Shown here: in pieces, positions 1 to 64,000 of the stretch
Layout: every line of letters starts with the position of its first letter
How positions within the stretch are numbered: position 1 is the stretch's first letter
Assembly: GCA_000472185.1 (NCBI GenBank)
Contig: AVDB01000005.1
Span: 62,001 to 126,000 of the forward strand
Length of the DNA: 64,000 bases
Direction of reading: 5' to 3'
DNA from: Rhodobacteraceae bacterium HIMB11
GTDB lineage: Bacteria > Pseudomonadota > Alphaproteobacteria > Rhodobacterales > Rhodobacteraceae
Position numbers and translations under genes: made by a program
The notes under the pieces: model-generated
Databases searched by the model: none
What the model was told of the DNA's origin: nothing
The model's input: the letters and a program-made list of their open reading frames with translations, nothing else

Positions 1-926
1 AGAAGAGATGGCAAATTATCAATTGCCATGACGTCTAGGACTGGATTACCGGCAACACGGATCGCGGGTTTTGCCCATGAGGTTGGCTGATCATAGACAG
101 GGATTGGATTATAATCACTGTCAGGATCACATGCGATGTCCCCAATAACCGAAAGGTTACGTTTGGCTGTCAGCGCAGATTTTGGAACAAAAACAGGGGT
201 GCCTGGACGCGCAAAAATGCAATTGAAAAAGAACGTGTGATCCAAAATTTCAGGAAACGGGCCGCCAGTCGCGGTTTCTGCCATATCCCATTTTGTGACA
301 GGAATGCTGAGGTGTTCACACAGATCAGATGCGCCTGTTCCCACACGCCCCAGTGCGCCAAGCACAATCGCATTCGGTGATGCGGAAACACCCTGCATTG
401 CGTCATATAGGTCGCGCAACAGGGCATCTTTGTTCGGATATGCGGAAACGGGTCCGCATGTTTGCCCTTGTTGTTGTGCCAGCCATGAGATGACGGATAC
501 TGCGGCCCCTGCATAGCCCGCCCAATACCCAAAGGCGGCAACGCGACGTCCTGTGGCGTCCGTCAGATATTCAAGATCATAAAGCGTGCCGCCACCCGCC
601 TGAAAGCGCTGCAATAGCGCCTTGCCAGAATGCTGTCCTTTGAACGCATGACCAAACATGATGTGTCGATGGATCAGGGGTGTGCCATCTTCGGGCAATT
701 CCTTTAGCCCGAAAATAATGGCGTCGTTCGGGGCATCGGGCCATGTGTTTTCCCCCACGATTTCACATCCAGCATCTGCATAATCTGCGATGGGAATGAT
801 GCGTGATTGGCTGTCTTCGACCGAAACTTGAATACCTTTTTCGATCAACCTGCGTGCACCGTCTGGTGTTAATCCAACGCGATCTTCGTTTTCACGTTGT
901 TCTGCGCGGACCCAAAGATGTGTCAT
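1..926 (-). CDS. Saccharopine dehydrogenase (lysine-forming type), C-terminus beyond the window
   Basis: The gene runs leftward off the window edge, so only the first ~308 residues are visible. The protein starts MTHLWVRAEQRENEDRVGLT and carries the motifs LGALGRVGTGASDL (dinucleotide-binding region) and DIACDPDSDYNPIPVY, both typical of the NAD-dependent saccharopine/alanine dehydrogenase family. The family splits saccharopine to lysine and 2-oxoglutarate, or runs the reverse. The start ATG (924-926) follows a purine-rich stretch and lies 24 bases after the stop of the histidine phosphatase gene on the same strand, so the two may share a transcript. Whether the cell uses it for lysine synthesis or breakdown cannot be told from this window. 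Confidence 0.85.
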   Translation of the reverse strand, partial: MTHLWVRAEQRENEDRVGLTPDGARRLIEKGIQVSVEDSQSRIIPIADYADAGCEIVGENTWPDAPNDAIIFGLKELPEDGTPLIHRHIMFGHAFKGQHSGKALLQRFQAGGGTLYDLEYLTDATGRRVAAFGYWAGYAGAAVSVISWLAQQQGQTCGPVSAYPNKDALLRDLYDAMQGVSASPNAIVLGALGRVGTGASDLCEHLSIPVTKWDMAETATGGPFPEILDHTFFFNCIFARPGTPVFVPKSALTAKRNLSVIGDIACDPDSDYNPIPVYDQPTSWAKPAIRVAGNPVLDVMAIDNLPSL

Positions 927-950
927 GATAGTCTCCAAAACAGTCAGTGA

Positions 951-1610
951 TTAATAATATGTACGTGCATCAACGCGGTCTGCATCATCTAAATGCGGAA
1001 GGGTGTTGAATTGCATCAGATGGTATTCACCATGTAAATATTGAAAGCGGGTGATGCCCGTGTTCATGCCCTCTAGCAACACTTTCACCAATGATCTGAC
1101 ATCAAGCCGTAACGCATGCGCCGCCGCCATTCCAATCACTCCGCCCGAGGTAACGGCCAGAACGTTTTGGCCACTGTGGCGCATATCCTCCATCATTGTC
1201 CAAACGCGATTTTCATAGGTGTCCCATGTTTCGGGGATATCCTGTAATTCACCCGATTTCCATTTGGTGAACGTATTCAAAAAATGGTTAATGAACCCTG
1301 TCCCCTCTAGCGGGGGTTTTAGATCAAACTGTTTTTCCATTGCTGCGATCAGGTCGTAGTAGCGAAATTCGTTCAAACGCGGATCTTGGATTGGGTCAGG
1401 GCTATCATACAAATCCAACAGCGCCTCGGTGTCGATCTGACGGTTCAAGGTGCCTGTATAGACTGCATCATATGTCACCTTGCAATGGCGCAGATGTTCG
1501 CCCAGCCAGCGCGCCTGGGTTTTTCCCAAATCGCTAAGATTGTCATAGCCTTCCTCTGTTGTTGCAGATGAATTTGCCTGACCGTGACGGATGAATGTGA
1601 TGACCGACAT
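951..1610 (-). CDS. Histidine phosphatase family protein
   Basis: A 219-residue protein starting MSVITFIRHGQANS; the RHG motif near residue 8 carries the histidine that is phosphorylated in the phosphoglycerate-mutase-like branch. A second histidine motif appears later in the region around VTSGGVIGMAAAHAL. The reading frame stays open further upstream to about 1805, but the RHG motif belongs at the very N-terminus in this family, so the ATG at 1608-1610 is the likely start. It is transcribed leftward, divergent from the formate dehydrogenase gene and just upstream of the saccharopine dehydrogenase gene. Substrate unknown; small-molecule or sugar phosphatase activity is the family norm. Confidence 0.8.
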   Translation of the reverse strand: MSVITFIRHGQANSSATTEEGYDNLSDLGKTQARWLGEHLRHCKVTYDAVYTGTLNRQIDTEALLDLYDSPDPIQDPRLNEFRYYDLIAAMEKQFDLKPPLEGTGFINHFLNTFTKWKSGELQDIPETWDTYENRVWTMMEDMRHSGQNVLAVTSGGVIGMAAAHALRLDVRSLVKVLLEGMNTGITRFQYLHGEYHLMQFNTLPHLDDADRVDARTYY

Positions 1611-1794
1611 AAGCGCCCCTGAGTTTTTCCAACACCTAACAAGCGGTTTGAAACTTGCCAAGGGACTGTCATCTATCGTGGCCGAATTTTCCTGATCGGA
1701 AACGGATTGGCGAAAATGCGCCTTTGAGTGTCGGGATTGGCCCTCTGATTCCGATAAAAGAATGGTGTAACCTGCGGTGAAGCAGGAGGACACG

Positions 1795-4569
1795 ATGTCA
1801 GACAAAATCCGTTTTCAGTTGGACGGCCAAGAGGTCGAAGCCGAACGTGGTATGACCATTTGGGAAGTGGCCAATGGCCGCGGTTTGGTTATTCCGCATT
1901 TGTGTCACAAACCTGCACCCGGATATCGGCCCGATGGGAACTGTCGCGCTTGCATGGTCGAGATTGAGGGCGAGCGCACCTTGGCCGCCTCTTGTATCCG
2001 CGAACCGTCTGAGGGCATGGTTGTGCATACCCAAAATGAACGGTCAAAACAGGCGCGCCGTATGGTTGTTGAACTGTTGATGGCGGATCAGCCAGAACGC
2101 GATGTTGCCCATGATGGTGCATCGCATTTTTGGAGTATGGCCGATGCAAATGAGGTTGAAGAAAGCCGTTTTCCAACTCTTGAGGCCGATCGCATCCCAT
2201 TGTTAGATGATAGCCATGTTGCGATGCGCGTGAATTTGGATGCCTGCATCCAATGCGGTTTGTGTGTCCGTGCCTGTCGCGAAGTTCAGGTCAATGACGT
2301 GATCGGTATGGCGGGTCGTGGACATGATGCCTATCCCACATTTGATTTTGCGGACCCAATGGGCGAAAGCACTTGTGTTGCCTGTGGCGAATGTGTGCAG
2401 GCCTGTCCAACAGGCGCTCTGATGCCTGCAAGTGTGCTGGATGATCAACAGGTGGGCGATAGCAAAGATTTCGATGAAGAGGTGAAATCCATCTGCCCCT
2501 TCTGCGGTGTTGGTTGTCAAGTCAGCCTAAAGGTCAAGGATCTAAAAATTAAGCACGTCGAGGGCATAAATGGCCCCGCGAATGAGGGACGTTTGTGCGT
2601 CAAGGGCCGCTTTGGTTATGACTATATCCACCATCCTCATCGCCTGACGAAACCCTTGATCCGACGTGCTGATGCCCCTGCCAAGAGATTGAACGTGGAC
2701 CCCGCCAATTGGCAAGAGGTGTTCCGAGAGGCGTCTTGGGACGAGGCATTGGATTTTGCCGCACATGGCTTGGTGAAATTGCGCGATGATCAGGGTGGAC
2801 GCAGCGTTGCGGGATTTGGTTCAGCAAAGTGTTCAAACGAAGAGGCGTATTTGTTCCAAAAAATGATCCGTCAGGGATTTGGGCACAATAACGTCGATCA
2901 CTGTACCCGTTTATGTCATGCCTCATCTGTTGCGGCGCTGATGGAAAATGTTGGATCGGGCGCGGTGACGGCGACGTTCAACCAAATTGAAAATGCGGAT
3001 GTGGCCATCGTGATTGGTGCAAACCCAACTGAAAACCATCCTGTTGCGGCAACCTATTTCAAACAGTTCACCAAACGCGGTGGCAAGCTGATCATCATGG
3101 ACCCTCGCGGCACCGCGATGAAGCGGTTTGCAACGCATATGTTGCAATTCCGTCCAGGCGCAGATGTGTCGATGTTAAACGCAATCATGCATGTGATCGT
3201 GGAAGAGGGATTGTACGATCAGGCCTATATCGACCAATTCACCGAAAACTGGGAGGCCGAAAAAGCGCATCTGGCGCAGTTCACCCCAGAAGCGATGGAA
3301 GATATCTGCGGCATCCCTGCCGAGGAATTGCGCGCCGCTGCCCGTACCTTTGCCAACGGCAAGGCGGGAATGATTTTCTGGGGCATGGGTGTTTCTCAGC
3401 ATATTCATGGCACTGACAATAGTCGCTGTCTTATTTCATTGGCGCTGATGACAGGGAACGTTGGCAAACCTGGTGCGGGTCTGCATCCATTGCGGGGGCA
3501 AAACAATGTTCAGGGTGCCTCTGACGCGGGTCTGATCCCGATGTTCCTGCCTGATTACCAATCTGTCATGGATGATGGTGTGCGCAGCGCCTTTACAGAG
3601 GTTTGGAATTCGGGCGACTTTTCAAATGAAAAGGGTTTGACCGTCACTGAAATCATGGACGCGGTGCATGATGGCAATATTCATGGCATGTATATTTTGG
3701 GTGAAAACCCCGCCATGTCCGATCCAGATGTGGAACACGCACGTGATGCATTGGCCAAGCTTTCGCATTTGGTTGTTCAGGATATTTTCCTGACGGAAAC
3801 CGCAAACTATGCGGATGTGATCCTGCCCTCATCCGCGTTCTATGAAAAATCGGGAACTGTGACCAACACGAACCGTCAGGTTCAGATGGGCCGCCCCGCG
3901 GTCTCACCCCCAGGTGAGGCGCGCGAAGATTGGTGGATCGAAGTCGCGCTTGCGCAACGGTTGGGACTGAACTGGACTTATGAAAGCCCTGCAGATGTCT
4001 TTGCCGAGATGAAGTTGAACATGAAATCGCTCAACAACATCACATGGGATCGTTTGATGTCTGAAAATGCGGTGACCTATCCATCGCTTTCGCCAACCGA
4101 TCCGGGTCAGCCGATTGTGTTTGGCGATGGTTTCCCACGGACAGAGGGACGGGCAAAATTTACACCTGCTGCGATTATCGCGCCAGATGATAAACCCGAT
4201 GCGGATTATCCAATGATCCTGACCACAGGGCGTCAATTAGAACATTGGCACACAGGGTCCATGACACGTCGTGCCAGCGTATTGGATGCCGTCGAGCCCG
4301 AGGCAAACTGTTCATTACACCCCAAAACGCTTGCGAAACTGGGTGTTGAACCAGGTGCGCATGTGCGCCTAAGCACCAAGCGTGGGTCGGTTGTTGTCAT
4401 GGCGCGTGCAGATCGCGCGGTGGCCGAGGATATGGTATTTCTTCCCTTCGCCTATGTCGAAGCGGCGGCAAATATCCTTACAAACCCTGCCTTGGACCCC
4501 TATGGGAAGATCCCTGAATTCAAATACAGCGCTGTTCGGGTTGAGGCGGCGAATATCGCGGCAGAATGA
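1795..4569 (+). CDS. Formate dehydrogenase, molybdopterin catalytic (alpha) subunit
   Basis: A 924-residue molybdopterin enzyme. The N-terminus is a [2Fe-2S] domain with cysteines at about 37, 50, 53 and 67. Two [4Fe-4S] motifs follow (CIQCGLCVRAC and CVACGECVQACPTGAL), then the CPFCGVGC cluster motif that opens the catalytic domain. RLCHASSV carries the cysteine expected to ligand molybdenum, in the place of selenocysteine in other members. The start ATG at 1795 is preceded by a strong GCAGGAGG ribosome site; an in-frame ATG at 1777 is less likely. The partner NAD/flavin subunits (FdsB, FdsG type) and accessory FdhD are not in the neighbourhood, so the electron acceptor is unknown. Likely role is oxidising formate made from C1-folate metabolism. 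Confidence 0.9.
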   Translation: MSDKIRFQLDGQEVEAERGMTIWEVANGRGLVIPHLCHKPAPGYRPDGNCRACMVEIEGERTLAASCIREPSEGMVVHTQNERSKQARRMVVELLMADQPERDVAHDGASHFWSMADANEVEESRFPTLEADRIPLLDDSHVAMRVNLDACIQCGLCVRACREVQVNDVIGMAGRGHDAYPTFDFADPMGESTCVACGECVQACPTGALMPASVLDDQQVGDSKDFDEEVKSICPFCGVGCQVSLKVKDLKIKHVEGINGPANEGRLCVKGRFGYDYIHHPHRLTKPLIRRADAPAKRLNVDPANWQEVFREASWDEALDFAAHGLVKLRDDQGGRSVAGFGSAKCSNEEAYLFQKMIRQGFGHNNVDHCTRLCHASSVAALMENVGSGAVTATFNQIENADVAIVIGANPTENHPVAATYFKQFTKRGGKLIIMDPRGTAMKRFATHMLQFRPGADVSMLNAIMHVIVEEGLYDQAYIDQFTENWEAEKAHLAQFTPEAMEDICGIPAEELRAAARTFANGKAGMIFWGMGVSQHIHGTDNSRCLISLALMTGNVGKPGAGLHPLRGQNNVQGASDAGLIPMFLPDYQSVMDDGVRSAFTEVWNSGDFSNEKGLTVTEIMDAVHDGNIHGMYILGENPAMSDPDVEHARDALAKLSHLVVQDIFLTETANYADVILPSSAFYEKSGTVTNTNRQVQMGRPAVSPPGEAREDWWIEVALAQRLGLNWTYESPADVFAEMKLNMKSLNNITWDRLMSENAVTYPSLSPTDPGQPIVFGDGFPRTEGRAKFTPAAIIAPDDKPDADYPMILTTGRQLEHWHTGSMTRRASVLDAVEPEANCSLHPKTLAKLGVEPGAHVRLSTKRGSVVVMARADRAVAEDMVFLPFAYVEAAANILTNPALDPYGKIPEFKYSAVRVEAANIAAE

Positions 4570-4579
4570 TCTGTTGATC

Positions 4580-4600
4580 GCAGGGTGGTTAATACCCTGC
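4580..4600. terminator. Hairpin between convergent formate dehydrogenase and ghrA genes
   Basis: A perfect 7-bp stem (GCAGGGT with ACCCTGC, loop of 7) sits at the meeting point of the two convergent genes, with partial outer pairing of GATCGC to GCGATC. It has no run of T on either side and overlaps the last codons of ghrA, so it is a possible bidirectional end signal only. Confidence 0.3.
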
Positions 4601-5524
4601 CGTGCGATCTACCAGATGCAACAGTGGTTCACCCGCCTCATTGCGGCGAATGTTTTCGGCAATCACCTCGGCTGCGGTTGAAGCGCGCGTTTCTGAGGCG
4701 CGATGGGGCACCACAGTGACCTTGGGATGCGCCCAATAAGGGTCGGTTGTGGGCAATGGTTCGGTGCGAAACACATCCAATGTTGCGTGGGCCAATTGTC
4801 CGCTATCGAGTGCCGCTATCAACGCCTGATCGTCAATCAACGGGCCGCGACCTGGGTTGATCACATAGGCATCTTTATTCAGGTACGACAGCGTTTGTGC
4901 ATTCAAAATGTTTTCTGTCGCGGGTGTATCAGGCAGCAGCAGGATAACGATGTCAGACCCACTAAGCGCGTCCTTTAAGCCATCCTCACCATGATAACAT
5001 GTGACGCCAGGGATTGTTTTTTCGCCGCGGGCCCACCCGCGCATATGAAATCCCATATCTCGAAGTGTTTCTGCACAAACACGACCCAATTCACCCAAAC
5101 CCAACATGCAAACAGTGCGATCTTGGGCCAAGGGGGCGGTGTGATGATCCAACCATTCGCCTGACTGCCCGTGAATGAATAAATCCAAATTTAAATGATG
5201 ACGCAGCGTTTGTGCCGCGACCCATTCCACCATCCCACGCGTTAACCCGTGATCAACCATCCGCGTCAATGGCACCGTTAATGTGGGGTTATTCACAACC
5301 GCCTCAACCCCCGCCCAAAGGTTTAAAACCGCCTTGCATCTTGTGTAGGGCGTAAAATCCTGAACAGGACTGTTTGGCGCATAAACGATGTAGTCGACAA
5401 CATCAGGTTGGTGTTTGTCGGATAGGTTAATATCCAAACCCGCCTTTTCGAATGCGGCGGTCAGGGGGGCAAAATATTGGTCATAGCGTTCGGAAATCGC
5501 GGCGAACAAAACGTTTAGCGTCAC
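4589..5524 (-). CDS. ghrA: Glyoxylate/hydroxypyruvate reductase A
   Basis: A 311-residue D-2-hydroxyacid dehydrogenase of the GhrA type. The Rossmann motif GLGELG is near residue 140; NPGRGPLID carries the substrate-binding arginine, DVFRTEPLP the catalytic glutamate region and PHRASET the catalytic histidine. It would reduce glyoxylate or hydroxypyruvate with NAD(P)H in the cytoplasm. Its start overlaps the end of rodA by 4 bases (ATGA), so it is translationally coupled to the cell-shape operon mreB-mreC-mreD-mrdA-rodA, although no functional tie is obvious. Convergent with the formate dehydrogenase gene. Confidence 0.88.
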   Translation of the reverse strand: MTLNVLFAAISERYDQYFAPLTAAFEKAGLDINLSDKHQPDVVDYIVYAPNSPVQDFTPYTRCKAVLNLWAGVEAVVNNPTLTVPLTRMVDHGLTRGMVEWVAAQTLRHHLNLDLFIHGQSGEWLDHHTAPLAQDRTVCMLGLGELGRVCAETLRDMGFHMRGWARGEKTIPGVTCYHGEDGLKDALSGSDIVILLLPDTPATENILNAQTLSYLNKDAYVINPGRGPLIDDQALIAALDSGQLAHATLDVFRTEPLPTTDPYWAHPKVTVVPHRASETRASTAAEVIAENIRRNEAGEPLLHLVDRTAGY

Positions 5525-6672
5525 CTTAGTACTCCTCTAGGACGATGGACATGGGCAGACTGGACCAATCCAAATGCCCCCAGAAGAACCAACATGGCAG
5601 ATCCTCCATAACTGACAAGGGGGAGGGGCACGCCCACAACAGGGGCAAGTCCCATGACCATGGACATGTTCACAGCAAAAAACAAAAAGAACGTAACACC
5701 GACACCCATGATCAACAGCGTTGAAAAACGATCCTTATTTTGCGCGGCTGAAATCCAACAAAACGCAAGGATCAGGAGATAAATGAGCAATAAAGACATG
5801 CCCCCAATGAACCCTAATTCTTCGGCCAGTGTCGTGAAAATGAAATCGGTATGTTTTTCGGGAAGGAAATTCAGACGCGTCTGCGTGCCTTGCATTAAAC
5901 CGCGTCCAGCCCAACCGCCCGAACCAAGGGCAATTTTTGATTGGGTAATGTGATAGCCTGCGCCCAACGGATCAGATGCAGGATCCAAAAATGTGTCAAT
6001 CCGTCGATACTGATAGTCGTTTAGCAATTGCCATGTTTGTCCGCGGCTTTGAAAAATTGCAACAATGCCCCCTGCACCCATTGCGATGACTGAGGCGAAA
6101 TAGGCCCAGTGGACGCCTGCCAAAAACATCATCGCTCCACCCCCGAACAACAATAAGAGCGAGGTGCCCAAATCGGGCTGGGTGACAACCATGCCGACAG
6201 GGATCAAAATCAAAATGATTGGGAAAATCACCCATATGGGGTTTGAAACACGCTCAGCAGGCAGCCAATCGTAATAGGCGGCAAGCACCATAACCAAGGT
6301 TATTTTGGATACCTCAGAAGGCTGCAGGCGCATGAAACCAAGGTCGATCCAGCGCTGTGCACCCATCCCAACGGATCCGAAATAGGCCACAACGATCAAA
6401 AGGATGAGTGAACCGATGTAGGCGATAACAGATACATTGCGCCAAAACCAAATGGGGATCATTGCAACCACGAACATCAAAGCGAGGCCAAGTCCAAACC
6501 GTTTAATTTGCGCGCTGGCCCATGGGTCCCACTGTCCGCCCGCAACGGAATACAGCATCAAAAAACCAATTGAGGCGGCCGCAACCAATAGCAAAACCAA
6601 ACCCCAATTCATGAAAAAGATTTTGCGAAACCCTGTTGGGATGGCTTTGACGCGGTACTCTAAATAACTCAT
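5521..6672 (-). CDS. rodA: Rod-shape determining SEDS protein RodA
   Basis: A 383-residue polytopic membrane protein of the FtsW/RodA/SpoVE (SEDS) family, the peptidoglycan glycosyltransferase that elongates the lateral wall with PBP2. About ten hydrophobic segments are visible; family motifs include GGWAGRGLMQGTQTRLNFLP, EKHTDFIFTTLAEELGFIGG and VGVPLPLVSYGGSAML. It overlaps mrdA by 4 bases upstream and ghrA by 4 bases downstream. The identity is secure from motif content and from its place after mrdA. Confidence 0.95.
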   Translation of the reverse strand: MSYLEYRVKAIPTGFRKIFFMNWGLVLLLVAAASIGFLMLYSVAGGQWDPWASAQIKRFGLGLALMFVVAMIPIWFWRNVSVIAYIGSLILLIVVAYFGSVGMGAQRWIDLGFMRLQPSEVSKITLVMVLAAYYDWLPAERVSNPIWVIFPIILILIPVGMVVTQPDLGTSLLLLFGGGAMMFLAGVHWAYFASVIAMGAGGIVAIFQSRGQTWQLLNDYQYRRIDTFLDPASDPLGAGYHITQSKIALGSGGWAGRGLMQGTQTRLNFLPEKHTDFIFTTLAEELGFIGGMSLLLIYLLILAFCWISAAQNKDRFSTLLIMGVGVTFFLFFAVNMSMVMGLAPVVGVPLPLVSYGGSAMLVLLGAFGLVQSAHVHRPRGVLR

Positions 6673-8612
6673 ACGCGCGCCTTTCGTACCGCGTTAAGAT
6701 CGGGCATTTTTGCGCGAATTTCGCGTTGCTGCCGGGCGATCCGTTCGCGGTCCTTTGGAGGATAGGCATCAAGAGGGGGGTCCCCTTTGTAAAGCGCCTG
6801 AAGTGTGATGTCACGTGCAACTGGCGCCGCCGCTGCCGATCCACCACCGCCATGTTCGACAACCACGCACACGGCAATTTCAGGATCGTTGGCGGGGGCA
6901 AAGTTCACGAACAATGCATGGTCGCGCCGTTCCCAGGGCAAATCTTCGTTTTTGATGACGCCTGAACGGCGTTCGACTTCGGAAATATTACGGACCTGAC
7001 TGGTTCCTGTTTTTCCAGCCATTCGCGCGTTATCCGCGATGATGCGAGATGAATAGGCTGTTCCTTTGCGATCATTCGTAACCGAGAACATTGCATCGCG
7101 CACGATTTTCAAATGCTTTGGATCTATGTCCAGTTCTGGAAAATCCGTTCGAAGCGCGGTTTGCCCGTTTTCTGCGCGAATTAATTGTGGATCCAGTGCC
7201 AGTCCACTGGCCAAACGCGCGGTCATTACAGCAAGTTGAAGCGGAGAGGCGGATACATATCCCTGACCAATCGCGGCAACCACCGTATCCCCAATCAGCC
7301 AATTTGCCCCGCGATTTGCGAATTTCCAGTCTTTGTCAGGGACAAGTCCAGAACTGACCGCAGACATTGGAACCGCATGTTTTTCCCCAAGACCCAAACG
7401 ACGCGCCATATCCGCGATGCGTTCAATGCCAACCTGCAAGGCTAATTCATAGTAATAAACGTCACAGCTTTCTTTCAGCGACGTCACCAGATCGACTTTC
7501 CCGTGCCCGCCCCCTTTCCAGCAATGGAAGCGCCGATTGGAAACATCCAAATGACCGGGGCAAAAAAATGTATCGTCTGGCGTTATTGTTCCGTTTTCCA
7601 GTGCGGCCAGCACTGTTACCATTTTAAAGGTTGATCCAGGTGGATAGGCATCCTGAACGGTTTTTGAGGCGAGTGGTCTGTGATCATTGTCACGCAATTC
7701 ATTATAATCATTGTATGAAATGCCGCGCACAAATTTGTTCGGATCATAACTGGGGGCAGAGGCAATTGCGCGCAGCGCCCCTGTTTTACAATCCATCACA
7801 ACGACAGAGGCGCTTTCGTCGCCCAAACGCGCTTTGATATATGATTGCAGATTGGCGTCCACGGTCAGCTGCAGTTTTTGACCGGCGGTTCCTTCGCGAC
7901 GATCCAATTCACGCATCACGCGGCCAACGGCGTTGACCTCAACTTGGCGCGCACCTGCACGTCCGCGCAGGCCAGTTTCCAATTTTGACTCAATTCCAAC
8001 TTTGCCGATTTGGAACCGTGGTATGCGTAAAAGCGGATCATCATCCTGACGCCGCTCCAAATCACGGCTACTGACAGGTCCGACATAGCCGACAACATGC
8101 GAAAATATGTCATTTAAAGGATAGATACGCGACAATCCGACCTCGGGTGTGATCCCCGGCAAACTTGGCGCGTTTTCAGCCACACGTTCAATTTCTGCGC
8201 GCGTGACGCGGTCGCGCAGTGTCACGGGTAGAAAGGCTGCCGACCGTTTCATTTCCGAGCGTGCACGCGCAATATCATCGTCACTTAATTCGATCAGCAG
8301 GCTGATTTTTTCCAGAACTTTGTCAACGTCACCTGCGTCTTCTTGGACAATGGTGATCCGATAGGTCGGCTCGTTCTCAGCAAGGACATAGCCATTTAAA
8401 TCATAAATTTCTCCGCGTTCTGGCGGAATAAGGCGAACATTAATTCTGTTTTCTTCTGCCAGTAGCCTGAATTGATCGGCCTCTTTGATCTGTAGTTGCC
8501 GCATGCGCAAACCCAGTAAACCCGCAAAGCCCAATTGAACGCCCCCAATCAGCAAAGAGCGGCGGGAAAACCGTTGCCAAATTTTTTGCTGTGATTTGGT
8601 GGTTGGTTTCAT
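6669..8612 (-). CDS. mrdA: Penicillin-binding protein 2 (class B transpeptidase)
   Basis: A 647-residue class B PBP with one N-terminal membrane anchor (around residues 20-38), a dimerisation/pedestal region and a C-terminal transpeptidase domain. The three active-site motifs are visible: SxxK in PPGSTFKM, SxN-like SCD in LKESCDVYYYE, and KTGTS. It cross-links peptidoglycan during side-wall growth and partners RodA. Located between mreD (6-base gap) and rodA (4-base overlap), the normal order of the elongasome operon. Length is typical of the family. Confidence 0.95.
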   Translation of the reverse strand: MKPTTKSQQKIWQRFSRRSLLIGGVQLGFAGLLGLRMRQLQIKEADQFRLLAEENRINVRLIPPERGEIYDLNGYVLAENEPTYRITIVQEDAGDVDKVLEKISLLIELSDDDIARARSEMKRSAAFLPVTLRDRVTRAEIERVAENAPSLPGITPEVGLSRIYPLNDIFSHVVGYVGPVSSRDLERRQDDDPLLRIPRFQIGKVGIESKLETGLRGRAGARQVEVNAVGRVMRELDRREGTAGQKLQLTVDANLQSYIKARLGDESASVVVMDCKTGALRAIASAPSYDPNKFVRGISYNDYNELRDNDHRPLASKTVQDAYPPGSTFKMVTVLAALENGTITPDDTFFCPGHLDVSNRRFHCWKGGGHGKVDLVTSLKESCDVYYYELALQVGIERIADMARRLGLGEKHAVPMSAVSSGLVPDKDWKFANRGANWLIGDTVVAAIGQGYVSASPLQLAVMTARLASGLALDPQLIRAENGQTALRTDFPELDIDPKHLKIVRDAMFSVTNDRKGTAYSSRIIADNARMAGKTGTSQVRNISEVERRSGVIKNEDLPWERRDHALFVNFAPANDPEIAVCVVVEHGGGGSAAAAPVARDITLQALYKGDPPLDAYPPKDRERIARQQREIRAKMPDLNAVRKARV

Positions 8613-8618
8613 GGTTGC

Positions 8619-9134
8619 TTAGGTTTCGGATTGTTTGACGGGTTTTACGTTTAGAACAAAGGCAGAAGTCAGTGCCATGACCGGATAAAATATAATCGTG
8701 CTAAGCGCCTGTGCTAAGTGCACTGACAAGGACGGTAAAGGGAGCAAGGCGAGGGCGAGTATCAGACGGGTTGCCAACAATACGCCCAAAACAGAGATTG
8801 TTATTTGTACAATTTCACCTGTCATTGTTTGGTCGTCTGCTGTTTGCGCCTTGGATTTTAACCAAAAACTTGCCCCCACAATCAATGCTGCGTGCAGACC
8901 TGGCGGACGTTGTAATAGAAAATCTTCGAGAAGGATCACCGTGGCGATCAGCAGCGTTGGTACATAATCAGGCCGTCGCACGCTCCATGCAAAAACAAGG
9001 CACAGCATCACATCTGGTCCCGCCCATGTTTGCGGAATTGTTTGCAGCGGCAATAGCCGCAACACAATGAGTGCTAAGCCAAGGAACACAAAGCCGATGC
9101 GATACATCCACGTGTTATGACCACGATCACTCAT
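8619..9134 (-). CDS. mreD: Rod-shape determining protein MreD
   Basis: A 171-residue inner-membrane protein with about five hydrophobic segments, placed between mreC and mrdA. MreD sequences are weakly conserved; identity rests on size, topology and position. Its start overlaps the last codons of mreC by 8 bases. It is part of the Mre elongation complex with MreB, MreC, RodA and PBP2. Confidence 0.88.
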   Translation of the reverse strand: MSDRGHNTWMYRIGFVFLGLALIVLRLLPLQTIPQTWAGPDVMLCLVFAWSVRRPDYVPTLLIATVILLEDFLLQRPPGLHAALIVGASFWLKSKAQTADDQTMTGEIVQITISVLGVLLATRLILALALLPLPSLSVHLAQALSTIIFYPVMALTSAFVLNVKPVKQSET

Positions 9135-10029
9135 CTTTCGGTTCTTCTGCTTGTTTGGGTTGCAGGTCCTCGACGGACATCAGAATATTTTGTGGATCAG
9201 TTATTTCCACAACACTGTAATCGCGCAGCACACGCAGATATTCTAAACGTTCGTAATCTGCCGATAGTCGCGCTCGAAGACGTCCATTTGGATCAACAAC
9301 CAATTGGCCGATCAACAATCCAGGGGGCAGCACGCCACCGTTTCCTGATGTCACGATGCGGTCCCCTGCGCGGACCAAATCAGCGTTTTCAATGAAATCG
9401 ACCAGCGGATTAGATGTATTGTCGCCCACGACCAGTGCGTTTTCGCGAGATGGCTGAATGACAGCGGGGATTTGACTATATGGGTCGGTTAACAAAATAA
9501 CACGCGATGTGCGCTCACCGACACCAGCAATCCGCCCAACAAGGCCCAGGCCGTCCATCGCGGCCCAGCCGTTTTGGATGCCATCTTGGCCGCCAACGTT
9601 CAACAGCACGGATTGACGAAATGGTGAACCACTGTCGGCACGTACAATCCCACTGATCCACGTCAGCTGTGCATCCAGTTGCAGTTTGTTTAAGTCCAAC
9701 AATCGCGCATTTTCTTGTTCCAACTGCAAAGCTGCTTCTTTCCAGCTTTTCATTTGTTGAAGTTCGCGGCGCAACTGCTGATTTTGATCGTAAAGCGATT
9801 GGTAACTTTGGAAATCTTGGATCACATTTACAGTCCGTGTGAGCGGGGCCATGGCCCATTCACTACTGGGTAGAAAGCGATCCATTAACATCACGCGGAA
9901 ACGCTCAACACGTGGACTATCGATGCGCCAAACGATGAAAATAACGATCAGAAATAGGACGACAACTCCCGCGAATAACTGTTTTAGCGGGGAAAGATAG
10001 TCGTCTCTTTGGGGTCGGTTTTGAGCCAA
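9127..10029 (-). CDS. mreC: Rod-shape determining protein MreC
   Basis: A 300-residue periplasmic scaffold protein. One membrane anchor lies at about residues 16-34, followed by a coiled-coil stretch (around 75-115, LRRELQQMKSWKEAALQLEQ) and the beta-rich MreC domain with VVGRIAGVGERTSRVILLTD. The C-terminal tail is acidic. It links cytoplasmic MreB to the transpeptidase PBP2. It starts 28 bases downstream of mreB and overlaps mreD. Confidence 0.93.
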   Translation of the reverse strand: MAQNRPQRDDYLSPLKQLFAGVVVLFLIVIFIVWRIDSPRVERFRVMLMDRFLPSSEWAMAPLTRTVNVIQDFQSYQSLYDQNQQLRRELQQMKSWKEAALQLEQENARLLDLNKLQLDAQLTWISGIVRADSGSPFRQSVLLNVGGQDGIQNGWAAMDGLGLVGRIAGVGERTSRVILLTDPYSQIPAVIQPSRENALVVGDNTSNPLVDFIENADLVRAGDRIVTSGNGGVLPPGLLIGQLVVDPNGRLRARLSADYERLEYLRVLRDYSVVEITDPQNILMSVEDLQPKQAEEPKDE

Positions 10030-10057
10030 ATTGCCCCCTCAATCCGAAAACGTTACA

Positions 10058-11528
<1,471 letters not shown>

Positions 11529-14033
11529 ATGCAAACTCATGTAAAAGCACTGGTTGTCGGCGGTGGCGCCGTTGGAACATCAATCGCCTATCATTTGGCC
11601 AAGGCCGGGTGGAAAGATGTCATGCTTTTGGAAAGGGATGAGTTGACCTCTGGTTCAACCTGGCACGCGGCAGGATTGTTGCCATTGTTTAACATGTCCT
11701 ATGCGACAACTCATATTCACAAATATTCGGTCGATTTCTACAAAACACTTGAGGAAGAAACCGGTTTGGATGCGGGTTTCTTTGTTGTGGGCAACTTGCG
11801 TATGGCGCAAACTCAGGAACGCATGGATGAATACATGTTGTATGCATCAACGGCTGAAACATGCGACGTTCCATACGAATGGATGACACCCGCACAAATA
11901 AAAGAGCGTTGGCCATTGGTGCGGACCGAGGATTTGAAAGGTGCGATTTACCACCCAACAGACGGCTACATCAATCCAGCCGATGTCACCATGGCGATGG
12001 CCAAAGGCGCGCGTCAGCGTGGTGTTATCATTGAACGCAAGTGGCAAGTTGACGGCTATGAATGGACGGGATCCGAATGGCGTGTCACGGTCACCAAAAT
12101 GGTGGAAAAGGGTGGCAACCTGGTCGCATCAGATGAACAGACTGTGATTACAGCGGAACACGTTGTGACAGCAACAGGTAACCACGCACAGCGGACCGCC
12201 AAATTGTTGGGTATTAAAATCCCTGCGATCCCAGTGGAACACCAGTTTATCGTAACGGAACCCGATCCCGCGCTGGTCGCATTTCGCGAGGCGGGCAATA
12301 TTGAACACCCCGTTTTGCGCGATGCCGATGCAAAATGGTACGTCCGTGAAGAGCGTGGCGGTTGGATCCTAGGTCCATACGAACGCAATGCGCCTGCGCG
12401 TTTTGAATATGGTGTGCCAGATAGTTTCCGCGCCGATTTGTTCCCATTGGATTTGGAACGAATTGAAGAAGAATACATGTCCATGATCCACCGCATTCCA
12501 TCAACAGAGGAAGTGGGTCTAAAGGACGATTATAACGGTCCGATCTGCTACACACCTGATGGTAACCCATTGGTTGGTCCCGCACCTGGTTTGCGCAATA
12601 TGTGGTTGGCCGAAGGATTTTCATTCGGCATCACCGCAGCAGGTGGTACAGGATATTACCTTGCCCAGATGATGGTGGATGGTGAGGCGGAAATCGACAT
12701 GGCCTCGCTTGATCCAAAACGCTACGGGTCATGGATGACGACCGAGTATGCAGCGCGCAAGAACGAAGAATGTTACGAACATGTATACATCCTTCATCAC
12801 CCAGATGAAGAGCGCGAGGCCTGCCGCCCATTGCGCACGGCCCCTGCCTATGATCGTCAAAAGGAGCTGGGTGCCCAATTCGGTTGTGTAAACGGATGGG
12901 AACGTCCGAATTACTACGGTCCGTCGGATGCCTCAGACAGTTTTGATCACGATGCGCGTAGTTTCCGCCGCGGCGGTTGGTGGCAATACGCCAAGGACGA
13001 GGCCAAGGCGGTTCGTGAAGGTGTTGGTTTGATTGATGCAACCGCGTTCACAAAACATCTGCTAAAGGGCCCAGGCGCCACACAATTCTTGGATTGGTTT
13101 ACCTGTAACAAATTGCCCAAAGCCGGTCGTATCAATCTGACCTATGCGCTGACAGGTGCGGGCACAACACGTACGGAATATACCATCGTGCGCATTGCAG
13201 AGGATGAATATTACCTTGTGTCCGCAGGCGCATGGCAAGCCTATGACAGCGATTATCTGCAAAAAGCTGTTGAAGATAAAATCCCTGAGTTTGGATATAT
13301 GTCCGTGCAGGATGTCACATCACAGTGGGGCGTATTCGCCATCGCAGGTCCAAAGTCGCGTGATGTGTTGAAAGAGGTGATCAAGGATGCTGATCCTGAC
13401 ACTGCGCTTTCCAATAAACGTTTCCCCTGGTTATCCGCGCGTCAGATTGAATTGGGCATGTGCCCCGTGAATGCGATCCGCGTGGCCTATACAGGTGAAT
13501 TGGGTTGGGAATTGCACCACCCGATCGAAATGCAACGCTATCTTTGGGATTTGTTGATGGAGGCAGGTGCAAAGCATGACATGAAACTTGTCGGCGCGCG
13601 CGCGCAAAACTGGCTGCGTCAGGAAAAATCCTACCGAGCCTTTGGCAATGAATTGGGACGCGATGCCACACCACTTGAGGCGGATTTGCCCCGCTTTATC
13701 GACATGAACAAAGAGTTCTACGGCAAGGCCGAGCTTGAGGCGATTGGTGTGCGCAGCAAATGTATCACCGTGCTAATTAATGGCCCAGATGATGCTGATC
13801 CATGGGGGCGCGAGGCGCTTTACCTTGAGGATGGAACCCGCGTTGGGCGTTTGACGTCAGGCGGATATTCGGTGGCCTTCGATCAATCAATCGGCATGGG
13901 ATATGTTCGTCCTGATGTGGCGTTCGAGGGGCAAAAGCTTAAGGTGAAAATGCAGGATAAACTATGGGATGCCGTCATCACATGCGACAGCCCCTATGAT
14001 CCCAAAAACGAAGTGATCCGCAAAGACGGATAA
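11529..14033 (+). CDS. FAD-dependent oxidoreductase-GcvT fusion, dimethylglycine/sarcosine dehydrogenase-like
   Basis: An 834-residue two-domain enzyme. The N-terminal half is a DAO-type FAD fold: GGGAVGTSIAYHLAKAG at residues 9-25, and GSTWHAAG, whose histidine is where FAD is covalently attached in mammalian dimethylglycine and sarcosine dehydrogenases. The C-terminal half resembles GcvT, the tetrahydrofolate aminomethyltransferase (for example AYTGELGWELH). Such fusions oxidatively demethylate N-methyl glycines and pass the C1 unit to tetrahydrofolate. A good AAAGGAG site precedes the ATG. It stands alone between the mreB operon and an aldehyde dehydrogenase and is a paralogue of two genes at 41-47 kb. 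The exact substrate cannot be read from the sequence. Confidence 0.85.
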   Translation: MQTHVKALVVGGGAVGTSIAYHLAKAGWKDVMLLERDELTSGSTWHAAGLLPLFNMSYATTHIHKYSVDFYKTLEEETGLDAGFFVVGNLRMAQTQERMDEYMLYASTAETCDVPYEWMTPAQIKERWPLVRTEDLKGAIYHPTDGYINPADVTMAMAKGARQRGVIIERKWQVDGYEWTGSEWRVTVTKMVEKGGNLVASDEQTVITAEHVVTATGNHAQRTAKLLGIKIPAIPVEHQFIVTEPDPALVAFREAGNIEHPVLRDADAKWYVREERGGWILGPYERNAPARFEYGVPDSFRADLFPLDLERIEEEYMSMIHRIPSTEEVGLKDDYNGPICYTPDGNPLVGPAPGLRNMWLAEGFSFGITAAGGTGYYLAQMMVDGEAEIDMASLDPKRYGSWMTTEYAARKNEECYEHVYILHHPDEEREACRPLRTAPAYDRQKELGAQFGCVNGWERPNYYGPSDASDSFDHDARSFRRGGWWQYAKDEAKAVREGVGLIDATAFTKHLLKGPGATQFLDWFTCNKLPKAGRINLTYALTGAGTTRTEYTIVRIAEDEYYLVSAGAWQAYDSDYLQKAVEDKIPEFGYMSVQDVTSQWGVFAIAGPKSRDVLKEVIKDADPDTALSNKRFPWLSARQIELGMCPVNAIRVAYTGELGWELHHPIEMQRYLWDLLMEAGAKHDMKLVGARAQNWLRQEKSYRAFGNELGRDATPLEADLPRFIDMNKEFYGKAELEAIGVRSKCITVLINGPDDADPWGREALYLEDGTRVGRLTSGGYSVAFDQSIGMGYVRPDVAFEGQKLKVKMQDKLWDAVITCDSPYDPKNEVIRKDG

Positions 14034-14170
14034 TTAAATGCTAACCTGATTTATCGCGCGCAGCGTCCAGTTGCGCGCGCACGTGGGCCAAGGGTTCCAA
14101 TCATTTTCAATTTGGGCGACCAACAGAGGTGGGACCTCGTCGCGACAAATTGTTCATTTACGTAAAATTA

Positions 14171-14197
14171 AAAAGAGCGCCTGTTTCGGCGCTCTTT
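14171..14197. terminator. Bidirectional intrinsic terminator
   Basis: A strong hairpin, AAAAGAGCGCC paired with GGCGCTCTTTT around a short TGTTTC-type loop, with A and T runs at both ends. It sits between the convergent flavoenzyme gene (ends 14033) and the aldehyde dehydrogenase gene (ends 14226) and should stop transcription in both directions. Confidence 0.85.
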
Positions 14198-14225
14198 TAT
14201 TTAAAATTTTGAAATATACGCGGTT

Positions 14226-15668
14226 TTATGCGTCGGGTTTCCAACCAGAAACGGATTTGATTTCTAAGAAATCCTCGATGCCCCAAAGTCCACCCTCACG
14301 TCCGTTGCCCGATTGTTTCATACCGCCAAAGGGCGCACCTGCGCCGCGAGATGTGCCATTCATTTCCACCATGCCAGAACGCAAGGCGCGGGCCAATCTG
14401 TTTGCGCGTGTGCCATCCTGTGTCTGCACATAGTTGGTCAGGCCGTAAACCGTATCATTGGCGATTTTGATGGCCTCTTCTTCGGTATCAAAAGGCATCA
14501 TTGATAAAACTGGGCCAAAGATTTCTTCCCGCATGATGGTCATGTCGTTATTGCAATCGGCAAAAACAGTTGGTCGAATGAAATAGCCGCGGTTCATGCC
14601 TTCGGGGCGTCCTGGGCCGCCCGCGATCAAACGTGCGCCTTCTTCTATGCCCTTTTCGATCATGCCTTGGATTTTTTCAAACTGAACGGCGTTTACAACG
14701 GGGCCAATGTGGCGCCCTTCGTCACTTGCGGAACCAACAGTCACCTTTGCCGCAGTCTCAGCCGCGATTTCAACGGCCTGATCATAGATATCACGTTGTA
14801 CCAACATACGCGTTGGCGCATTACAGGATTGGCCCGTGTTGTTCATGCAATGTAGGACGCCACGTTTGACGGCCTTTTCATCCGCATCGGCAAAGATAAT
14901 GTTTGCACCCTTACCCCCCAATTCAAGGTGAACGCGTTTAAGTGTGTCCGCCGCACTTTTGGAAATCAGACGACCGGCGCGTGATGACCCAGTAAAGCTA
15001 ACCATGTCCACATCTGGATGCGCGCTGAGCTGAGTGCCGACACCAACACCGTCGCCGTTTACAAGGTTAAAGACACCCGCTGGGAATCCCGCCTCGTCCA
15101 TTAATTCGGCGAAAATCATGGCGTTCAGCGGGCTCTCCTCAGATGGTTTCAAAACCATTGTGCATCCTGCGATTGCCGCCGCACCCACCTTTAGGGTGAC
15201 TTGGTTCATGGGCCAGTTCCATGGCGTGATCAACGCTGCAACACCCACGGCCTCATAAATAATGCGGTCATTTGGTGCACGATCATTTAGGGGGCGATCA
15301 AATTCAAATCCCTTGGCCGCACGGATAAAGTTTTTCAAATGCCATGATCCTGCAGGTGTTTGTTGCCCTGCCGCCATGTCGATTGGCGCACCCATTTCCA
15401 TGCTGATCGCCTCGGCCATATCGGCGGCGCGGGTGTTGTAACGATCCATTAATTTTTCAACCAATGCGATCCGATCCCCGACAGGGGTTACCATCCATGC
15501 AGGGAGCGCCGCTTTGGCGGCGGCAACCGCTGCATCTGTATCTGCCTGCCCACCTAGGGAAATTGTGGCACAGGCCTCTTCTGTTGATGGATTGATAACC
15601 TGATGATCACGCCCGTCCTTTGGGTCCACCCAAGATCCGTTGATGTAAAATTGACGTTTCTCGATCAT
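14226..15668 (-). CDS. Aldehyde dehydrogenase family protein
   Basis: A 480-residue NAD(P)-dependent aldehyde dehydrogenase. Visible motifs are TPWNWPMNQ (cofactor and oxyanion region), FTGSSRAGRLI (nucleotide binding), LELGGKGANIIF with the general-base glutamate, and NTGQSCNAPTR with the catalytic cysteine. The ATG at 15668 has an AAGGAG site 7-8 bases upstream; an in-frame ATG at 15683 has none as good. It is monocistronic, divergent from the peroxiredoxin and convergent with the flavoenzyme, which makes a role with amine-derived aldehydes possible, but the substrate is not identified. Confidence 0.9.
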   Translation of the reverse strand: MIEKRQFYINGSWVDPKDGRDHQVINPSTEEACATISLGGQADTDAAVAAAKAALPAWMVTPVGDRIALVEKLMDRYNTRAADMAEAISMEMGAPIDMAAGQQTPAGSWHLKNFIRAAKGFEFDRPLNDRAPNDRIIYEAVGVAALITPWNWPMNQVTLKVGAAAIAGCTMVLKPSEESPLNAMIFAELMDEAGFPAGVFNLVNGDGVGVGTQLSAHPDVDMVSFTGSSRAGRLISKSAADTLKRVHLELGGKGANIIFADADEKAVKRGVLHCMNNTGQSCNAPTRMLVQRDIYDQAVEIAAETAAKVTVGSASDEGRHIGPVVNAVQFEKIQGMIEKGIEEGARLIAGGPGRPEGMNRGYFIRPTVFADCNNDMTIMREEIFGPVLSMMPFDTEEEAIKIANDTVYGLTNYVQTQDGTRANRLARALRSGMVEMNGTSRGAGAPFGGMKQSGNGREGGLWGIEDFLEIKSVSGWKPDA

Positions 15669-15830
15669 GATATGCTCCTTCATCCAGTGGTCGTTTTTGT
15701 CGACTCAAGAATTTGATCAAATTATACGCGGCAGAGTGTCACTGTCATACAGTTATTGCAATAGGCCTGTGTAACTTATCTATGTGATCTCATATATATA
15801 ATTTCATGAATATATAAGAGGAGCACCTAA

Positions 15831-16481
15831 ATGGGTTTACGCATCAACGACATCGTTCCGAATTTTATTGCTGAAACGGACCAAGGTCAGATCACCTTTC
15901 ATGACTGGATCGGCGACAGCTGGGCCGTTCTGTTTTCACACCCCAAGGATTATACACCCGTTTGTACCACTGAGTTTGGGGCAGTTGCGCAATTGGCGGA
16001 TGAATGGGCCGCGCGTAACACCAAGGTGATTGGTCTATCTGTTGATGGTGTGGAAGAGCATAAAGGTTGGAAAGCAGACATCGAGTCGTTTTCTGGTGCG
16101 CCAGCATCTTTTCCAATTATTGCGGATGAAAACCTAGCCGTTTCAAAACAGTTCGACATGCTTCCTGCGGATGCCTATTTGCCTGATGGACGCACCGCCA
16201 CAGACAGCGCATCGGTGCGTTCTGTTTTCATCATTAGCCCCGATAAAAAGGTGCAGTTGATCATGACGTACCCAATGTCAGTGGGCCGTAATTTCGCAGA
16301 AGTCTTGCGTGCACTTGACGGGTTGCAGGCGACATTTGGACAACCTATCGCAACACCTGCGAATTGGACAACGGGCCAAGATGTGATTGTCGCACTAACC
16401 CTGAACGATGATCAGGCACGTGAAAAATTTGGTGAAATTGACGTCAAACTTCCATATTTGCGGACAACAAAACACGCATAA
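15831..16481 (+). CDS. 1-Cys peroxiredoxin (Prx6 type)
   Basis: A 216-residue peroxiredoxin. The peroxidatic cysteine is in HPKDYTPVCTTEFG at about residue 45, and the protein has no other cysteine, so it belongs to the 1-Cys class and needs an outside thiol to be recycled. The long C-terminal region (PYLRTT near the end) is typical of the Prx6 group. It reduces hydrogen peroxide and alkyl hydroperoxides. An AGAGGAG site lies just upstream in an AT-rich leader. Monocistronic. Confidence 0.93.
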   Translation: MGLRINDIVPNFIAETDQGQITFHDWIGDSWAVLFSHPKDYTPVCTTEFGAVAQLADEWAARNTKVIGLSVDGVEEHKGWKADIESFSGAPASFPIIADENLAVSKQFDMLPADAYLPDGRTATDSASVRSVFIISPDKKVQLIMTYPMSVGRNFAEVLRALDGLQATFGQPIATPANWTTGQDVIVALTLNDDQAREKFGEIDVKLPYLRTTKHA

Positions 16482-16490
16482 TCTCATTCA

Positions 16491-16515
16491 GATGGGGCGC
16501 AGGGTTGCGCCTCAT
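16491..16515 (+). terminator. Hairpin after the peroxiredoxin gene
   Basis: An 11-bp stem (GATGGGGCGCA with TGCGCCTCATC, one G-T pair) around a 4-base loop lies 10 bases past the peroxiredoxin stop codon and overlaps the end of the convergent phosphatase gene. No T-run follows on the plus strand, so its strength as an intrinsic terminator is uncertain. Confidence 0.45.
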
Positions 16516-17375
16516 CCCTCCCATAGGACGGGTCGCAAAATATCGGCGACGGTGTTCCATGTTTTTTCGGACGATGCACTTAACAAATACCCATTTGTTA
16601 GCCGTGCATTGTATTCTTGATCATCCAACATTTTTGAGACACCACCAGCCAGCTGTGTTGTTAACACACCTGCTGCGTGATCCCATGGGTTTAAAATGGA
16701 GGATAGGCAAAAATCCACATGGCCTTGTGCCAAGATACGGTATTCGTGGCATGAACAGCGCAACACAGATGTACGCCGAAATTTCGGCAAATGGGGCGCC
16801 AGCGTAAATTGGGTTTCCTTAGGCAGTAGGCCAAAGTGTATGTAGCCTGTTAAATCCTCGGCCGCGCGGGGCTGAGCGGTTCGTAATGAACGGCGCCGAT
16901 CCCGTGCATCACTGAAATCACAGGTGCCTTGTCCCAAATCGGCCTCGATAAAATCATCCATTACGGGATCATAAAGCAGACCGTAAATTGGTCGCCCAAA
17001 ATGCAATACTGAAAGAATGATACCAAACAGCGGAAGGCCATTTGCAAAATTCCAGGTGCCGTCAATAGGATCAATCACGAAACAAATTTCATGATCTGCC
17101 ATCTGGGTACGCAGTAATGGCTGTTTGGAAATAACCTCCTCACCAACGACAACGGCATGTGGGAACAGGTTTTGCAACTCTGCGGTTATCATCGCTTCTG
17201 ATGCAAGGTCCGCTTTGGTCACCAAATCATCATCGCGTGATTTGGTGCTGACGTCCTTTGCGGACAGGTTTTGAAATCGTGGCATGATTTCAGTTTTTGC
17301 CGTCCTGCGCAGCAGATCGCGGATTTGACTTTGTTCGGTACTGTTCAGAAATGGAGTTGATGGTGTTCCGGTCAT
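16512..17375 (-). CDS. Inositol monophosphatase family protein
   Basis: A 287-residue member of the Mg-dependent, lithium-sensitive phosphatase fold. It has the metal-binding motifs GEEVIS (first glutamate) and DPIDGTWNFANGLPLFG, and the later WDHAAGVL motif with the third metal aspartate. Members hydrolyse inositol phosphate, 3'-phosphoadenosine phosphate or histidinol phosphate; the substrate here is open. A GGGGCAG site precedes the ATG. It begins 57 bases after the ABC permease gene on the same strand and may be the last gene of that transcript. Confidence 0.88.
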   Translation of the reverse strand: MTGTPSTPFLNSTEQSQIRDLLRRTAKTEIMPRFQNLSAKDVSTKSRDDDLVTKADLASEAMITAELQNLFPHAVVVGEEVISKQPLLRTQMADHEICFVIDPIDGTWNFANGLPLFGIILSVLHFGRPIYGLLYDPVMDDFIEADLGQGTCDFSDARDRRRSLRTAQPRAAEDLTGYIHFGLLPKETQFTLAPHLPKFRRTSVLRCSCHEYRILAQGHVDFCLSSILNPWDHAAGVLTTQLAGGVSKMLDDQEYNARLTNGYLLSASSEKTWNTVADILRPVLWEG

Positions 17376-17432
17376 ATCTGCCCCTGATGCCGTTTGTCTG
17401 ATGACAGGTATACTGCAGATTTCACCAGAACA

Positions 17433-19961
17433 CTATTCACGCGCACGCAGGATTTGCGCCGCGGGTGCGTTCAACGCGCGCATCGCAAATGCAAGGTTGG
17501 CCAACACATTCGCTAAAACGCCCCCAAAAACAACCGCAAAGGCGTTTGGCCAGATGACGGAAAAATCAGTCTCCATCACAAAATATGTAACGGCCCATCC
17601 ACCAAGCGCGCCCGCCCCAATCGCCACAATGCCCGCCGATGCACCCATCATCGCTGCGCGGAGGGCAAAACTGGTTAATATGGAACGCCGCGTCGCGCCT
17701 AATGTTTTTAAAATTGCGGCTTCATAACGGCGCGCGTGTAGGGCAGAGGCGGCAGATCCGATCAAAACCAAAAATCCGGTCAGAAGTGTCGCCATGGCCC
17801 CATAGGCCGTTGCCGAGGCGATGGAATTTAGGACTGTGGACACACGATCAATGGCGTCCTTTACGCGGATCGCGGTGATGTTTGGAAAGGCCTCTGCCAG
17901 GGTGCGCAAAAGGGCGGCTTCATGCTCTGGGGTGGTGTAAACCGTTGCAATGAAACTGTGGGGTGCGCCCGCAAGCGCAGAGGGGTTCATCGTCATGATA
18001 AATCCAATCCCAGCGGTTGAAAAATCAACGTTCCGGAAACTGGTGATGGTGCCCGTGATGTCGCGGCCCAGAATATTCATGGTGATCTTATCGCCAAGTT
18101 TCAGACCCATTTCAGCCCCTTCTTCAGCGGCGAAGCTGATTTGGGGTGGGCCCGTGTAATCCTCAGGCCACCATGCACCCTGCGTAATTTCTGTATCTTC
18201 ACCAGGTGCTGCGGCGTATGTCAGACCACGGTCCCCTTGGATCACCCAATGGTCTCCTGCGACCTCGCCGGCGGGTTTGTCATTGATCGTCGAAACGATC
18301 CCACGCAGCATTGGGGCCTCCTCAAAATCGCTGACGTTCTCATCTGCGTTCAATATCTCGCGGAATTCTGGCATTTGGGATTTCTGAATATCGACAAAGA
18401 AATATGACGGTGCAACGCCTGGGAGGTCCTGTTTGATGGCTTGTCTTAGGTTCCCATCAATTTGCCCAATTGAGGCCAAAACCGAAAGCCCCAGACCGAT
18501 CGACAAGATGACGGCGGTCGCCCCTTCGGATGTGCCGCCAATCGCAGAAAGTGCCCAGCGTAACGTGGAACGCCCCTTGGACCAGCTTTGCAAACGATGG
18601 GCAAGTTTGCGAATGGCAACGGCTGCGATTGACAGAATTGCCAGCGCCCCAATCACACCCACCGCGGTCCATAGGGTCAGCGCGATTGATCCTGTGAAAT
18701 AGCACGCAGAGGCAAGCAATATCGCCGTCAGGCTCAAGGTGATGATTACGTAAATGGGGCGAGGTAGCCGCGCGGCCGTTCCACCACCGTCGCGAAACAG
18801 AATTGCGGCCTTGATGTTTTCCGCACGTGCCAACGGCCAAATCGTAAAGATCAGCGCGGCAAGCGCCCCGTATAACGTCGCCTCAATGACAGGGCGTGCA
18901 AAGACGGTCAGCGTGATGGGAAAGGGAAGCATCGCTGACAAAACGGGTTCGATCGCGATGGGTGCGCCGATCCCCAGAATAAGGCCGATGAAGATACCGA
19001 TCGAGGATAATGCAGCGATTTGTAAAAAGTAGGTTTGAAAAACCGTAGCATTATCCGCACCAATACTGCGCAGCGTCGCGATCACGCTGGTTTTGCGGTC
19101 CAGGTATGTGCGCACGGCCGAGGAAACGCCAATTCCCCCAACAGCCAATCCCGCAAGCCCCACAAGGATCAAAAACGACCCCAATCGGTCAACGAACTCG
19201 GCGATGCTTGGTGATGCCTCTCGTGCATCACGCCAGCGTAGGCCGCTTGAGGCCAAATCGGTTTCCACGGTTGTGGCAAGTGTGTCTAAATTCGTACCAC
19301 TGGGCAGCGTCATTCTGTATTTTGTGCTAAACAATGTGCCCGAGGCGAGGAGACCAGAATTTTCCAAATCTTTGGTCATCACGATGGTCCGCGGCCCAAG
19401 GCCAAAACCGTCACCCGCGCCATCTGGGATATAGGTGATGACATCCGCCAGTTGGAACGTTGCAGTTCCCAGTTTGAACGGATCACCAATGTTCAGGGCA
19501 AGACGATCTGCCAACAAACGCTCCATCACGGCGGGCGGGTGTGCGCCAGTTTGTTTGAACGCTGTTTCAAATGATTTGCCAGACTGCAGTTTCGGAGTTC
19601 CATAAAGGGGATAGAATTCATCAATTGCTTTGATTTGTGTCAGGCCACGTTCTGTTACGCCATCACGTTCGACGACAGCCATGGATCGAAAATCAACGAT
19701 CTGTGAAATCGCATCGGCCCGATTTTCCATCCATGCGCGTTCATCGTCGGTTGCAAAGCGATATGTGAATTCGGCCTCTGCATCTCCGCCCAATAGGGCT
19801 GCACCTTCGGAAACTAGGCCCGCTTGAATACCGCTGCGCACGGTGCCGACCGCAGCAATCGCCGCAACACCCAGTGCCAAGCAAGCAATAAGGATGCGAA
19901 ACCCGCTGAGACCCGAGCGCAACTCACGTCGCGCAATTTTGCCAGACACGCGCCAGCTCAT
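17433..19961 (-). CDS. ABC transporter permease, FtsX/YbbP type
   Basis: An 842-residue permease with ten or so transmembrane segments arranged as two FtsX-like blocks (around residues 255-420 and 720-830) and two large periplasmic regions. The N-terminus begins MSWRVSGKIARRELRSGLSG. This is the YbbP type of permease paired with a YbbA-like ATPase and found next to tesA in many proteobacteria; the exported substrate is not established. Its start overlaps the stop of the ATPase gene (ATGA), so the two are translationally coupled. Confidence 0.88.
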   Translation of the reverse strand: MSWRVSGKIARRELRSGLSGFRILIACLALGVAAIAAVGTVRSGIQAGLVSEGAALLGGDAEAEFTYRFATDDERAWMENRADAISQIVDFRSMAVVERDGVTERGLTQIKAIDEFYPLYGTPKLQSGKSFETAFKQTGAHPPAVMERLLADRLALNIGDPFKLGTATFQLADVITYIPDGAGDGFGLGPRTIVMTKDLENSGLLASGTLFSTKYRMTLPSGTNLDTLATTVETDLASSGLRWRDAREASPSIAEFVDRLGSFLILVGLAGLAVGGIGVSSAVRTYLDRKTSVIATLRSIGADNATVFQTYFLQIAALSSIGIFIGLILGIGAPIAIEPVLSAMLPFPITLTVFARPVIEATLYGALAALIFTIWPLARAENIKAAILFRDGGGTAARLPRPIYVIITLSLTAILLASACYFTGSIALTLWTAVGVIGALAILSIAAVAIRKLAHRLQSWSKGRSTLRWALSAIGGTSEGATAVILSIGLGLSVLASIGQIDGNLRQAIKQDLPGVAPSYFFVDIQKSQMPEFREILNADENVSDFEEAPMLRGIVSTINDKPAGEVAGDHWVIQGDRGLTYAAAPGEDTEITQGAWWPEDYTGPPQISFAAEEGAEMGLKLGDKITMNILGRDITGTITSFRNVDFSTAGIGFIMTMNPSALAGAPHSFIATVYTTPEHEAALLRTLAEAFPNITAIRVKDAIDRVSTVLNSIASATAYGAMATLLTGFLVLIGSAASALHARRYEAAILKTLGATRRSILTSFALRAAMMGASAGIVAIGAGALGGWAVTYFVMETDFSVIWPNAFAVVFGGVLANVLANLAFAMRALNAPAAQILRARE

Positions 19962-20641
19962 TGAGAGACCTCTTGGTCAATCATGCCATCGCGCAGGCGA
20001 ATTGTACGATCACAGCGATTTGCCAAAACTGGATCATGCGTCACCAATATCAGGGTTGATCCGAATTGGTCACGCAGGGAAAATAACAAATCCATAATAG
20101 CAGTCCCATTTGGGCCATCTAGGTTGCCTGTTGGTTCATCGGCGAGCAGGATCTTGGGCCTGGCCACAACTGCGCGGGCAAGTGCAACACGCTGTTGTTC
20201 ACCCCCTGATAGCTGCGCTGGATAGTGGTCATGACGGTGGGCAAGGCCCACAACATCCAAAGCCTCTTGCGCTTTGTGAAACGCATCGCGCACCCCCGCC
20301 AATTCCAACGGTGTTGCCACATTTTCAAGCGCCGTCATCGTTGGGATCAAATGGAACGATTGAAACACAATGCCCATTTGGTCGCGTCGTAACAATGCAA
20401 GTTGATCTTCGCTTTGCCGTGACAGATCGGTACCCGATACGTTCACCATCCCACTGCTGGCGCGCTCTAACCCACCAAGAAGCATGAGGAGTGAGGATTT
20501 TCCCGAACCAGAAGGGCCAATTAACCCCAAACTTTCACCTGCCGATACGTCAAGTGAGATGTTTTTCAAAATCTCAACAGTTCCAGCATTGCTTTCTAGG
20601 GAAAGATGTACATTTGATAGGGAAATAATGGGGGACGTCAT
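19958..20641 (-). CDS. ABC transporter ATP-binding protein, YbbA type
   Basis: A 227-residue ATPase of the LolD/YbbA/MacB branch. Walker A is GPSGSGKSS, the signature is LSGGEQQRVALARA and Walker B is ILLADEPTGNLDG, followed by the H-loop VTHD. The frame is open further upstream, but the ABC domain starts properly at MTSPIISLSNVHLSLE, so the ATG at 20639-20641 is chosen. It powers the FtsX-type permease encoded directly downstream. Divergent from tesA, a conserved arrangement. Confidence 0.92.
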   Translation of the reverse strand: MTSPIISLSNVHLSLESNAGTVEILKNISLDVSAGESLGLIGPSGSGKSSLLMLLGGLERASSGMVNVSGTDLSRQSEDQLALLRRDQMGIVFQSFHLIPTMTALENVATPLELAGVRDAFHKAQEALDVVGLAHRHDHYPAQLSGGEQQRVALARAVVARPKILLADEPTGNLDGPNGTAIMDLLFSLRDQFGSTLILVTHDPVLANRCDRTIRLRDGMIDQEVSQ

Positions 20642-20696
20642 GAAACAATTCGGCCTTATAGTGAACTTGCCTTTCTCATATGGGCCTTTGGGCATT

Positions 20697-21338
20697 ATGG
20701 GCAAGATGCTGATGGCATGTTTTCTGATCTGTGCCTCGATTGCCAAAGCGGATGAGCGCATTGATGTTCTGATGTTGGGGGACAGCCTGACCCATGGGTA
20801 TGGTTTGCTTCCTGAAAATGGACTGGTCCCGCAATTGCAACGCTATGTAAACTCTCAGCGCGATGACGTGCGTTTGATCAATGCAGGGGTTTCTGGCGAT
20901 ACGACCGCAGGTGGGTTGGAACGTGTTGCATGGTCAATTGAACCGGGATTGGACGCGGCGGTTGTTGCGTTGGGTGGTAACGACGTGCTGCGTGGCATTG
21001 CCCCCGAAGTTGCCCGGGCGAATCTGATGGGCATTTTGGACGAATTGCAGAAGGCCCAAGTTGCAATTTTGGTGGTGGGCACCCATGCCCCCAACAATTA
21101 TGGCCCCGATTACAAACAGCAATTTGACCAAATTTTCCCCCAGTTAGCGGAACAGTTTGGTGCACTTTATATTCCAAGTTTTTTTGAACCGTTCATCACC
21201 GTCGGCCAATTGGATGAAAGTGCGTCCCAGTATTTTCAACCAGATGGCATCCATCCCAACGCCACAGGCGTGAAAATGGTCGTAGAATCAGTTGGACCCA
21301 TTTTTATGGAAATGATCGCGCAGGCGGCCTCAAACTAG
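20697..21338 (+). CDS. tesA: Arylesterase / acyl-CoA thioesterase I (GDSL-SGNH hydrolase)
   Basis: A 213-residue periplasmic SGNH hydrolase. A signal peptide (about MGKMLMACFLICASIAKA, cleaved before DERID) precedes LMLGDSLTHGYG (block I serine), GGND (block III) and DGIHPNATG (block V Asp and His). TesA-type enzymes hydrolyse acyl-CoA, esters and lysophospholipids. An alternative in-frame ATG at 20640 would overlap the divergent ATPase start codon (shared CATG); the downstream start leaves 56 bases for promoters and a clean signal peptide. Confidence 0.9.
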   Translation: MGKMLMACFLICASIAKADERIDVLMLGDSLTHGYGLLPENGLVPQLQRYVNSQRDDVRLINAGVSGDTTAGGLERVAWSIEPGLDAAVVALGGNDVLRGIAPEVARANLMGILDELQKAQVAILVVGTHAPNNYGPDYKQQFDQIFPQLAEQFGALYIPSFFEPFITVGQLDESASQYFQPDGIHPNATGVKMVVESVGPIFMEMIAQAASN

Positions 21339-21603
21339 GCTGCACTAAACGCGACACACAAAAACTATCCTTTTGCCCCATTATATAGACTTTGTACTGT
21401 ATTCATCCCGCGCCTGAATACAGGCATTTTGTAGGTGCATCCAATGTGATGCGTCGCGAGTATTTTTTTTGTGTTTGCAGGTAACGAGTATGCGCATCGC
21501 GCGTTTGACGAGTATTGCAGGGGAAAAGAGGGTTTCGGCCCTCTTTTTCTTTGGCGAATGGTACGGATCGCGGTAGCCTGTCCAAAAAATGGTCGAGGAT
21601 ATC
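21339..21603 (+). other. Intergenic region with possible small RNA
   Basis: A 265-base gap between tesA and the amidase gene. It holds small hairpins (GCCTG-AATA-CAGGC; GCATC...GATGC), three copies of CGAGTAT at 21457, 21485 and 21509, and a strong terminator at 21524-21547. A transcript ending at this terminator would be about 100-150 nt if it starts within the gap, otherwise this is the 3' end of tesA mRNA. Confidence 0.3.
21524..21547 (+). terminator. Intrinsic terminator
   Basis: AAAAGAGGG pairs with CCCTCTTTTT around a TTTCGG-type loop, followed by a T-rich run. It lies 186 bases after tesA and 57 bases before the amidase start codon on the same strand, and would end tesA transcription or a small RNA. 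Confidence 0.75.
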
Positions 21604-22491
21604 ATGCGTATTGCAACGGCGGCTTATCCCATCACTTGGTTAAATTCTTGGGATGACTATGAACAAAAACTAGATACCTGGGTCGCGGACGCCGCTGATC
21701 ACGGGGCCGAGTTTTTGGTGTTTCCTGAATATGCATCGATGGAACTTTCATCGCTTGCGGGAGAGGACAGTGCCGCAAAAATGGAAACCGCGCTGTCGTC
21801 GGTTTCAGATGTGTTCGATCGGATTTGTGAGACATATGCGAAACTCGCCAAACAATATGGCGTTTATATTCTATCAGGCAGCGCGCCTGTGTGGGACGAT
21901 GGTCGTTATGTAAACCGCTTGGGTGTTTTTGATCCTTGCGGCGCTTATATCCTGCAGGACAAACAAATCATGACCCGTTTTGAGCGCGAAGAATGGTGTG
22001 TTGAGCATGGAAAACCCCTGAATGTCATAGAAACGGATTTAGGGCGATTTGGCATTTTAATCTGTTACGATAGTGAGTTTCCGAAATTGGGCCGCGCGTT
22101 AAAGGATGTGGATGTACTTTTGGTGCCATCCTGCACCGAAGCGATGCATGGATATTGGCGCGTTCGCATTGGTGCAATGGCGCGCGCGTTGGAAAATCAA
22201 TGTGTATCTGTCATGTCATCGCTGCTTAGCAGTGAGCCCCGCTTTAACGGAGTGGATGAGGCAATGGGAACGGGCGGGGTTTTTGGCCCCCCAGATCGCG
22301 GATTTCCCGCAGATGGCGTGATGGCCTTGGGTGAAATTGGAACGCCTGGATGGACCCATTGCGACATCGATCTGGATGCGATCAAAGCGGTGCGCAAAGA
22401 CGGCGTTGTTTTGAACCGAACCCACTGGAGCGAACAGGATATGCGTGATCTATCTGTGCCTGTTGCCACAGTTTCCAATGAATCCTCTTGA
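21604..22491 (+). CDS. Carbon-nitrogen hydrolase (nitrilase superfamily)
   Basis: A 295-residue nitrilase-superfamily enzyme. The Glu-Lys-Cys triad is visible in VFPEYASMEL, LQDKQIMTRFERE and GILICYDSEFP. Such enzymes are usually amidases or N-carbamoyl hydrolases; the substrate cannot be named. The ATG at 21604 has a GAGGAT site six bases upstream; an in-frame ATG at 21589 lacks one. The stop codon overlaps a 14-bp palindrome (TTGAAAATTTTCAA, 22488-22501). Confidence 0.88.
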   Translation: MRIATAAYPITWLNSWDDYEQKLDTWVADAADHGAEFLVFPEYASMELSSLAGEDSAAKMETALSSVSDVFDRICETYAKLAKQYGVYILSGSAPVWDDGRYVNRLGVFDPCGAYILQDKQIMTRFEREEWCVEHGKPLNVIETDLGRFGILICYDSEFPKLGRALKDVDVLLVPSCTEAMHGYWRVRIGAMARALENQCVSVMSSLLSSEPRFNGVDEAMGTGGVFGPPDRGFPADGVMALGEIGTPGWTHCDIDLDAIKAVRKDGVVLNRTHWSEQDMRDLSVPVATVSNESS

Positions 22492-22566
22492 AAATTTTCA
22501 AAAATAGATACATTTAGCGCCAGGCGCGATATACCGCGCACCACGTAACAATATGTAGGAGAGACT

Positions 22567-22785
22567 ATGGCCAAGGAAGAATTGCTCGAATTTCCAGGTG
22601 TCGTTAAGGAACTCTTGCCAAATGCGACGTTTCTGGTCGAGCTTGAAAATGGCCATGAGATCAACGCACATATGGCAGGAAAAATGCGCAAAAACCGTAT
22701 TCGGGTTTTGGCAGGCGACCGCGTTCAGGTGGAAATGACACCCTATGACCTGACCAAAGGTCGGATCAATTATCGTTTCAAGTAA
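22567..22785 (+). CDS. infA: Translation initiation factor IF-1
   Basis: A 72-residue S1-fold protein, [20 protein letters not shown] at the start and [13 protein letters not shown] at the end, essentially a standard IF-1. It binds the 30S A site during initiation. TAGGAGAG precedes the ATG. First gene of an operon with maf, which starts one base after its stop, and an RNase E/G-like gene, an order common in Rhodobacterales. Confidence 0.97.
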
Positions 22786-23361
22786 GTGAAACTTGTTCTT
22801 GGATCAGGCAGCCCGCGGCGAAAAGAGCTGTTGGGGCAACTTGGTGTGCATATTGACGATGTGCGCCCGCCTGATGTGGACGAAACCCCACTGGTTGGGG
22901 AACTTCCGCGCAATTATTGCAACCGTGTGACACGATCAAAAGTGGATGCCATCACACTTGGCGCGGATGAGGTTGCCCTGTGCGGCGACACGACCGTTGC
23001 GCTTGGCCGTCAGATTTTGGGCAAACCCGCCGATGCGGATGAAGCACGCGCGTTTTTGCAAAAAATGTCAGGTCGTCGCCATCGCGTCATCACATCAATC
23101 GCTGTGAAAAAGGCTGATACGATCTGGCAGAAGGATTGCGTAAGTATCGTCAAAATGAAGGTGCTTAGCGCTGCTGAAATTGACGCCTATCTGTCCACGG
23201 GCGATTGGAAGGGCAAAGCAGGCGGATATGGTATCCAAGGCCCCGCGGGGGCGTTCGTGCCATGGATCAGTGGATCCTATTCCGCAATCATGGGTTTGCC
23301 TGTGGCGGAAACCTATGCGCTGTTAAACGCCGCTGGCATTTCAACATTCGGAGCGACATGA
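22786..23361 (+). CDS. maf: Maf-type nucleoside triphosphate pyrophosphatase
   Basis: A 191-residue Maf protein with the N-terminal motif [11 protein letters not shown] and the metal and substrate motif CGDTTVALG. Maf proteins hydrolyse dTTP, UTP or modified nucleotides. The start is GTG, placed directly after the infA stop codon (TAAGTG), so translation is coupled. The stop codon overlaps the next gene's ATG. Confidence 0.93.
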
Positions 23362-24365
23362 TGAAAGGACGTCAAATCCTTCTGGATCATATGAATGACC
23401 GTCAGGCGGCAGCACTTGTCGAGGATGGCAAGCTGCAGGATTTGTTTTTGGAAACGGATTTGCCCGCACCGGGCACGGTTTATCGTGCCGTTGCGGATCG
23501 TCCCGTTAAGGGGCAGGGGGGCATGTTTTTGAAAACCCCAGATGGTCCTGCGTTTTTGCGTAAGGTCAAAGGATTAGCGCCGGGCCAAACCCTATTGGTG
23601 CAGGTCAGCGGTTTTGCAGAAGCGGGCAAGGCCATTCCAGTGACGTCAAAGCTCCTTTTCAAAAGTCGATATGTCATAGTCACACCAGATGCGCCTGGAT
23701 TGAACATATCCCGCAGTATCAAGGATGATGATCGCCGTGATGCGCTCCTACAGATTATCCGTGAAGGGTTGGAACCATTTGAATACGGTATGATCCTGCG
23801 ATCCAGCTGTGCTGATGCAGACGATGAAGACATTTTGGAGGATGCGCAAAATATGCTGGGTCTTGCCAATGCCGTCATGGCCGATCAGAATGGAGCGCCA
23901 GAGCTGCTGGTTGAGGCGGATAACCCCCACACCCTTGGCTGGCGCGAGTGGACAGCCCCTGCTGATGTTGTGACCGAGGCAGGCTGTTTTGAAGCGCATG
24001 GTGTTTTGGAAATGATTGAGGATCTGAAATCCTCTGCCGTGCGCACTGATGGCGGGCATTATTATGTGGAACCCACGCGTGCTTTTGTAACGGTTGACGT
24101 GAATACGGGCAAAGATACATCGCCCGCTGCGGGTCTTAAAGCGAATATCGCCATGGTCCGCGATTTACCGCGCCAGTTGCGGTTACGAGGTTTGGGCGGT
24201 CAGATTGTGATCGACCCCGCGCCGATGCCGAAGAAAGACCGCAAGACAGTAGAAAGCGCTCTTAAGGCCGCGCTGCGAAAAGATTCGGTTGAAACAAATT
24301 TCGTCGGCTGGACCACCTTGGGCCTGATCGAGCTGCAACGCGCGCGCGTGCGTGTTCCGTTTTAG
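23358..24365 (+). CDS. Ribonuclease E/G-like protein, short form
   Basis: A 335-residue member of the RNase E/G family. The catalytic region is visible: VDVNTGKD with the first metal aspartate and [16 protein letters not shown] with the second. Compared with RNase G (around 490 residues) it is short: the N-terminal S1-like region is reduced and no zinc-link or C-terminal domain follows. It overlaps maf by ATGA. Homologues at this locus in Rhodobacterales are usually called ribonuclease G; whether this short enzyme is an active endonuclease is not proven by sequence. The yacG gene that often follows is absent here. Confidence 0.8.
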
Positions 24366-24396
24366 CAAGTATGATGGTGACTATTTTCGGATACGA

Positions 24397-24417
24397 CACG
24401 CGAATGGTGTTCGCGTG
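24397..24417. terminator. Hairpin between convergent RNase E/G-like gene and leuA
   Basis: A perfect 8-bp stem (CACGCGAA with TTCGCGTG, loop TGGTG) in the 92-base gap between the two convergent genes. It has no clear T-run, so it is a likely but unproven transcription end. Confidence 0.4.
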
Positions 24418-24457
24418 CCATATAAGTTTGAAAGCAGAAGCTGATGTAGCCTATCGA

Positions 24458-26026
24458 TTACGATACGTCTTTCCAATTCACTTCACGCTGGTCTTCGCCT
24501 AGACGACCGCGGCGAACGTATAGGCGGTTCAGCGCATTCAGATAGGCCTTGGCGCTTGCCACAACGGTATCTGTGTCTGCCGATTGGCCTGTGGCGATAT
24601 TACCGTCCTCTTCCATGCGGACGCTAACGGTGGCTTGGGCGTCTGTGCCTTCGGTCACTGCGTGAACTTGGTACAACTGCAGGCGAGCTTTGTGTCCGTA
24701 AAGCGCCTTTACCGCATTGAATGTTGCGTCAACGGGTCCGTCGCCTGTGGCGGTTGTTGATACTTCTTCTCCGCCGATGACCAATGTCATTTCTGCGGTT
24801 TGTGGTTCACCCGTTCCACAGACCACGCGGAGTGATTTCAACGTAATGTGATCATTTTCCGCATCTTCGCCCGCACGCATCAATGCAATTAGGTCTTCGT
24901 CATAGACCTCTTTCTTGCGATCTGCCAATTCCTTGAAACGGACAAACACGTCTTTCAACTGATTGTCGGCCAACACATATCCCAAATCTTCCAATTTAGA
25001 GCGTAGGGCCGCACGGCCAGAATGTTTGCCCATAACCAAGTTTGTCTCAGACAGGCCAACGTCCTCGGGGCGCATAATTTCGAATGTTTCCGCGTTTTTC
25101 AACATGCCATCTTGGTGAATACCACTTTCATGGGCAAAGGCGTTTTTACCAACGATTGCCTTGTTAAACTGCACGGGGAAGCCCGAAACCGATGCAACGC
25201 GGCGTGAGATGTTCATGATCTTGGTTGTGTCGATGCCTGTGAAATAGGGCATGATATCGCCGCGCACTTTCAATGCCATGACAACTTCTTCTAACGCGGT
25301 GTTACCTGCGCGTTCGCCAAGCCCGTTGATGGTACATTCGATTTGACGCGCACCGCCTTCGACGGCTGCCAACGAATTTGCGGTCGCCATGCCAAGGTCA
25401 TTGTGACAATGCGTTGCAAAGATGATGTCATCCGCACCTGGAACCTTTTCAATCAACATGCGGATCAAATCGGCGCTCTCAACGGGGGCTGTATATCCCA
25501 CGGTATCGGGGATGTTGATTGTTGTTGCCCCTGCCTTGATCGCGATTTCAACAACGCGGCACAGATAGTCATGTTCGGTGCGTGTGGCATCCATGGGCGA
25601 CCATTGGATGTTGTCACACAAATTGCGGGCATGAGTCACTGTTTCATGAATACGCTCTGCCATTTGATCCTGATCCAGATTTGGGATCGCACGGTGCAAT
25701 GGCGATGTGCCGATAAATGTGTGGATGCGCGGGCGTTCCGAATTGCGTACGGCCTCCCAACAGCGATCAATATCGCCGAAATTTGCACGGGCAAGGCCGC
25801 AAATTACGGAATTCTTACTGCGCTGCGCGATTTCGGAGACTGCGCGGAAATCGCCCTCTGATGCTATGGGAAAACCAGCCTCGATAATATCAACGCCCAT
25901 GTCGTCCAAAAGCTCGGCAACCTCAAGCTTTTCGTCATGCGTCATTGTTGCGCCTGGGGATTGTTCACCGTCGCGCAACGTCGTGTCAAAGATCACCACG
26001 CGGTCTTTGTTGTCGGATTGTGTCAT
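24458..26026 (-). CDS. leuA: 2-isopropylmalate synthase
   Basis: A 522-residue LeuA. The N-terminal catalytic TIM barrel has FDTTLRDGEQSPG (metal and substrate binding) and the second-metal motif THCHNDLGMA; the C-terminal regulatory LeuA domain spans roughly residues 390-505 and mediates leucine feedback. It condenses acetyl-CoA with 2-oxoisovalerate, the first committed step to leucine. It is preceded by a leucine-rich leader peptide and an RNA with alternative pairings, so it is very likely controlled by attenuation. No other leu gene is adjacent. Confidence 0.96.
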   Translation of the reverse strand: MTQSDNKDRVVIFDTTLRDGEQSPGATMTHDEKLEVAELLDDMGVDIIEAGFPIASEGDFRAVSEIAQRSKNSVICGLARANFGDIDRCWEAVRNSERPRIHTFIGTSPLHRAIPNLDQDQMAERIHETVTHARNLCDNIQWSPMDATRTEHDYLCRVVEIAIKAGATTINIPDTVGYTAPVESADLIRMLIEKVPGADDIIFATHCHNDLGMATANSLAAVEGGARQIECTINGLGERAGNTALEEVVMALKVRGDIMPYFTGIDTTKIMNISRRVASVSGFPVQFNKAIVGKNAFAHESGIHQDGMLKNAETFEIMRPEDVGLSETNLVMGKHSGRAALRSKLEDLGYVLADNQLKDVFVRFKELADRKKEVYDEDLIALMRAGEDAENDHITLKSLRVVCGTGEPQTAEMTLVIGGEEVSTTATGDGPVDATFNAVKALYGHKARLQLYQVHAVTEGTDAQATVSVRMEEDGNIATGQSADTDTVVASAKAYLNALNRLYVRRGRLGEDQREVNWKDVS

Positions 26027-26047
26027 CTGAGTTCTCTTTTTCTATGT

Positions 26048-26133
26048 CTACTAAGCGGTGTCATGTCGGTGCGCTCTGCTGTCTCCTCTGAGCGGACGCA
26101 CCGGATATGGCACGCTCAGAGGCTGCTTAGTAG
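26048..26133 (-). promoter_or_regulatory. Attenuator-like leader RNA of leuA
   Basis: The transcript between the leader peptide and leuA can form competing stems. Stem A pairs 26125-26133 (inside the tandem Leu codons) with 26048-26056, 9 bp perfect, just upstream of the leuA ribosome site. Stem B pairs 26113-26122 (spanning the leader stop codon) with 26085-26094, 10 bp perfect. Stem C pairs 26097-26103 with 26067-26073, 7 bp, and crosses B, so B and C exclude each other. A ribosome stalled on the Leu codons would block A and B and favour C. No U-run follows any stem, so control of leuA translation, or Rho-dependent control, is more likely than an intrinsic terminator. Confidence 0.75.
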
Positions 26134-26196
26134 GAGGCCGAGCGCCAGTGGACCCAGAAGGGTTTGACGCGGTGATATGGCACTAGAATTCATCAT
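26116..26196 (-). CDS. leuL: Leucine leader peptide
   Basis: A 26-codon open frame starting ATGATG and ending TGA, upstream of leuA on the same strand. Its second half reads LLGPLALGLLLSSL: 8 of the last 14 codons are leucine (CTT, CTG, CTG, CTC, CTC, CTA, CTA, CTC), including tandem CTA codons. This is the classic make-up of a ribosome-stalling leader peptide that senses charged leucyl-tRNA. The stop codon falls inside a 10-bp RNA stem and the tandem Leu codons inside a 9-bp stem. It is too short to be found by usual gene-length cutoffs. Confidence 0.85.
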   Translation of the reverse strand: MMNSSAISPRQTLLGPLALGLLLSSL

Positions 26197-26251
26197 GGAT
26201 GCGACTATAGCCAAGAAATTCGAAATGAAAAGAGATGGAATTCACAAAATA

Positions 26252-26863
26252 TTATGCTTCGCGGGCGGCGCGGCGCAGTTTAAACGCGCGGCGAAATATG
26301 GCAACGCGATGCTCTTTGCCGCGTTCGGTCAGATATTCTTCGATATTGCGACGATAGACCAAAACATTTTTGCGATCACGATTGCGTTGGTAAAATTCCG
26401 ATTGCGTCAGCGTGCCTTTGATGGCGCCCGACATGATCGGTTTTAATTGATCCATCCGGCGCAAAACCATTGCGGATTTGTGGCCCAGGCCGATCGCCTT
26501 TAGGGGCACAAGGTTTGGGTGCTGAATACGCTCAATATGCAGTCTATCTTGTTCGATATATGGGTCATAGACCGCATAGATTTTGCCAACCTGATCCAAG
26601 TGCTGCGTGATATCTGAATAGGGCAGGCTCCACCTCATGATGCGCACCAAACAGGACCAGCGATACGGGCGCATCCCCCCCTGTTCAAGGTGCAGCGTCC
26701 ATGCCCCATCTACACTGACACGCTCAACAACACGCCACGGGGGATTCACATGGACCTGATCAATCTCTGTAGTTTTTGAAAAATACAAAATCTCGCGGTC
26801 CGCATGGCGGCTGTGATAACATGCATCCAAAAGGGTAACGGGCCCTTCGGTCACAGAAATCAA
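26252..26863 (-). CDS. Conserved-looking protein of unknown function
   Basis: An open frame of about 203 residues, leftward, ending 56 bases upstream of the leuA leader peptide. I do not recognise a family. The C-terminal third is rich in arginine and lysine (for example RRNIEEYLTERGKEHRVAIF, then RRAFKLRRAAREA). No ATG lies near the N-terminus: the first candidates are TTG at 26863 and GTG at 26854, both without a good ribosome site, and the frame stays open upstream for about 30 more codons to a stop near 26965 without an ATG or GTG. The start is therefore uncertain. It is divergent from slyX. Confidence 0.55.
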   Translation of the reverse strand: MISVTEGPVTLLDACYHSRHADREILYFSKTTEIDQVHVNPPWRVVERVSVDGAWTLHLEQGGMRPYRWSCLVRIMRWSLPYSDITQHLDQVGKIYAVYDPYIEQDRLHIERIQHPNLVPLKAIGLGHKSAMVLRRMDQLKPIMSGAIKGTLTQSEFYQRNRDRKNVLVYRRNIEEYLTERGKEHRVAIFRRAFKLRRAAREA

Positions 26864-27024
26864 ATTGCGCCGTAAAATCGTTGCTATGCTCGTCCCAGAT
26901 TCAAAACTCGTTATCTTGATGCGTAACCTGACATAACGATAGGGCCAAGATTTGTTGAAACTATTGCATTTTCAGGGCAGAGGGTTCAATGCATTGGTAA
27001 ATCTCTGTGCAAAAGGATGCCCGA

Positions 27025-27246
27025 ATGGATCAAAATGGTCACGATGTTGAACGTCGCCTTGTGGATTTGGAAACAGCACTGGCACATCATATCAAGGTGA
27101 ATGACGAACTTTCGGATATTGTCGCCGACCAATCCAAGCGGATTGAGGCGCTTGAACGTCGCGTTGGGATGTTGATGCAACGCGAGGCAGAGCGCGAAAG
27201 CGAAGGCATTGAATACGTGGCTGATCAACGCCCACCCCATTGGTGA
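27025..27246 (+). CDS. slyX: SlyX family protein
   Basis: A 73-residue, largely coiled-coil protein (VERRLVDLETALAHHIKVND, then IEALERRVGMLMQREAER) ending in PPHW, the hallmark C-terminus of SlyX proteins. Function unknown beyond the family name. The ATG at 27025 follows an AAAGGA site; a GTG at 27007 in frame is less likely. Start of a small rightward group with the MORN-repeat gene. Confidence 0.85.
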   Translation: MDQNGHDVERRLVDLETALAHHIKVNDELSDIVADQSKRIEALERRVGMLMQREAERESEGIEYVADQRPPHW

Positions 27247-27319
27247 CATCGAAAGGCCATTGTCAGATGCCGCCTCGTTTACTAAGCTGCGCACAACCTT
27301 AGAAAAAATGCAGGCAACC

Positions 27320-28723
27320 ATGACGCGACGTGTACTGACATCTACCCTTTTTGCGGCGGCATTGATGGCCGCACCACTGGCGGCGCAAACTTCGGATATT
27401 GTGATTAAACAATACGATGATGGCGGCATATATGAGGGCACGTTTCGCAATGGCCTGCAGCACGGAACAGGCACCTATACATTGCCCAATGGCTATCAAT
27501 ATTCAGGCGACTGGGTTGATGGCGAAATTCGCGGCAACGGTGTTGCGCACTTCCCAAATGGATCCAGCTATGAAGGCAGCTTCGTCAAAGGCAAGCCTGT
27601 GGGGATTGGCAAAATAACCTTTGCCGATGGCGGCACCTATGAGGGCAGCTGGCTGAATGGGAAAATTTCGGGTCAGGGTATTGCGGAATACCCAAATGGC
27701 GCACGATACGAAGGCGGATTTCGCGACGCAATGCATCACGGGCGCGGTGTCATGACCAATCCAGATGGCTACATCTATGATGGTGATTGGATCAATGGCG
27801 TGAAAGAAGGCGCTGCACGCATCACCTATCCCGATGGCACGATCTATGATGGCAGCGTTGTGCGCGGCGCGCGCGAGGGTCGCGGGCGGCTTGAGATGCC
27901 AGAGGGTCTGATTTTCGAAGGTCTGTGGAAAGCGGGCGAAATCAATGGTTTGGGTAAATTAATCCAACCAAACGGTGACGTTTACGAGGGCAACTTGGTT
28001 GATGGTCGCCGCCAAGGCCAGGGTAAAGTGACCTATGCCAATGGCGATACATACGAGGGCAATTTCGAAGATGATCAGCGTGTTGGTCAAGGTACATTCA
28101 TCGGTAACGATGGATACCAATATACGGGCAGTTGGGAAAATGGCCAAATTCAGGGGCAGGGTCAGGTGACCTATCCTGATGGGTCCATCTATACAGGTGA
28201 CTTTGTCAGCGGTCTGGCCGATGGCACGGGCAAAATCATCTACCCCGATGGGTCCAGCTATGAAGGTGGTTGGAGCGCGGGCGTGATTGAGGGCGAAGGC
28301 ACTGCAATTTACGCCAATGGCGTGACCTATAAGGGCAGTTTCCAAAACGCGCGCAATCATGGATTTGGCGTGATGACCTACGCCGATGGTTATACTTATG
28401 AAGGTGAATGGCAGGACGGAACACGCTCTGGCAAGGGCAAGGCGACATTTGCCGATGGTATGGTGTATGAAGGTGACTACCTAAACGGTCAGCGCCATGG
28501 CAAGGGAACGATCACATTGACCGACGGGTTCACATATACGGGTGATTGGGCGAATGGCGAAATCACAGGGCAGGGTGTGGCCACCTATGCCAATGGTGAC
28601 GTTTATGAAGGGACGTTCCAGCGCGGCAAACGGCAGGGTCAGGGCACCATCCGCTTTGCCAACGGAAATACGGCAAGCGGCGAATGGAACAACGGCGCCT
28701 TGGTCAGCAATTCGGATCAGTGA
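27320..28723 (+). CDS. Secreted MORN-repeat protein
   Basis: A 467-residue protein. A signal peptide (MTRRVLTSTLFAAALMAAPLAAQ) is followed by 18 consecutive 23-residue MORN repeats of the form YEGxWxNGxxxGxGxxxYxNGxx, plus a partial nineteenth that ends the protein. MORN arrays form long beta-hairpin solenoids that bind lipids or proteins in other systems; the role in this bacterium is unknown. The chosen ATG (27320) has an AGG five bases upstream; 27308 is an in-frame alternative. It lies 73 bases after slyX, and its stop codon overlaps the convergent photolyase gene by 7 bases. Confidence 0.9.
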   Translation: MTRRVLTSTLFAAALMAAPLAAQTSDIVIKQYDDGGIYEGTFRNGLQHGTGTYTLPNGYQYSGDWVDGEIRGNGVAHFPNGSSYEGSFVKGKPVGIGKITFADGGTYEGSWLNGKISGQGIAEYPNGARYEGGFRDAMHHGRGVMTNPDGYIYDGDWINGVKEGAARITYPDGTIYDGSVVRGAREGRGRLEMPEGLIFEGLWKAGEINGLGKLIQPNGDVYEGNLVDGRRQGQGKVTYANGDTYEGNFEDDQRVGQGTFIGNDGYQYTGSWENGQIQGQGQVTYPDGSIYTGDFVSGLADGTGKIIYPDGSSYEGGWSAGVIEGEGTAIYANGVTYKGSFQNARNHGFGVMTYADGYTYEGEWQDGTRSGKGKATFADGMVYEGDYLNGQRHGKGTITLTDGFTYTGDWANGEITGQGVATYANGDVYEGTFQRGKRQGQGTIRFANGNTASGEWNNGALVSNSDQ

Positions 28724-30246
28724 TCCGCCCGCGGCACCTCCGCCTCTAAATAGGCGTCAGCGTCGGCCAAAACAGTGGCACGATGGTCGGGATCCATGCG
28801 ATCCCACGTGCGATACATTTGGGCCATGCGTGGATTATTTGCAAAACGATCCCGGTGCCGCATCAAAAAATGCCAATAAAGCAGGTTAAATGGACAGGCA
28901 TCTGCCCCCTTTTTCGCCGTCACTTTATACGCGCAAGATTTACAGTAATCCGACATGCGATTGATGTATGCACCACTGCTGACATAGGGTTTTGATCCCA
29001 CAACGCCACCATCTGCAAACTGGCTCATCCCGATGGTGTTTGGAGCCTCAACCCATTCAAATGCATCGGCGTAAACACCCAGATACCATTCATGCACCTG
29101 ATGTGGATCAACGCCCGTCAATAATGCGTAATTCCCTGTGACCATCAAACGTTGAATGTGATGCGCATAGGCCGTTTCGCGGGTTTGTTCGACGGCCTTT
29201 GTCATGCACAACATTTTGCTGTCACCACCCCAATAGACATCGGGCAAGGGACGATCATGTCCTAAATAATTCGATTGCACATAGTCGCTTCCTTTTAGGA
29301 AATAAATCCCGCGCATAAATTCGCGCCACCCAAGGATTTGTCGGATGAAACCCTCAACCGCGTTAATGGGGGCATGACCGTCTTTGAACGCTTGTTCGGC
29401 CGCGTCACAGACCTCTTTCGGGGAAAGAAGTCCGATGTTGATGTAGGGGGATAGGACAGAGTGATAGAGGTATCTGTTGTCGCGTAACATGGCATCCTGA
29501 TAATCCCCAAATCGCGGCAAGGCATGCGCGATGAAATGGTCAAGCGCGCGCAGCGCGTCGGCACGTGTTACGGCGTATTCAAAATGCTGCAGCGTCCCAA
29601 AATGAGTGTCAAAACGTGCCTGCACCAGCGCGATGACATCACGGGTGATTTGATCAGGTGTGAATGGGATTGGACCGGGGTGCGTAACATCCTTGGGCGC
29701 GGCCTTGCGGTTGTCATGGTCATAATTCCACTGGCCACCTGTGGGTTTTCCATCCTCCATCAAATAGCCGGTGGATTTGCGCATCTCGCGATAGAAATAT
29801 TCCATCCGCAACGCTTTGCGCCCCTCTGCCCATGTTTCAAAAACACCGTGTGACGCGAAAAAGCGATCATCGGGAAGCAGTGTGACATCCAATGGCAATG
29901 CGATCATATCATCGATGACACGCCATTCAGATGGCTCGGTCAGGGTGATTTTTGTGCACTTATGCTGCGCAGCAATTTTTATAATTTCTGCGCCAAGGGA
30001 TTGATGGTTTTCTGGATCGTCCAATGTGGTGTAGTGGACGGTCCACCCATTTTCCCGCAGCTCTTGTGCGAAATGGCGCATCGCACTTAGGATCAGGGTA
30101 ATTTTTTGTGGATGGTGACGCACGTATGTGGCCTCGCCCCCAACTTCCGCCATAAAAACAATGTCTTGCGATGGATCAGCTGCCCGCAATGCAGGGTTGT
30201 CGGGAGATAATTGATCGCCCAAGGTAACGATGATCTGTCTTACCAT
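28717..30246 (-). CDS. FeS-type photolyase / cryptochrome B (FeS-BCP family)
   Basis: A 509-residue member of the bacterial (6-4) photolyase and CryB group (formerly 'deoxyribodipyrimidine photolyase-related'). It starts [20 protein letters not shown]. The four cysteines for a [4Fe-4S] cluster are visible: one in SKMLCMTKAVEQT and three in DYCKSCAY and ADACPFNLLYWHFL. These proteins bind FAD and a lumazine antenna and repair (6-4) photoproducts or act in light signalling. The ATG at 30246 overlaps the end of the SDR gene upstream, giving a two-gene unit. Confidence 0.92.
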   Translation of the reverse strand: MVRQIIVTLGDQLSPDNPALRAADPSQDIVFMAEVGGEATYVRHHPQKITLILSAMRHFAQELRENGWTVHYTTLDDPENHQSLGAEIIKIAAQHKCTKITLTEPSEWRVIDDMIALPLDVTLLPDDRFFASHGVFETWAEGRKALRMEYFYREMRKSTGYLMEDGKPTGGQWNYDHDNRKAAPKDVTHPGPIPFTPDQITRDVIALVQARFDTHFGTLQHFEYAVTRADALRALDHFIAHALPRFGDYQDAMLRDNRYLYHSVLSPYINIGLLSPKEVCDAAEQAFKDGHAPINAVEGFIRQILGWREFMRGIYFLKGSDYVQSNYLGHDRPLPDVYWGGDSKMLCMTKAVEQTRETAYAHHIQRLMVTGNYALLTGVDPHQVHEWYLGVYADAFEWVEAPNTIGMSQFADGGVVGSKPYVSSGAYINRMSDYCKSCAYKVTAKKGADACPFNLLYWHFLMRHRDRFANNPRMAQMYRTWDRMDPDHRATVLADADAYLEAEVPRADH

Positions 30247-30905
30247 TCTATTGATTTTCCTGCCCAATCAAAAAATTGACCGCTGTTTTGCGGTGTCATT
30301 GCCTCGATCACTTGCGCCATATGCTGCGCAGCATTTTCAGGCGTTTGGGTGGGATGGCGTGCGGTGTAATTGGCGCTGAATTTGGTTGCAACCGTGCCAG
30401 GGTGTAGCGCGATTAAGGCAAGCTCGGGATGCGTGCGCCCCAACTCAATCGCGCTGGTGCGGATGATTTGGTTCACGGCCGCTTTGGCAGCGCGATAACT
30501 GATCCATCCGCCGATGTTATTATCCCCGATGGATCCAACCCGCGCCGACAAAACCGCAACCACCGCGGGCGCACGTCGCGGACACAGCCGTTTGATGTGT
30601 TTCAAAACCAAGGCAGGCCCAATTGCGTTCACTGCGAATTGATCAGCCATGCCCTGTGCCGTGACGGCCTGTATCGTTTTTTCGGGTGCGTAGCCGTCGA
30701 TTTTTAATGCGCCACTTGCCACGATCACGCGATCAAAGGGGCCCTCAATTTGCGCCATCGCCGCATCAACAGAGGCGGGGTTCATATAATCCAAACCATG
30801 GGTCGTGCGCGCAATACCCGTCACCTGCGCACCCTTTGCGGTGTAGTAATCCGCCAATGCACGACCGATCCCGCCCGTGTGTCCAATTATCAAAACGTCC
30901 TTCAT
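30240..30905 (-). CDS. SDR family oxidoreductase (CsgA-like)
   Basis: A 221-residue short-chain dehydrogenase. The dinucleotide-binding motif is [12 protein letters not shown] at residues 6-17, and the catalytic Tyr-x-x-x-Lys is in [13 protein letters not shown]. The shape matches the C-factor/CsgA-like group found next to FeS photolyases in Rhodobacterales. The start at 30905 is the first ATG before the Rossmann motif; the frame is open further upstream. The stop overlaps the photolyase start. Substrate unknown. Divergent from hisS. Confidence 0.85.
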
Positions 30906-31020
30906 GCAAATCGAACTAGAGGGGCATACGCGACAATCAAGCAGTTGTTGTCCCATTGGCTTGCTCATTCACGATATCTGCGTTAGAGCGAAACGCGAAA
31001 AGTTAGCTTGGAAAATGACC

Positions 31021-32511
31021 ATGGCCAAAGTGAAAAAACAACCGCGCCCAAAGGCGGAAACGCCCAAAGGGTTTCGTGATTATTTCGGAACAGAAGTAAG
31101 CGAACGCTCTGAAATGCTCTCTCAGATTGCGGGTGTTTATCATCATTATGGCTTTGATGCGCTGGAAAGCTCGGCCGTGGAAACGGTTGAGGCGCTGGGA
31201 AAATTTTTGCCAGATGTGGATCGCCCAAACGAAGGTGTCTTTGCTTGGCAAGAGGAAGAGGGCGATTGGCTTGCCCTACGTTACGATCTAACAGCGCCCT
31301 TGGCACGTGTTTATGCCCAACACCGCAATGATCTGCCAAATCCCTATCGCCGCTATGCCATGGGCCCTGTGTGGCGCAACGAAAAACCGGGACCAGGGCG
31401 CTATCGTCAGTTTTATCAATGCGATGCGGATATTGTGGGCGCACCCTCTGTTGCGGCAGACAGTGAAATTTGCGCGATGTTGGCCGACACACTGGAAACG
31501 GTTGGCATTCCACGCGGCGATTACATTGTCCGTGTGAACAACCGCAAGGTTTTGAATGGTGTCTTGGAAACCATGGGGCTTGCGGACGATACACAACGCG
31601 ACGCCGTTTTGCGCACGATTGATAAATTCGACAAAGTGGGCGAGGCAGGCGTGCGCGAACTGCTGGGCAAGGGGCGCTTGGATGCCTCTGGTGCTTATAT
31701 TGACGGCGTTGGCCTTTCTGACGATCAGGCCGCACCTGTTGTGGCCTTTCTAACATCGCGCGGCGATACGGCGGCGGCGACCTTGGCAAACTTACGCGAT
31801 GCGATCGGGGGATCAGATGTGGGTGCCGAAGGTGTCAATGAACTGGAAGCCATGGCCGAATTGTTTGACGCAGGCGGCTATGGCGCGGATCAGATTTTGA
31901 TTGATCCTTCGGTTGTGCGCGGACTTGGGTATTACACTGGCCCTGTGTTTGAGGCAGAGCTGACCTTTGAAATCTTTGACGAAAAGGGGCGTAAGCGTCA
32001 ATTTGGGTCCGTTTCTGGCGGTGGGCGGTATGACGACTTGGTCAAACGCTTCACAGGTCAGGCCGTGCCGGCCACAGGAGTATCCATTGGTGTGGATCGC
32101 CTATTGGCCGCATTGCGGGAAAAGGGGCGGATTGGGTCAAATCCGCTTGGCCCCGTTGTCGTGACCGTGATGGACCGTGACCGTATGGCCGATTATCAGG
32201 CCATGGTGACAGAGTTGCGCAACAACGGCATCCGAAGCGAGGTTTATTTGGGCAACCCCAAGAATTTCGGCAATCAGCTGAAATATGCGGATAAACGCAA
32301 TTCGCCCATCGCGATTATCGAAGGCGGGGATGAAAAGGACCAAGGGATCGTTCAGATCAAGGATTTGATCCTAGGCGCACAGATTGCCCAAAACGCCACC
32401 CTAGAAGAGTGGAAAGAACGCCCAAGCCAATTCACCGTTCCCCGTGATCAGATGTTGGCCAAGGTGCGTGAAATTCTGGCGACGCATAACGGTGAAATAC
32501 AAGGGGCATGA
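31021..32511 (+). CDS. hisS: Histidine-tRNA ligase
   Basis: A 496-residue class II aminoacyl-tRNA synthetase. Motif 2 is [20 protein letters not shown], the histidine-specific motif [11 protein letters not shown] is present, and motif 3 is [13 protein letters not shown], followed by an anticodon-binding domain. It charges tRNA-His. ATG codons at 31015 and 31021 are both possible; the second has the better spacing from a GGA. The 3' end overlaps hisZ by ATGA, forming the operon hisS-hisZ-hisG common in this order. No histidine leader peptide was found upstream. Confidence 0.95.
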
Positions 32512-33596
32512 CGATGAACCCCAAGGTGATAACAACAGCAGCAGGTATTGAAACCCTGTTCCAGCAGGCGGGTGCCGCCACGGTTCAGGCCGCGATTTTG
32601 CAGCCTGCCGAAACCCTTTTGGATTTATATGGCGAGGATATTCGCGCCCGCGCCTATGTCACATCCGATCCGCTGCGGGGTGAACAAATGCTGCGCCCTG
32701 ATTTCACGGTACCCGTTGTGCAGATGCATATGGAACAGGGGGCAGAACCTGCGCGTTATACCTACAACGGTGTGGTGTTTCGCCGCCAAGAGGATGATGC
32801 AACCCGCGCCAATGAATACCTGCAGGTCGGCTACGAAGTCTTTGACCGCAGCAATCCGGCCGAAACCGATGCCGAGGTTTTTGCCCTGATCCAAAACGCC
32901 TTGGTTGATGCGCCTGTACGTGCAACCGTTGGGGATATTGGTATTCTGATGGCAGCGGTTGATGGGTTAAACACATCGGAACGCCGCAAATCTGCCCTGC
33001 GCCGTCATATTTGGCGCCCAACGCGGTTTCGCGCATTGTTGGACCGTTTTGCAGGTCGCGTGGAAACGCCCGCAGCGCGTCAGGCGTTGATCGCATCGGA
33101 TGATCCCATGGCCCAAGCTGGGCCGCAAATCGGATTACGCAGCGCCGCCGAGGTGGCAGAGCGTATTGACGTTCTGAAATCTGACGCCTCTTTACCACCC
33201 ATTTCCGCGGTTGAGGTGGATTTGATTGAGGCCATTTTGCAGGTGCGCGAAACCTGTCCAAACGCCTTGGCACAGCTGCGCGATATTGCGGTGGATGTGC
33301 CGTCAATCACAGGTGCGGTGACGCGGTTGGGCGAACGGTTTGAGGCATTAGATGCCCGTGGTGTTGAGACATCCACACTGATGTTTGAAACCAGCTATGG
33401 CCGCACGTCGATGGAATATTACGATGGGTTTGTGTTTGGATTTCACGCAACCGATCATGCGGGTCTTAGCCCCATCGCCTCTGGTGGGCGATACGATGCC
33501 CTGACCCAACGGTTGGGCAAGGGCGATGCCATTCCTGCGGTGGGTGGCGTTATTCGCCCCGATCTCTTGATCCAACTCGCAGGAGGCGCGTCATGA
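32508..33596 (+). CDS. hisZ: ATP phosphoribosyltransferase regulatory subunit
   Basis: A 362-residue catalytically inactive HisRS-like protein that forms the octameric ATP phosphoribosyltransferase with short HisG. The class II fold motifs remain ([12 protein letters not shown] and [15 protein letters not shown]), but histidine-binding signatures are missing. It starts inside the hisS stop (ATGA) and ends inside the hisG start (ATGA), so all three are translationally coupled. Confidence 0.93.
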
Positions 33597-34285
33597 CCAT
33601 TAAACTGGGTGTGCCCTCCAAAGGGCGGTTGATGGAAAAAACCTTTGACTGGTTTGGCGCGCGCGGCGTGACACTGGCGCGTACAGGATCAGATCGCGAA
33701 TATGCAGGCGCCGTGGATGGTGTGACGGGTGTGGAATTGGTTCTGCTGTCTGCAGGTGAAATTCCACGCGAATTGGCCGCGGGCCGCATTCATTTGGGCG
33801 TCACGGGGATTGACCTGATCCGCGAAAAATTGGCCGCATGGGATCAGCGGGTCGAGGTTATGGCAGAACTGGGGTTCGGTTTTGCTGATCTGATTTTGGC
33901 CGTGCCCAACTGTTGGGTTGATGTGGATACATTGGACGATCTGGATGCCGCCGCCGCCGCATTTCGTGCGCGTCATGGGTTCCGTTTGCGGATCGCCACG
34001 AAATACCACCGCTTGGTGCGTGAATTCCTGAAACAGGCGGGTGTTGCGGATTATCAGATCGTTGATAGCCAAGGCGCCACCGAAGGCACCGTGAAAAACG
34101 AAACGGCCGAGGCAATTGCCGATATTACATCCTCGGGCGAAACGCTGCGGGCCAATCACCTGAAAATCCTAAGTGACGGTTTGATCCTAAAATCCCAAGC
34201 CTGCCTCCTGCGCGCACGCGGTGCCGATGTGTCCGCAGACGAAGGTCGTGATCTGGCGGATTTGTTGGATAAATTAGGTTTGTAA
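33593..34285 (+). CDS. hisG: ATP phosphoribosyltransferase, short form
   Basis: A 230-residue HisG lacking the C-terminal regulatory domain of the long form, as expected when HisZ is present. LGVPSKGRLMEKT opens the protein, and DSQGATEGTVKNETAEAIAD contains the PRPP-binding region. It makes phosphoribosyl-ATP, the first step of histidine synthesis. Last gene of hisS-hisZ-hisG; downstream are a CtrA-like box and phased repeats, then the convergent DUF1489 gene. Confidence 0.95.
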   Translation: MTIKLGVPSKGRLMEKTFDWFGARGVTLARTGSDREYAGAVDGVTGVELVLLSAGEIPRELAAGRIHLGVTGIDLIREKLAAWDQRVEVMAELGFGFADLILAVPNCWVDVDTLDDLDAAAAAFRARHGFRLRIATKYHRLVREFLKQAGVADYQIVDSQGATEGTVKNETAEAIADITSSGETLRANHLKILSDGLILKSQACLLRARGADVSADEGRDLADLLDKLGL

Positions 34286-34321
34286 GTTGACGATCTTTAG
34301 TGGATGGCATCACGTCCGCCG

Positions 34322-34336
34322 TTAACACACCGTTAA
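34322..34336. promoter_or_regulatory. CtrA-like box (TTAA-N7-TTAA)
   Basis: TTAACACACCGTTAA matches the full CtrA consensus TTAA-N7-TTAA. It lies in the 89-base gap between the ends of convergent genes hisG and DUF1489, where no promoter is expected, so its role is doubtful. It can also fold as GTTAAC-ACACC-GTTAAC. Confidence 0.4.
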
Positions 34337-34343
34337 CTTTCGC

Positions 34344-34372
34344 ACCGACGTGATACCGACGTTACACCGACG
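34344..34372 (+). repeat. Three ACCGACG direct repeats, 11-bp period
   Basis: ACCGACG occurs at 34344, 34355 and 34366, exactly 11 bp apart, so all copies face one side of the helix. The array sits directly beside the CtrA-like box and 3 bases before the end of the DUF1489 gene. Confidence 0.7.
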
Positions 34373-34374
34373 CG

Positions 34375-34806
34375 TTACAGTACGCCGATTTCGGCCAATT
34401 TGCCAGCCAATTCGGGGGGCAGTGGGTCTTCTGATGCGCGGGATTTGCTGAGGTCCAGCGGGGCATCCTCTGCCTTTAAATAACGCCATCCTTGGAAGGG
34501 GCGACGGGGCACTTGGGTGGTTAGGATCAGTTCAGGATCAAGCACGATGGCGCAGCGGCGAATGCCGTCCCCACCGATGACCTCATCAAGGCGTAAAATG
34601 CGTTGGCGACATTGGATGAACCGCTTGATCACCCAGTAGATTGACCCGCCATCCAGCAGTTGTTTTTCCTGTTTGGGCCACATCCGTGTGATATGGCGTG
34701 GCAACCCATCTGGTCCCTGTGCGGGGGCGCTTGCCTGCCACGCACGCAGGCCTTCGATTCCCTCACTCCCGACGCTGAGCTTCACAAGATGTAGTTGTTT
34801 TGTCAT
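34375..34806 (-). CDS. DUF1489 family protein
   Basis: A 143-residue protein of the alphaproteobacterial DUF1489 family, with LVKLSVGSEGIEGLRAWQ at the N-terminus and RPFQGWRYLKAEDAP near the C-terminus. No function is known. The frame is open far upstream, but the first ATG in front of the conserved region is at 34806. Divergent from nrdJ, convergent with hisG. Confidence 0.8.
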   Translation of the reverse strand: MTKQLHLVKLSVGSEGIEGLRAWQASAPAQGPDGLPRHITRMWPKQEKQLLDGGSIYWVIKRFIQCRQRILRLDEVIGGDGIRRCAIVLDPELILTTQVPRRPFQGWRYLKAEDAPLDLSKSRASEDPLPPELAGKLAEIGVL

Positions 34807-34933
34807 ATTTAATCCCAATTTGTGGTGTAGAATAGCGATAATTCTGGGTTTGGCAAGTTGACCTTGGATGGTGTAAGCTCTATTGTATCTAATCCGAACA
34901 CGTAGAAAATCACGCCAGCTGGAGTACCAGAGT

Positions 34934-37201
34934 ATGACACGTTTCGCAGCCCCAATCGCCGAACAAATCTGGGATATGAAGTATCGATTTAAAGAGGCAG
35001 ATGGAACGCCTCTTGATGGCACTGTTGAAGATACGTGGCGTCGCATTGCCCGCGCCTTGGCCGTGGTTGAAAAGGATGCGGATCACTGGGAAAACGAATT
35101 TTACAGGGCACTTGAGGATTTCAAATTCTTACCCGCGGGTCGGATCACAGCGGGCGCGGGAACCGCACGCAAGGTGACATTGTTCAACTGCTTTGTCATG
35201 GGCACGATCCCCGACAGCATGGGCGGTATTTTTGACATGCTGAAAGAGGCCGCATTAACCATGCAGCAAGGCGGTGGAATTGGCTATGATTTCAGTACGA
35301 TACGCCCCAAAGGCGCCTTGGTTACCGGGGTTGCGGCGGATGCATCTGGGCCACTGTCCTTTATGGATGTTTGGGACAGTATGTGCCGCACAATCATGTC
35401 CGCAGGATCACGCCGTGGTGCGATGATGGCGACCATGCGGTGTGATCATCCCGACATTGAGGATTTTATAACCGCCAAATCGGATGCCGCGCGTTTGCGG
35501 ATGTTCAATGTGTCGGTCTTGGTTACAGATCCGTTTATGGAAGCGGTAAAGGCGAACGGATCCTGGGATTTGGTGTTTGATGGAAAGGTATATCAAACGG
35601 TTAAGGCGCGGGATTTGTGGAACAAAATCATGCGGTCCACCTATGATTATGCGGAACCCGGTGTGATTTTCATTGATCGAATTAATAAGGCCAATAACCT
35701 TGGATATTGCGAAACAATCGCGGCCACAAACCCCTGTGGAGAGCAGCCATTGCCACCCTATGGTGCCTGTTTGTTGGGATCCATCAACTTGGCCCGTTTG
35801 GTCAAGGACCCGTTTGAGGCGGGCGCGGATTTGGATGTTGATGGGCTGAGCAAACTGGTCGCCACAGCGGTCCGCATGATGGACAATGTGGTGGATGCAT
35901 CGGAATTTCCGCTGCCAAAACAAGCACAAGAAGCACAGGCCAAACGCCGCATTGGTTTGGGTGTGACGGGATTGGCGGACGCGCTGTTGATGACGGGCTT
36001 GCGCTATGGGTCGGACGAGGCGGCGCGGCAAACCGACCGCTGGTTGCACGCCATCGCGCGCGCCGCATATCTGGCGTCGGTTGAGCTTGCCAAGGAGAAG
36101 GGCGCATTTCCACTATTCGACGCCGATCCGTTTTTGGCCTCTGATGCCATGATGCAAATGGACGAGGATGTACGCGATCAAATCCGCACGCATGGCATTC
36201 GTAATGCCCTGCTTACGTCAATCGCGCCAACAGGGACCATTAGCCTTTATGCAGGCAATGTAAGTTCAGGGATCGAACCCGTTTTTGCCTATGCCTATAC
36301 GCGCAAAGTCTTGCAAAAGGACGGAACCCGTACCGAAGAAGAAGTCGTCGATTACGCCGTGCAAATGTGGCGCGATAAATATGGCGACGCAGACCTGCCC
36401 GATTATTTCGTAAACGCACAAACACTTGCGCCGCTGGATCACGTGAAAATGCAGGCTGCCGCGCAAAAGTGGATCGACAGTTCGATTTCAAAAACAATCA
36501 ATTGCCCCGAAGACATCAGCTTTGATGATTTTCAGGACGTTTACATGCAGGCCTATGAAACGGGATGTAAAGGCTGTACCACCTATCGCCCGAATGATGT
36601 GACGGGATCAGTCCTCAGCGTTTCGGAAAGCAGTGAAGCTGCGCCAGAGGCGGATCAGGGTGCAGATGTGATTTATATGGCCGAACCACTGGATCGGCCC
36701 CAAGCGTTAGAGGGCAATACATATAAACTCAAATGGCCAGATAGCGAACATGCGATTTATGTCACCGTTAATGACGTCATTATCAACGATCACCGTCGTC
36801 CGTTTGAGGTGTTCATCAATTCCAAAAATATGGAACATTTCGCATGGACCGTGGCCCTGACCCGCATGATTTCGGCCGTGTTCCGCCGCGGTGGAGATGT
36901 CAGTTTTGTGGTTGAAGAATTGAAGGCCGTCTTTGATCCACGTGGTGGGGCCTGGGTGCAGGGGAAATACATCCCGTCTATCCTGGCGGCCATCGGGGGC
37001 GTGTTAGAACAGCATATGATCGCCATCGGGTTTTTGGAAAGCGAAGGGATGGGGTTAAAAGAAGACCCCAAAGCAGGTCAGCAGGTTGTGAACCTAAATG
37101 AAAACCGTGGAAAAGCCTGCCCCAGTTGCGGTCAGTTTGATATGCAAATGGTCGAAGGCTGCATGACCTGTCGCAGTTGTGGTCATTCAAAGTGTGGATA
37201 A
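34934..37201 (+). CDS. nrdJ: Adenosylcobalamin-dependent (class II) ribonucleotide reductase
   Basis: A 755-residue class II RNR. Key motifs are LFNCFVMGTIPDSMGG (redox cysteine), NPCGEQPLPPYGACLLGSIN (thiyl-radical cysteine with the Asn and Glu partners), and APTGTISLYAGNVSSGIEP. The C-terminus is a cysteine-rich zinc-ribbon tail (CPSCGQFDMQ and CMTCRSCGHSKCG) that may carry the re-reducing cysteines. It makes deoxyribonucleotides without oxygen or a second subunit but needs B12; cobD and cobC lie in the same window. GGAG precedes the ATG at 34934. No cobalamin riboswitch or NrdR box was seen upstream. Confidence 0.95.
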   Translation: MTRFAAPIAEQIWDMKYRFKEADGTPLDGTVEDTWRRIARALAVVEKDADHWENEFYRALEDFKFLPAGRITAGAGTARKVTLFNCFVMGTIPDSMGGIFDMLKEAALTMQQGGGIGYDFSTIRPKGALVTGVAADASGPLSFMDVWDSMCRTIMSAGSRRGAMMATMRCDHPDIEDFITAKSDAARLRMFNVSVLVTDPFMEAVKANGSWDLVFDGKVYQTVKARDLWNKIMRSTYDYAEPGVIFIDRINKANNLGYCETIAATNPCGEQPLPPYGACLLGSINLARLVKDPFEAGADLDVDGLSKLVATAVRMMDNVVDASEFPLPKQAQEAQAKRRIGLGVTGLADALLMTGLRYGSDEAARQTDRWLHAIARAAYLASVELAKEKGAFPLFDADPFLASDAMMQMDEDVRDQIRTHGIRNALLTSIAPTGTISLYAGNVSSGIEPVFAYAYTRKVLQKDGTRTEEEVVDYAVQMWRDKYGDADLPDYFVNAQTLAPLDHVKMQAAAQKWIDSSISKTINCPEDISFDDFQDVYMQAYETGCKGCTTYRPNDVTGSVLSVSESSEAAPEADQGADVIYMAEPLDRPQALEGNTYKLKWPDSEHAIYVTVNDVIINDHRRPFEVFINSKNMEHFAWTVALTRMISAVFRRGGDVSFVVEELKAVFDPRGGAWVQGKYIPSILAAIGGVLEQHMIAIGFLESEGMGLKEDPKAGQQVVNLNENRGKACPSCGQFDMQMVEGCMTCRSCGHSKCG

Positions 37202-37216
37202 CATTGCCACCTGACT

Positions 37217-37238
37217 GGGTAGCGCGTGAACGCTACCC
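37217..37238. terminator. Hairpin after nrdJ
   Basis: A perfect 8-bp stem, GGGTAGCG with CGCTACCC around CGTGAA, lies 15 bases past the nrdJ stop and overlaps the last codons of the convergent methyltransferase gene. It lacks a T-run, so it is a probable rather than certain terminator. Confidence 0.45.
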
Positions 37239-38084
37239 GAGTTCAAGCGCAAAGATCATATATTGATTGTGCGTGATGAAGGCCTGTGATGTGCGCTCTT
37301 TTTCGAACAATCGTTGGCCAAGGCGATAGCGCCGTTTTTCGTTCAGGATCATGCGCAGCAATCGCGCCAAGAACCAGCGCAAAGTTGGTTTGCCAGTTTG
37401 CAGCTCACCATCAACGCGTTTGATCGCGTGACCAAAGACGTTGAACAATTCTTGTTCAAGATCGATCGAGGGCGCGACGGCGGTGGTGATATCCTCGCTT
37501 GATGTGACGGTGATATCTGATGCCTGCAGATAGCTTTGAAATTCAGTGATGGAATGTCCACCGCCCACACGCCGGGTTTTGTCTGTTTTGTCCGCGGATG
37601 TGATGCGGAAACAATCGGCGATTAGGATGTTGCCATTCGGCTTTACATATTTCTGCGCCCGTTCAATCGCGGTTTTGTAAGGAATGTACTGAAAGCTTTC
37701 TGAAAATAGGCAGAGGTCAAATTCTTGGTCGGTTTCAAAGTCTTCGAATTTGCACAGATGAACAGTTGCCTGTGGCGCATTCGCACGGCAGCGTTCGGCC
37801 AAAAACGGGCTGGGCACGACGACGTCCACCTTATGCCCCAATGCGATAAGTTTGCGCGCGGTTTCACCCGCACCGCCGCCTACATCCAAAATGCGTAATG
37901 ACCCAGATGGCAGATAGGAAAACAGTTTTTCTGTGTAAACAGATTGCGCCTGACCCAAATTCCCTGCGGTGACCTCTAGGTTCGTCCAGATGCCATAATG
38001 TAAATTTTCAGCGCCCGTTAGCCATTTGATAAAGCTAAGCCCAATATCAAGCCCGACCGCTTGTGAATTCATCTTTTTTGACAT
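37233..38084 (-). CDS. Class I SAM-dependent methyltransferase
   Basis: A 283-residue methyltransferase. The SAM-binding motif LRILDVGGGAGETARKLIAL is around residues 77-96, then an acidic LCLFSESFQYIPY motif and the product-like NGNILIADCFR strand. The N-terminal ~60 residues (HYGIWTNLEVTAGNLGQAQ) resemble enzymes acting on lipids or small metabolites, but the acceptor is unknown. The ATG at 38084 has a GCAGG site; the frame is open to 38129. Convergent with nrdJ. Confidence 0.8.
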   Translation of the reverse strand: MSKKMNSQAVGLDIGLSFIKWLTGAENLHYGIWTNLEVTAGNLGQAQSVYTEKLFSYLPSGSLRILDVGGGAGETARKLIALGHKVDVVVPSPFLAERCRANAPQATVHLCKFEDFETDQEFDLCLFSESFQYIPYKTAIERAQKYVKPNGNILIADCFRITSADKTDKTRRVGGGHSITEFQSYLQASDITVTSSEDITTAVAPSIDLEQELFNVFGHAIKRVDGELQTGKPTLRWFLARLLRMILNEKRRYRLGQRLFEKERTSQAFITHNQYMIFALELG

Positions 38085-38211
38085 GCCTGCACTGCCCCAT
38101 CTTTCACAGGCGTATGTTTGATTGAACATGGCGCATAAAACAAACGGTTTTTGGCTGTTTCGGGTGATTAATTAAGGTTTGAACTCTTGAGTCCCATCCC
38201 AAGATTTCATG

Positions 38212-39243
38212 TCAGGCAATCATCTGCCACACCATCCCTGATATAATTGCCCCAGTCACGGCCAAGCCCAAGTAGGCGGCGAAAACACGTGGTTTCACCA
38301 GGGCCCAAACCGCAAGCGCGGCTGGAATACAGCTGACCCCGCCTGCGATCATGAAACTTAGCGCTGCGCCTGTGCTCATGCCTTGGGTCATTAATGCGTC
38401 AACCAATGGAACGGCGGCATAGCCATTCAAATAGGCGGGCGCACCGATGAATGAGGCCAGGATGATTGTTCCAATGCCTTCCCCGCCCAAGGCTTGCGCG
38501 ACCCATTCGGCAGGGATGTAGCGGATCATCAATGCCTCGATTGTGTAGGCCATTAGCAACCATTTGGTCAGGAAAACCGCGTTTTCGACGGCCGTATCGC
38601 GAAAGGCCAGTTTGCGTTCACTGTCCTGCCAAAACGCCCAAACGGGTTTCCCCTGAAACGGGGCCTTTACGCCGCAGCATCCACCAACCTTGGGCTTTTC
38701 CCGCAGGGGATCAACAAAGACAGGATTGTTTGACAGCGCCATTGTTACAAATCCCCCAAAGAGGCCCAGACCAACCGCCGCAACGGTTTTGGCGATTGCA
38801 AAATCGAATCCCAATGTTCCACTGGTGATGGCGAACATCGCAGGGTCCATCAATGGGGAGGACAGCCAAAACGCCATTACCGCGCCAAGAGGGGCACCAA
38901 CGGCCAAAAGTGCCGCAATAAACGGGATCACCTCGCATGAACAAAAGGGTGATAATCCGCCCAGCAGCGCGGCCAACACTATCATGCGGGATTGCGCCCC
39001 CTCAAACGCACGCGCCAACAATGTTTCCGCGCCTGTCGCCTTTAGATAGGCAACCGCAAGCACCGCAAAGATGATAAATGGCGCGGTACTGGTCATTGCA
39101 TTTGCTGTGAACCCCAAGGTTGCCCAAAATTCAGCAGGCAGAAACAGCGCAACACAGACATAAATTACAATGATTGCCGCGAATGCGCCGTCAATTTTTG
39201 GGAATTGGCGTGTTGATTGGCTTAGGTCAGTCATGGCATTCAT
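38212..39243 (-). CDS. Permease, UPF0718/ArsP-like
   Basis: A protein of about 343 residues with eight or more transmembrane segments in two related halves. The family motif LSPFCSCEVIPFIAALL carries a cysteine pair near residue 100, and GGCCGV follows in a central loop. The family includes ArsP, which exports trivalent organoarsenicals, and other permeases of unknown cargo. It overlaps or abuts the upstream arsR-like gene, whose product has a cysteine-rich tail, which supports a thiophilic metal(loid) or thiol-related cargo. Starts at 39243, 39234 and GTG 39261 are all possible. Confidence 0.82.
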   Translation of the reverse strand: MNAMTDLSQSTRQFPKIDGAFAAIIVIYVCVALFLPAEFWATLGFTANAMTSTAPFIIFAVLAVAYLKATGAETLLARAFEGAQSRMIVLAALLGGLSPFCSCEVIPFIAALLAVGAPLGAVMAFWLSSPLMDPAMFAITSGTLGFDFAIAKTVAAVGLGLFGGFVTMALSNNPVFVDPLREKPKVGGCCGVKAPFQGKPVWAFWQDSERKLAFRDTAVENAVFLTKWLLMAYTIEALMIRYIPAEWVAQALGGEGIGTIILASFIGAPAYLNGYAAVPLVDALMTQGMSTGAALSFMIAGGVSCIPAALAVWALVKPRVFAAYLGLAVTGAIISGMVWQMIA

Positions 39244-39571
39244 GCTCGCATGTTGGATCACAATCAGCGCAGCATTCTGTCATCAAAAATTGTGAAAGTG
39301 TTTCGATTTGATCATAGGCGACCGCCGCACAAATAATGGAGCGCCCTTGCTTTGTCTGCGTAACCAGACCCGCGTGGTTCAGTATTTTGACATGATGGGT
39401 TAGGGTTGATCCCGTGACACCACAGCGATCACCCAAGATGCCAATTGGCAAACCGTTCGGTCCCGCACGCACCAATGTGCGCAGAACGTGCAAACGTTGT
39501 TCAGACCCAAGTGCCGCAAATGTGGATGCTGCAACCTCGAGCGTCAGTGTGGAGGCGTCAAATATTTTCAT
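39227..39571 (-). CDS. ArsR-family regulator with cysteine-rich C-terminus
   Basis: A 114-residue winged-helix repressor. The HTH spans about residues 30-80, with GVTGSTLTHHVKILNHAGLV as recognition region. The C-terminus ends in CCADCDPTCEHECHD, five cysteines and two histidines in 15 residues, a likely metal(loid) sensor site. It precedes the permease gene with a short overlap, as in sensor/exporter pairs. A palindrome (39570-39593) overlaps its start codon and is the probable operator, implying autorepression. Confidence 0.85.
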   Translation of the reverse strand: MKIFDASTLTLEVAASTFAALGSEQRLHVLRTLVRAGPNGLPIGILGDRCGVTGSTLTHHVKILNHAGLVTQTKQGRSIICAAVAYDQIETLSQFLMTECCADCDPTCEHECHD

Positions 39572-39593
39572 ATTTCTAAAAATATCGAAATAT
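39570..39593. promoter_or_regulatory. Probable ArsR-type operator
   Basis: A perfect inverted repeat, ATATTTC and GAAATAT with a 10-bp AT-rich spacer, overlaps the start codon of the arsR-like gene. AT-rich palindromes at the promoter are the usual binding sites of this family. The divergent UDG-family gene starts 56 bases away and could be affected as well. Confidence 0.6.
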
Positions 39594-39648
39594 AGGCGTA
39601 CGTCAACAATTGTTTTGTATGTCCAGCGCAATGACCTATCCTTGGGGT

Positions 39649-40236
39649 ATGCCCAATTCCGTCTTTGATGAATTATCAAACTGCCGCCTGTGCGCCGAAC
39701 GATTTGGCGCGACGAAAACACAACATGAACCGCGCCCCGTTGTTTGCGGGGAACAATCCGCGCGTATTTTGATCGCAGGGCAGGCACCCGGTGCAAGGGT
39801 GCATCAAAGTGGGCTGCCCTTTACCGACCCATCTGGTGATCGTTTACGGGACTGGATGGATGTAACGGAGGCTGAATTTTACGACCCTGCCCGCATTGCA
39901 ATTTTGCCTATGGCGTTTTGTTTTCCAGGATACAACGAAAAGGGCGCTGATTTACCGCCCCCGCCGATTTGTGCTCGTACATGGCGTGCACGGGTCATTG
40001 CAGGCTTTCCAAATATTCGCCTGACGTTGGTGATCGGGCAATATGCGCAGAAATGGCATTTGCCACGGTTTAGCAACGTCACAGATACGGTTCGGGGGTG
40101 GAAAGCTCATGGATCAGACGTTTTTCCCTTGCCTCACCCATCGTGGCGCAATAACGCATGGTTAAAGAAAAACCCGTGGTTTGAAATTGATTTGTTGCCC
40201 GAACTGCGCCGTCGTATCCAAGAGGAGCTGAGATGA
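39649..40236 (+). CDS. Uracil-DNA glycosylase family protein
   Basis: A protein of about 195 residues of the UDG superfamily. The motif GQAPGARVHQSGLPFTDPSG resembles motif A of family 4/5 enzymes, and LPHPSWRNNAW resembles the HPSxxN motif B. An N-terminal CRLC pair and a later cysteine could be part of a metal or FeS site, but the full four-cysteine set of family 4 is not clear, so DNA glycosylase activity is likely but not certain. ATG 39649 was taken; ATG 39631 is an alternative. Coupled to sseB by an ATGA overlap. Confidence 0.78.
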   Translation: MPNSVFDELSNCRLCAERFGATKTQHEPRPVVCGEQSARILIAGQAPGARVHQSGLPFTDPSGDRLRDWMDVTEAEFYDPARIAILPMAFCFPGYNEKGADLPPPPICARTWRARVIAGFPNIRLTLVIGQYAQKWHLPRFSNVTDTVRGWKAHGSDVFPLPHPSWRNNAWLKKNPWFEIDLLPELRRRIQEELR

Positions 40237-41018
40237 GTGAAACAGTGATTGATCGCGCATTTGCCACCATGCAAGCCGCGCCCGAGGATGAGGCCGCGCA
40301 CCTTGCGTTTTATGAACGTGTCGCGGACGCAGAACTGTACCTATTGTTGGAAAAAGAAGCGGCCGCAGACGTCATAGAACCCAAGGTGATTGAAGGGGGT
40401 GGCGAAAATTTGGTCCTTGCCTTTGATACGGCGGACCGTCTGGCGAACTTTGCGGGCGATGTTGCGCCCTATGTCGCGCTGTCGGGTCGGGTGTTGGTAT
40501 CCTTGTTGGTTATGGAAAAAATGGGGATGGGTCTAAATCTGGGCGTTGAGAGTTCCGAGACGCTGATCCCAAGCGATTCTATTGAGTGGTTAAGCGATGC
40601 GCTGGGTGAAACCCCCGATGAGTTTGAGGCACGCCCCGCAGAATTTCTGCCACCTGCGGGTATTCCTGAACCGGTGTTAAAGGCGCTGGATACAAAACTG
40701 GTTGCGGCTGCGGGTTTGGTTGAACAGGTCTGGCTGTGTCAGGTTGTCTATGATGACGATAGCCGCGGGCATTTATTGGCGTTTATCAATGCCGAACCAA
40801 ACGCCGAACGCGCATTGGCCAAATGCACGCACGAGGCGATTGCATTTTCTGGTGTTGATGCGGCCAGTTTGGATGTCGCGTTTTTTGACGCGGACGAAAC
40901 TGCAGCGGCAGCTATTACCAAGGTTGGATTACGGTTTGAATTGCCAGAAATCGTCCAAGAAAAAATCCCCGGCTCTGCACCGGGGATGGATCCAAATTCA
41001 CCGCCAAAGCTTAAGTAA
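40233..41018 (+). CDS. SseB family protein
   Basis: A 261-residue protein with an N-terminal SseB domain (about residues 10-125, including YLLLEKEAAADVIEPKVIEG) and a C-terminal half that resembles the SseB C-terminal domain. Function is poorly known. It starts in the ATGA overlap with the UDG-family gene. The last 20 codons hold a hairpin that is an intrinsic terminator for the opposite strand, and its stop codon is 1 base from the end of the convergent flavoenzyme gene. Confidence 0.8.
   Translation: MSETVIDRAFATMQAAPEDEAAHLAFYERVADAELYLLLEKEAAADVIEPKVIEGGGENLVLAFDTADRLANFAGDVAPYVALSGRVLVSLLVMEKMGMGLNLGVESSETLIPSDSIEWLSDALGETPDEFEARPAEFLPPAGIPEPVLKALDTKLVAAAGLVEQVWLCQVVYDDDSRGHLLAFINAEPNAERALAKCTHEAIAFSGVDAASLDVAFFDADETAAAAITKVGLRFELPEIVQEKIPGSAPGMDPNSPPKLK
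40960..40987 (-). terminator. Intrinsic terminator of the betaine-demethylation operon, inside sseB
   Basis: On the minus strand ATCCCCGG pairs with CCGGGGAT (perfect 8 bp, 7-base loop) and is followed directly by TTTTTT. It begins 32 bases past the stop codon of the last operon gene (41020), wholly within the coding end of the convergent sseB gene, where it encodes the residues around IPGSAPGMD. Confidence 0.8.
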
Positions 41019-41019
41019 A

Positions 41020-43467
41020 TCAGACTTTGCAGCGCGCGCCCGTGGGGTCATACATCGGTTTCAAAGATGCTGTGGCATCCACCAAGGTACCTGCCACATC
41101 GATTTGATAGGATGATGCCAAAACATCAGCGGCACTTTCACCTGGGCATGGGACATAGCCCATGCCAACCGCGCCGCCCAAATGATGGCCATAAGACCCC
41201 GAGCTGAGATAGCCAACAATTTTCCCGTCCCGCAGGATCGGTTCATTGTGATAGAGCAGCGGTTCTGGGTCATTCAGCAGGAACTGCACCATGCGGCTTT
41301 CTGGGCCATTTTCCTTGGTCCGCAAAACAGCATCACGGCCTATGAACGCCTCTTTCTTGGTTGAAACGGCTAACCCCAAACCGGCGGCGATCACGTTATC
41401 CTCTGTTGTGATGTCGTGACCAAAGTGGCGGAATGCCTTTTCAATGCGGCAGCTGTCCATCATATGCATGCCGCAGAGTTTCAGGCCATGATCCTGACCC
41501 GCATCCCACAGGGTTTCAAAGATATGCCCCGCCTGATCCGCGCCGACATAGATTTCCCAACCCAATTCACCTACATAGGATACGCGATGCACACGTGCCA
41601 GTCCCATGCCAATTTCAATTTCTTGGGCTGTGCCAAATGGGTTGACTTCATTTGAAAAATCATTGGGTGACACGGCCTGCATCAGTTTACGCGCATTGGG
41701 CCCCATGACGGCCAACACCCCTTCGGATGCGGTGACATCGGTGATCACAACATTGCGATCGCCTGCGTGACGACGCATCCATGTTTCATCCGACAAACGT
41801 GTGGCCGCAGGTGTCACCACCAAATAGGCCGTCTCAGACAGGCGTGTGACGGTGACATCCGCCTCAATCCCTGCGCGTTCATTCAGGAATTGGGTATAAA
41901 CGATTTTTCCTACAGGAACCGACATATTCGCCCCGCAAATGTGGTTTAGAAATGCCTCTGCGTCACGGCCCTCAACCCGAATTTTCCCGAATGAGGACAT
42001 ATCGTACATTCCCACATTTTCGCGGATTGCGCGGTGTTCGCGTGCGGAATTCTCAAACCAGTTTTGGCGTTTCCAGCTGTATTGATATTCACGTTCTTGG
42101 CCGTCATCCGCGAACCAGTTCGCGCGTTCCCATCCCGCCAATTCGCCAAAGACAGCGCCGTTTTGGTCCAAGTGGTGATGGAATGGTGTGCGGCGAATAC
42201 CCCGTGCGGTGGCCTTTTGACGATAGGGGAAGTGATCCGCATAAAGCAGGCCTAAGGTTTCCTTGGATCGTTCAAATAGATAGGTTTTGTTCCCTTGGAA
42301 CGGGTTCATGCGTGAAATATCAACATCACCCAAATCAAAGGGTTTTTCGCCGCTGTCCATCCATCGCGACAGTGCCATACCCGCGCCTCCTGCGGATTGG
42401 ATACCGATTGAGTTAAAGCCTGCGGCAACCCAAACATTATCCATTTCTGGTGCGAGACCCAAGTGATAGGCATCGTCAGGCGTAAAACTTTCTGGTCCAT
42501 TGAAGAAGGTGTGAATGCCCGCCTCGCCCAACATCGGCATGCGGTTTACGGCCATTTCCAAGATGGGTTCAAAATGGTCGAAATCTTCGGGCAGTTGGTC
42601 AAATTCAAAATCTGCGGGAATGCCACCCATCGCCCATGGTTTTGAATTCGGCTCAAACGCGCCCAACATCATCTTGCCTGCGTCTTCTTTGTAATAGGCG
42701 CATTCATCGGGAACGCGCAGAACGGGCAGTTGGCTGAGCCCGTCAATTGGTTCGGACACGATATAAAAATGTTCGCACGCATGCAGCGGTACATTCACAC
42801 CCGACATGCGCCCAACTTCGTGGCCCCACATACCTGCGCAGTTCACGATCATATCGCATTCGATATGTCCACGATCTCCATCTTCGGCGACCCAATCAAC
42901 GCCGGTGACACGGCGGTCGTCTTTGTGGATGTTTGATACCCGCACGCGCTCTTGGACGATTGCGCCACGCATCCGCGCGCCTTTAGCCATGGCCAATGCG
43001 ATATTCGCAGGGTCCCCTTGACCGTCTTTGGGCAGGTAAACACCACCCACCACATTTTCCAGATTTAGGTGTTCATAGCGCGCACCAACCTCGGCAGGTG
43101 ATATTTCTTCAATTTCAACGCCGAACGCGCGGGCCATTGCGGCACTGCGGCTCAGCTCTTCCATACGTTCTTCGGTCAACGCAACGGTGATTGATCCGAC
43201 ACGTTTAAACCCTGTGGCAACCCCAGTTTCTTCTTCTAGTGCGCCATAAAGTTCCTGAGAATATTTGGCGAGCTTGGTCATATTCGCAGTCGCGCGCAAC
43301 TGGGCAATCAATCCTGCTGCATGCCATGTTGTCCCAGACGTCAGCTGTTTGCGTTCCAAAAGAACCACGTCTTTCCAACCCAATTTGGTTAGGTGATAGG
43401 CCACCGAACATCCGATGACACCACCGCCAATGATGACGACACGTGCTTTGTTTGGTAGGGTAGGCAT
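41020..43467 (-). CDS. FAD-dependent oxidoreductase-GcvT fusion, sarcosine/dimethylglycine dehydrogenase-like
   Basis: An 815-residue two-domain flavoenzyme. GGGVIGCSVAYHLTKLGW binds FAD, GTTWHAAG carries the histidine expected to hold FAD covalently, and the C-terminal half is GcvT-like (YVGELGWEIYV, then RIEKAFRHFGHDI). By family it should demethylate dimethylglycine or sarcosine and load the C1 unit on tetrahydrofolate. The ATG at 43467 has a GAGGAGT site; the frame is open to 43626. Third enzyme gene of the five-gene operon, 10 bases after the homocysteine methyltransferase gene, ending at the terminator within sseB. Which of the two operon flavoenzymes takes which substrate is not decided by sequence. 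Confidence 0.87.
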   Translation of the reverse strand: MPTLPNKARVVIIGGGVIGCSVAYHLTKLGWKDVVLLERKQLTSGTTWHAAGLIAQLRATANMTKLAKYSQELYGALEEETGVATGFKRVGSITVALTEERMEELSRSAAMARAFGVEIEEISPAEVGARYEHLNLENVVGGVYLPKDGQGDPANIALAMAKGARMRGAIVQERVRVSNIHKDDRRVTGVDWVAEDGDRGHIECDMIVNCAGMWGHEVGRMSGVNVPLHACEHFYIVSEPIDGLSQLPVLRVPDECAYYKEDAGKMMLGAFEPNSKPWAMGGIPADFEFDQLPEDFDHFEPILEMAVNRMPMLGEAGIHTFFNGPESFTPDDAYHLGLAPEMDNVWVAAGFNSIGIQSAGGAGMALSRWMDSGEKPFDLGDVDISRMNPFQGNKTYLFERSKETLGLLYADHFPYRQKATARGIRRTPFHHHLDQNGAVFGELAGWERANWFADDGQEREYQYSWKRQNWFENSAREHRAIRENVGMYDMSSFGKIRVEGRDAEAFLNHICGANMSVPVGKIVYTQFLNERAGIEADVTVTRLSETAYLVVTPAATRLSDETWMRRHAGDRNVVITDVTASEGVLAVMGPNARKLMQAVSPNDFSNEVNPFGTAQEIEIGMGLARVHRVSYVGELGWEIYVGADQAGHIFETLWDAGQDHGLKLCGMHMMDSCRIEKAFRHFGHDITTEDNVIAAGLGLAVSTKKEAFIGRDAVLRTKENGPESRMVQFLLNDPEPLLYHNEPILRDGKIVGYLSSGSYGHHLGGAVGMGYVPCPGESAADVLASSYQIDVAGTLVDATASLKPMYDPTGARCKV

Positions 43468-43477
43468 GTTAAACTCC

Positions 43478-44371
43478 TCACACGATATTATGACCAGCGT
43501 CTTTGATTTGCTTGGCCAATTCTTGGATGTGTTCTGGACCAACTTCGCAACAGCCACCAACGATGGTTGCGCCTTGGTCGATCCAATGCATTGCAAATTT
43601 TGCGTATTCAGCAGGCCCCAGATCATGACGTTCGCTTAGGGCGTCTACTGTTGGTTTATCTGTTAAAAAACCGTCCGAAATTTTTGTGAAACCATTGGCA
43701 TAGGCCCCAAAGGGCAGGCCAAATGATTTCATATCTTCCAGCGCATCTGTCACCGCCTCGGGGCGGGAACAATTGACCAAAACTGCCTCAACACGGTGAT
43801 TTTGCAAAAGGTCCGAAAGGTCCGAGACATTTTCACCAGAGCGTAGTTTTGATCCATCAAAATCATCAACAGAAAACGCAATCCAAACAGGTTTGTTGGT
43901 TTTATCCGTTGCGCGTAATGCGCCCTCTGCCTGTTTCAGGGATGACACCGTTTCGATCAGCAAAAAATCGGTCTGTTCTGCCAAATGCGCAACAATGTCC
44001 GAATATTGGTGTTCTGCATCCGTAGGTTCAGGACAGATATCAGGGCGATAGGTTGCGATCAGTGGGCCGATTGACCCCGCAACGCGACCATGACCATTGG
44101 CCCGCGCCGCATTTCGCGCAGATTTAATGGCAGCATCCCACAGACGGCGAATATCCAAATCATACCCATTGGTATCCAACCTATCCTGCAACACAGGATA
44201 GGTGTTGGTTGTGGCAATCGTTGCGCCCACGCGGAAATATTCCGCGTGAACCTGATCCATCAATTCTGGATGTTCGATCATAACCATCGTTGACCAAAGC
44301 GCGGTTGGCGTATCGCCTGAACGCTTCATCAATTCTTGGCCAATAGACCCGTCAAGAAGTGTGATGTCCAA
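43478..44371 (-). CDS. Homocysteine S-methyltransferase (betaine-homocysteine type)
   Basis: A 297-residue pterin-independent methyltransferase. DGSIGQELM opens the barrel, and the three zinc cysteines are in VNCSRPEAV and GGCCEVGPEHI. The length and GGCC motif fit BHMT/S-methylmethionine-type enzymes. Placement between two dimethylglycine/sarcosine dehydrogenase-like genes argues for betaine as methyl donor: betaine + homocysteine gives dimethylglycine + methionine. S-methylmethionine or DMSP-derived donors remain possible. Gaps are 15 bases to the upstream gene and 10 to the downstream one. Confidence 0.87.
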   Translation of the reverse strand: MDITLLDGSIGQELMKRSGDTPTALWSTMVMIEHPELMDQVHAEYFRVGATIATTNTYPVLQDRLDTNGYDLDIRRLWDAAIKSARNAARANGHGRVAGSIGPLIATYRPDICPEPTDAEHQYSDIVAHLAEQTDFLLIETVSSLKQAEGALRATDKTNKPVWIAFSVDDFDGSKLRSGENVSDLSDLLQNHRVEAVLVNCSRPEAVTDALEDMKSFGLPFGAYANGFTKISDGFLTDKPTVDALSERHDLGPAEYAKFAMHWIDQGATIVGGCCEVGPEHIQELAKQIKDAGHNIV

Positions 44372-44386
44372 TCTGACCTCCGCAGG

Positions 44387-46843
44387 TTAGGCGCGCAAAC
44401 GCTCGTTCTTTGGGTCCCACAATGGTTGATCTTCTTGCACGACGGCTTTGTGGCGTTGTCCATAAATCTCAACCTCAATCTCGGTGCCAGGAACGGCAAG
44501 ATCGGTGCGCAACATACCCAACGCGATTGAGGCATTTACACGATACCCCCATGCGCCTGATGTTGTTTCACCAACAACTTCATCCCCCTGCCACAGGGTT
44601 GACATGTATGGCGCATCACAGGCCCCTGCATCTACCGTTAGGGTGACAAAACGTTTTGCAACGCCTTGCTGTTTTTCTGTCAACATCGCGGCCTTGCCTG
44701 GAAAATCAACCTCTTTGTCCAATTTGACAAAACGGTCCAATCCGCCTTCAAGCAGGCTGTAGTCAGTGGACAAATCGCCCTTCCACGCGCGGTACCCTTT
44801 TTCGGTCCGAAGTGAGTTCAAGGCCCACATTCCGAATGGTTTTGCACCTGCATCAGTGATCGCGTCCCAAATCGCAGGAGCGGCATCATTTGCACAGTGA
44901 ATTTCCCAGCCCAATTCGCCCGCAAACGACACACGTGCCAATGCGCATTTATGGCCTGCAACGGTCCCTTCCATGCTGATCGATAGCCAAGATGCAGACA
45001 GATCATGTCCTTCGGTGATCGGTTCAAGGATTTTGCGCGCATTTGGACCTGTGACCAACAAACACTCCATCTCTTTGGTGTTGTCGGTGATTGTGATGCC
45101 TTCTGGTGCTTGACGCGTTAGGATTTCTATATCGTGCCATTGTGCCGTTGCCGCAGTGATTAGGCCAACTTCCTCTTCGGACCAGGCCATCACGGACATT
45201 TCCGTTAGGATGCGACCACGATTATCGGGGAAGTATGCCAATGAAATCCGACCCGGTTTCGGCAAACGTGATGCGGTTAGGCTGTCAACAAAATCGCGCG
45301 CGCCTTCGCCTGTGACACTGTAGCGTGAAAAGCCTGTGATTGCCAAAATTCCGCAGTTGTCCCGCACAGCTTCGCATTCTTCGCGGATGCGTTGTTCCCA
45401 CGGGCCTGCGCGGTCCCATGTTTGTGTGCTTTCTTCGCTGGTGTCATCACCCGCTTGGGCAAACCAATTTGCGCGCTCCCATCCGTTATAGGCCCCAAAT
45501 TGTGCGCCTGCGTCCTGTAGGCGGCTGTGAAGAGGAGAATGTTTTTTGTCGCGTCCCGCGGGCCATTCGTGCCATGGGAAATGCATTGCATATTCGTGAC
45601 CATAAACTTCCATACCCTTTTGGTCACAGTAATCTTGGTCGGTGTAATCAGTATAACGACGCGGATCGACAGACCACATATCCCATTCGGTTTGTCCTTC
45701 GACCACCCATTCCGCCAATACCTTGCCCGCGCCGCCAGATTGCGCGATCCCAAATGTGAATACACAAGCCTCAAACGCATTTGGCACACCCGGCATCGGC
45801 CCGATCAGCGGCAGACCATCGGGTGCGTATGGAATTGGACCGTTGATTACTCGGCTAACGCCAGAGGTGCCCAGTAGCGGGACACGCGCCATGGCGTCCT
45901 CGATATACCACTCAATCCGTTCAAGATCGTCTGGATAGAGTTGGAAGCTAAAGTCATCGGGCATCGGATCATTTGGTGTCATCCAGTGGCCCTTACAGTT
46001 GCGCTCATAGGGGCCAAGGTTAAAGCCGTGCTTTTCCTGACGTAGGTAATAACTGCTATCCACATCGCGCAGTAGGGGCAGTTTGTGTCCTGTTTCTTTT
46101 GTATAGGCCTCGATTTCTGGGACCTCTTCTGAGAGCAGATATTGATGGGACATAACCATCATTGGCACGGTACGACCACCATATGGTTTGAACCATTCGC
46201 CAACACGTTGCGCGTAATATCCCGCGGCGTTCACAACGTATTCGCAGCGAATGTCACCCCTTTCTGTATGAACGATCCATTCGCCGTTTTCGCGGCTGAC
46301 CCCAGTGGCAGGCGTAAAGCGCAGGATTTGCGCGCCCATATCACGCGCACCTTTGGCAAGCGCCTGTGTTAACTGCGCAGGGTCAATGTCACCGTCATGC
46401 GGATCATAAAGTGACCCTGCCAGATCATGCGTTTCAAGGAATGGATAGCGTTCCTGTGTTTCCGTAGGGTTAAGGATTTCGATTGGCATGCCCTGATATC
46501 GGCCCATGCCCGCCGCGCGTTCAAATTCTTGCATCCGTTCTTTTGAGTGTGCCAGACGAATTGAACCTGTGACGTGATAGTTCATGGGATAATCAACCGC
46601 TTTGCCCAACCCGCGATACAGTTCGGTTGAGTACCGCTGCATGTTCATAATTGACCAGCTGGTCGAAAATGTTGGAACGTTGCCCGCTGCGTGCCATGTC
46701 GATCCAGCAGTCAGTTCGTTCTTTTCAAGAAGGACACAGTCGCTCCAGCCCATTTGGGCTAAATGATACAGGCAGGATGCGCCAACAGCGCCCCCTCCAA
46801 TGATGACGACGCGTGCAGTGGTTGGAAATTCTGACATTTTCAT
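44387..46843 (-). CDS. FAD-dependent oxidoreductase-GcvT fusion, dimethylglycine dehydrogenase-like
   Basis: An 818-residue two-domain flavoenzyme. GGGAVGASCLYHLAQMGW binds FAD, AGSTWHAAG has the covalent-FAD histidine, and the C-terminal half is GcvT-like (SFAGELGWEIHC, then LRTEKGYRAWKGDL). It differs clearly from its operon neighbour after the WHAAG motif (NVPTFSTSWSI against LIAQLRATANM), which suggests separate substrates. A CAGGAG site precedes two ATGs six bases apart (46843 and 46837); either may be used. It follows the LysE gene by 20 bases. Confidence 0.87.
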   Translation of the reverse strand: MKMSEFPTTARVVIIGGGAVGASCLYHLAQMGWSDCVLLEKNELTAGSTWHAAGNVPTFSTSWSIMNMQRYSTELYRGLGKAVDYPMNYHVTGSIRLAHSKERMQEFERAAGMGRYQGMPIEILNPTETQERYPFLETHDLAGSLYDPHDGDIDPAQLTQALAKGARDMGAQILRFTPATGVSRENGEWIVHTERGDIRCEYVVNAAGYYAQRVGEWFKPYGGRTVPMMVMSHQYLLSEEVPEIEAYTKETGHKLPLLRDVDSSYYLRQEKHGFNLGPYERNCKGHWMTPNDPMPDDFSFQLYPDDLERIEWYIEDAMARVPLLGTSGVSRVINGPIPYAPDGLPLIGPMPGVPNAFEACVFTFGIAQSGGAGKVLAEWVVEGQTEWDMWSVDPRRYTDYTDQDYCDQKGMEVYGHEYAMHFPWHEWPAGRDKKHSPLHSRLQDAGAQFGAYNGWERANWFAQAGDDTSEESTQTWDRAGPWEQRIREECEAVRDNCGILAITGFSRYSVTGEGARDFVDSLTASRLPKPGRISLAYFPDNRGRILTEMSVMAWSEEEVGLITAATAQWHDIEILTRQAPEGITITDNTKEMECLLVTGPNARKILEPITEGHDLSASWLSISMEGTVAGHKCALARVSFAGELGWEIHCANDAAPAIWDAITDAGAKPFGMWALNSLRTEKGYRAWKGDLSTDYSLLEGGLDRFVKLDKEVDFPGKAAMLTEKQQGVAKRFVTLTVDAGACDAPYMSTLWQGDEVVGETTSGAWGYRVNASIALGMLRTDLAVPGTEIEVEIYGQRHKAVVQEDQPLWDPKNERLRA

Positions 46844-46863
46844 GCACTCCTGTTTTTCGTGTT

Positions 46864-47472
46864 TTATCTAGCAGCCAGTCCAAGCAATATTCCGTATGCG
46901 ACAAAACATGCTGCCAGTATGCGTTGGATCCAGAAATTAGTGATGTGATCAAGTGCGCGGCGCCCAAGGTGTGCCCCAAGTGCGCAATAGCCTGTGTAGC
47001 TTAGCGTGGTTAGGATCAGCGCAGTGGGTACAATCACCCACATTTGCGTGCCAATAGGAACGGCGGGTTCCGCGAATTGGGAAAAGGCGGCGATGTAACC
47101 AGCAAGGGATTTTGGGTTTATCGCCGCGATTAGAAACGCTTTCACATAAAGCGTTCTGTGTGAAACCATGCTGTTTTTTCGTGGGTGCCCCGCCAGCATC
47201 CAGTTTCGAACACCGAGCCAAATCAAAAATACAACGCCGCTCCAGCGTAGGATTTCAAACAGCAATGGGGATGTTAAAATCAACGCAGATACCCCAACAG
47301 CCGAAAATCCAAGGAACAAACACGCTTGCGTTAGGATCCCAAGGACGCAGATCAAGCTTTTCCGAAATCCGATATCAATGGCTGTTTGAATACAGTTAGC
47401 GGCATTCGGGCCTGGGGTTGTCACAAATAACACCCAGAACGTTGCGAATATGAACCATCCCTCAATGCTCAT
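46864..47472 (-). CDS. LysE/RhtB family exporter
   Basis: A 202-residue membrane protein with six hydrophobic segments and the family motif TTPGPNAANCIQTAIDIGFR near residues 18-37. LysE/RhtB proteins export amino acids such as lysine, threonine or homoserine. The ATG follows the regulator's TAA stop with no gap. In this operon the cargo could be methionine, glycine or an intermediate of betaine breakdown; that is inference from context only. Confidence 0.85.
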   Translation of the reverse strand: MSIEGWFIFATFWVLFVTTPGPNAANCIQTAIDIGFRKSLICVLGILTQACLFLGFSAVGVSALILTSPLLFEILRWSGVVFLIWLGVRNWMLAGHPRKNSMVSHRTLYVKAFLIAAINPKSLAGYIAAFSQFAEPAVPIGTQMWVIVPTALILTTLSYTGYCALGAHLGRRALDHITNFWIQRILAACFVAYGILLGLAAR

Positions 47473-48045
47473 TTAATACACCGGGGGCGCAATAACCCAG
47501 ATCGCGATGGCAGGATCAGGGTAGGGGTTTGACCATTCAAACATTTCGCCGCGAATTCGGAAACTATCCCCCGCGCCGACTGTAAATCGACGCCCGCCAA
47601 TCACCAGATCCAATTTGCCTTGGATGATATAGGCGACTTCTTGGGTGGCGCGTAAAACAGGCTCTGCCGTTTTTGAACCAGGCTTAAAAACCGAATGGAT
47701 CATTTCGAAATCATCGGTCAAATCTGGCGAGAGTAGCCCCTCTTTCAAACCTGTTTGGCGTTCTGAAATATCGCGTCGCGCATTGGCACGCACGATATAC
47801 CCCTGTTCGATTTCAGGGATTGTTTCCTCTAGCCCAAATATCGCCTCAGAAACATCCAGTGTTTTGGCGAGTTCTGCGATATCTTCTGCTGCGGGGGTTG
47901 AAAGATCACGTTCAACTTGGCTGAGCCATCCAACGGATTTTCCCATGCTTTCCGCCATTTGAGACAGTGTCAGGCCACGCGCCTTGCGCAAGGTGCGGAC
48001 ATCTGCACCAAGTGTTTTTTGCGCAATTTGGGTCTGGATCGTCAT
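47473..48045 (-). CDS. XRE-family regulator with C-terminal cupin domain
   Basis: A 190-residue regulator. The HTH is around residues 15-70 (LRKARGLTLSQMAESMGKSV, then SQVERDLSTPAAEDIAEL), and a cupin sensor domain spans about 110-185 (LDLVIGGRRFTVGAGDSFRI). This layout is common for regulators of amine and amino-acid catabolism, with the cupin sensing a small metabolite. First gene of the operon it probably controls; its TAA is followed at once by the LysE start. An imperfect AT-rich palindrome lies just upstream. Confidence 0.87.
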   Translation of the reverse strand: MTIQTQIAQKTLGADVRTLRKARGLTLSQMAESMGKSVGWLSQVERDLSTPAAEDIAELAKTLDVSEAIFGLEETIPEIEQGYIVRANARRDISERQTGLKEGLLSPDLTDDFEMIHSVFKPGSKTAEPVLRATQEVAYIIQGKLDLVIGGRRFTVGAGDSFRIRGEMFEWSNPYPDPAIAIWVIAPPVY

Positions 48046-48055
48046 GGATTATCCG

Positions 48056-48078
48056 TGAAAATTTCATTAATAATTTCA
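48056..48078. promoter_or_regulatory. Possible operator of the XRE-cupin regulator
   Basis: TGAAA and TTTCA arms flank an AT-rich, nearly symmetrical core (AATTTCATTAATAAT), 11 bases upstream of the regulator start codon. It is a candidate self-regulation site, judged from symmetry and position only. Confidence 0.3.
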
Positions 48079-48182
48079 TCTATGCCGCAGAAACCTGACT
48101 CTTGCAACGAAAATCTTGATTGAGGATCGGTGTTATGAAGGCTAAAGCAAAGAGACGCTTTATCATTCAGGAAACCGTTTTC

Positions 48183-48839
48183 ATGCCGCCCTTCCAATCT
48201 GAGTATAACCCACCCAATGATCCGATTGAGGTGGTTTATGAAGATGCGCATGTTGTGGCCGTGAATAAACCTACGGGGTTGTTGTCGGTACCGGGTAAAG
48301 GTGAACACCTGTCCGATTGTATGTTGTCTCGTGTTATGGTCGCCTTTCCCGATGCGTTATTGGTGCACCGATTGGATCGGGATACATCTGGGGTGATGGT
48401 CTTTGCGCTGACAGTGCATGCCCAGCGGTCAATGTCGATGCAATTCGAAGCGCGCAGCACGAAAAAGACATATGTGGCCTGCGTTGCGGGTGAGTTTAAA
48501 GAAAGCGAGGGCGAAATTGATTTGCCCCTAATCGTTGATTGGCCCAATCGACCAAAGCAGATGGTATGCCATGAAACGGGGAAACCCGCGGTGACAGAAT
48601 TCAAACGTATGTCTGTCACAGATGGTCGATCGCGTTTGCGCCTATTTCCGAAAACGGGACGGTCGCATCAGTTGCGCGTGCATTGTTTGGCGATTGGGCA
48701 TCCGATTTTGGGTGATCCGCTTTATGCCCCGGAAACCGTTGCGGATTTTCCGCGTCTTTTGTTGCACTCTGAAGAGTTGCGCATAAACCACCCAGAAAGC
48801 GGAAAAGGATTGCGCTTCCGTGCAAAATGCCCGTTTTGA
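48183..48839 (+). CDS. RluA-family pseudouridine synthase
   Basis: A protein of about 218 residues of the RluA family. LLVHRLDRDTSGVMVFAL carries the catalytic aspartate (HRLDRDTSG), and RLRLFPKTGRSHQLRVHC and GHPILGDPLY are the further family motifs. It converts uridine to pseudouridine in rRNA or tRNA; the target is not decided. There is no S4 domain. ATG 48183 (AGGA upstream) starts at the usual family N-terminus; ATG 48135, with a GAGGA site, would add 16 residues that look unlike the family. Confidence 0.87.
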   Translation: MPPFQSEYNPPNDPIEVVYEDAHVVAVNKPTGLLSVPGKGEHLSDCMLSRVMVAFPDALLVHRLDRDTSGVMVFALTVHAQRSMSMQFEARSTKKTYVACVAGEFKESEGEIDLPLIVDWPNRPKQMVCHETGKPAVTEFKRMSVTDGRSRLRLFPKTGRSHQLRVHCLAIGHPILGDPLYAPETVADFPRLLLHSEELRINHPESGKGLRFRAKCPF

Positions 48840-48892
48840 TGGTTTAAGTTGCCCCAAAACTACTTATATGCTGCGATAGGTAGGTGGGAATA

Positions 48893-49501
48893 ATGATGAT
48901 TAAATGGATTTTTAGACTGATACTGATCACGCTGTTGGCGGCGGTTTTACGCTATAACCTGCCTCAGCGGGACATCGTGCGTATTACAGATACGTATGAA
49001 AAACGTGTCGACCCTGGAGCAAATAGTTGGTTTTGGTCATCGGGGGATGCGGGAAGTGCCGCGGGCACCCCAAACCGCGACGTGTTCTTCATTCAGACAA
49101 CTGATGCCAACGAGAACCCGCGGGTCTATCGCAACGAAGATACAGGGTTCGGGTGGCCACCTTATTTTAAATTTAACACCTCAAACCTGCAGGCGCGCGC
49201 AGCGGATTTGATTTCAAAGGCTGATGATGAAACGCCCCAATGGGTTGCCGTAACACATTATGGTTGGCGCAACGAATTGCTGTCGATTTTCCCGAATGCA
49301 ACCAAGGTCAAGCCTGTTGATGGACCAGATGTACAATTGATCCCATGGTTCAACATTGTGTTTCTGATTGTGTTCGCTGCCGTATTTTGGGCGGTTTGGG
49401 TGCGTTGGGTGCGGTTTCGCCGTGCCAAGATTGACCCGACAACAGAACGTATCAGTGATTGGTTTGCCGATAAGTGGGATCGCTTGCGTGGACGCGGCTG
49501 A
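48893..49501 (+). CDS. DUF1523 family membrane protein
   Basis: A 202-residue protein with an N-terminal membrane segment (about residues 4-20), a soluble middle of about 120 residues (PQRDIVRITDTYEKRV near its start) and a second membrane segment near residues 147-170, followed by a basic tail. It matches the DUF1523 family of Rhodobacterales; function unknown. An AGGTGGGA site precedes ATG 48893. Its stop codon directly abuts the end of the convergent regulator gene. Confidence 0.75.
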   Translation: MMIKWIFRLILITLLAAVLRYNLPQRDIVRITDTYEKRVDPGANSWFWSSGDAGSAAGTPNRDVFFIQTTDANENPRVYRNEDTGFGWPPYFKFNTSNLQARAADLISKADDETPQWVAVTHYGWRNELLSIFPNATKVKPVDGPDVQLIPWFNIVFLIVFAAVFWAVWVRWVRFRRAKIDPTTERISDWFADKWDRLRGRG

Positions 49502-50272
49502 TTAATCGCGGCTTAACTCGTGTTCAAAGCGCCGCTTTGCGATTTCTTCGTTGCGTTCGGCAATCATTGAATCCTGAAGTGATGCTTTTACGAAATCCAT
49601 ATGGGCCTCAACCGCGGCACGTGCTGCGGTGGGATCACGTTCTTGGATTGCGGTATTGATCGCCTTGTGTTGGTTTAGCAATTCATCGCGTGTTGTGCGT
49701 TGTCGGAACATCACCTGACGATTGTAAAATACGCCTTCGCGTAACAATTCATACATGGACCGCATCATATGCAACATGATGACGTTATGACTCGCCTCAA
49801 TGATGGAAAGGTGAAATTCGGCGTCTAGTTGCGCCTCGTCGGTTGGATTGCGTTTTGTATGTGCTGCGGCCATTTTATCATAAATGGTTTGGATCACCCG
49901 TAAATCTATGTCCGATCCCAGACGTGCTGCCCGTTCTGCCGCCAAACCCTCCATGTCACGTCGAAAGGCAACGTAATCAAACACCGCCGCGTCATGTTCG
50001 CTAAACAATGATACCAGCGCGGGGGAAAACGCATTTCCCAAAACATCAGCCACAAAAATCCCAGCACCTGCGCGGGATGATAACAGCCCTTTTTCCTGCA
50101 AATCCGCGATCGCCTCACGCAGGGATGGACGAGACACGCCCATACGATCGGCCAGTTCACGTTCAGATGGCAGGCGTTCGCCCGGGCGCAAAATACCCCG
50201 AAGGATCAATTCCTCGATCTGATGTGTGACTGCCTGCGATAGCTTGCCTGCTGTGATTTTTTCAAACGGCAT
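49502..50272 (-). CDS. FadR/GntR-family transcriptional regulator
   Basis: A 256-residue regulator. The N-terminal winged helix has GILRPGERLPSERELADRMG and VSRPSLREAIADLQEKGLL (about residues 25-65), and a helical FCD ligand domain follows (FRRDMEGLAAERAARL, then DAEFHLSIIEASHN). FCD regulators respond to organic acids such as pyruvate, lactate or glycolate. A perfect palindrome sits 11 bases upstream of its start codon, so it is likely autoregulated. The target genes beyond itself are not evident here. Confidence 0.88.
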   Translation of the reverse strand: MPFEKITAGKLSQAVTHQIEELILRGILRPGERLPSERELADRMGVSRPSLREAIADLQEKGLLSSRAGAGIFVADVLGNAFSPALVSLFSEHDAAVFDYVAFRRDMEGLAAERAARLGSDIDLRVIQTIYDKMAAAHTKRNPTDEAQLDAEFHLSIIEASHNVIMLHMMRSMYELLREGVFYNRQVMFRQRTTRDELLNQHKAINTAIQERDPTAARAAVEAHMDFVKASLQDSMIAERNEEIAKRRFEHELSRD

Positions 50273-50282
50273 GAATGGGCCT

Positions 50283-50307
50283 TATTGGTCTGATGATTTG
50301 ACCAATA
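50283..50307. promoter_or_regulatory. Operator palindrome of the FadR-type regulator
   Basis: Perfect 8-bp arms, TATTGGTC and GACCAATA, with a 9-bp spacer. The TGGTC/GACCA core is the typical half-site of FadR-subfamily GntR proteins, although the spacer is longer than in the usual compact form. It lies between the regulator start (50272) and the end of the upstream GNAT gene (50333). Confidence 0.7.
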
Positions 50308-50332
50308 TATCGCCAAAGCTGAAAATGACAAA

Positions 50333-50794
50333 TTATACCTTTGTCAGGTCTTTGCGCATAAACACAGAAAATTCGGCGGGTTCATATGCACCAAACGGGC
50401 CGCATAGGACAAATCCCTCGTGTTCATACAAGCGATGCGCATCATGTAGCAATGATCCCGTTTCAAGCTTTAATTGTGACAGTCCCAAATCCCTTGCCGT
50501 GCCTTCTAAACGCTGAATGATCTTTTGCCCCAAACCACGCCCACGTGCGTCTGGGTCTGTGAAAATGGATTTCAATTCGCCATATCCCTCCTTTACAGCC
50601 AGAGCGCCACAGGCCCGATAAACCCCATCAACCCGAACACCGAAAAAATGAATGTGTGCGTCACACAATGCGTCAATGGATAGAAAATGGTTCGCTTCGG
50701 CGGGAAACAAACGGCCCATCAAATCGTGACTGGCCTGAAGCAGGTCGCGAATTTCTGGGTGTCTGGGGGATGCGTATTCAATTGAAATTGTCAT
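50333..50794 (-). CDS. GNAT family N-acetyltransferase
   Basis: A 153-residue GNAT enzyme. The acetyl-CoA binding motif A is ELKSIFTDPDARGRGLGQKI (Q/RxxGxG as RGRGLG) around residues 72-92, and LKLETGSLLHDAHRLYEHEG gives motif B. It transfers an acetyl group to an unknown amine. It lies 60 bases upstream of the GntR-family regulator gene on the same strand, and divergent from smc. Confidence 0.87.
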   Translation of the reverse strand: MTISIEYASPRHPEIRDLLQASHDLMGRLFPAEANHFLSIDALCDAHIHFFGVRVDGVYRACGALAVKEGYGELKSIFTDPDARGRGLGQKIIQRLEGTARDLGLSQLKLETGSLLHDAHRLYEHEGFVLCGPFGAYEPAEFSVFMRKDLTKV

Positions 50795-50833
50795 TTAGGG
50801 GTCTTTTGAAATCTTTGGTTTGGATGTCGAAGT

Positions 50834-50852
50834 CACAATATATTGTGGATAA
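50834..50852. promoter_or_regulatory. Palindrome and DnaA-box-like site upstream of smc
   Basis: CACAATATATTGTG (50834-50847) is a perfect 14-bp palindrome that matches the core of the NrdR-box consensus. It overlaps TGTGGATAA (50844-50852), the reverse complement of the DnaA box TTATCCACA. It lies in the 155-base gap between the divergent GNAT and smc genes. A second NrdR box, normally present about 30 bp away, was not found. Confidence 0.35.
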
Positions 50853-50949
50853 CTTTCCTTTGAATGGCAAGATCATGGGTGTCCATGTTGACTCAATTTA
50901 CTGCGCGTAGGACCATCAAGGTCAGAGAATCAATGACCGGGTAACAATT

Positions 50950-53900
50950 TTGCGCTTCACGCGGCTGAAACTAACAGGCTTCAAAAGCTTCGTAGATCCA
51001 ACTGAACTTCTGATTCAGGATGGCCTGACTGGTGTGGTCGGCCCAAATGGATGTGGGAAGTCAAACTTGTTGGAAGCGTTGCGGTGGGTGATGGGCGAAA
51101 ACCGCCCAACTGCGATGCGTGGCGGTGGCATGGAGGATGTGATTTTCGCCGGTGCTGCGACGCGTCCTGCGCGGAACTTTGCGGAAGTATCCCTAACCCT
51201 TGATAACTCCGAACGGCTTGCCCCCAGCGGATTTAACGACAGTGATGTGTTGGATATCGTGCGCCGCATCACCCGTGAAGTGGGCAGTGCGTACAAAGTT
51301 CTGGGCAAAGATGTGCGTGCCCGCGATGTGCAGATGTTATTTGCCGATGCGTCAACAGGGGCACATTCCCCTGCCTTGGTCCGTCAGGGGCAGATTTCAG
51401 AACTGATTAACGCAAAGCCAAAAAATCGTCGGCGTATATTGGAAGAGGCCGCTGGTATTTCGGGACTGTATCAACGTCGTCACGAAGCCGAGCTGAAACT
51501 GAAATCAGCCGAAGCAAATCTTTTACGGGTCGATGATGTTATCGAACAGCTGAGCAATCAATTGGCCCAACTGATGCGGCAGGCCAAGCAGGCGGCGCGA
51601 TATCGTGAAATTGGTGAAAGCCTGCGCCACGCAGAAGGTTTGTTGCTGTTCCAACGTTGGCAAGAGGCGGATCATGCACGCCTATCCGCAGAACAACAGT
51701 TGAAAGAACGTATCCTAGCCGCGTCCCAATCCGAAACCGAAGTGCGGATGTCCACCAAGGCACGCGAAGCTGCAGAAGACGCCATGCCGCCCTTGCGCGA
51801 AGAAGAAGCAGTGGCATCGGCCATCTTGCAACGCTTGAACGTGCAACGCAATAGCCTGAACGAACAAGAAGCGCAGGCCAAAGAACGCATTCAGACGCTG
51901 GAAAACAGAATTGAACAGCTGCTTCAAGATATGGAGCGCGAAACGGGCCTGAACAAAGACGCGGGCGAAACGATCGAACGTTTAGAGTGGGAAGCGCGCG
52001 AATTGGCCAAGGCGACCGAAGGTCAAGACGAAAAACTAGCGTCCGCGCAGGCTGCCGCGCAGGATGCCGCGGGTGTTTTGCAAGACAGAGAAGCCGAGCT
52101 ATCGGAAAAGACCGAAGATGTCGCGCGGCTTGCGGCCCGTCATCAAAGCGCGCAGCGTTTGTTTGAGGATATGAAGAAAACGGTGGAAAGATCAGAAGCC
52201 TCTGCCGTTACGGCCCGCCAGTCCGCAGAAGAGGCAGAAAAAAAGCTCTCGCATGTGGCGCAGCTGCTTGAAGAGGCAAAAATACGCTCTGAAACGGCGG
52301 TTACGGCTGCGGCGCAGTCCGAACAGGCGTTGGCCACGATTGAGCAGGCGCGAAGTGAAACGCAAGCGCGGGAAGCGGATGCGCGCGCCGAAAGATCAGA
52401 AGCAGAAGGGGAAACCAATGCGATCCGTGCCGAGGTAACGGCGCTGGCGAAATTGGTTGAACGCGATACCGCAGAGGGTGGGCAAATCATTGACCGCCTG
52501 CAGGTTGAAAAAGGGTTTGAAAAGGCGCTGGGCGCCGCATTGGCCGATGATTTGCGCGCACCTGAGGTTGATGTGGATGGTCCAACAGGATGGGCCGTTT
52601 TGCCCGCCTATGCTCAGGATCAACAACTCCCTGATGGTGTCACCGCCCTGTCGCAACACGTGTCGGTTCCAGATGTATTGGGGCGGCGTATGGGGCAGAT
52701 TGGTTTGGTTGATGCAGATGACGGAAACCGTTTGCAGCGCTTGTTGAAACCTGGACAGCGGTTGGTCAGTACCGAAGGGGACGTTTGGCGTTGGGATGGG
52801 TTCCGCGCCTGGGCCGAAGATGCCCCATCCTCTGCCGCGTTGCGATTGCAACAATTGAACCGTTTAGAAGAGCTAAAGCAATTGTTAGAGCGTGCCACCG
52901 TGCGCATGGGCGCTGCTCAAAAGGCGCACGAAAGCCTGAACGATTTATTGGCAGAGCAATCGCGCACGGAGCGCGAGGCACGCGATGCCCGCAGAGATGC
53001 GGATCGCGAAGTTGGTGAAGCCGCCCGTTTCATGAGCCGTGCAGAAGCGGACCGCGATATGGCGCAGGGCCGTATTGAAACTCTAAAGCTTGCAGTGGAG
53101 CGGTATGAGGAAGAGGCAAATGTTGCCATTCGTCAACGCAACGAAGCGGAAAACGCCCTGAAATCCCTTGGCGATTTGGAAGCGGCACGAGATCAAATCG
53201 AAGATTTGCGCATGACCGTTGAGGCCGCGCGGATGACAATGATGACCAAGCGGTCAACGTTTGATGAGGTGCGCCGTGAGGGCGAGGCCCGCACGCGTCG
53301 CAGCCAAGAAGTGACAAAAGAGTTAAGTGGTTGGCGCCACCGATTGGAAACCGCAGAGAAGCGATCCGCAGAATTGTTTGAACGAAAAGGCCAAGCCGAA
53401 GAGGAGTTGGCGACAGCAGTTGCAGCACCAACCGAAATTGCGGCGCAGCGCGATGCTTTGGGTCAGGCGATTGAGGACGCAGAAAAACGTCGACAGGCCG
53501 CGGCAGATCAGCTTGCCATCGGGGAAACGCAGGTGCGCGAAGCGATGAACGAGGAGCGTGATTTAGAACGCGCAGCATCAGAAGCGCGCGAGGTCCGCGC
53601 GGCCGCAGAGGCACGCGCAGAAGCCGCACGTGAGGCCGTGCAAGCCGCGAAGGACCGCATTCAAGAAGTGTTGGAAACGACGCCAGAGGCGCTGTTGGAA
53701 AGCTTGAATACGGATGCAGAGAGAATGCCGCCCTCTGATCAGGTTGAGGCAGAGGTCAATCGTCTGAAACGACAGCGTGACGCACTGGGCGCAGTTAATC
53801 TGCGTGCAGAGGAAGACGCACGTGAAGTTGAGCACGAGCATGCTCAGTTGTTGAATGAAAAGACGGACCTAGAAGAAGCGATCAAAGCGCTGCGAGGTGG

Positions 53901-54405
53901 GATTGCAAGCCTGAACCGTGAGGGGCGCGAACGTTTGTTGACGGCATTTGAGCAAGTCAACGAGAATTTCGGCAACTTGTTTAAACATTTGTTCGGTGGC
54001 GGTGAAGCCAATTTGGTTTTGGTGGAAAGTGAAGATCCGCTGGATGCAGGTCTGGAAATTATGTGCCAACCACCTGGTAAGAAATTGGCGACGCTGTCCC
54101 TGTTGTCGGGTGGGGAACAAACACTGACAGCGCTTGCGTTGATCTTTGCCGTGTTTTTGGCAAACCCTGCGCCGATTTGTGTGTTGGACGAGGTTGATGC
54201 GCCGTTGGATGATGCCAACGTCACACGGTTCTGCGACTTGCTGGACGAAATGTGCCGCCGCACGGACACACGGTTCCTAATTATCACGCACCACGCGGTG
54301 ACGATGGCGCGGATGGACCGTTTGTTTGGTGTTACAATGCAGGAACAGGGTGTCAGCCAGTTGGTGTCAGTCGACCTGAAAAAGGCGGAACAACTGGTGG
54401 CCTAA
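50950..54405 (+). CDS. smc: Chromosome segregation protein SMC
   Basis: A 1151-residue SMC ATPase. Walker A is GPNGCGKSN near residue 32; a first coiled coil spans about 170-500, the hinge about 500-650 (EKGFEKALGAALADDLRAPE), the second coiled coil 660-990, then the signature LLSGGEQTLTALALIF and Walker B ICVLDEVDAPLDDAN. It condenses and aligns replicated chromosome arms with ScpAB. The start is TTG at 50950: MRFTRLKLTGFKSFVDPTEL is the family N-terminus, and the only nearby ATG upstream (ATGACCGGGTAA) stops after three codons. Confidence 0.95.
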   Translation: MRFTRLKLTGFKSFVDPTELLIQDGLTGVVGPNGCGKSNLLEALRWVMGENRPTAMRGGGMEDVIFAGAATRPARNFAEVSLTLDNSERLAPSGFNDSDVLDIVRRITREVGSAYKVLGKDVRARDVQMLFADASTGAHSPALVRQGQISELINAKPKNRRRILEEAAGISGLYQRRHEAELKLKSAEANLLRVDDVIEQLSNQLAQLMRQAKQAARYREIGESLRHAEGLLLFQRWQEADHARLSAEQQLKERILAASQSETEVRMSTKAREAAEDAMPPLREEEAVASAILQRLNVQRNSLNEQEAQAKERIQTLENRIEQLLQDMERETGLNKDAGETIERLEWEARELAKATEGQDEKLASAQAAAQDAAGVLQDREAELSEKTEDVARLAARHQSAQRLFEDMKKTVERSEASAVTARQSAEEAEKKLSHVAQLLEEAKIRSETAVTAAAQSEQALATIEQARSETQAREADARAERSEAEGETNAIRAEVTALAKLVERDTAEGGQIIDRLQVEKGFEKALGAALADDLRAPEVDVDGPTGWAVLPAYAQDQQLPDGVTALSQHVSVPDVLGRRMGQIGLVDADDGNRLQRLLKPGQRLVSTEGDVWRWDGFRAWAEDAPSSAALRLQQLNRLEELKQLLERATVRMGAAQKAHESLNDLLAEQSRTEREARDARRDADREVGEAARFMSRAEADRDMAQGRIETLKLAVERYEEEANVAIRQRNEAENALKSLGDLEAARDQIEDLRMTVEAARMTMMTKRSTFDEVRREGEARTRRSQEVTKELSGWRHRLETAEKRSAELFERKGQAEEELATAVAAPTEIAAQRDALGQAIEDAEKRRQAAADQLAIGETQVREAMNEERDLERAASEAREVRAAAEARAEAAREAVQAAKDRIQEVLETTPEALLESLNTDAERMPPSDQVEAEVNRLKRQRDALGAVNLRAEEDAREVEHEHAQLLNEKTDLEEAIKALRGGIASLNREGRERLLTAFEQVNENFGNLFKHLFGGGEANLVLVESEDPLDAGLEIMCQPPGKKLATLSLLSGGEQTLTALALIFAVFLANPAPICVLDEVDAPLDDANVTRFCDLLDEMCRRTDTRFLIITHHAVTMARMDRLFGVTMQEQGVSQLVSVDLKKAEQLVA

Positions 54406-54415
54406 TCGGGATTTC

Positions 54416-54438
54416 GTGCGCCGCTTGTGCTGGCGCAC
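54416..54438 (+). terminator. Hairpin after smc
   Basis: A 7-bp GC-rich stem, GTGCGCC with GGCGCAC around a 9-base loop, 10 bases after the smc stop and before the end of the convergent transglycosylase gene. There is no T-run, so confidence is limited. Confidence 0.35.
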
Positions 54439-54463
54439 ATCGCCCCACCCGCCATCCCGTAGG

Positions 54464-55636
54464 TTAGAGATGGTTAAGCATTTCGTGCGTCGGCCATGCG
54501 TCTGCGGGTAATCCCAGTTTTTGCTGAACGTCCTGAACGGCGGCACGGGTATTTGCGCCCAAAATTCCATCCACTTTGCCAACATTATAGCCAAGCTCCT
54601 GAAGCCGTGTTTGCAGTTGCTTCATTTCAGCACCAGAAAGCGCGGGATCTGGTGACCCAGCAGTGAAGGGTGATGCACCTTCAAGGCGTGTGGCGAAATA
54701 GGCGGCGGTAGTCACATAAACAAAGCTCTGGTTCCATTCAAAATAGACCTGAAAATTCGGGTATGCGATGAACGCGGGTCCCTTGCGCCCTTGGGGAAGA
54801 ATGATTGAGGCTTGCAAAGAGGCATCGCCAAGGCGCCCTTCGCGCGGGGTTACCCCCAAACGTTTCCATTCGCGCACAGATTTCTGTTTGTCCAACCCTG
54901 TTTCACCCCATGGCAAGTTATTTGGAACAATCACCTCTTGCAGCCACGGTTGGCCCGCGCGCCAGCCCAAGTTGGACAGCAAATGCGCCCCGCTCAACAA
55001 GGCATCTGGAGCCGAGGTTTTCAGGTTGATCTGGCCATCCCCGTCGCCATCAATTCCGCTTTCGATAATGTCACCAGGCAGCATTTGAACCATCCCGATT
55101 TCACCAGCCCAAGCGCCTGTTGTTGAACGGGGGTCAAAATCTCCACGCGCAAATAATTCAAGGGCTGCGAACACCTGAGGTCGGAACAATTCAGGGCGGC
55201 GGCAGTCATACGAAAGCGTGACCAAAGCGTTCAGCGTGTTGAAATCGCCTTGGAATGCGCCGAAGTCCGTTTCAAATGCCCAAAATGCAGTTAACACACC
55301 CCGCGAAATTCCGTAATCGCGTTCGATACGGTCAAAAACAGCCTTATATTTTTTCAGGTTTTTTGCCCCATGATCGCGTCGATGTTTGCTGATCAAACGG
55401 CCTGAAAATTCCAGAAAGGGGAGTTGGAATACACCTTGTGAACGATCAGCTTTGATCACTTTGGGATCTTGGGCCACGCCCGAGAAAAAGTCGGTTACCT
55501 GACGATTTGAGTATCCTAAATCACGCGCTTCTGATTTCAGGTCATTTACAAAGTTGTCAAAAGATCCACCGCATTGTGCAGCATAGGCCGCGGTTGAGAG
55601 CGATAGGGTTGCAAGGACAGAAAAAATTAGGCGCAC
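54464..55636 (-). CDS. Lytic murein transglycosylase (MltB type) with peptidoglycan-binding domain
   Basis: A 390-residue exported enzyme. A signal peptide (MRLIFSVLATLSLSTAAYAA) precedes the SLT-like catalytic domain with the catalytic glutamate in FWAFETDFGAFQGD and the motif GEIGMVQMLPGDI; the C-terminal 60 residues are a PG_binding_1 domain (LQTRLQELGYNVGKVDGILG). It cleaves the glycan strand with 1,6-anhydro product. The GTG at 55636 has a GGAGG site five bases upstream and starts exactly at the signal peptide. No lipobox cysteine was seen, so it is likely soluble periplasmic. Confidence 0.9.
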   Translation of the reverse strand: MRLIFSVLATLSLSTAAYAAQCGGSFDNFVNDLKSEARDLGYSNRQVTDFFSGVAQDPKVIKADRSQGVFQLPFLEFSGRLISKHRRDHGAKNLKKYKAVFDRIERDYGISRGVLTAFWAFETDFGAFQGDFNTLNALVTLSYDCRRPELFRPQVFAALELFARGDFDPRSTTGAWAGEIGMVQMLPGDIIESGIDGDGDGQINLKTSAPDALLSGAHLLSNLGWRAGQPWLQEVIVPNNLPWGETGLDKQKSVREWKRLGVTPREGRLGDASLQASIILPQGRKGPAFIAYPNFQVYFEWNQSFVYVTTAAYFATRLEGASPFTAGSPDPALSGAEMKQLQTRLQELGYNVGKVDGILGANTRAAVQDVQQKLGLPADAWPTHEMLNHL

Positions 55637-55699
55637 GCCAGCCTCCACAAATGAATTACGTCGACAGTAACAATCAAAAACTGATCTGCATACGGGGAA

Positions 55700-56602
55700 T
55701 TAAATCAGCGATACGGCGATGATTGCAATCCATGCCAAGTTCCACGCGCGCCATAAAATTCGAACGGCAGCGTCGACATTTTCCGCAGTAATGGTTTGAC
55801 GCCCTGTTTCGTTGACCCAAGAGAGCTGTTGGAGTTGGCCATCATAACTGCGTGGACCTGCCAATGCCACGTTGATCGCACGTGCCATTGCGGCTTCGGG
55901 CCAACCCGCGTTCGGGGATTTATGTCGTTTGGCCTCTGATACAATCGCTCTGAAATTCACAGGTTGTTTTGCAAAGACCACGATCAACAGCATGCTCAGC
56001 CGAGCAGGTATCCAATTCAGCAAATCGTCAAACCGCGCCGATGCCCAGCCAAATTCAAGGTATTTTTCTGTTTTGTATCCAATCATGCTGTCCGCTGTGT
56101 TCACAAATTTATAGACCAGCATTGCAGGCAATCCACCGATCAAAAACCAGAATGCAGGCGCGATAACACCGTCGGAAAAATTTTCGGCGGCGGATTCGAT
56201 GGCCGAACGTGCGACCTGCGCTTCGTTCATATCTTTGGTATCGCGGCTGACAATCATTGACACCGCAAACCGCCCCTCTTCGATAGACGTGCGCAACCCT
56301 GTGGCCACCGCCCTGACGTGATCAATCAATGATTTCTGCGCCAAAAGGATGGACGCAACGATGATTTCAATGACCCAGCCAAATTGGATCAGCAGGCTGC
56401 CGATGACAGCGGCGGTAAAACATAAAACAGAGAGCGCAAGTACACCCTTTGATTTTCGGTCCTGTCCAGTGTTGAGTGTGTGATCCAACAACGCAACCAA
56501 GCGTCCCATCAATACCGCGGGATGAGGTAGGCGATCCCACAGCATGCGAGGTTCGCCAAACACCGCATCAAGCAGCATCGCAAGGACCAGTTCCCATCCC
56601 AT
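55700..56602 (-). CDS. cobD: Adenosylcobinamide-phosphate synthase
   Basis: A 300-residue inner-membrane protein of the CobD/CbiB family. It has DAVFGEPRMLWDRLPHPAVL near the N-terminus, several hydrophobic segments and the motif SRDTKDMNEAQVARSAIESA with the conserved SRD. It attaches the aminopropanol arm to cobyric acid in late B12 synthesis. The ATG at 56602 begins 2 bases after the cobC stop, so the two genes form a unit. Confidence 0.92.
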   Translation of the reverse strand: MGWELVLAMLLDAVFGEPRMLWDRLPHPAVLMGRLVALLDHTLNTGQDRKSKGVLALSVLCFTAAVIGSLLIQFGWVIEIIVASILLAQKSLIDHVRAVATGLRTSIEEGRFAVSMIVSRDTKDMNEAQVARSAIESAAENFSDGVIAPAFWFLIGGLPAMLVYKFVNTADSMIGYKTEKYLEFGWASARFDDLLNWIPARLSMLLIVVFAKQPVNFRAIVSEAKRHKSPNAGWPEAAMARAINVALAGPRSYDGQLQQLSWVNETGRQTITAENVDAAVRILWRAWNLAWIAIIAVSLI

Positions 56603-56604
56603 GT

Positions 56605-57552
56605 TTAGACCCCGACCACGCGTTGCCACTGCTCATGGGCTGGGATGCCCAAACGCAAAAAATGCTGAGAATAGGGGAACACACGGGTCAAAATGCGGTT
56701 TTGAGCAAATCGGTCATACCATTCGCCTGCGTTATCAACGTGATAGAGGCGAAACAAAGTTGTGCCTCCAATCGTTCTGGCCCCTTTATCCAGCATAATT
56801 TGGTCGAGTTTTTGCGCATCTTCTGCAAGTCGTTGTCGTGTATCATTGGTCCATTGCGCGTCTTGCAAAGCGCGTGTTCCTGTATCAAGGGCAGGGCCAC
56901 TTACCGCCCATGGACCGATCCGATCACGTAGCGCGGGGGCGAATGATTTGGGAACGATAACTGCCCCCAACCGCATGCCCGCAAGGCCCCAGAATTTACC
57001 AAAGCTTTTGATGATAAGATGTCCATCATCTACGGCATGTGACATCATGCTGTGTTCAGGGCATACGTCACAAAAGCTTTCGTCAATGACGCATGTTTGG
57101 GCGGTTAAATCTGCGGCGGAATATAGGTGTCCATCAGGATTATTTGGGTGAACAATTGTTTTGACATCACCCTTGTCTGCCATTTCCCAGCCATGTGCCA
57201 CATAGGCGGCACGGTGTTCATTATATGTTGGTTCAGGGATGACGGCGGTTGTCCCCTTTAATACAGACGGCAGCATTGCAATGATTGCAGATGCACCAGA
57301 GGCGGGAATAATTTCTGCATTGTCTGGGACCTGCCAAAATTTCCGCGCGGCAGCATCAAATGTGTCAAATGCAGCGCGGTCTGGCAATTGTGTCCAATGA
57401 TAGCTTTGAAAACTGGGTAATGGATAGGGGTTGGGATTGATGCCAGTGGACAAATCGATCCAATCATTCCGCGCCCCGCCATAATTTGCGATTGCGGCAT
57501 CAATGCCGCCGCCGTGATCACGCGTATCAGCTTTTTTATTGTCTTGCGTCAT
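56605..57552 (-). CDS. cobC: Threonine-phosphate decarboxylase-like PLP enzyme (cobalamin synthesis)
   Basis: A 315-residue fold-type I PLP enzyme. HGGGIDAAIANYGG and DLSTGINPNPYPLP at the N-terminus, VHPNNPDGHLYS in the middle and SFGKFWGLAGMRLG with the PLP lysine match CobC/CobD-type enzymes that supply aminopropanol phosphate for cobalamin. It lies directly upstream of cobD on the same strand, which supports the call over a general aminotransferase. A CtrA-like box lies upstream. Confidence 0.9.
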   Translation of the reverse strand: MTQDNKKADTRDHGGGIDAAIANYGGARNDWIDLSTGINPNPYPLPSFQSYHWTQLPDRAAFDTFDAAARKFWQVPDNAEIIPASGASAIIAMLPSVLKGTTAVIPEPTYNEHRAAYVAHGWEMADKGDVKTIVHPNNPDGHLYSAADLTAQTCVIDESFCDVCPEHSMMSHAVDDGHLIIKSFGKFWGLAGMRLGAVIVPKSFAPALRDRIGPWAVSGPALDTGTRALQDAQWTNDTRQRLAEDAQKLDQIMLDKGARTIGGTTLFRLYHVDNAGEWYDRFAQNRILTRVFPYSQHFLRLGIPAHEQWQRVVGV

Positions 57553-57576
57553 GCAGGCGATTTTTCCCCATCGAAC

Positions 57577-57591
57577 TTAACCAACCGTTAA
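57577..57591. promoter_or_regulatory. CtrA-like box between cobC and the receiver gene
   Basis: TTAACCAACCGTTAA fits TTAA-N7-TTAA exactly. It lies 24 bases upstream of the cobC start and 72 bases upstream of the divergent receiver-domain gene, a location suited to controlling either. CtrA is a master cell-cycle and motility regulator of alphaproteobacteria. Confidence 0.55.
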
Positions 57592-57663
57592 CCTTTCATT
57601 AGCAAATAGGGAAGATACCAAAATATAAACTGACGTCGTGTGTAGGAATTGGGTTCGGTATAA

Positions 57664-58044
57664 ATGAATGTGTTAATTGTGGAAAGCAAGCGTCACCTTG
57701 CGGAACTTTGGCGTCGTGCGCCGGAACGACTTGGAGCCCATGTTGATATCGCAAGTTCGCAGGATCAAGCAGCCGATATGGCCACAGCGGAAACATACCA
57801 TATCGTTGTTTTGGACTTAATCCTGGATGAAGGGAGCGCGTTTGCGGTTGCCGACTTTATGAATTATCGGCAACCAGACGCTCAGGTGATTTTTGTGACA
57901 AACACCAGCTTCTTTTCTGATGGATCCATCTTTCATTTGTTTTCCAATGCTTGCGCCTAAGTTCAAAGTGAAATGGCGCCCGACGATTTGGCCGCGATTA
58001 TCGAACATTACGCGGCCAACCGTCACACTGGCTCGCGCCCGTGA
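57664..58044 (+). pseudogene. Response-regulator receiver protein interrupted by an in-frame stop
   Basis: The frame opens MNVLIVESKRHLAELWRRAP and has the phosphoacceptor aspartate in HIVVLDLILDEG (residue 51) and the VTNTSFFSDGSIF strand. It reaches TAA at 57958-57960 after 98 residues, cutting the receiver before its last helix. The same frame then stays open for 27 more codons (VQSEMAPDDLAAIIEHYAAN...) that read as the missing C-terminus, to TGA at 58042-58044, so one base change (for example a Tyr codon to TAA) would account for it. The acidic pair has only one residue and the beta-5 lysine is missing, so signalling may have been unusual before. Only 57664-57960 is translated without readthrough. 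Confidence 0.7.
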
Positions 58045-59003
58045 GGGGCATGATAATCGAGCACTGGATTGATCGGCAGAATACGATTTGGATTAATCGT
58101 GTCGTGTGAATAATGATAATGACGCACGATGTGATCCATATTGACTGTGTCTGCGACCCCTGGCCATTGATACAATTCGCGGACGTATGCCCAAAGGTTT
58201 GAGTAATCAATGATCCGTTTGCGATTGCATTTGAAATGTAGGTGATAGACGGGATCAAATCGGATGAGGGTTGTGAATAAACGCCAATCCGCCTCGGTTA
58301 ATGTTTGACCCATTAGATACCTGTTTGTCGTTAGGCGATCTTCTAACCAGTCAAGCGCATCAAATAAGGGTTGGATCGCGCTATCATAAGCCGACTGGGA
58401 TGTGGCAAAGCCACATTTGTAAACGCCGTTATTTACATCCGAATAAATACGGGAATTAAACTCTTCGATATTATCACGCAGATCTTTGGGCCAATAATCG
58501 TCGTGATTACCTGTGATTTCGTTGAACGCAGAATTGAACATGCGAATTATTTCGGACGATTCATTCGAAACGATGGTATGGCTTTTGGTATCCCACAACA
58601 CTGGAACGGTCACGCGGGTTGTGACGTCGGGCTGCGCAACCAAATAGACATCGCGCAAGAATTTTTTGCCGTGTAAATGGTCAATCGTTGCCGCGGGATA
58701 GCTGCCGTCAAAAACCCAACCGTCGCCCAACATGTCTGGATGCACTGCGGATACAGAAATATGATCCTCTAATCCCTTCAGTGCGCGGAAGATCAACGTG
58801 CGATGCGCCCAAGGGCAGGCATATGAAACATATAGATGATAGCGTCCCGATTCGGCGGGGAATCCGCCTTTGCCTGATGACCCCGCGCTTCCATCAGCCG
58901 TAATCCAGTTCCTGAATTGGGCTTCGGTGCGGACAAATTTGCCACCTGTTGCTTTTGTGTCATACCATTGATCGGCCCATTCACCGTTGATTAACAGTCC
59001 CAT
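58023..59003 (-). CDS. Glutathionyl-hydroquinone reductase (YqjG/ECM4 family)
   Basis: A 326-residue Xi-class glutathione transferase. RYHLYVSYACPWAHRTLIFR has the catalytic cysteine (YACPWAHR), and the C-terminal helical domain includes DWLEDRLTTNRYLMGQTLTE. It reduces glutathionyl-hydroquinones with glutathione. Its stop codon overlaps the full-length frame of the convergent receiver gene by 22 bases, but not the truncated one. Confidence 0.92.
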   Translation of the reverse strand: MGLLINGEWADQWYDTKATGGKFVRTEAQFRNWITADGSAGSSGKGGFPAESGRYHLYVSYACPWAHRTLIFRALKGLEDHISVSAVHPDMLGDGWVFDGSYPAATIDHLHGKKFLRDVYLVAQPDVTTRVTVPVLWDTKSHTIVSNESSEIIRMFNSAFNEITGNHDDYWPKDLRDNIEEFNSRIYSDVNNGVYKCGFATSQSAYDSAIQPLFDALDWLEDRLTTNRYLMGQTLTEADWRLFTTLIRFDPVYHLHFKCNRKRIIDYSNLWAYVRELYQWPGVADTVNMDHIVRHYHYSHDTINPNRILPINPVLDYHAPHGREPV

Positions 59004-59198
59004 TCTTATGATCCTTACCTGAAGAAATTGAATTAAGGGTTGAAATAGAATGCCTTAGGTCTTTGGACAACGCGCAGGCTCTCTGCATTCATGCACACTT
59101 GGTCTCGAATTGATATTTCGGAGGGGGGTACTACCCTTTTGGGTGCTTGAGGAATCAATCGAACAGCATACCCTAAATGTACAGAGGAAATTGCTGCC

Positions 59199-59549
59199 AT
59201 GTCTACTTATTTACCGAAAGATATCCTTGCGGGCTTAGCCGAAGCGAAAACCGCGACATTGCGCAAAAAGTCCCGTATTTGGGTCGAATTTGACGGAAAT
59301 ATGTACCCAGTTTTGCGTATTTGGGAACGTGGGTTTGCGATGGATGCAAATGCGGCCCCCGCGCTGCGCGGGTTCGTCGACGTCTTTGAGGGTGGCGAAC
59401 ACAAATCCCAATGTTTGATTATCGCATCAAACGAGGAAAATGGCGAATTGCAATTTGAATTCAAACGCTATTCATCTGCACAAGAGCGCCCGGCGCTGGA
59501 CTATGCCAAACGCCCTGACGCCCCGATCGCATTGATCGAAAATCACTGA
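59199..59549 (+). CDS. Small protein of unknown function
   Basis: A 116-residue protein (start MSTYLPKDILAGLAEAKTAT). I do not recognise a named family. It has a basic, helical N-terminal 25 residues and a strand-rich rest (RIWVEFDGNMYPVLRIWERG, then FVDVFEGGEHKSQCLIIASN), giving the look of a small PilZ-like or similar beta-barrel, but that is a guess from pattern only. A GAGGAA site precedes the ATG. The upstream region holds GGGTACTACCC (59126-59136). The stop codon overlaps the convergent PatB gene by 7 bases. Confidence 0.7.
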   Translation: MSTYLPKDILAGLAEAKTATLRKKSRIWVEFDGNMYPVLRIWERGFAMDANAAPALRGFVDVFEGGEHKSQCLIIASNEENGELQFEFKRYSSAQERPALDYAKRPDAPIALIENH

Positions 59550-60715
59550 AGATCGCGAAACGCATCCTTTAAACGTGCTGCGGCTTCTTCGACATAGCTG
59601 CGGGGTGTTGCGATGTTGAAACGCAGGAATGTCTCACCTCCAGTGCCGAATGTTGGGCCATGGTTTGCGGCAATGCGCGCCTGTTTAAAGACGCGTTCGT
59701 TCACCTCAGATTGCTGCATTCCCATACCCGCAAAATCGACCCAGGCCAGATAGGTTGCCTCTAGGTTCATTGAAGCCGCACCTGGTATCGAATTGACGGC
59801 ATCATCAAAAATTTTGCGATTGCCGTCCAAATACAGCATCAATTCATCCACCCACTGCGCGCCTTCAGGTGAATAGGCTGCCTCTGCCATATGAAGGCCA
59901 AAACTATTAGGACTGATCCCAAGTCCGCCCATGCGTTTTGCAAAACGCGCACGCAGATCTGGATCCTCGATAATCACGTTGCCAGAATGGCTGCCCGCGA
60001 TATTGAACGTCTTGGTCGTTGCGGTCATCATGACCAAGCGGTTGGTGATTGTAGGATCAACCAATGGCATTGCAATATGTGAATGGCCCGGATACACCAA
60101 GTCATGGTGAATTTCGTCCGATACAACGATCAGATCGTGACGTTTCGCGAAATCGGCAACGCCTTGTAATTCATCTTTGCTCCAAACCCGCCCACCTGGG
60201 TTATGCGGTGAACACAGGATTACCATTTTTTCGTTCCCGGTCATTTGCGCGTCATAGGCGGCAAAGTCCATGACATAGCGGCCATCTTCCATCGGCATTT
60301 GGCATTCGACAACTTGGCGATCCGCAGCCGCAATCACACGTGCGAACGCGTGATATACTGGCGTAAATAGAACAACACCGTCCCCAGGGTTGGTAAAGGC
60401 ATCCACACACATACCCGTTCCGTTCACCAAACCATGTGTTGTGAAAACCCAGCTTGGGTCTACGCGCCACCTGTGGCGTTCCTGCATCCACCAGCAGATC
60501 GCATTTCGATAGGGCGCATCATTTCCATAGTACCCGTAAACGCCAACATCGGCCATCTTGGATAATGCGGTTTGCACGCAGGTGGGGGGACGAAAATCCA
60601 TATCCGCAACCCACATTGCGATCCCATCATCCTTTGGCACGCCATATAGGCTTTCCATCATGTCCCATTTCACCGAGTGAGTTCCGCGTCGCTCTATGCG
60701 TTCGTCAAAGTTCAT
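59543..60715 (-). CDS. MalY/PatB family C-S lyase / aminotransferase
   Basis: A 390-residue fold-type I PLP enzyme. It opens with FDERIERRGTHSVKWD, has MWVADMDFRPP typical of the MalY/PatB group, SPHNPGGRVWSKDEL and the PLP lysine in TATTKTFNIAGSHSGN. These are cystathionine beta-lyases or cysteine-S-conjugate lyases. The role could be methionine supply or release of thiols from conjugates. Monocistronic and divergent from def. Confidence 0.9.
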   Translation of the reverse strand: MNFDERIERRGTHSVKWDMMESLYGVPKDDGIAMWVADMDFRPPTCVQTALSKMADVGVYGYYGNDAPYRNAICWWMQERHRWRVDPSWVFTTHGLVNGTGMCVDAFTNPGDGVVLFTPVYHAFARVIAAADRQVVECQMPMEDGRYVMDFAAYDAQMTGNEKMVILCSPHNPGGRVWSKDELQGVADFAKRHDLIVVSDEIHHDLVYPGHSHIAMPLVDPTITNRLVMMTATTKTFNIAGSHSGNVIIEDPDLRARFAKRMGGLGISPNSFGLHMAEAAYSPEGAQWVDELMLYLDGNRKIFDDAVNSIPGAASMNLEATYLAWVDFAGMGMQQSEVNERVFKQARIAANHGPTFGTGGETFLRFNIATPRSYVEEAAARLKDAFRDLQ

Positions 60716-60813
60716 GTACCGCTCCGAATATAAATTTTATGGTAAGCTAGCGATTTCGCACTCATGCGCAAGGGCCGTTGATCTAAACCCGCGAATGCCT
60801 TAGATGGATCGCC

Positions 60814-61341
60814 ATGAAACGCCCGATTTTGATACACCCTGATCCCCGACTAAAGAAGATGTGTGCGACATTGCCTGACGTCGATGACCGCATTCGCAAA
60901 CTTGCCGACGATATGTTGGAAACAATGTATGACGCACCAGGAATTGGTTTGGCTGCACCGCAAATTGGGGTGCTGGATCGTATTATTGTGATGGATTGCG
61001 TCAAGGACGAAGACGAGGCACCAAATCCAATAGTGTTGATCAATCCTGAAATCATTGCCGCTTCTGACGAAAAAAATGTGTACGAAGAAGGCTGTCTTTC
61101 CATTCCGGATCAATTCGCCGAAGTGACGCGGCCAAAACAGGTGCAAGTGCGTTGGATGGATTTGAATGGCGGCGAACAAACCCAAGAGTTTGATGGGCTT
61201 TGGGCCACATGTGTTCAGCACGAAATCGACCATTTGAATGGTAAATTGTTCATTGACTACCTCGGCGCGATGAAACGACAAATGATCACCCGCAAAATGC
61301 AAAAGCTAAAACGGGATATCGCCCGCGGGAAAGAGACCTAA
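60814..61341 (+). CDS. def: Peptide deformylase
   Basis: A 175-residue deformylase with all three motifs: GIGLAAPQIG, EEGCLSIP (metal cysteine) and QHEIDHLNG (two metal histidines and the catalytic glutamate). It removes the formyl group from nascent proteins. First of three adjoining genes (def, a deformylase-like gene 2 bases further on, and fmt). Confidence 0.95.
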   Translation: MKRPILIHPDPRLKKMCATLPDVDDRIRKLADDMLETMYDAPGIGLAAPQIGVLDRIIVMDCVKDEDEAPNPIVLINPEIIAASDEKNVYEEGCLSIPDQFAEVTRPKQVQVRWMDLNGGEQTQEFDGLWATCVQHEIDHLNGKLFIDYLGAMKRQMITRKMQKLKRDIARGKET

Positions 61342-61343
61342 CG

Positions 61344-61838
61344 ATGGCGGTGCGTCCCTGCCTGCCGTGGCCCGATAAACGGTTGCGCACGCCTGCTGCG
61401 GAAATCGAACAGATTACGGATGCGCATCGCGATATCTGGCAGGATCTTATTGACACGATGGAGGCAATGCCTGGTGTCGGTATGGGGGCCAATCAAATTG
61501 GCGAAATGGTACGATTGGCCGTTGTGGATGCATCAGAGAAACGTGGGCAAGTGGTTAGAATGGCCAACCCCGTCATATTGCATTCCTCAATCGAATTACG
61601 CCCGCATGAAGAGGCCAGTCCAAATTTGCCAGGCGTGTCAGCCGTGATCAAACGTCCACGTGCCGTGACAGTTGAATACCTGAATGACGCAGGCAAAATG
61701 GAAACGCGGGATTTTGTGGGTCTTTGGGCCACCTCATTACAGCATCAAATCGACCATCTGAATGGTAAGATGTATTTCGATCACCTTTCCAAGGTGAAAC
61801 GTGACATCTTGCTGCGCAAAGCGAGGAAGCTGAAATGA
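61344..61838 (+). CDS. Peptide deformylase paralogue lacking catalytic residues
   Basis: A 164-residue protein that aligns with Def along its whole length but with changed key residues. Motif 1 is [10 protein letters not shown] (glutamine kept). Motif 2 reads EEASPNLPG where Def has EEGCLSIPD, so the metal-binding cysteine is a serine. Motif 3 is QHQIDHLNG, so the catalytic glutamate is a glutamine. Both metal histidines remain. It is probably not a working deformylase. The frame is intact and coupled to fmt by ATGA, so it is likely expressed; a regulatory or ribosome-binding role is possible. Confidence 0.88.
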
Positions 61839-62749
61839 GATTGGTCTTTATGGGCACGCCCGATTTTTCTGTCCCGATCTTGGAGGCATTGGTGAATGCG
61901 GGTCATGAAATCATTTGTGTCTATTGTCAACCTCCACGTCCTGCAGGGCGTGGTAAAAAGGATCGCCCAACCCCTGTCCACATACGCGCAGAGGAATTGG
62001 GTTTAAGCGTGCGTCATCCATTAAATTTCAAGGATGCGGCGGACCAACAGGCGTTTTTTGATCTGAACGCCGATCTTGCGGTTGTGGTGGCCTATGGCCT
62101 GATCCTGCCACAGGTGATTTTGGATGCACCACAGATGGGATGTTGGAATATTCATGCCTCGCTGCTGCCGCGTTGGCGTGGGGCCGCCCCGATCCATCGT
62201 ACGATTATGGCGGGGGATACGCAGACGGGCATTTGCATCATGCAGATGGAGGCTGGATTAGATACAGGTCCCGTTTTGTTGCGGGGTGAAATGGCGATTG
62301 ACCTGACGGATACCACCGCAAGTTTACATGATAAACTGGCCGCGCAAGGGGCAGATTTGATTGTTGAGGCCATTGAACGCCATGCAGAACTAACCCCAAC
62401 ATCGCAGTCTGAAGATGGTGTGACATATGCCAAAAAGATTGAAAAGGCCGAGGCGCGCGTTGATTGGTCCGCGTCTGCCGAAATCGTGGATCGTCAGATC
62501 CGTGCACTTTCGCCTTTTCCAGGGGCGTGGTGTGAATATCAGGGGGAACGGATCAAACTGCTGACGTCATCACTTTCTGATCAAAGCGGCTCAGCAGGAC
62601 ACGTTTGCGGTGTTGAAAATGGATTAACCATTGCCTGCGGTCAGGGTGCGGTTCGCGTGCAAAAATTACAACGTGCAGGCAAATCTACCCAAGATGCTGA
62701 CACATTTTTGCGGGGTTTAAATATCCCGATTGGGGCACAGTTGGATTAA
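61835..62749 (+). CDS. fmt: Methionyl-tRNA formyltransferase
   Basis: A 304-residue Fmt. [15 protein letters not shown] opens the formyl-transferase domain, [18 protein letters not shown] contains the catalytic Asn-His, and [14 protein letters not shown] follows; a C-terminal tRNA-binding domain spans about residues 205-300. It formylates initiator Met-tRNA with 10-formyl-tetrahydrofolate, the step opposite to Def. Overlaps the upstream gene by ATGA and the convergent SDHAF4-like gene by 4 bases. Confidence 0.95.
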
Positions 62750-62919
62750 AAATCGACTGCGATCCCTTTCTTTTCCCAATCCCCATACCGCACAGGTTCA
62801 GGCCCCTCGCGTCCGCCCAATTCTTTGGGAAGTTCCAGCTCTTTCGCTTTTTTGCGCCGTTCTTCGGCTTCGGCCAATGCGCGCTTGGCGGCTTCTGGTA
62901 AATCGTTTTGGTCACTCAT
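62746..62919 (-). CDS. DUF1674 / SDHAF4-like small protein
   Basis: A 57-residue protein starting [20 protein letters not shown] and ending [19 protein letters not shown]. The C-terminal [18 protein letters not shown] pattern is the signature of DUF1674, the family of the succinate dehydrogenase assembly factor SDHAF4, which helps FAD-loaded SdhA join SdhB. The gene is short and its stop overlaps the fmt stop on the other strand, so it is easily missed. No sdh genes are in this window. Confidence 0.85.
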
Positions 62920-62986
62920 TTACGGGTTTCCTCATGTGCTCTGGATTGATATACGCGCACATCTAGTGAAGGCAAGGATTGAATAT

Positions 62987-64000
62987 ATGGCTCGACCCGC
63001 TCCTACTGCGCGCTCTTCAGCGCTTCGGATACTTAACTCTGTTTTGGGTGAGGGTCGTTTAATGTCTGAGGTTTTGGGAACGGGACTGCTTGATCCGCTG
63101 TCTGCCCCCGATCGTGCACGTGCGCAGCGCTTGGCCAATGACACACTACGCGGTATGGAGCGCGCGGATCGCCTGTTAAATCGTCATTTGCGCAAACAAC
63201 CCCCCCTGTCGGTGCGCAATGTCCTGCGCTTGGCAACTGTCGAAATATGCATGGGTGGGGATGCTCATGGTGTCGTGAATGAGGCGGTTGCATTGGTTGG
63301 ACAGGATAAGGGGACCTTTGTGATGAAGGGATTGGTGAACGCGATCCTGCGTAAAGTTGCGGACACAGGTCATGAACAATGGGAACTACTGCGCGCACCA
63401 CGATTGCCTAAATGGTTGCGTGTTCCCTTGGTTGAGGCCTATGGACCCGAACGCGTTGCTGCGATTGAAACGGTTCAGTTTGGCACGCCCCCTTTAGACA
63501 TCACACCAAAAGACGCGGGACAGATCGATCATTGGGCGCAGGAACTTGGCGGTCAGATCGTCTTGGGCGGTAGTATCCGCATGACCAATGCGGGACAGGT
63601 TTCGGCGCTGCCTGGGTTTGCGGATGGATCATGGTGGGTACAGGATGCGGCGGCGGCGCTGCCCGTGCGATTGTTGGGGGATATTTCTGGGAAAACGGCC
63701 ATTGATTTGTGCTGTGCGCCGGGTGGTAAAGCCATGCAGCTTGCCGCCGCGGGTGCCAAGGTTATGGCCGTTGATAATTCACAACCGCGCATGGGACGCG
63801 TCAAAGAAAACTTGGAACGCACAGGCTTGGTGGCGCGGACCAAGATCAAGGATGCGCTACAAACGGTTGGGGAGTTTGATGTTGTGGTTTTGGATGCACC
63901 TTGTTCTGCCACAGGAACAATGCGCCGACATCCTGATCTACCCCATGCCAAGGACGGTTCTGATTTCGGGGCATTGATCGACCTGCAATCCCAACTGTTG
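62987..64000 (+). CDS. rsmB: 16S rRNA m5C967 methyltransferase RsmB-like, runs off the window
   Basis: The first 338 residues are visible. An N-terminal NusB-like RNA-binding domain (about 10-130, ALRILNSVLGEGRLMSEVL and VVNEAVALV) precedes a SAM methyltransferase domain with DLCCAPGGKAMQLAAAGA (SAM binding) and VVLDAPCSATGTMRRHPDL, where PC is the release cysteine; the catalytic cysteine motif would follow beyond the window. It methylates a cytosine of 16S rRNA. Starts at ATG 62987, divergent from the SDHAF4-like gene. Confidence 0.92.
   Translation, partial: MARPAPTARSSALRILNSVLGEGRLMSEVLGTGLLDPLSAPDRARAQRLANDTLRGMERADRLLNRHLRKQPPLSVRNVLRLATVEICMGGDAHGVVNEAVALVGQDKGTFVMKGLVNAILRKVADTGHEQWELLRAPRLPKWLRVPLVEAYGPERVAAIETVQFGTPPLDITPKDAGQIDHWAQELGGQIVLGGSIRMTNAGQVSALPGFADGSWWVQDAAAALPVRLLGDISGKTAIDLCCAPGGKAMQLAAAGAKVMAVDNSQPRMGRVKENLERTGLVARTKIKDALQTVGEFDVVVLDAPCSATGTMRRHPDLPHAKDGSDFGALIDLQSQLL

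Follow-up and report, generated by a model that had tools for sequence, protein, structure and literature searches.

Two GcvT-fused flavoenzymes and a homocysteine methyltransferase in a predicted operon of Rhodobacteraceae bacterium HIMB11

Rhodobacteraceae use algal N-osmolytes. In Ruegeria pomeroyi, genetics assign glycine betaine demethylation to the cobalamin proteins MtgC and MtgD, not to Bhmt, and proteomics implicate MtgB (PMC12478193); the DMGDH and SARDH of this species are given as SPO3400 and SPO3396, respectively, in PMC4744692. For SAR11, a BHMT-DMGDH-SARDH pathway is predicted (PMC3160333).

The HIMB11 system described here resembles MtgBCD, from the same kind of bacterium, in that an MttB-family methyltransferase would be followed by further demethylations and in that the gene for a Bmt/MtgE-type protein lies close to that for a stand-alone B12-binding protein. 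It differs from MtgBCD in that its MttB gene is unlinked and its operon adds a homocysteine methyltransferase (HMT) of non-MtgE type. With the SAR11 scheme it shares a single homocysteine methyltransferase alongside two flavoenzymes (here FAO_A and FAO_B), but HMT is not a BHMT by model score and HIMB11 also has a B12 route. In the arrangement of their domains, and in the flavin-linked His, the His and Tyr of the active site and the folate-site acid, the flavoenzymes agree with DMGDH (4p9s, 5l46) and dimethylglycine oxidase (DMGO; 1pj5), structures that we take to be from rat, human and Arthrobacter, respectively. The operon is a modest variant and the underlying chemistry is already known; no published description of a FAO_A-HMT-FAO_B operon was recognised among the literature matches listed.

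Operon layout and stable core

The following features lie in the window, that is, the whole 64-kb stretch of HIMB11 DNA that was analysed:

47473-48045, minus strand: XRE-cupin transcriptional regulator (190 aa; HTH_31/HTH_3 and Cupin_2)
46864-47472, minus strand: predicted LysE-family exporter (202 aa; PF01810)
44387-46843, minus strand: FAO_A, GcvT-fused flavoenzyme of the DMGDH superfamily (818 aa; DAO, FAO_M, GCV_T and GCV_T_C)
43478-44371, minus strand: HMT, zinc-type homocysteine S-methyltransferase (297 aa, TTG start; PF02574)
41020-43467, minus strand: FAO_B, second GcvT-fused flavoenzyme (815 aa; DAO, FAO_M, GCV_T and GCV_T_C)
40965-40987, minus strand: terminator-like hairpin after FAO_B (9-pair stem, T tail)

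The initial annotation had described five minus-strand genes, in this order and with gaps of 0, 20, 15 and 10 bases, including two GcvT-fused flavoenzymes. This anatomy was borne out, the gaps with the FAO_B start at 43467, and both flavoenzymes carry the same order of four domains. The FAO_B start at ATG 43467, where a preceding AGGAG overlaps the HMT stop, is the likely one; the start in the open reading frame list (43626) lies within HMT, and the domain, NCBIfam, structure and ortholog searches with FAO_B used 41020-43470, one codon longer. GGAGG precedes the TTG start of HMT, and for FAO_A an alternative start at ATG 46837 is possible. The hairpin is weak evidence taken alone, because shuffled sequences yield 8.8 (sd 2.5) terminator-like sites versus 13 in the window. 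A promoter scan of the 64-kb stretch gave one promoter-like match, inside FAO_A, and none upstream of the XRE gene; shuffles of the stretch yield 7.2.

Orthologs were sought in 198 genomes of the family, incomplete ones included, with E-value limits set at 1e-250 (flavoenzymes), 1e-45 (HMT) and 1e-170 (MttB); 118 of these genomes carry both flavoenzymes. A set of 88 clusters, comprising this operon and 87 of the 117 other genomes with the pair, was hand-picked for nearby hits on one contig, thereby excluding, among others, genomes with hits on separate contigs or at contig ends, and was surveyed from −3.5 kb to +6.5 kb. Twenty-seven HMT loci away from flavoenzymes (two sets, 7 and 20) were surveyed from −5 kb to +4 kb. 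Neighbouring genes were called using a home-made codon-usage script and tblastn rather than a published gene finder.

In all 88 loci, which were chosen for hit proximity, the two flavoenzyme genes share a strand and FAO_A precedes FAO_B, with 0 to 3.05 kb between them. In two near-relative MAGs the operon genes are 94-98% identical, but divided among contigs. Given this identity and the constant order of FAO_A and FAO_B, the layout is more than chance, and the prediction that the five genes form one compact operon is supported. An XRE-cupin homologue is present in 66 of the 88 clusters, at none of the 27 separate HMT loci, and near FAO genes on plasmids of Paracoccus, Rhizobium and Agrobacterium, suggesting that the regulator travels with the flavoenzyme pair. 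The stable core of the operon consists of the XRE-cupin regulator, FAO_A and FAO_B.

The flavoenzyme pair and its MttB partner

FAO_A scores 543 bits against DMGDH 5l46, and FAO_B 471 bits against DMGDH 4p9s and 404 bits against DMGO 1pj5. The two differ from these structures in such scores, and each forms its own clade. In the tree, which was rooted on DMGO by choice and had DMGDH and DMGO but no characterised SARDH as references, FAO_A grouped weakly (support 0.67) with rat DMGDH and three paralogues from its own genome, with FAO_B outside this group. The covalent-FAD His, the active-site His and Tyr, and the folate-site acid are kept in 88/88 FAO_A and 88/88 FAO_B sequences, the acid being Glu in every FAO_A, like rat DMGDH, and Asp in every FAO_B, like DMGO. 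Both flavoenzymes thus keep the DMGDH flavin, amine and folate positions; the roles of the active-site His and Tyr and of the folate-site acid are presumably those in DMGDH-type enzymes. In human DMGDH, FAD is linked to His91 (PMC5082570). Together, FAO_A and FAO_B are probably an ETF-linked, folate-dependent double N-demethylase. Genes for ETF-beta, ETF-alpha, FolD and PurU share the neighbourhood of the pair in Paracoccus seriniphilus, Rhizobium leguminosarum and Agrobacterium tumefaciens, in each case on plasmids; none of the 88 Rhodobacteraceae clusters gave a homologue of ETF, FolD or PurU.

The HIMB11 genome encodes nine FAO_M flavoenzymes over the cut-off, FAO_A and FAO_B included, as well as two SoxA genes. 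By bit score the pair are not its most DMGDH-like proteins: a divergent flavoenzyme pair on contig C6 reaches 588 and 577 bits to mammalian DMGDH. The nearest own-genome paralogue of FAO_A belongs to a choline-sulfatase/GMC-oxidoreductase locus, beside an MTTB gene, which speaks for a betaine-class substrate.

An MttB-type methyltransferase is present in 105 of the 118 genomes with both flavoenzymes and missing from 13, while only 4 of 113 MttB genomes lack both flavoenzymes, counts that take no account of relatedness. Of the 88 clusters, 26 contain MttB, 25 of these with the gene placed after FAO_B, a position it also occupies in Sinorhizobium meliloti Ak57 (75% identical). On the FAO_B tree its presence needs 7 changes versus at least 15 in 300 shuffles; on the FAO_A tree it shows hardly any clustering, with 17 changes against a minimum of 18 in shuffles. 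The nearest solved structure to MttB is a glycine betaine methyltransferase (9yce, 184.5 bits). FAO_A, FAO_B and MttB form one conserved unit. None of the five operon genes is of the MttB family; the best match in HIMB11 (69%), on contig C4 (C4:207126-208655) and unlinked to the operon, is the likely orthologue.

The substrate would be of the betaine class, most likely glycine betaine or dimethylglycine (DMG). The same demethylases might instead act on a non-glycine N-methylated amino acid, e.g. hydroxyproline-, histidine- or homoserine-betaine, the product being catabolised or exported by LysE. In Sinorhizobium americanum, a FAO_B homologue (68%) adjoins genes for a glycine betaine/proline ABC importer and for proline racemase-family and DHDPS-family proteins; hut genes occur near 6 of the 88 clusters, all MttB-type; the nine paralogues and two SoxA genes leave scope for others; and the best model for LysE is a homoserine exporter, albeit below cut-off. 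However, the hut-flanked clusters come from six genomes in a single seven-member branch of the FAO_B tree, the HIMB11 genome contains no hutU match, and the conserved positions leave substrate identity unfixed. We consider such a substrate possible but doubtful. Histidine betaine, suggested by the hut neighbours, was for the same reasons kept as a lead only.

The homocysteine methyltransferase and the exporter

HMT matches PF02574 with 204 bits (gathering cut-off 22). It falls below the cut-offs of both the BHMT model PRK07534 (64 bits, cut-off 338) and the MmuM model PRK09485 (144.5 bits, cut-off 215), and its nearest solved structure is MmuM (5dml; 76.9 bits, versus 52.1 for BHMT), placing it apparently nearer to MmuM than to BHMT. 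HMT resembles E. coli MmuM, an S-methylmethionine:homocysteine methyltransferase, in the Thr after the active-site Glu and in the zinc-site Cys, but differs from it in missing the MmuM threshold. Among 53 HMT sequences, this operon's included, the zinc-site Cys is kept at three sites in all, as are Trp26 and Glu140, the equivalents of BHMT W44 and E159, which together with Y77 and Y160 we take to be betaine-site residues. At the Y77 position, this operon's HMT has P, 40 of the 53 have A and none has Y; at the Y160 position, 51 have T and 2 have S. With a BHMT score this low and two BHMT tyrosines missing, the initial annotation of HMT as betaine-type is not confirmed.

Could HMT nevertheless demethylate glycine betaine with homocysteine, FAO_A and FAO_B then converting DMG and sarcosine to glycine, as predicted for SAR11? 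The operon order FAO_A-HMT-FAO_B, with HMT between the pair in 53 of the 88 clusters, and the retained zinc-site Cys and W44 and E159 equivalents are in its favour. Absent BHMT tyrosines are no bar to activity, since the genome's own Bmt/MtgE-type protein (561 bits on PRK07534), encoded on contig C6 about 2 kb from a stand-alone B12-binding protein, is likewise without Y77/Y160, and since Phaeobacter inhibens Bmt forms methionine from betaine or DMSP in vitro (PMC12366255). The score of 64 bits counts against this route, as does the occurrence of HMT without both flavoenzymes in 9 of 104 HMT genomes. Moreover, among genomes with the pair, 78 of the 105 that have MttB carry HMT, versus 5 of the 13 that lack MttB. 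Because it is not enriched where MttB is absent, HMT was rejected at the genome level as a cobalamin-free stand-in for MttB; its proposed role as the betaine-specific first step is not supported. We judge the SAR11-like route improbable. Within the 88 clusters, 43 have HMT alone, 16 MttB alone, 10 both and 19 neither, a partial exclusion that is misleading by itself when set against the genome-level counts.

LysE occurs in 29 of the 88 clusters and at 8 of the 27 separate HMT loci, and is an optional member of the operon. Its best NCBIfam model, PRK10520 for homoserine/homoserine lactone efflux, is matched with 101.9 bits, below the cut-off of 209. As LysE is found in so few clusters and also with HMT alone, it was dropped as a substrate marker.

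HMT and LysE could also be a separate methionine/homocysteine module that merely shares the promoter and is metabolically unlinked to the demethylases. The 27 lone HMT loci, with an RluA-family gene at 19, a GAF-domain gene at 15 and the above numbers of LysE and XRE, are consistent with this, as are the three LysE proteins of at least 45% identity among the eight, all from genomes without the flavoenzyme pair, and HMT homologues on Dinoroseobacter, Palleronia, Limimaricola and Neorhizobium plasmids with no flavoenzymes annotated nearby. On the other hand, the interleaving of HMT in the 53 clusters, and its presence in 83 of 118 pair genomes versus 9 genomes without either flavoenzyme, make metabolic independence unlikely. 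The GAF-domain neighbour was considered as a free methionine sulfoxide reductase and dropped, two examples giving no NCBIfam match at 1e-8. Overall, HMT looks like a loosely attached, predicted homocysteine methyltransferase.

Proposed pathway

We lean, with some reserve, towards a core of serial ETF-linked, THF-dependent N-demethylases in which MttB acts first, HMT uses a separate donor and LysE is optional. The MttB-type (MtgB-like) corrinoid methyltransferase at C4:207126-208655 would most likely remove the quaternary methyl group, working with the B12-binding protein near Bmt/MtgE on C6. FAO_A and FAO_B would then demethylate, in series, the tertiary and secondary N-methyl of a betaine-class compound, most likely as dimethylglycine and sarcosine, each step yielding methylene-THF and passing electrons to ETF. 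HMT would make methionine from its own donor, S-methylmethionine-like by nearest family, and may have been captured, ending up flanked by FAO_A and FAO_B at a locus that in other cases holds it without them. LysE may export amino acids, perhaps excess methionine or the demethylated amino acid.

Several observations run against this pathway: the position of HMT between the flavoenzymes is hardly accidental, no ETF, FolD or PurU homologue turned up in the Rhodobacteraceae clusters, the C6 pair is more DMGDH-like by bit score, MttB is missing from 13 of the 118 genomes with both flavoenzymes, and the FAO_A tree barely follows MttB. The "betaine to glycine" label is only partly right: paired folate-type demethylases stand and a betaine-class substrate is plausible, but HMT as first step is not supported, and glycine is only a putative end product, given the nine FAO_M flavoenzymes and two SoxA genes of this genome. 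A further reading, which we think has little chance of being correct, is that FAO_A, FAO_B and MttB are an undescribed, general demethylation system whose N-trimethylated substrate is not glycine betaine but the betaine of another amino acid (hydroxyproline, histidine or homoserine); HMT would convert one methyl group of that substrate to methionine, and LysE would export the surplus amino acid.

General annotation names such flavoenzymes and methyltransferases beyond the available evidence. The counts set FAO_A, FAO_B and MttB apart from eight like flavoenzymes (seven besides the pair, plus the partner copy) and from the loose HMT, and therefore name three genes with which to learn which betaine is served.

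The five-gene operon and its flavoenzymes

The initial annotation proposed a compact five-gene operon, and this finding is genuine: gene order and intergenic gaps of 0, 20, 15 and 10 bases are upheld with FAO_B starting at 43467.

48045 to 41020, minus strand: operon of five genes, in the order XRE-cupin regulator (XRE), LysE-family exporter (LysE), GcvT-fused flavoenzyme FAO_A, homocysteine S-methyltransferase (HMT), GcvT-fused flavoenzyme FAO_B
ATG at 43467, minus strand: most likely FAO_B start, with AGGAG over the HMT stop
TTG, minus strand: HMT start, with GGAGG ahead of the start codon
40987-40965, minus strand: terminator-like hairpin
40233-41018 and 48120-48839, plus strand: flanking genes bounding the operon

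In two near-relative MAGs, where the genes are divided among contigs, HMT, FAO_A and FAO_B are 94-98% identical and LysE and XRE 95-98%. Two MAGs named Rhodobacteraceae carry HMT at 94% identity. Part of HMT also occurs, at 94% identity, on a contig labelled Ilumatobacteraceae (L012:4538-4915), which is probably mis-binned. Near the operon and separate from it, an ArsP-type permease gene (PF03773) follows an HTH_20 regulator gene (38212-39796, minus strand); the two look like an arsenical efflux pair.

The assignment of the flavoenzymes was also borne out. In both, the domains are ordered as in dimethylglycine dehydrogenase (DMGDH), and its flavin-linked His and active-site His and Tyr are kept in 88/88 FAO_A and 88/88 FAO_B sequences. 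For the folate acid, all 88 FAO_A sequences have Glu, matching rat DMGDH, and all 88 FAO_B sequences have Asp, matching Arthrobacter DMGO. Human DMGDH is described as dependent on FAD and THF, with FAD bound to His91 (PMC5082570).

The pair is followed in Paracoccus seriniphilus by genes for ETF-beta, an FAD-binding protein matching the ETF-alpha of rhizobial clusters, FolD and PurU. ETF genes immediately precede the pair in Rhizobium leguminosarum and Agrobacterium tumefaciens, with PurU/FolD about 7 kb upstream. The 88 Rhodobacteraceae clusters yielded no ETF, FolD or PurU gene. The order in Sinorhizobium meliloti Ak57 is LysR, FAO_A, FAO_B, MttB; the FAO_B homologue there (L236:11457-13743) consists of two overlapping matching pieces with no gene in the PLSDB table, and may therefore be broken. 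Plasmid 1 of Paracoccus denitrificans PD1222 carries a lone FAO_B homologue (L231:9207-12448; 69%) adjoining an XRE gene in divergent orientation; sox genes lie some 7 kb from it.

Identity of the homocysteine methyltransferase

HMT had been proposed as a betaine-type enzyme catalyzing the first step from glycine betaine. This is not supported: HMT scores 64 bits on the BHMT model (cut-off 338) and 144.5 on the MmuM model (cut-off 215), thus passing neither. Among solved structures it comes closest to 5dml (76.9 bits), which we take to be MmuM, 1q7m (57.1; 5-methyl-THF homocysteine methyltransferase) and BHMT (52.1). Of the BHMT residues, Trp44 and Glu159 have counterparts in HMT, whereas Tyr77 and Tyr160 have none. 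All 53 HMT sequences keep the three zinc-site cysteines, the Trp and the Glu; in place of Tyr160, 51 of them have Thr and 2 have Ser. Judged by model, HMT is not betaine-type.

The genome itself (3.1 Mb, 34 contigs) encodes two PF02574 proteins. The one on contig C6, of Bmt/MtgE type, exceeds the BHMT model PRK07534 (561 bits, cut-off 338), has a B12-binding match (244-aa open frame) some 2 kb away and likewise lacks both BHMT tyrosines. As this protein lacks them too, and Phaeobacter Bmt is nevertheless reported to convert betaine and DMSP to methionine in vitro (PMC12366255), a betaine substrate for HMT is not excluded on residues alone. Mutants of Ruegeria pomeroyi show that growth on glycine betaine requires MtgC and MtgD; the levels of two MtgB proteins go up, and MtgE, the Bhmt-like protein, is part of a methionine synthase, as described in PMC12478193.

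Distribution across the family

Among 198 genomes of the family, FAO_A is present in 122, FAO_B in 130, HMT in 104 and one MTTB methyltransferase type in 113. The pair occurs together in 118, accompanied by MTTB in 105 and HMT in 83; HMT is found in 78/105 pair genomes with MTTB vs 5/13 without. Genomes lacking both flavoenzymes make up 4/113 of those with MTTB and 9/104 of those with HMT. FAO_A and MTTB are associated at 2.9e-29 (Fisher test, which ignores relatedness). MTTB presence tracks the FAO_B tree (7 changes; shuffles 15 or more), whereas HMT presence hardly does (21 changes against a minimum of 21 in shuffles). The corresponding values for the FAO_A tree are 17 (minimum 18) for MTTB and 23 (minimum 21) for HMT.

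In 53 of the 88 clusters HMT lies between FAO_A and FAO_B. MTTB is inside 26 (25 after FAO_B, 1 between), both are present in 10 and neither in 19. By tblastn, these clusters further contain XRE (66), GFA (34), LysE (29), EamA/RarD (18), LysR (14), 3-hydroxyisobutyrate-dehydrogenase-type (13), zinc ADH (11) and GbdR-like (7) genes, with an RluA-family gene near 39 and a GAF gene near 32. HMT loci apart from flavoenzymes (n = 27) neighbour RluA-family (19), GAF-domain (15), GGT (10), GFA (9) and LysE (8) genes but never XRE (0/27), indicating that HMT has a locus independent of the demethylases, whose company the regulator keeps. Three LysE at least 45% identical to that of the operon are all in genomes without the pair. 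We infer that the pair may have come to sit around HMT.

Substrate of the operon

Above cut-off, HIMB11 has nine FAO_M flavoenzymes and two SoxA, besides nine MTTB proteins and four B12-binding matches; at least three of its nine GcvT-fused flavoenzymes adjoin an MTTB. A third GcvT-fused flavoenzyme in the window lies near aldehyde dehydrogenase and AhpC/TSA peroxiredoxin genes (11529-16481), Pfam families also represented, at family level, near many relatives' clusters.

The MTTB partner is the candidate for the first step. The solved structures nearest to it are 9yce, a glycine betaine methyltransferase (184.5 bits), and 2qne, a putative methyltransferase (184.4), with trimethylamine methyltransferase 7xcl at 152. 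Its best match in HIMB11 (C4:207126-208655, 69% identical) adjoins TypA and response-regulator-like genes, so that its location tells no substrate.

A betaine class for the pair is suggested by the nearest paralogue of FAO_A in this genome (support 1.0), located by choline sulfatase and GMC oxidoreductase genes with an adjoining MTTB, and by the weak grouping (0.67) of FAO_A with rat DMGDH. Dimethylglycine as sole substrate may be disfavoured, as by bit score the flavoenzyme pair on contig C6 is nearer mammalian DMGDH (588 and 577 bits vs 543 for FAO_A and 471 for FAO_B) and as SPO3400 and SPO3396 are named the dimethylglycine and sarcosine dehydrogenases of R. pomeroyi (Lidbury et al., PMC4744692). 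Neither the HMT step nor a completed series from betaine to glycine, as proposed, is supported.

Other amino acids may be substrates, given two kinds of neighbourhood. The FAO_B homologue of Sinorhizobium americanum (L233:954-16009) lies among glycine betaine/proline ABC importer, proline racemase-family, DHDPS-family and aldehyde dehydrogenase genes, presumably resembling a hydroxyproline-betaine route. Histidine-utilization genes (hutU, hutC and others) are near 6/88 clusters, all MttB-type (L165-L168, L171, L172), a possible hint of histidine betaine.

The operon is thus a genuine, widespread N-demethylation operon with known core chemistry, its catalysis being predicted. On sequence grounds it would work like a betaine demethylation operon and is not to be filed as a BHMT pathway.
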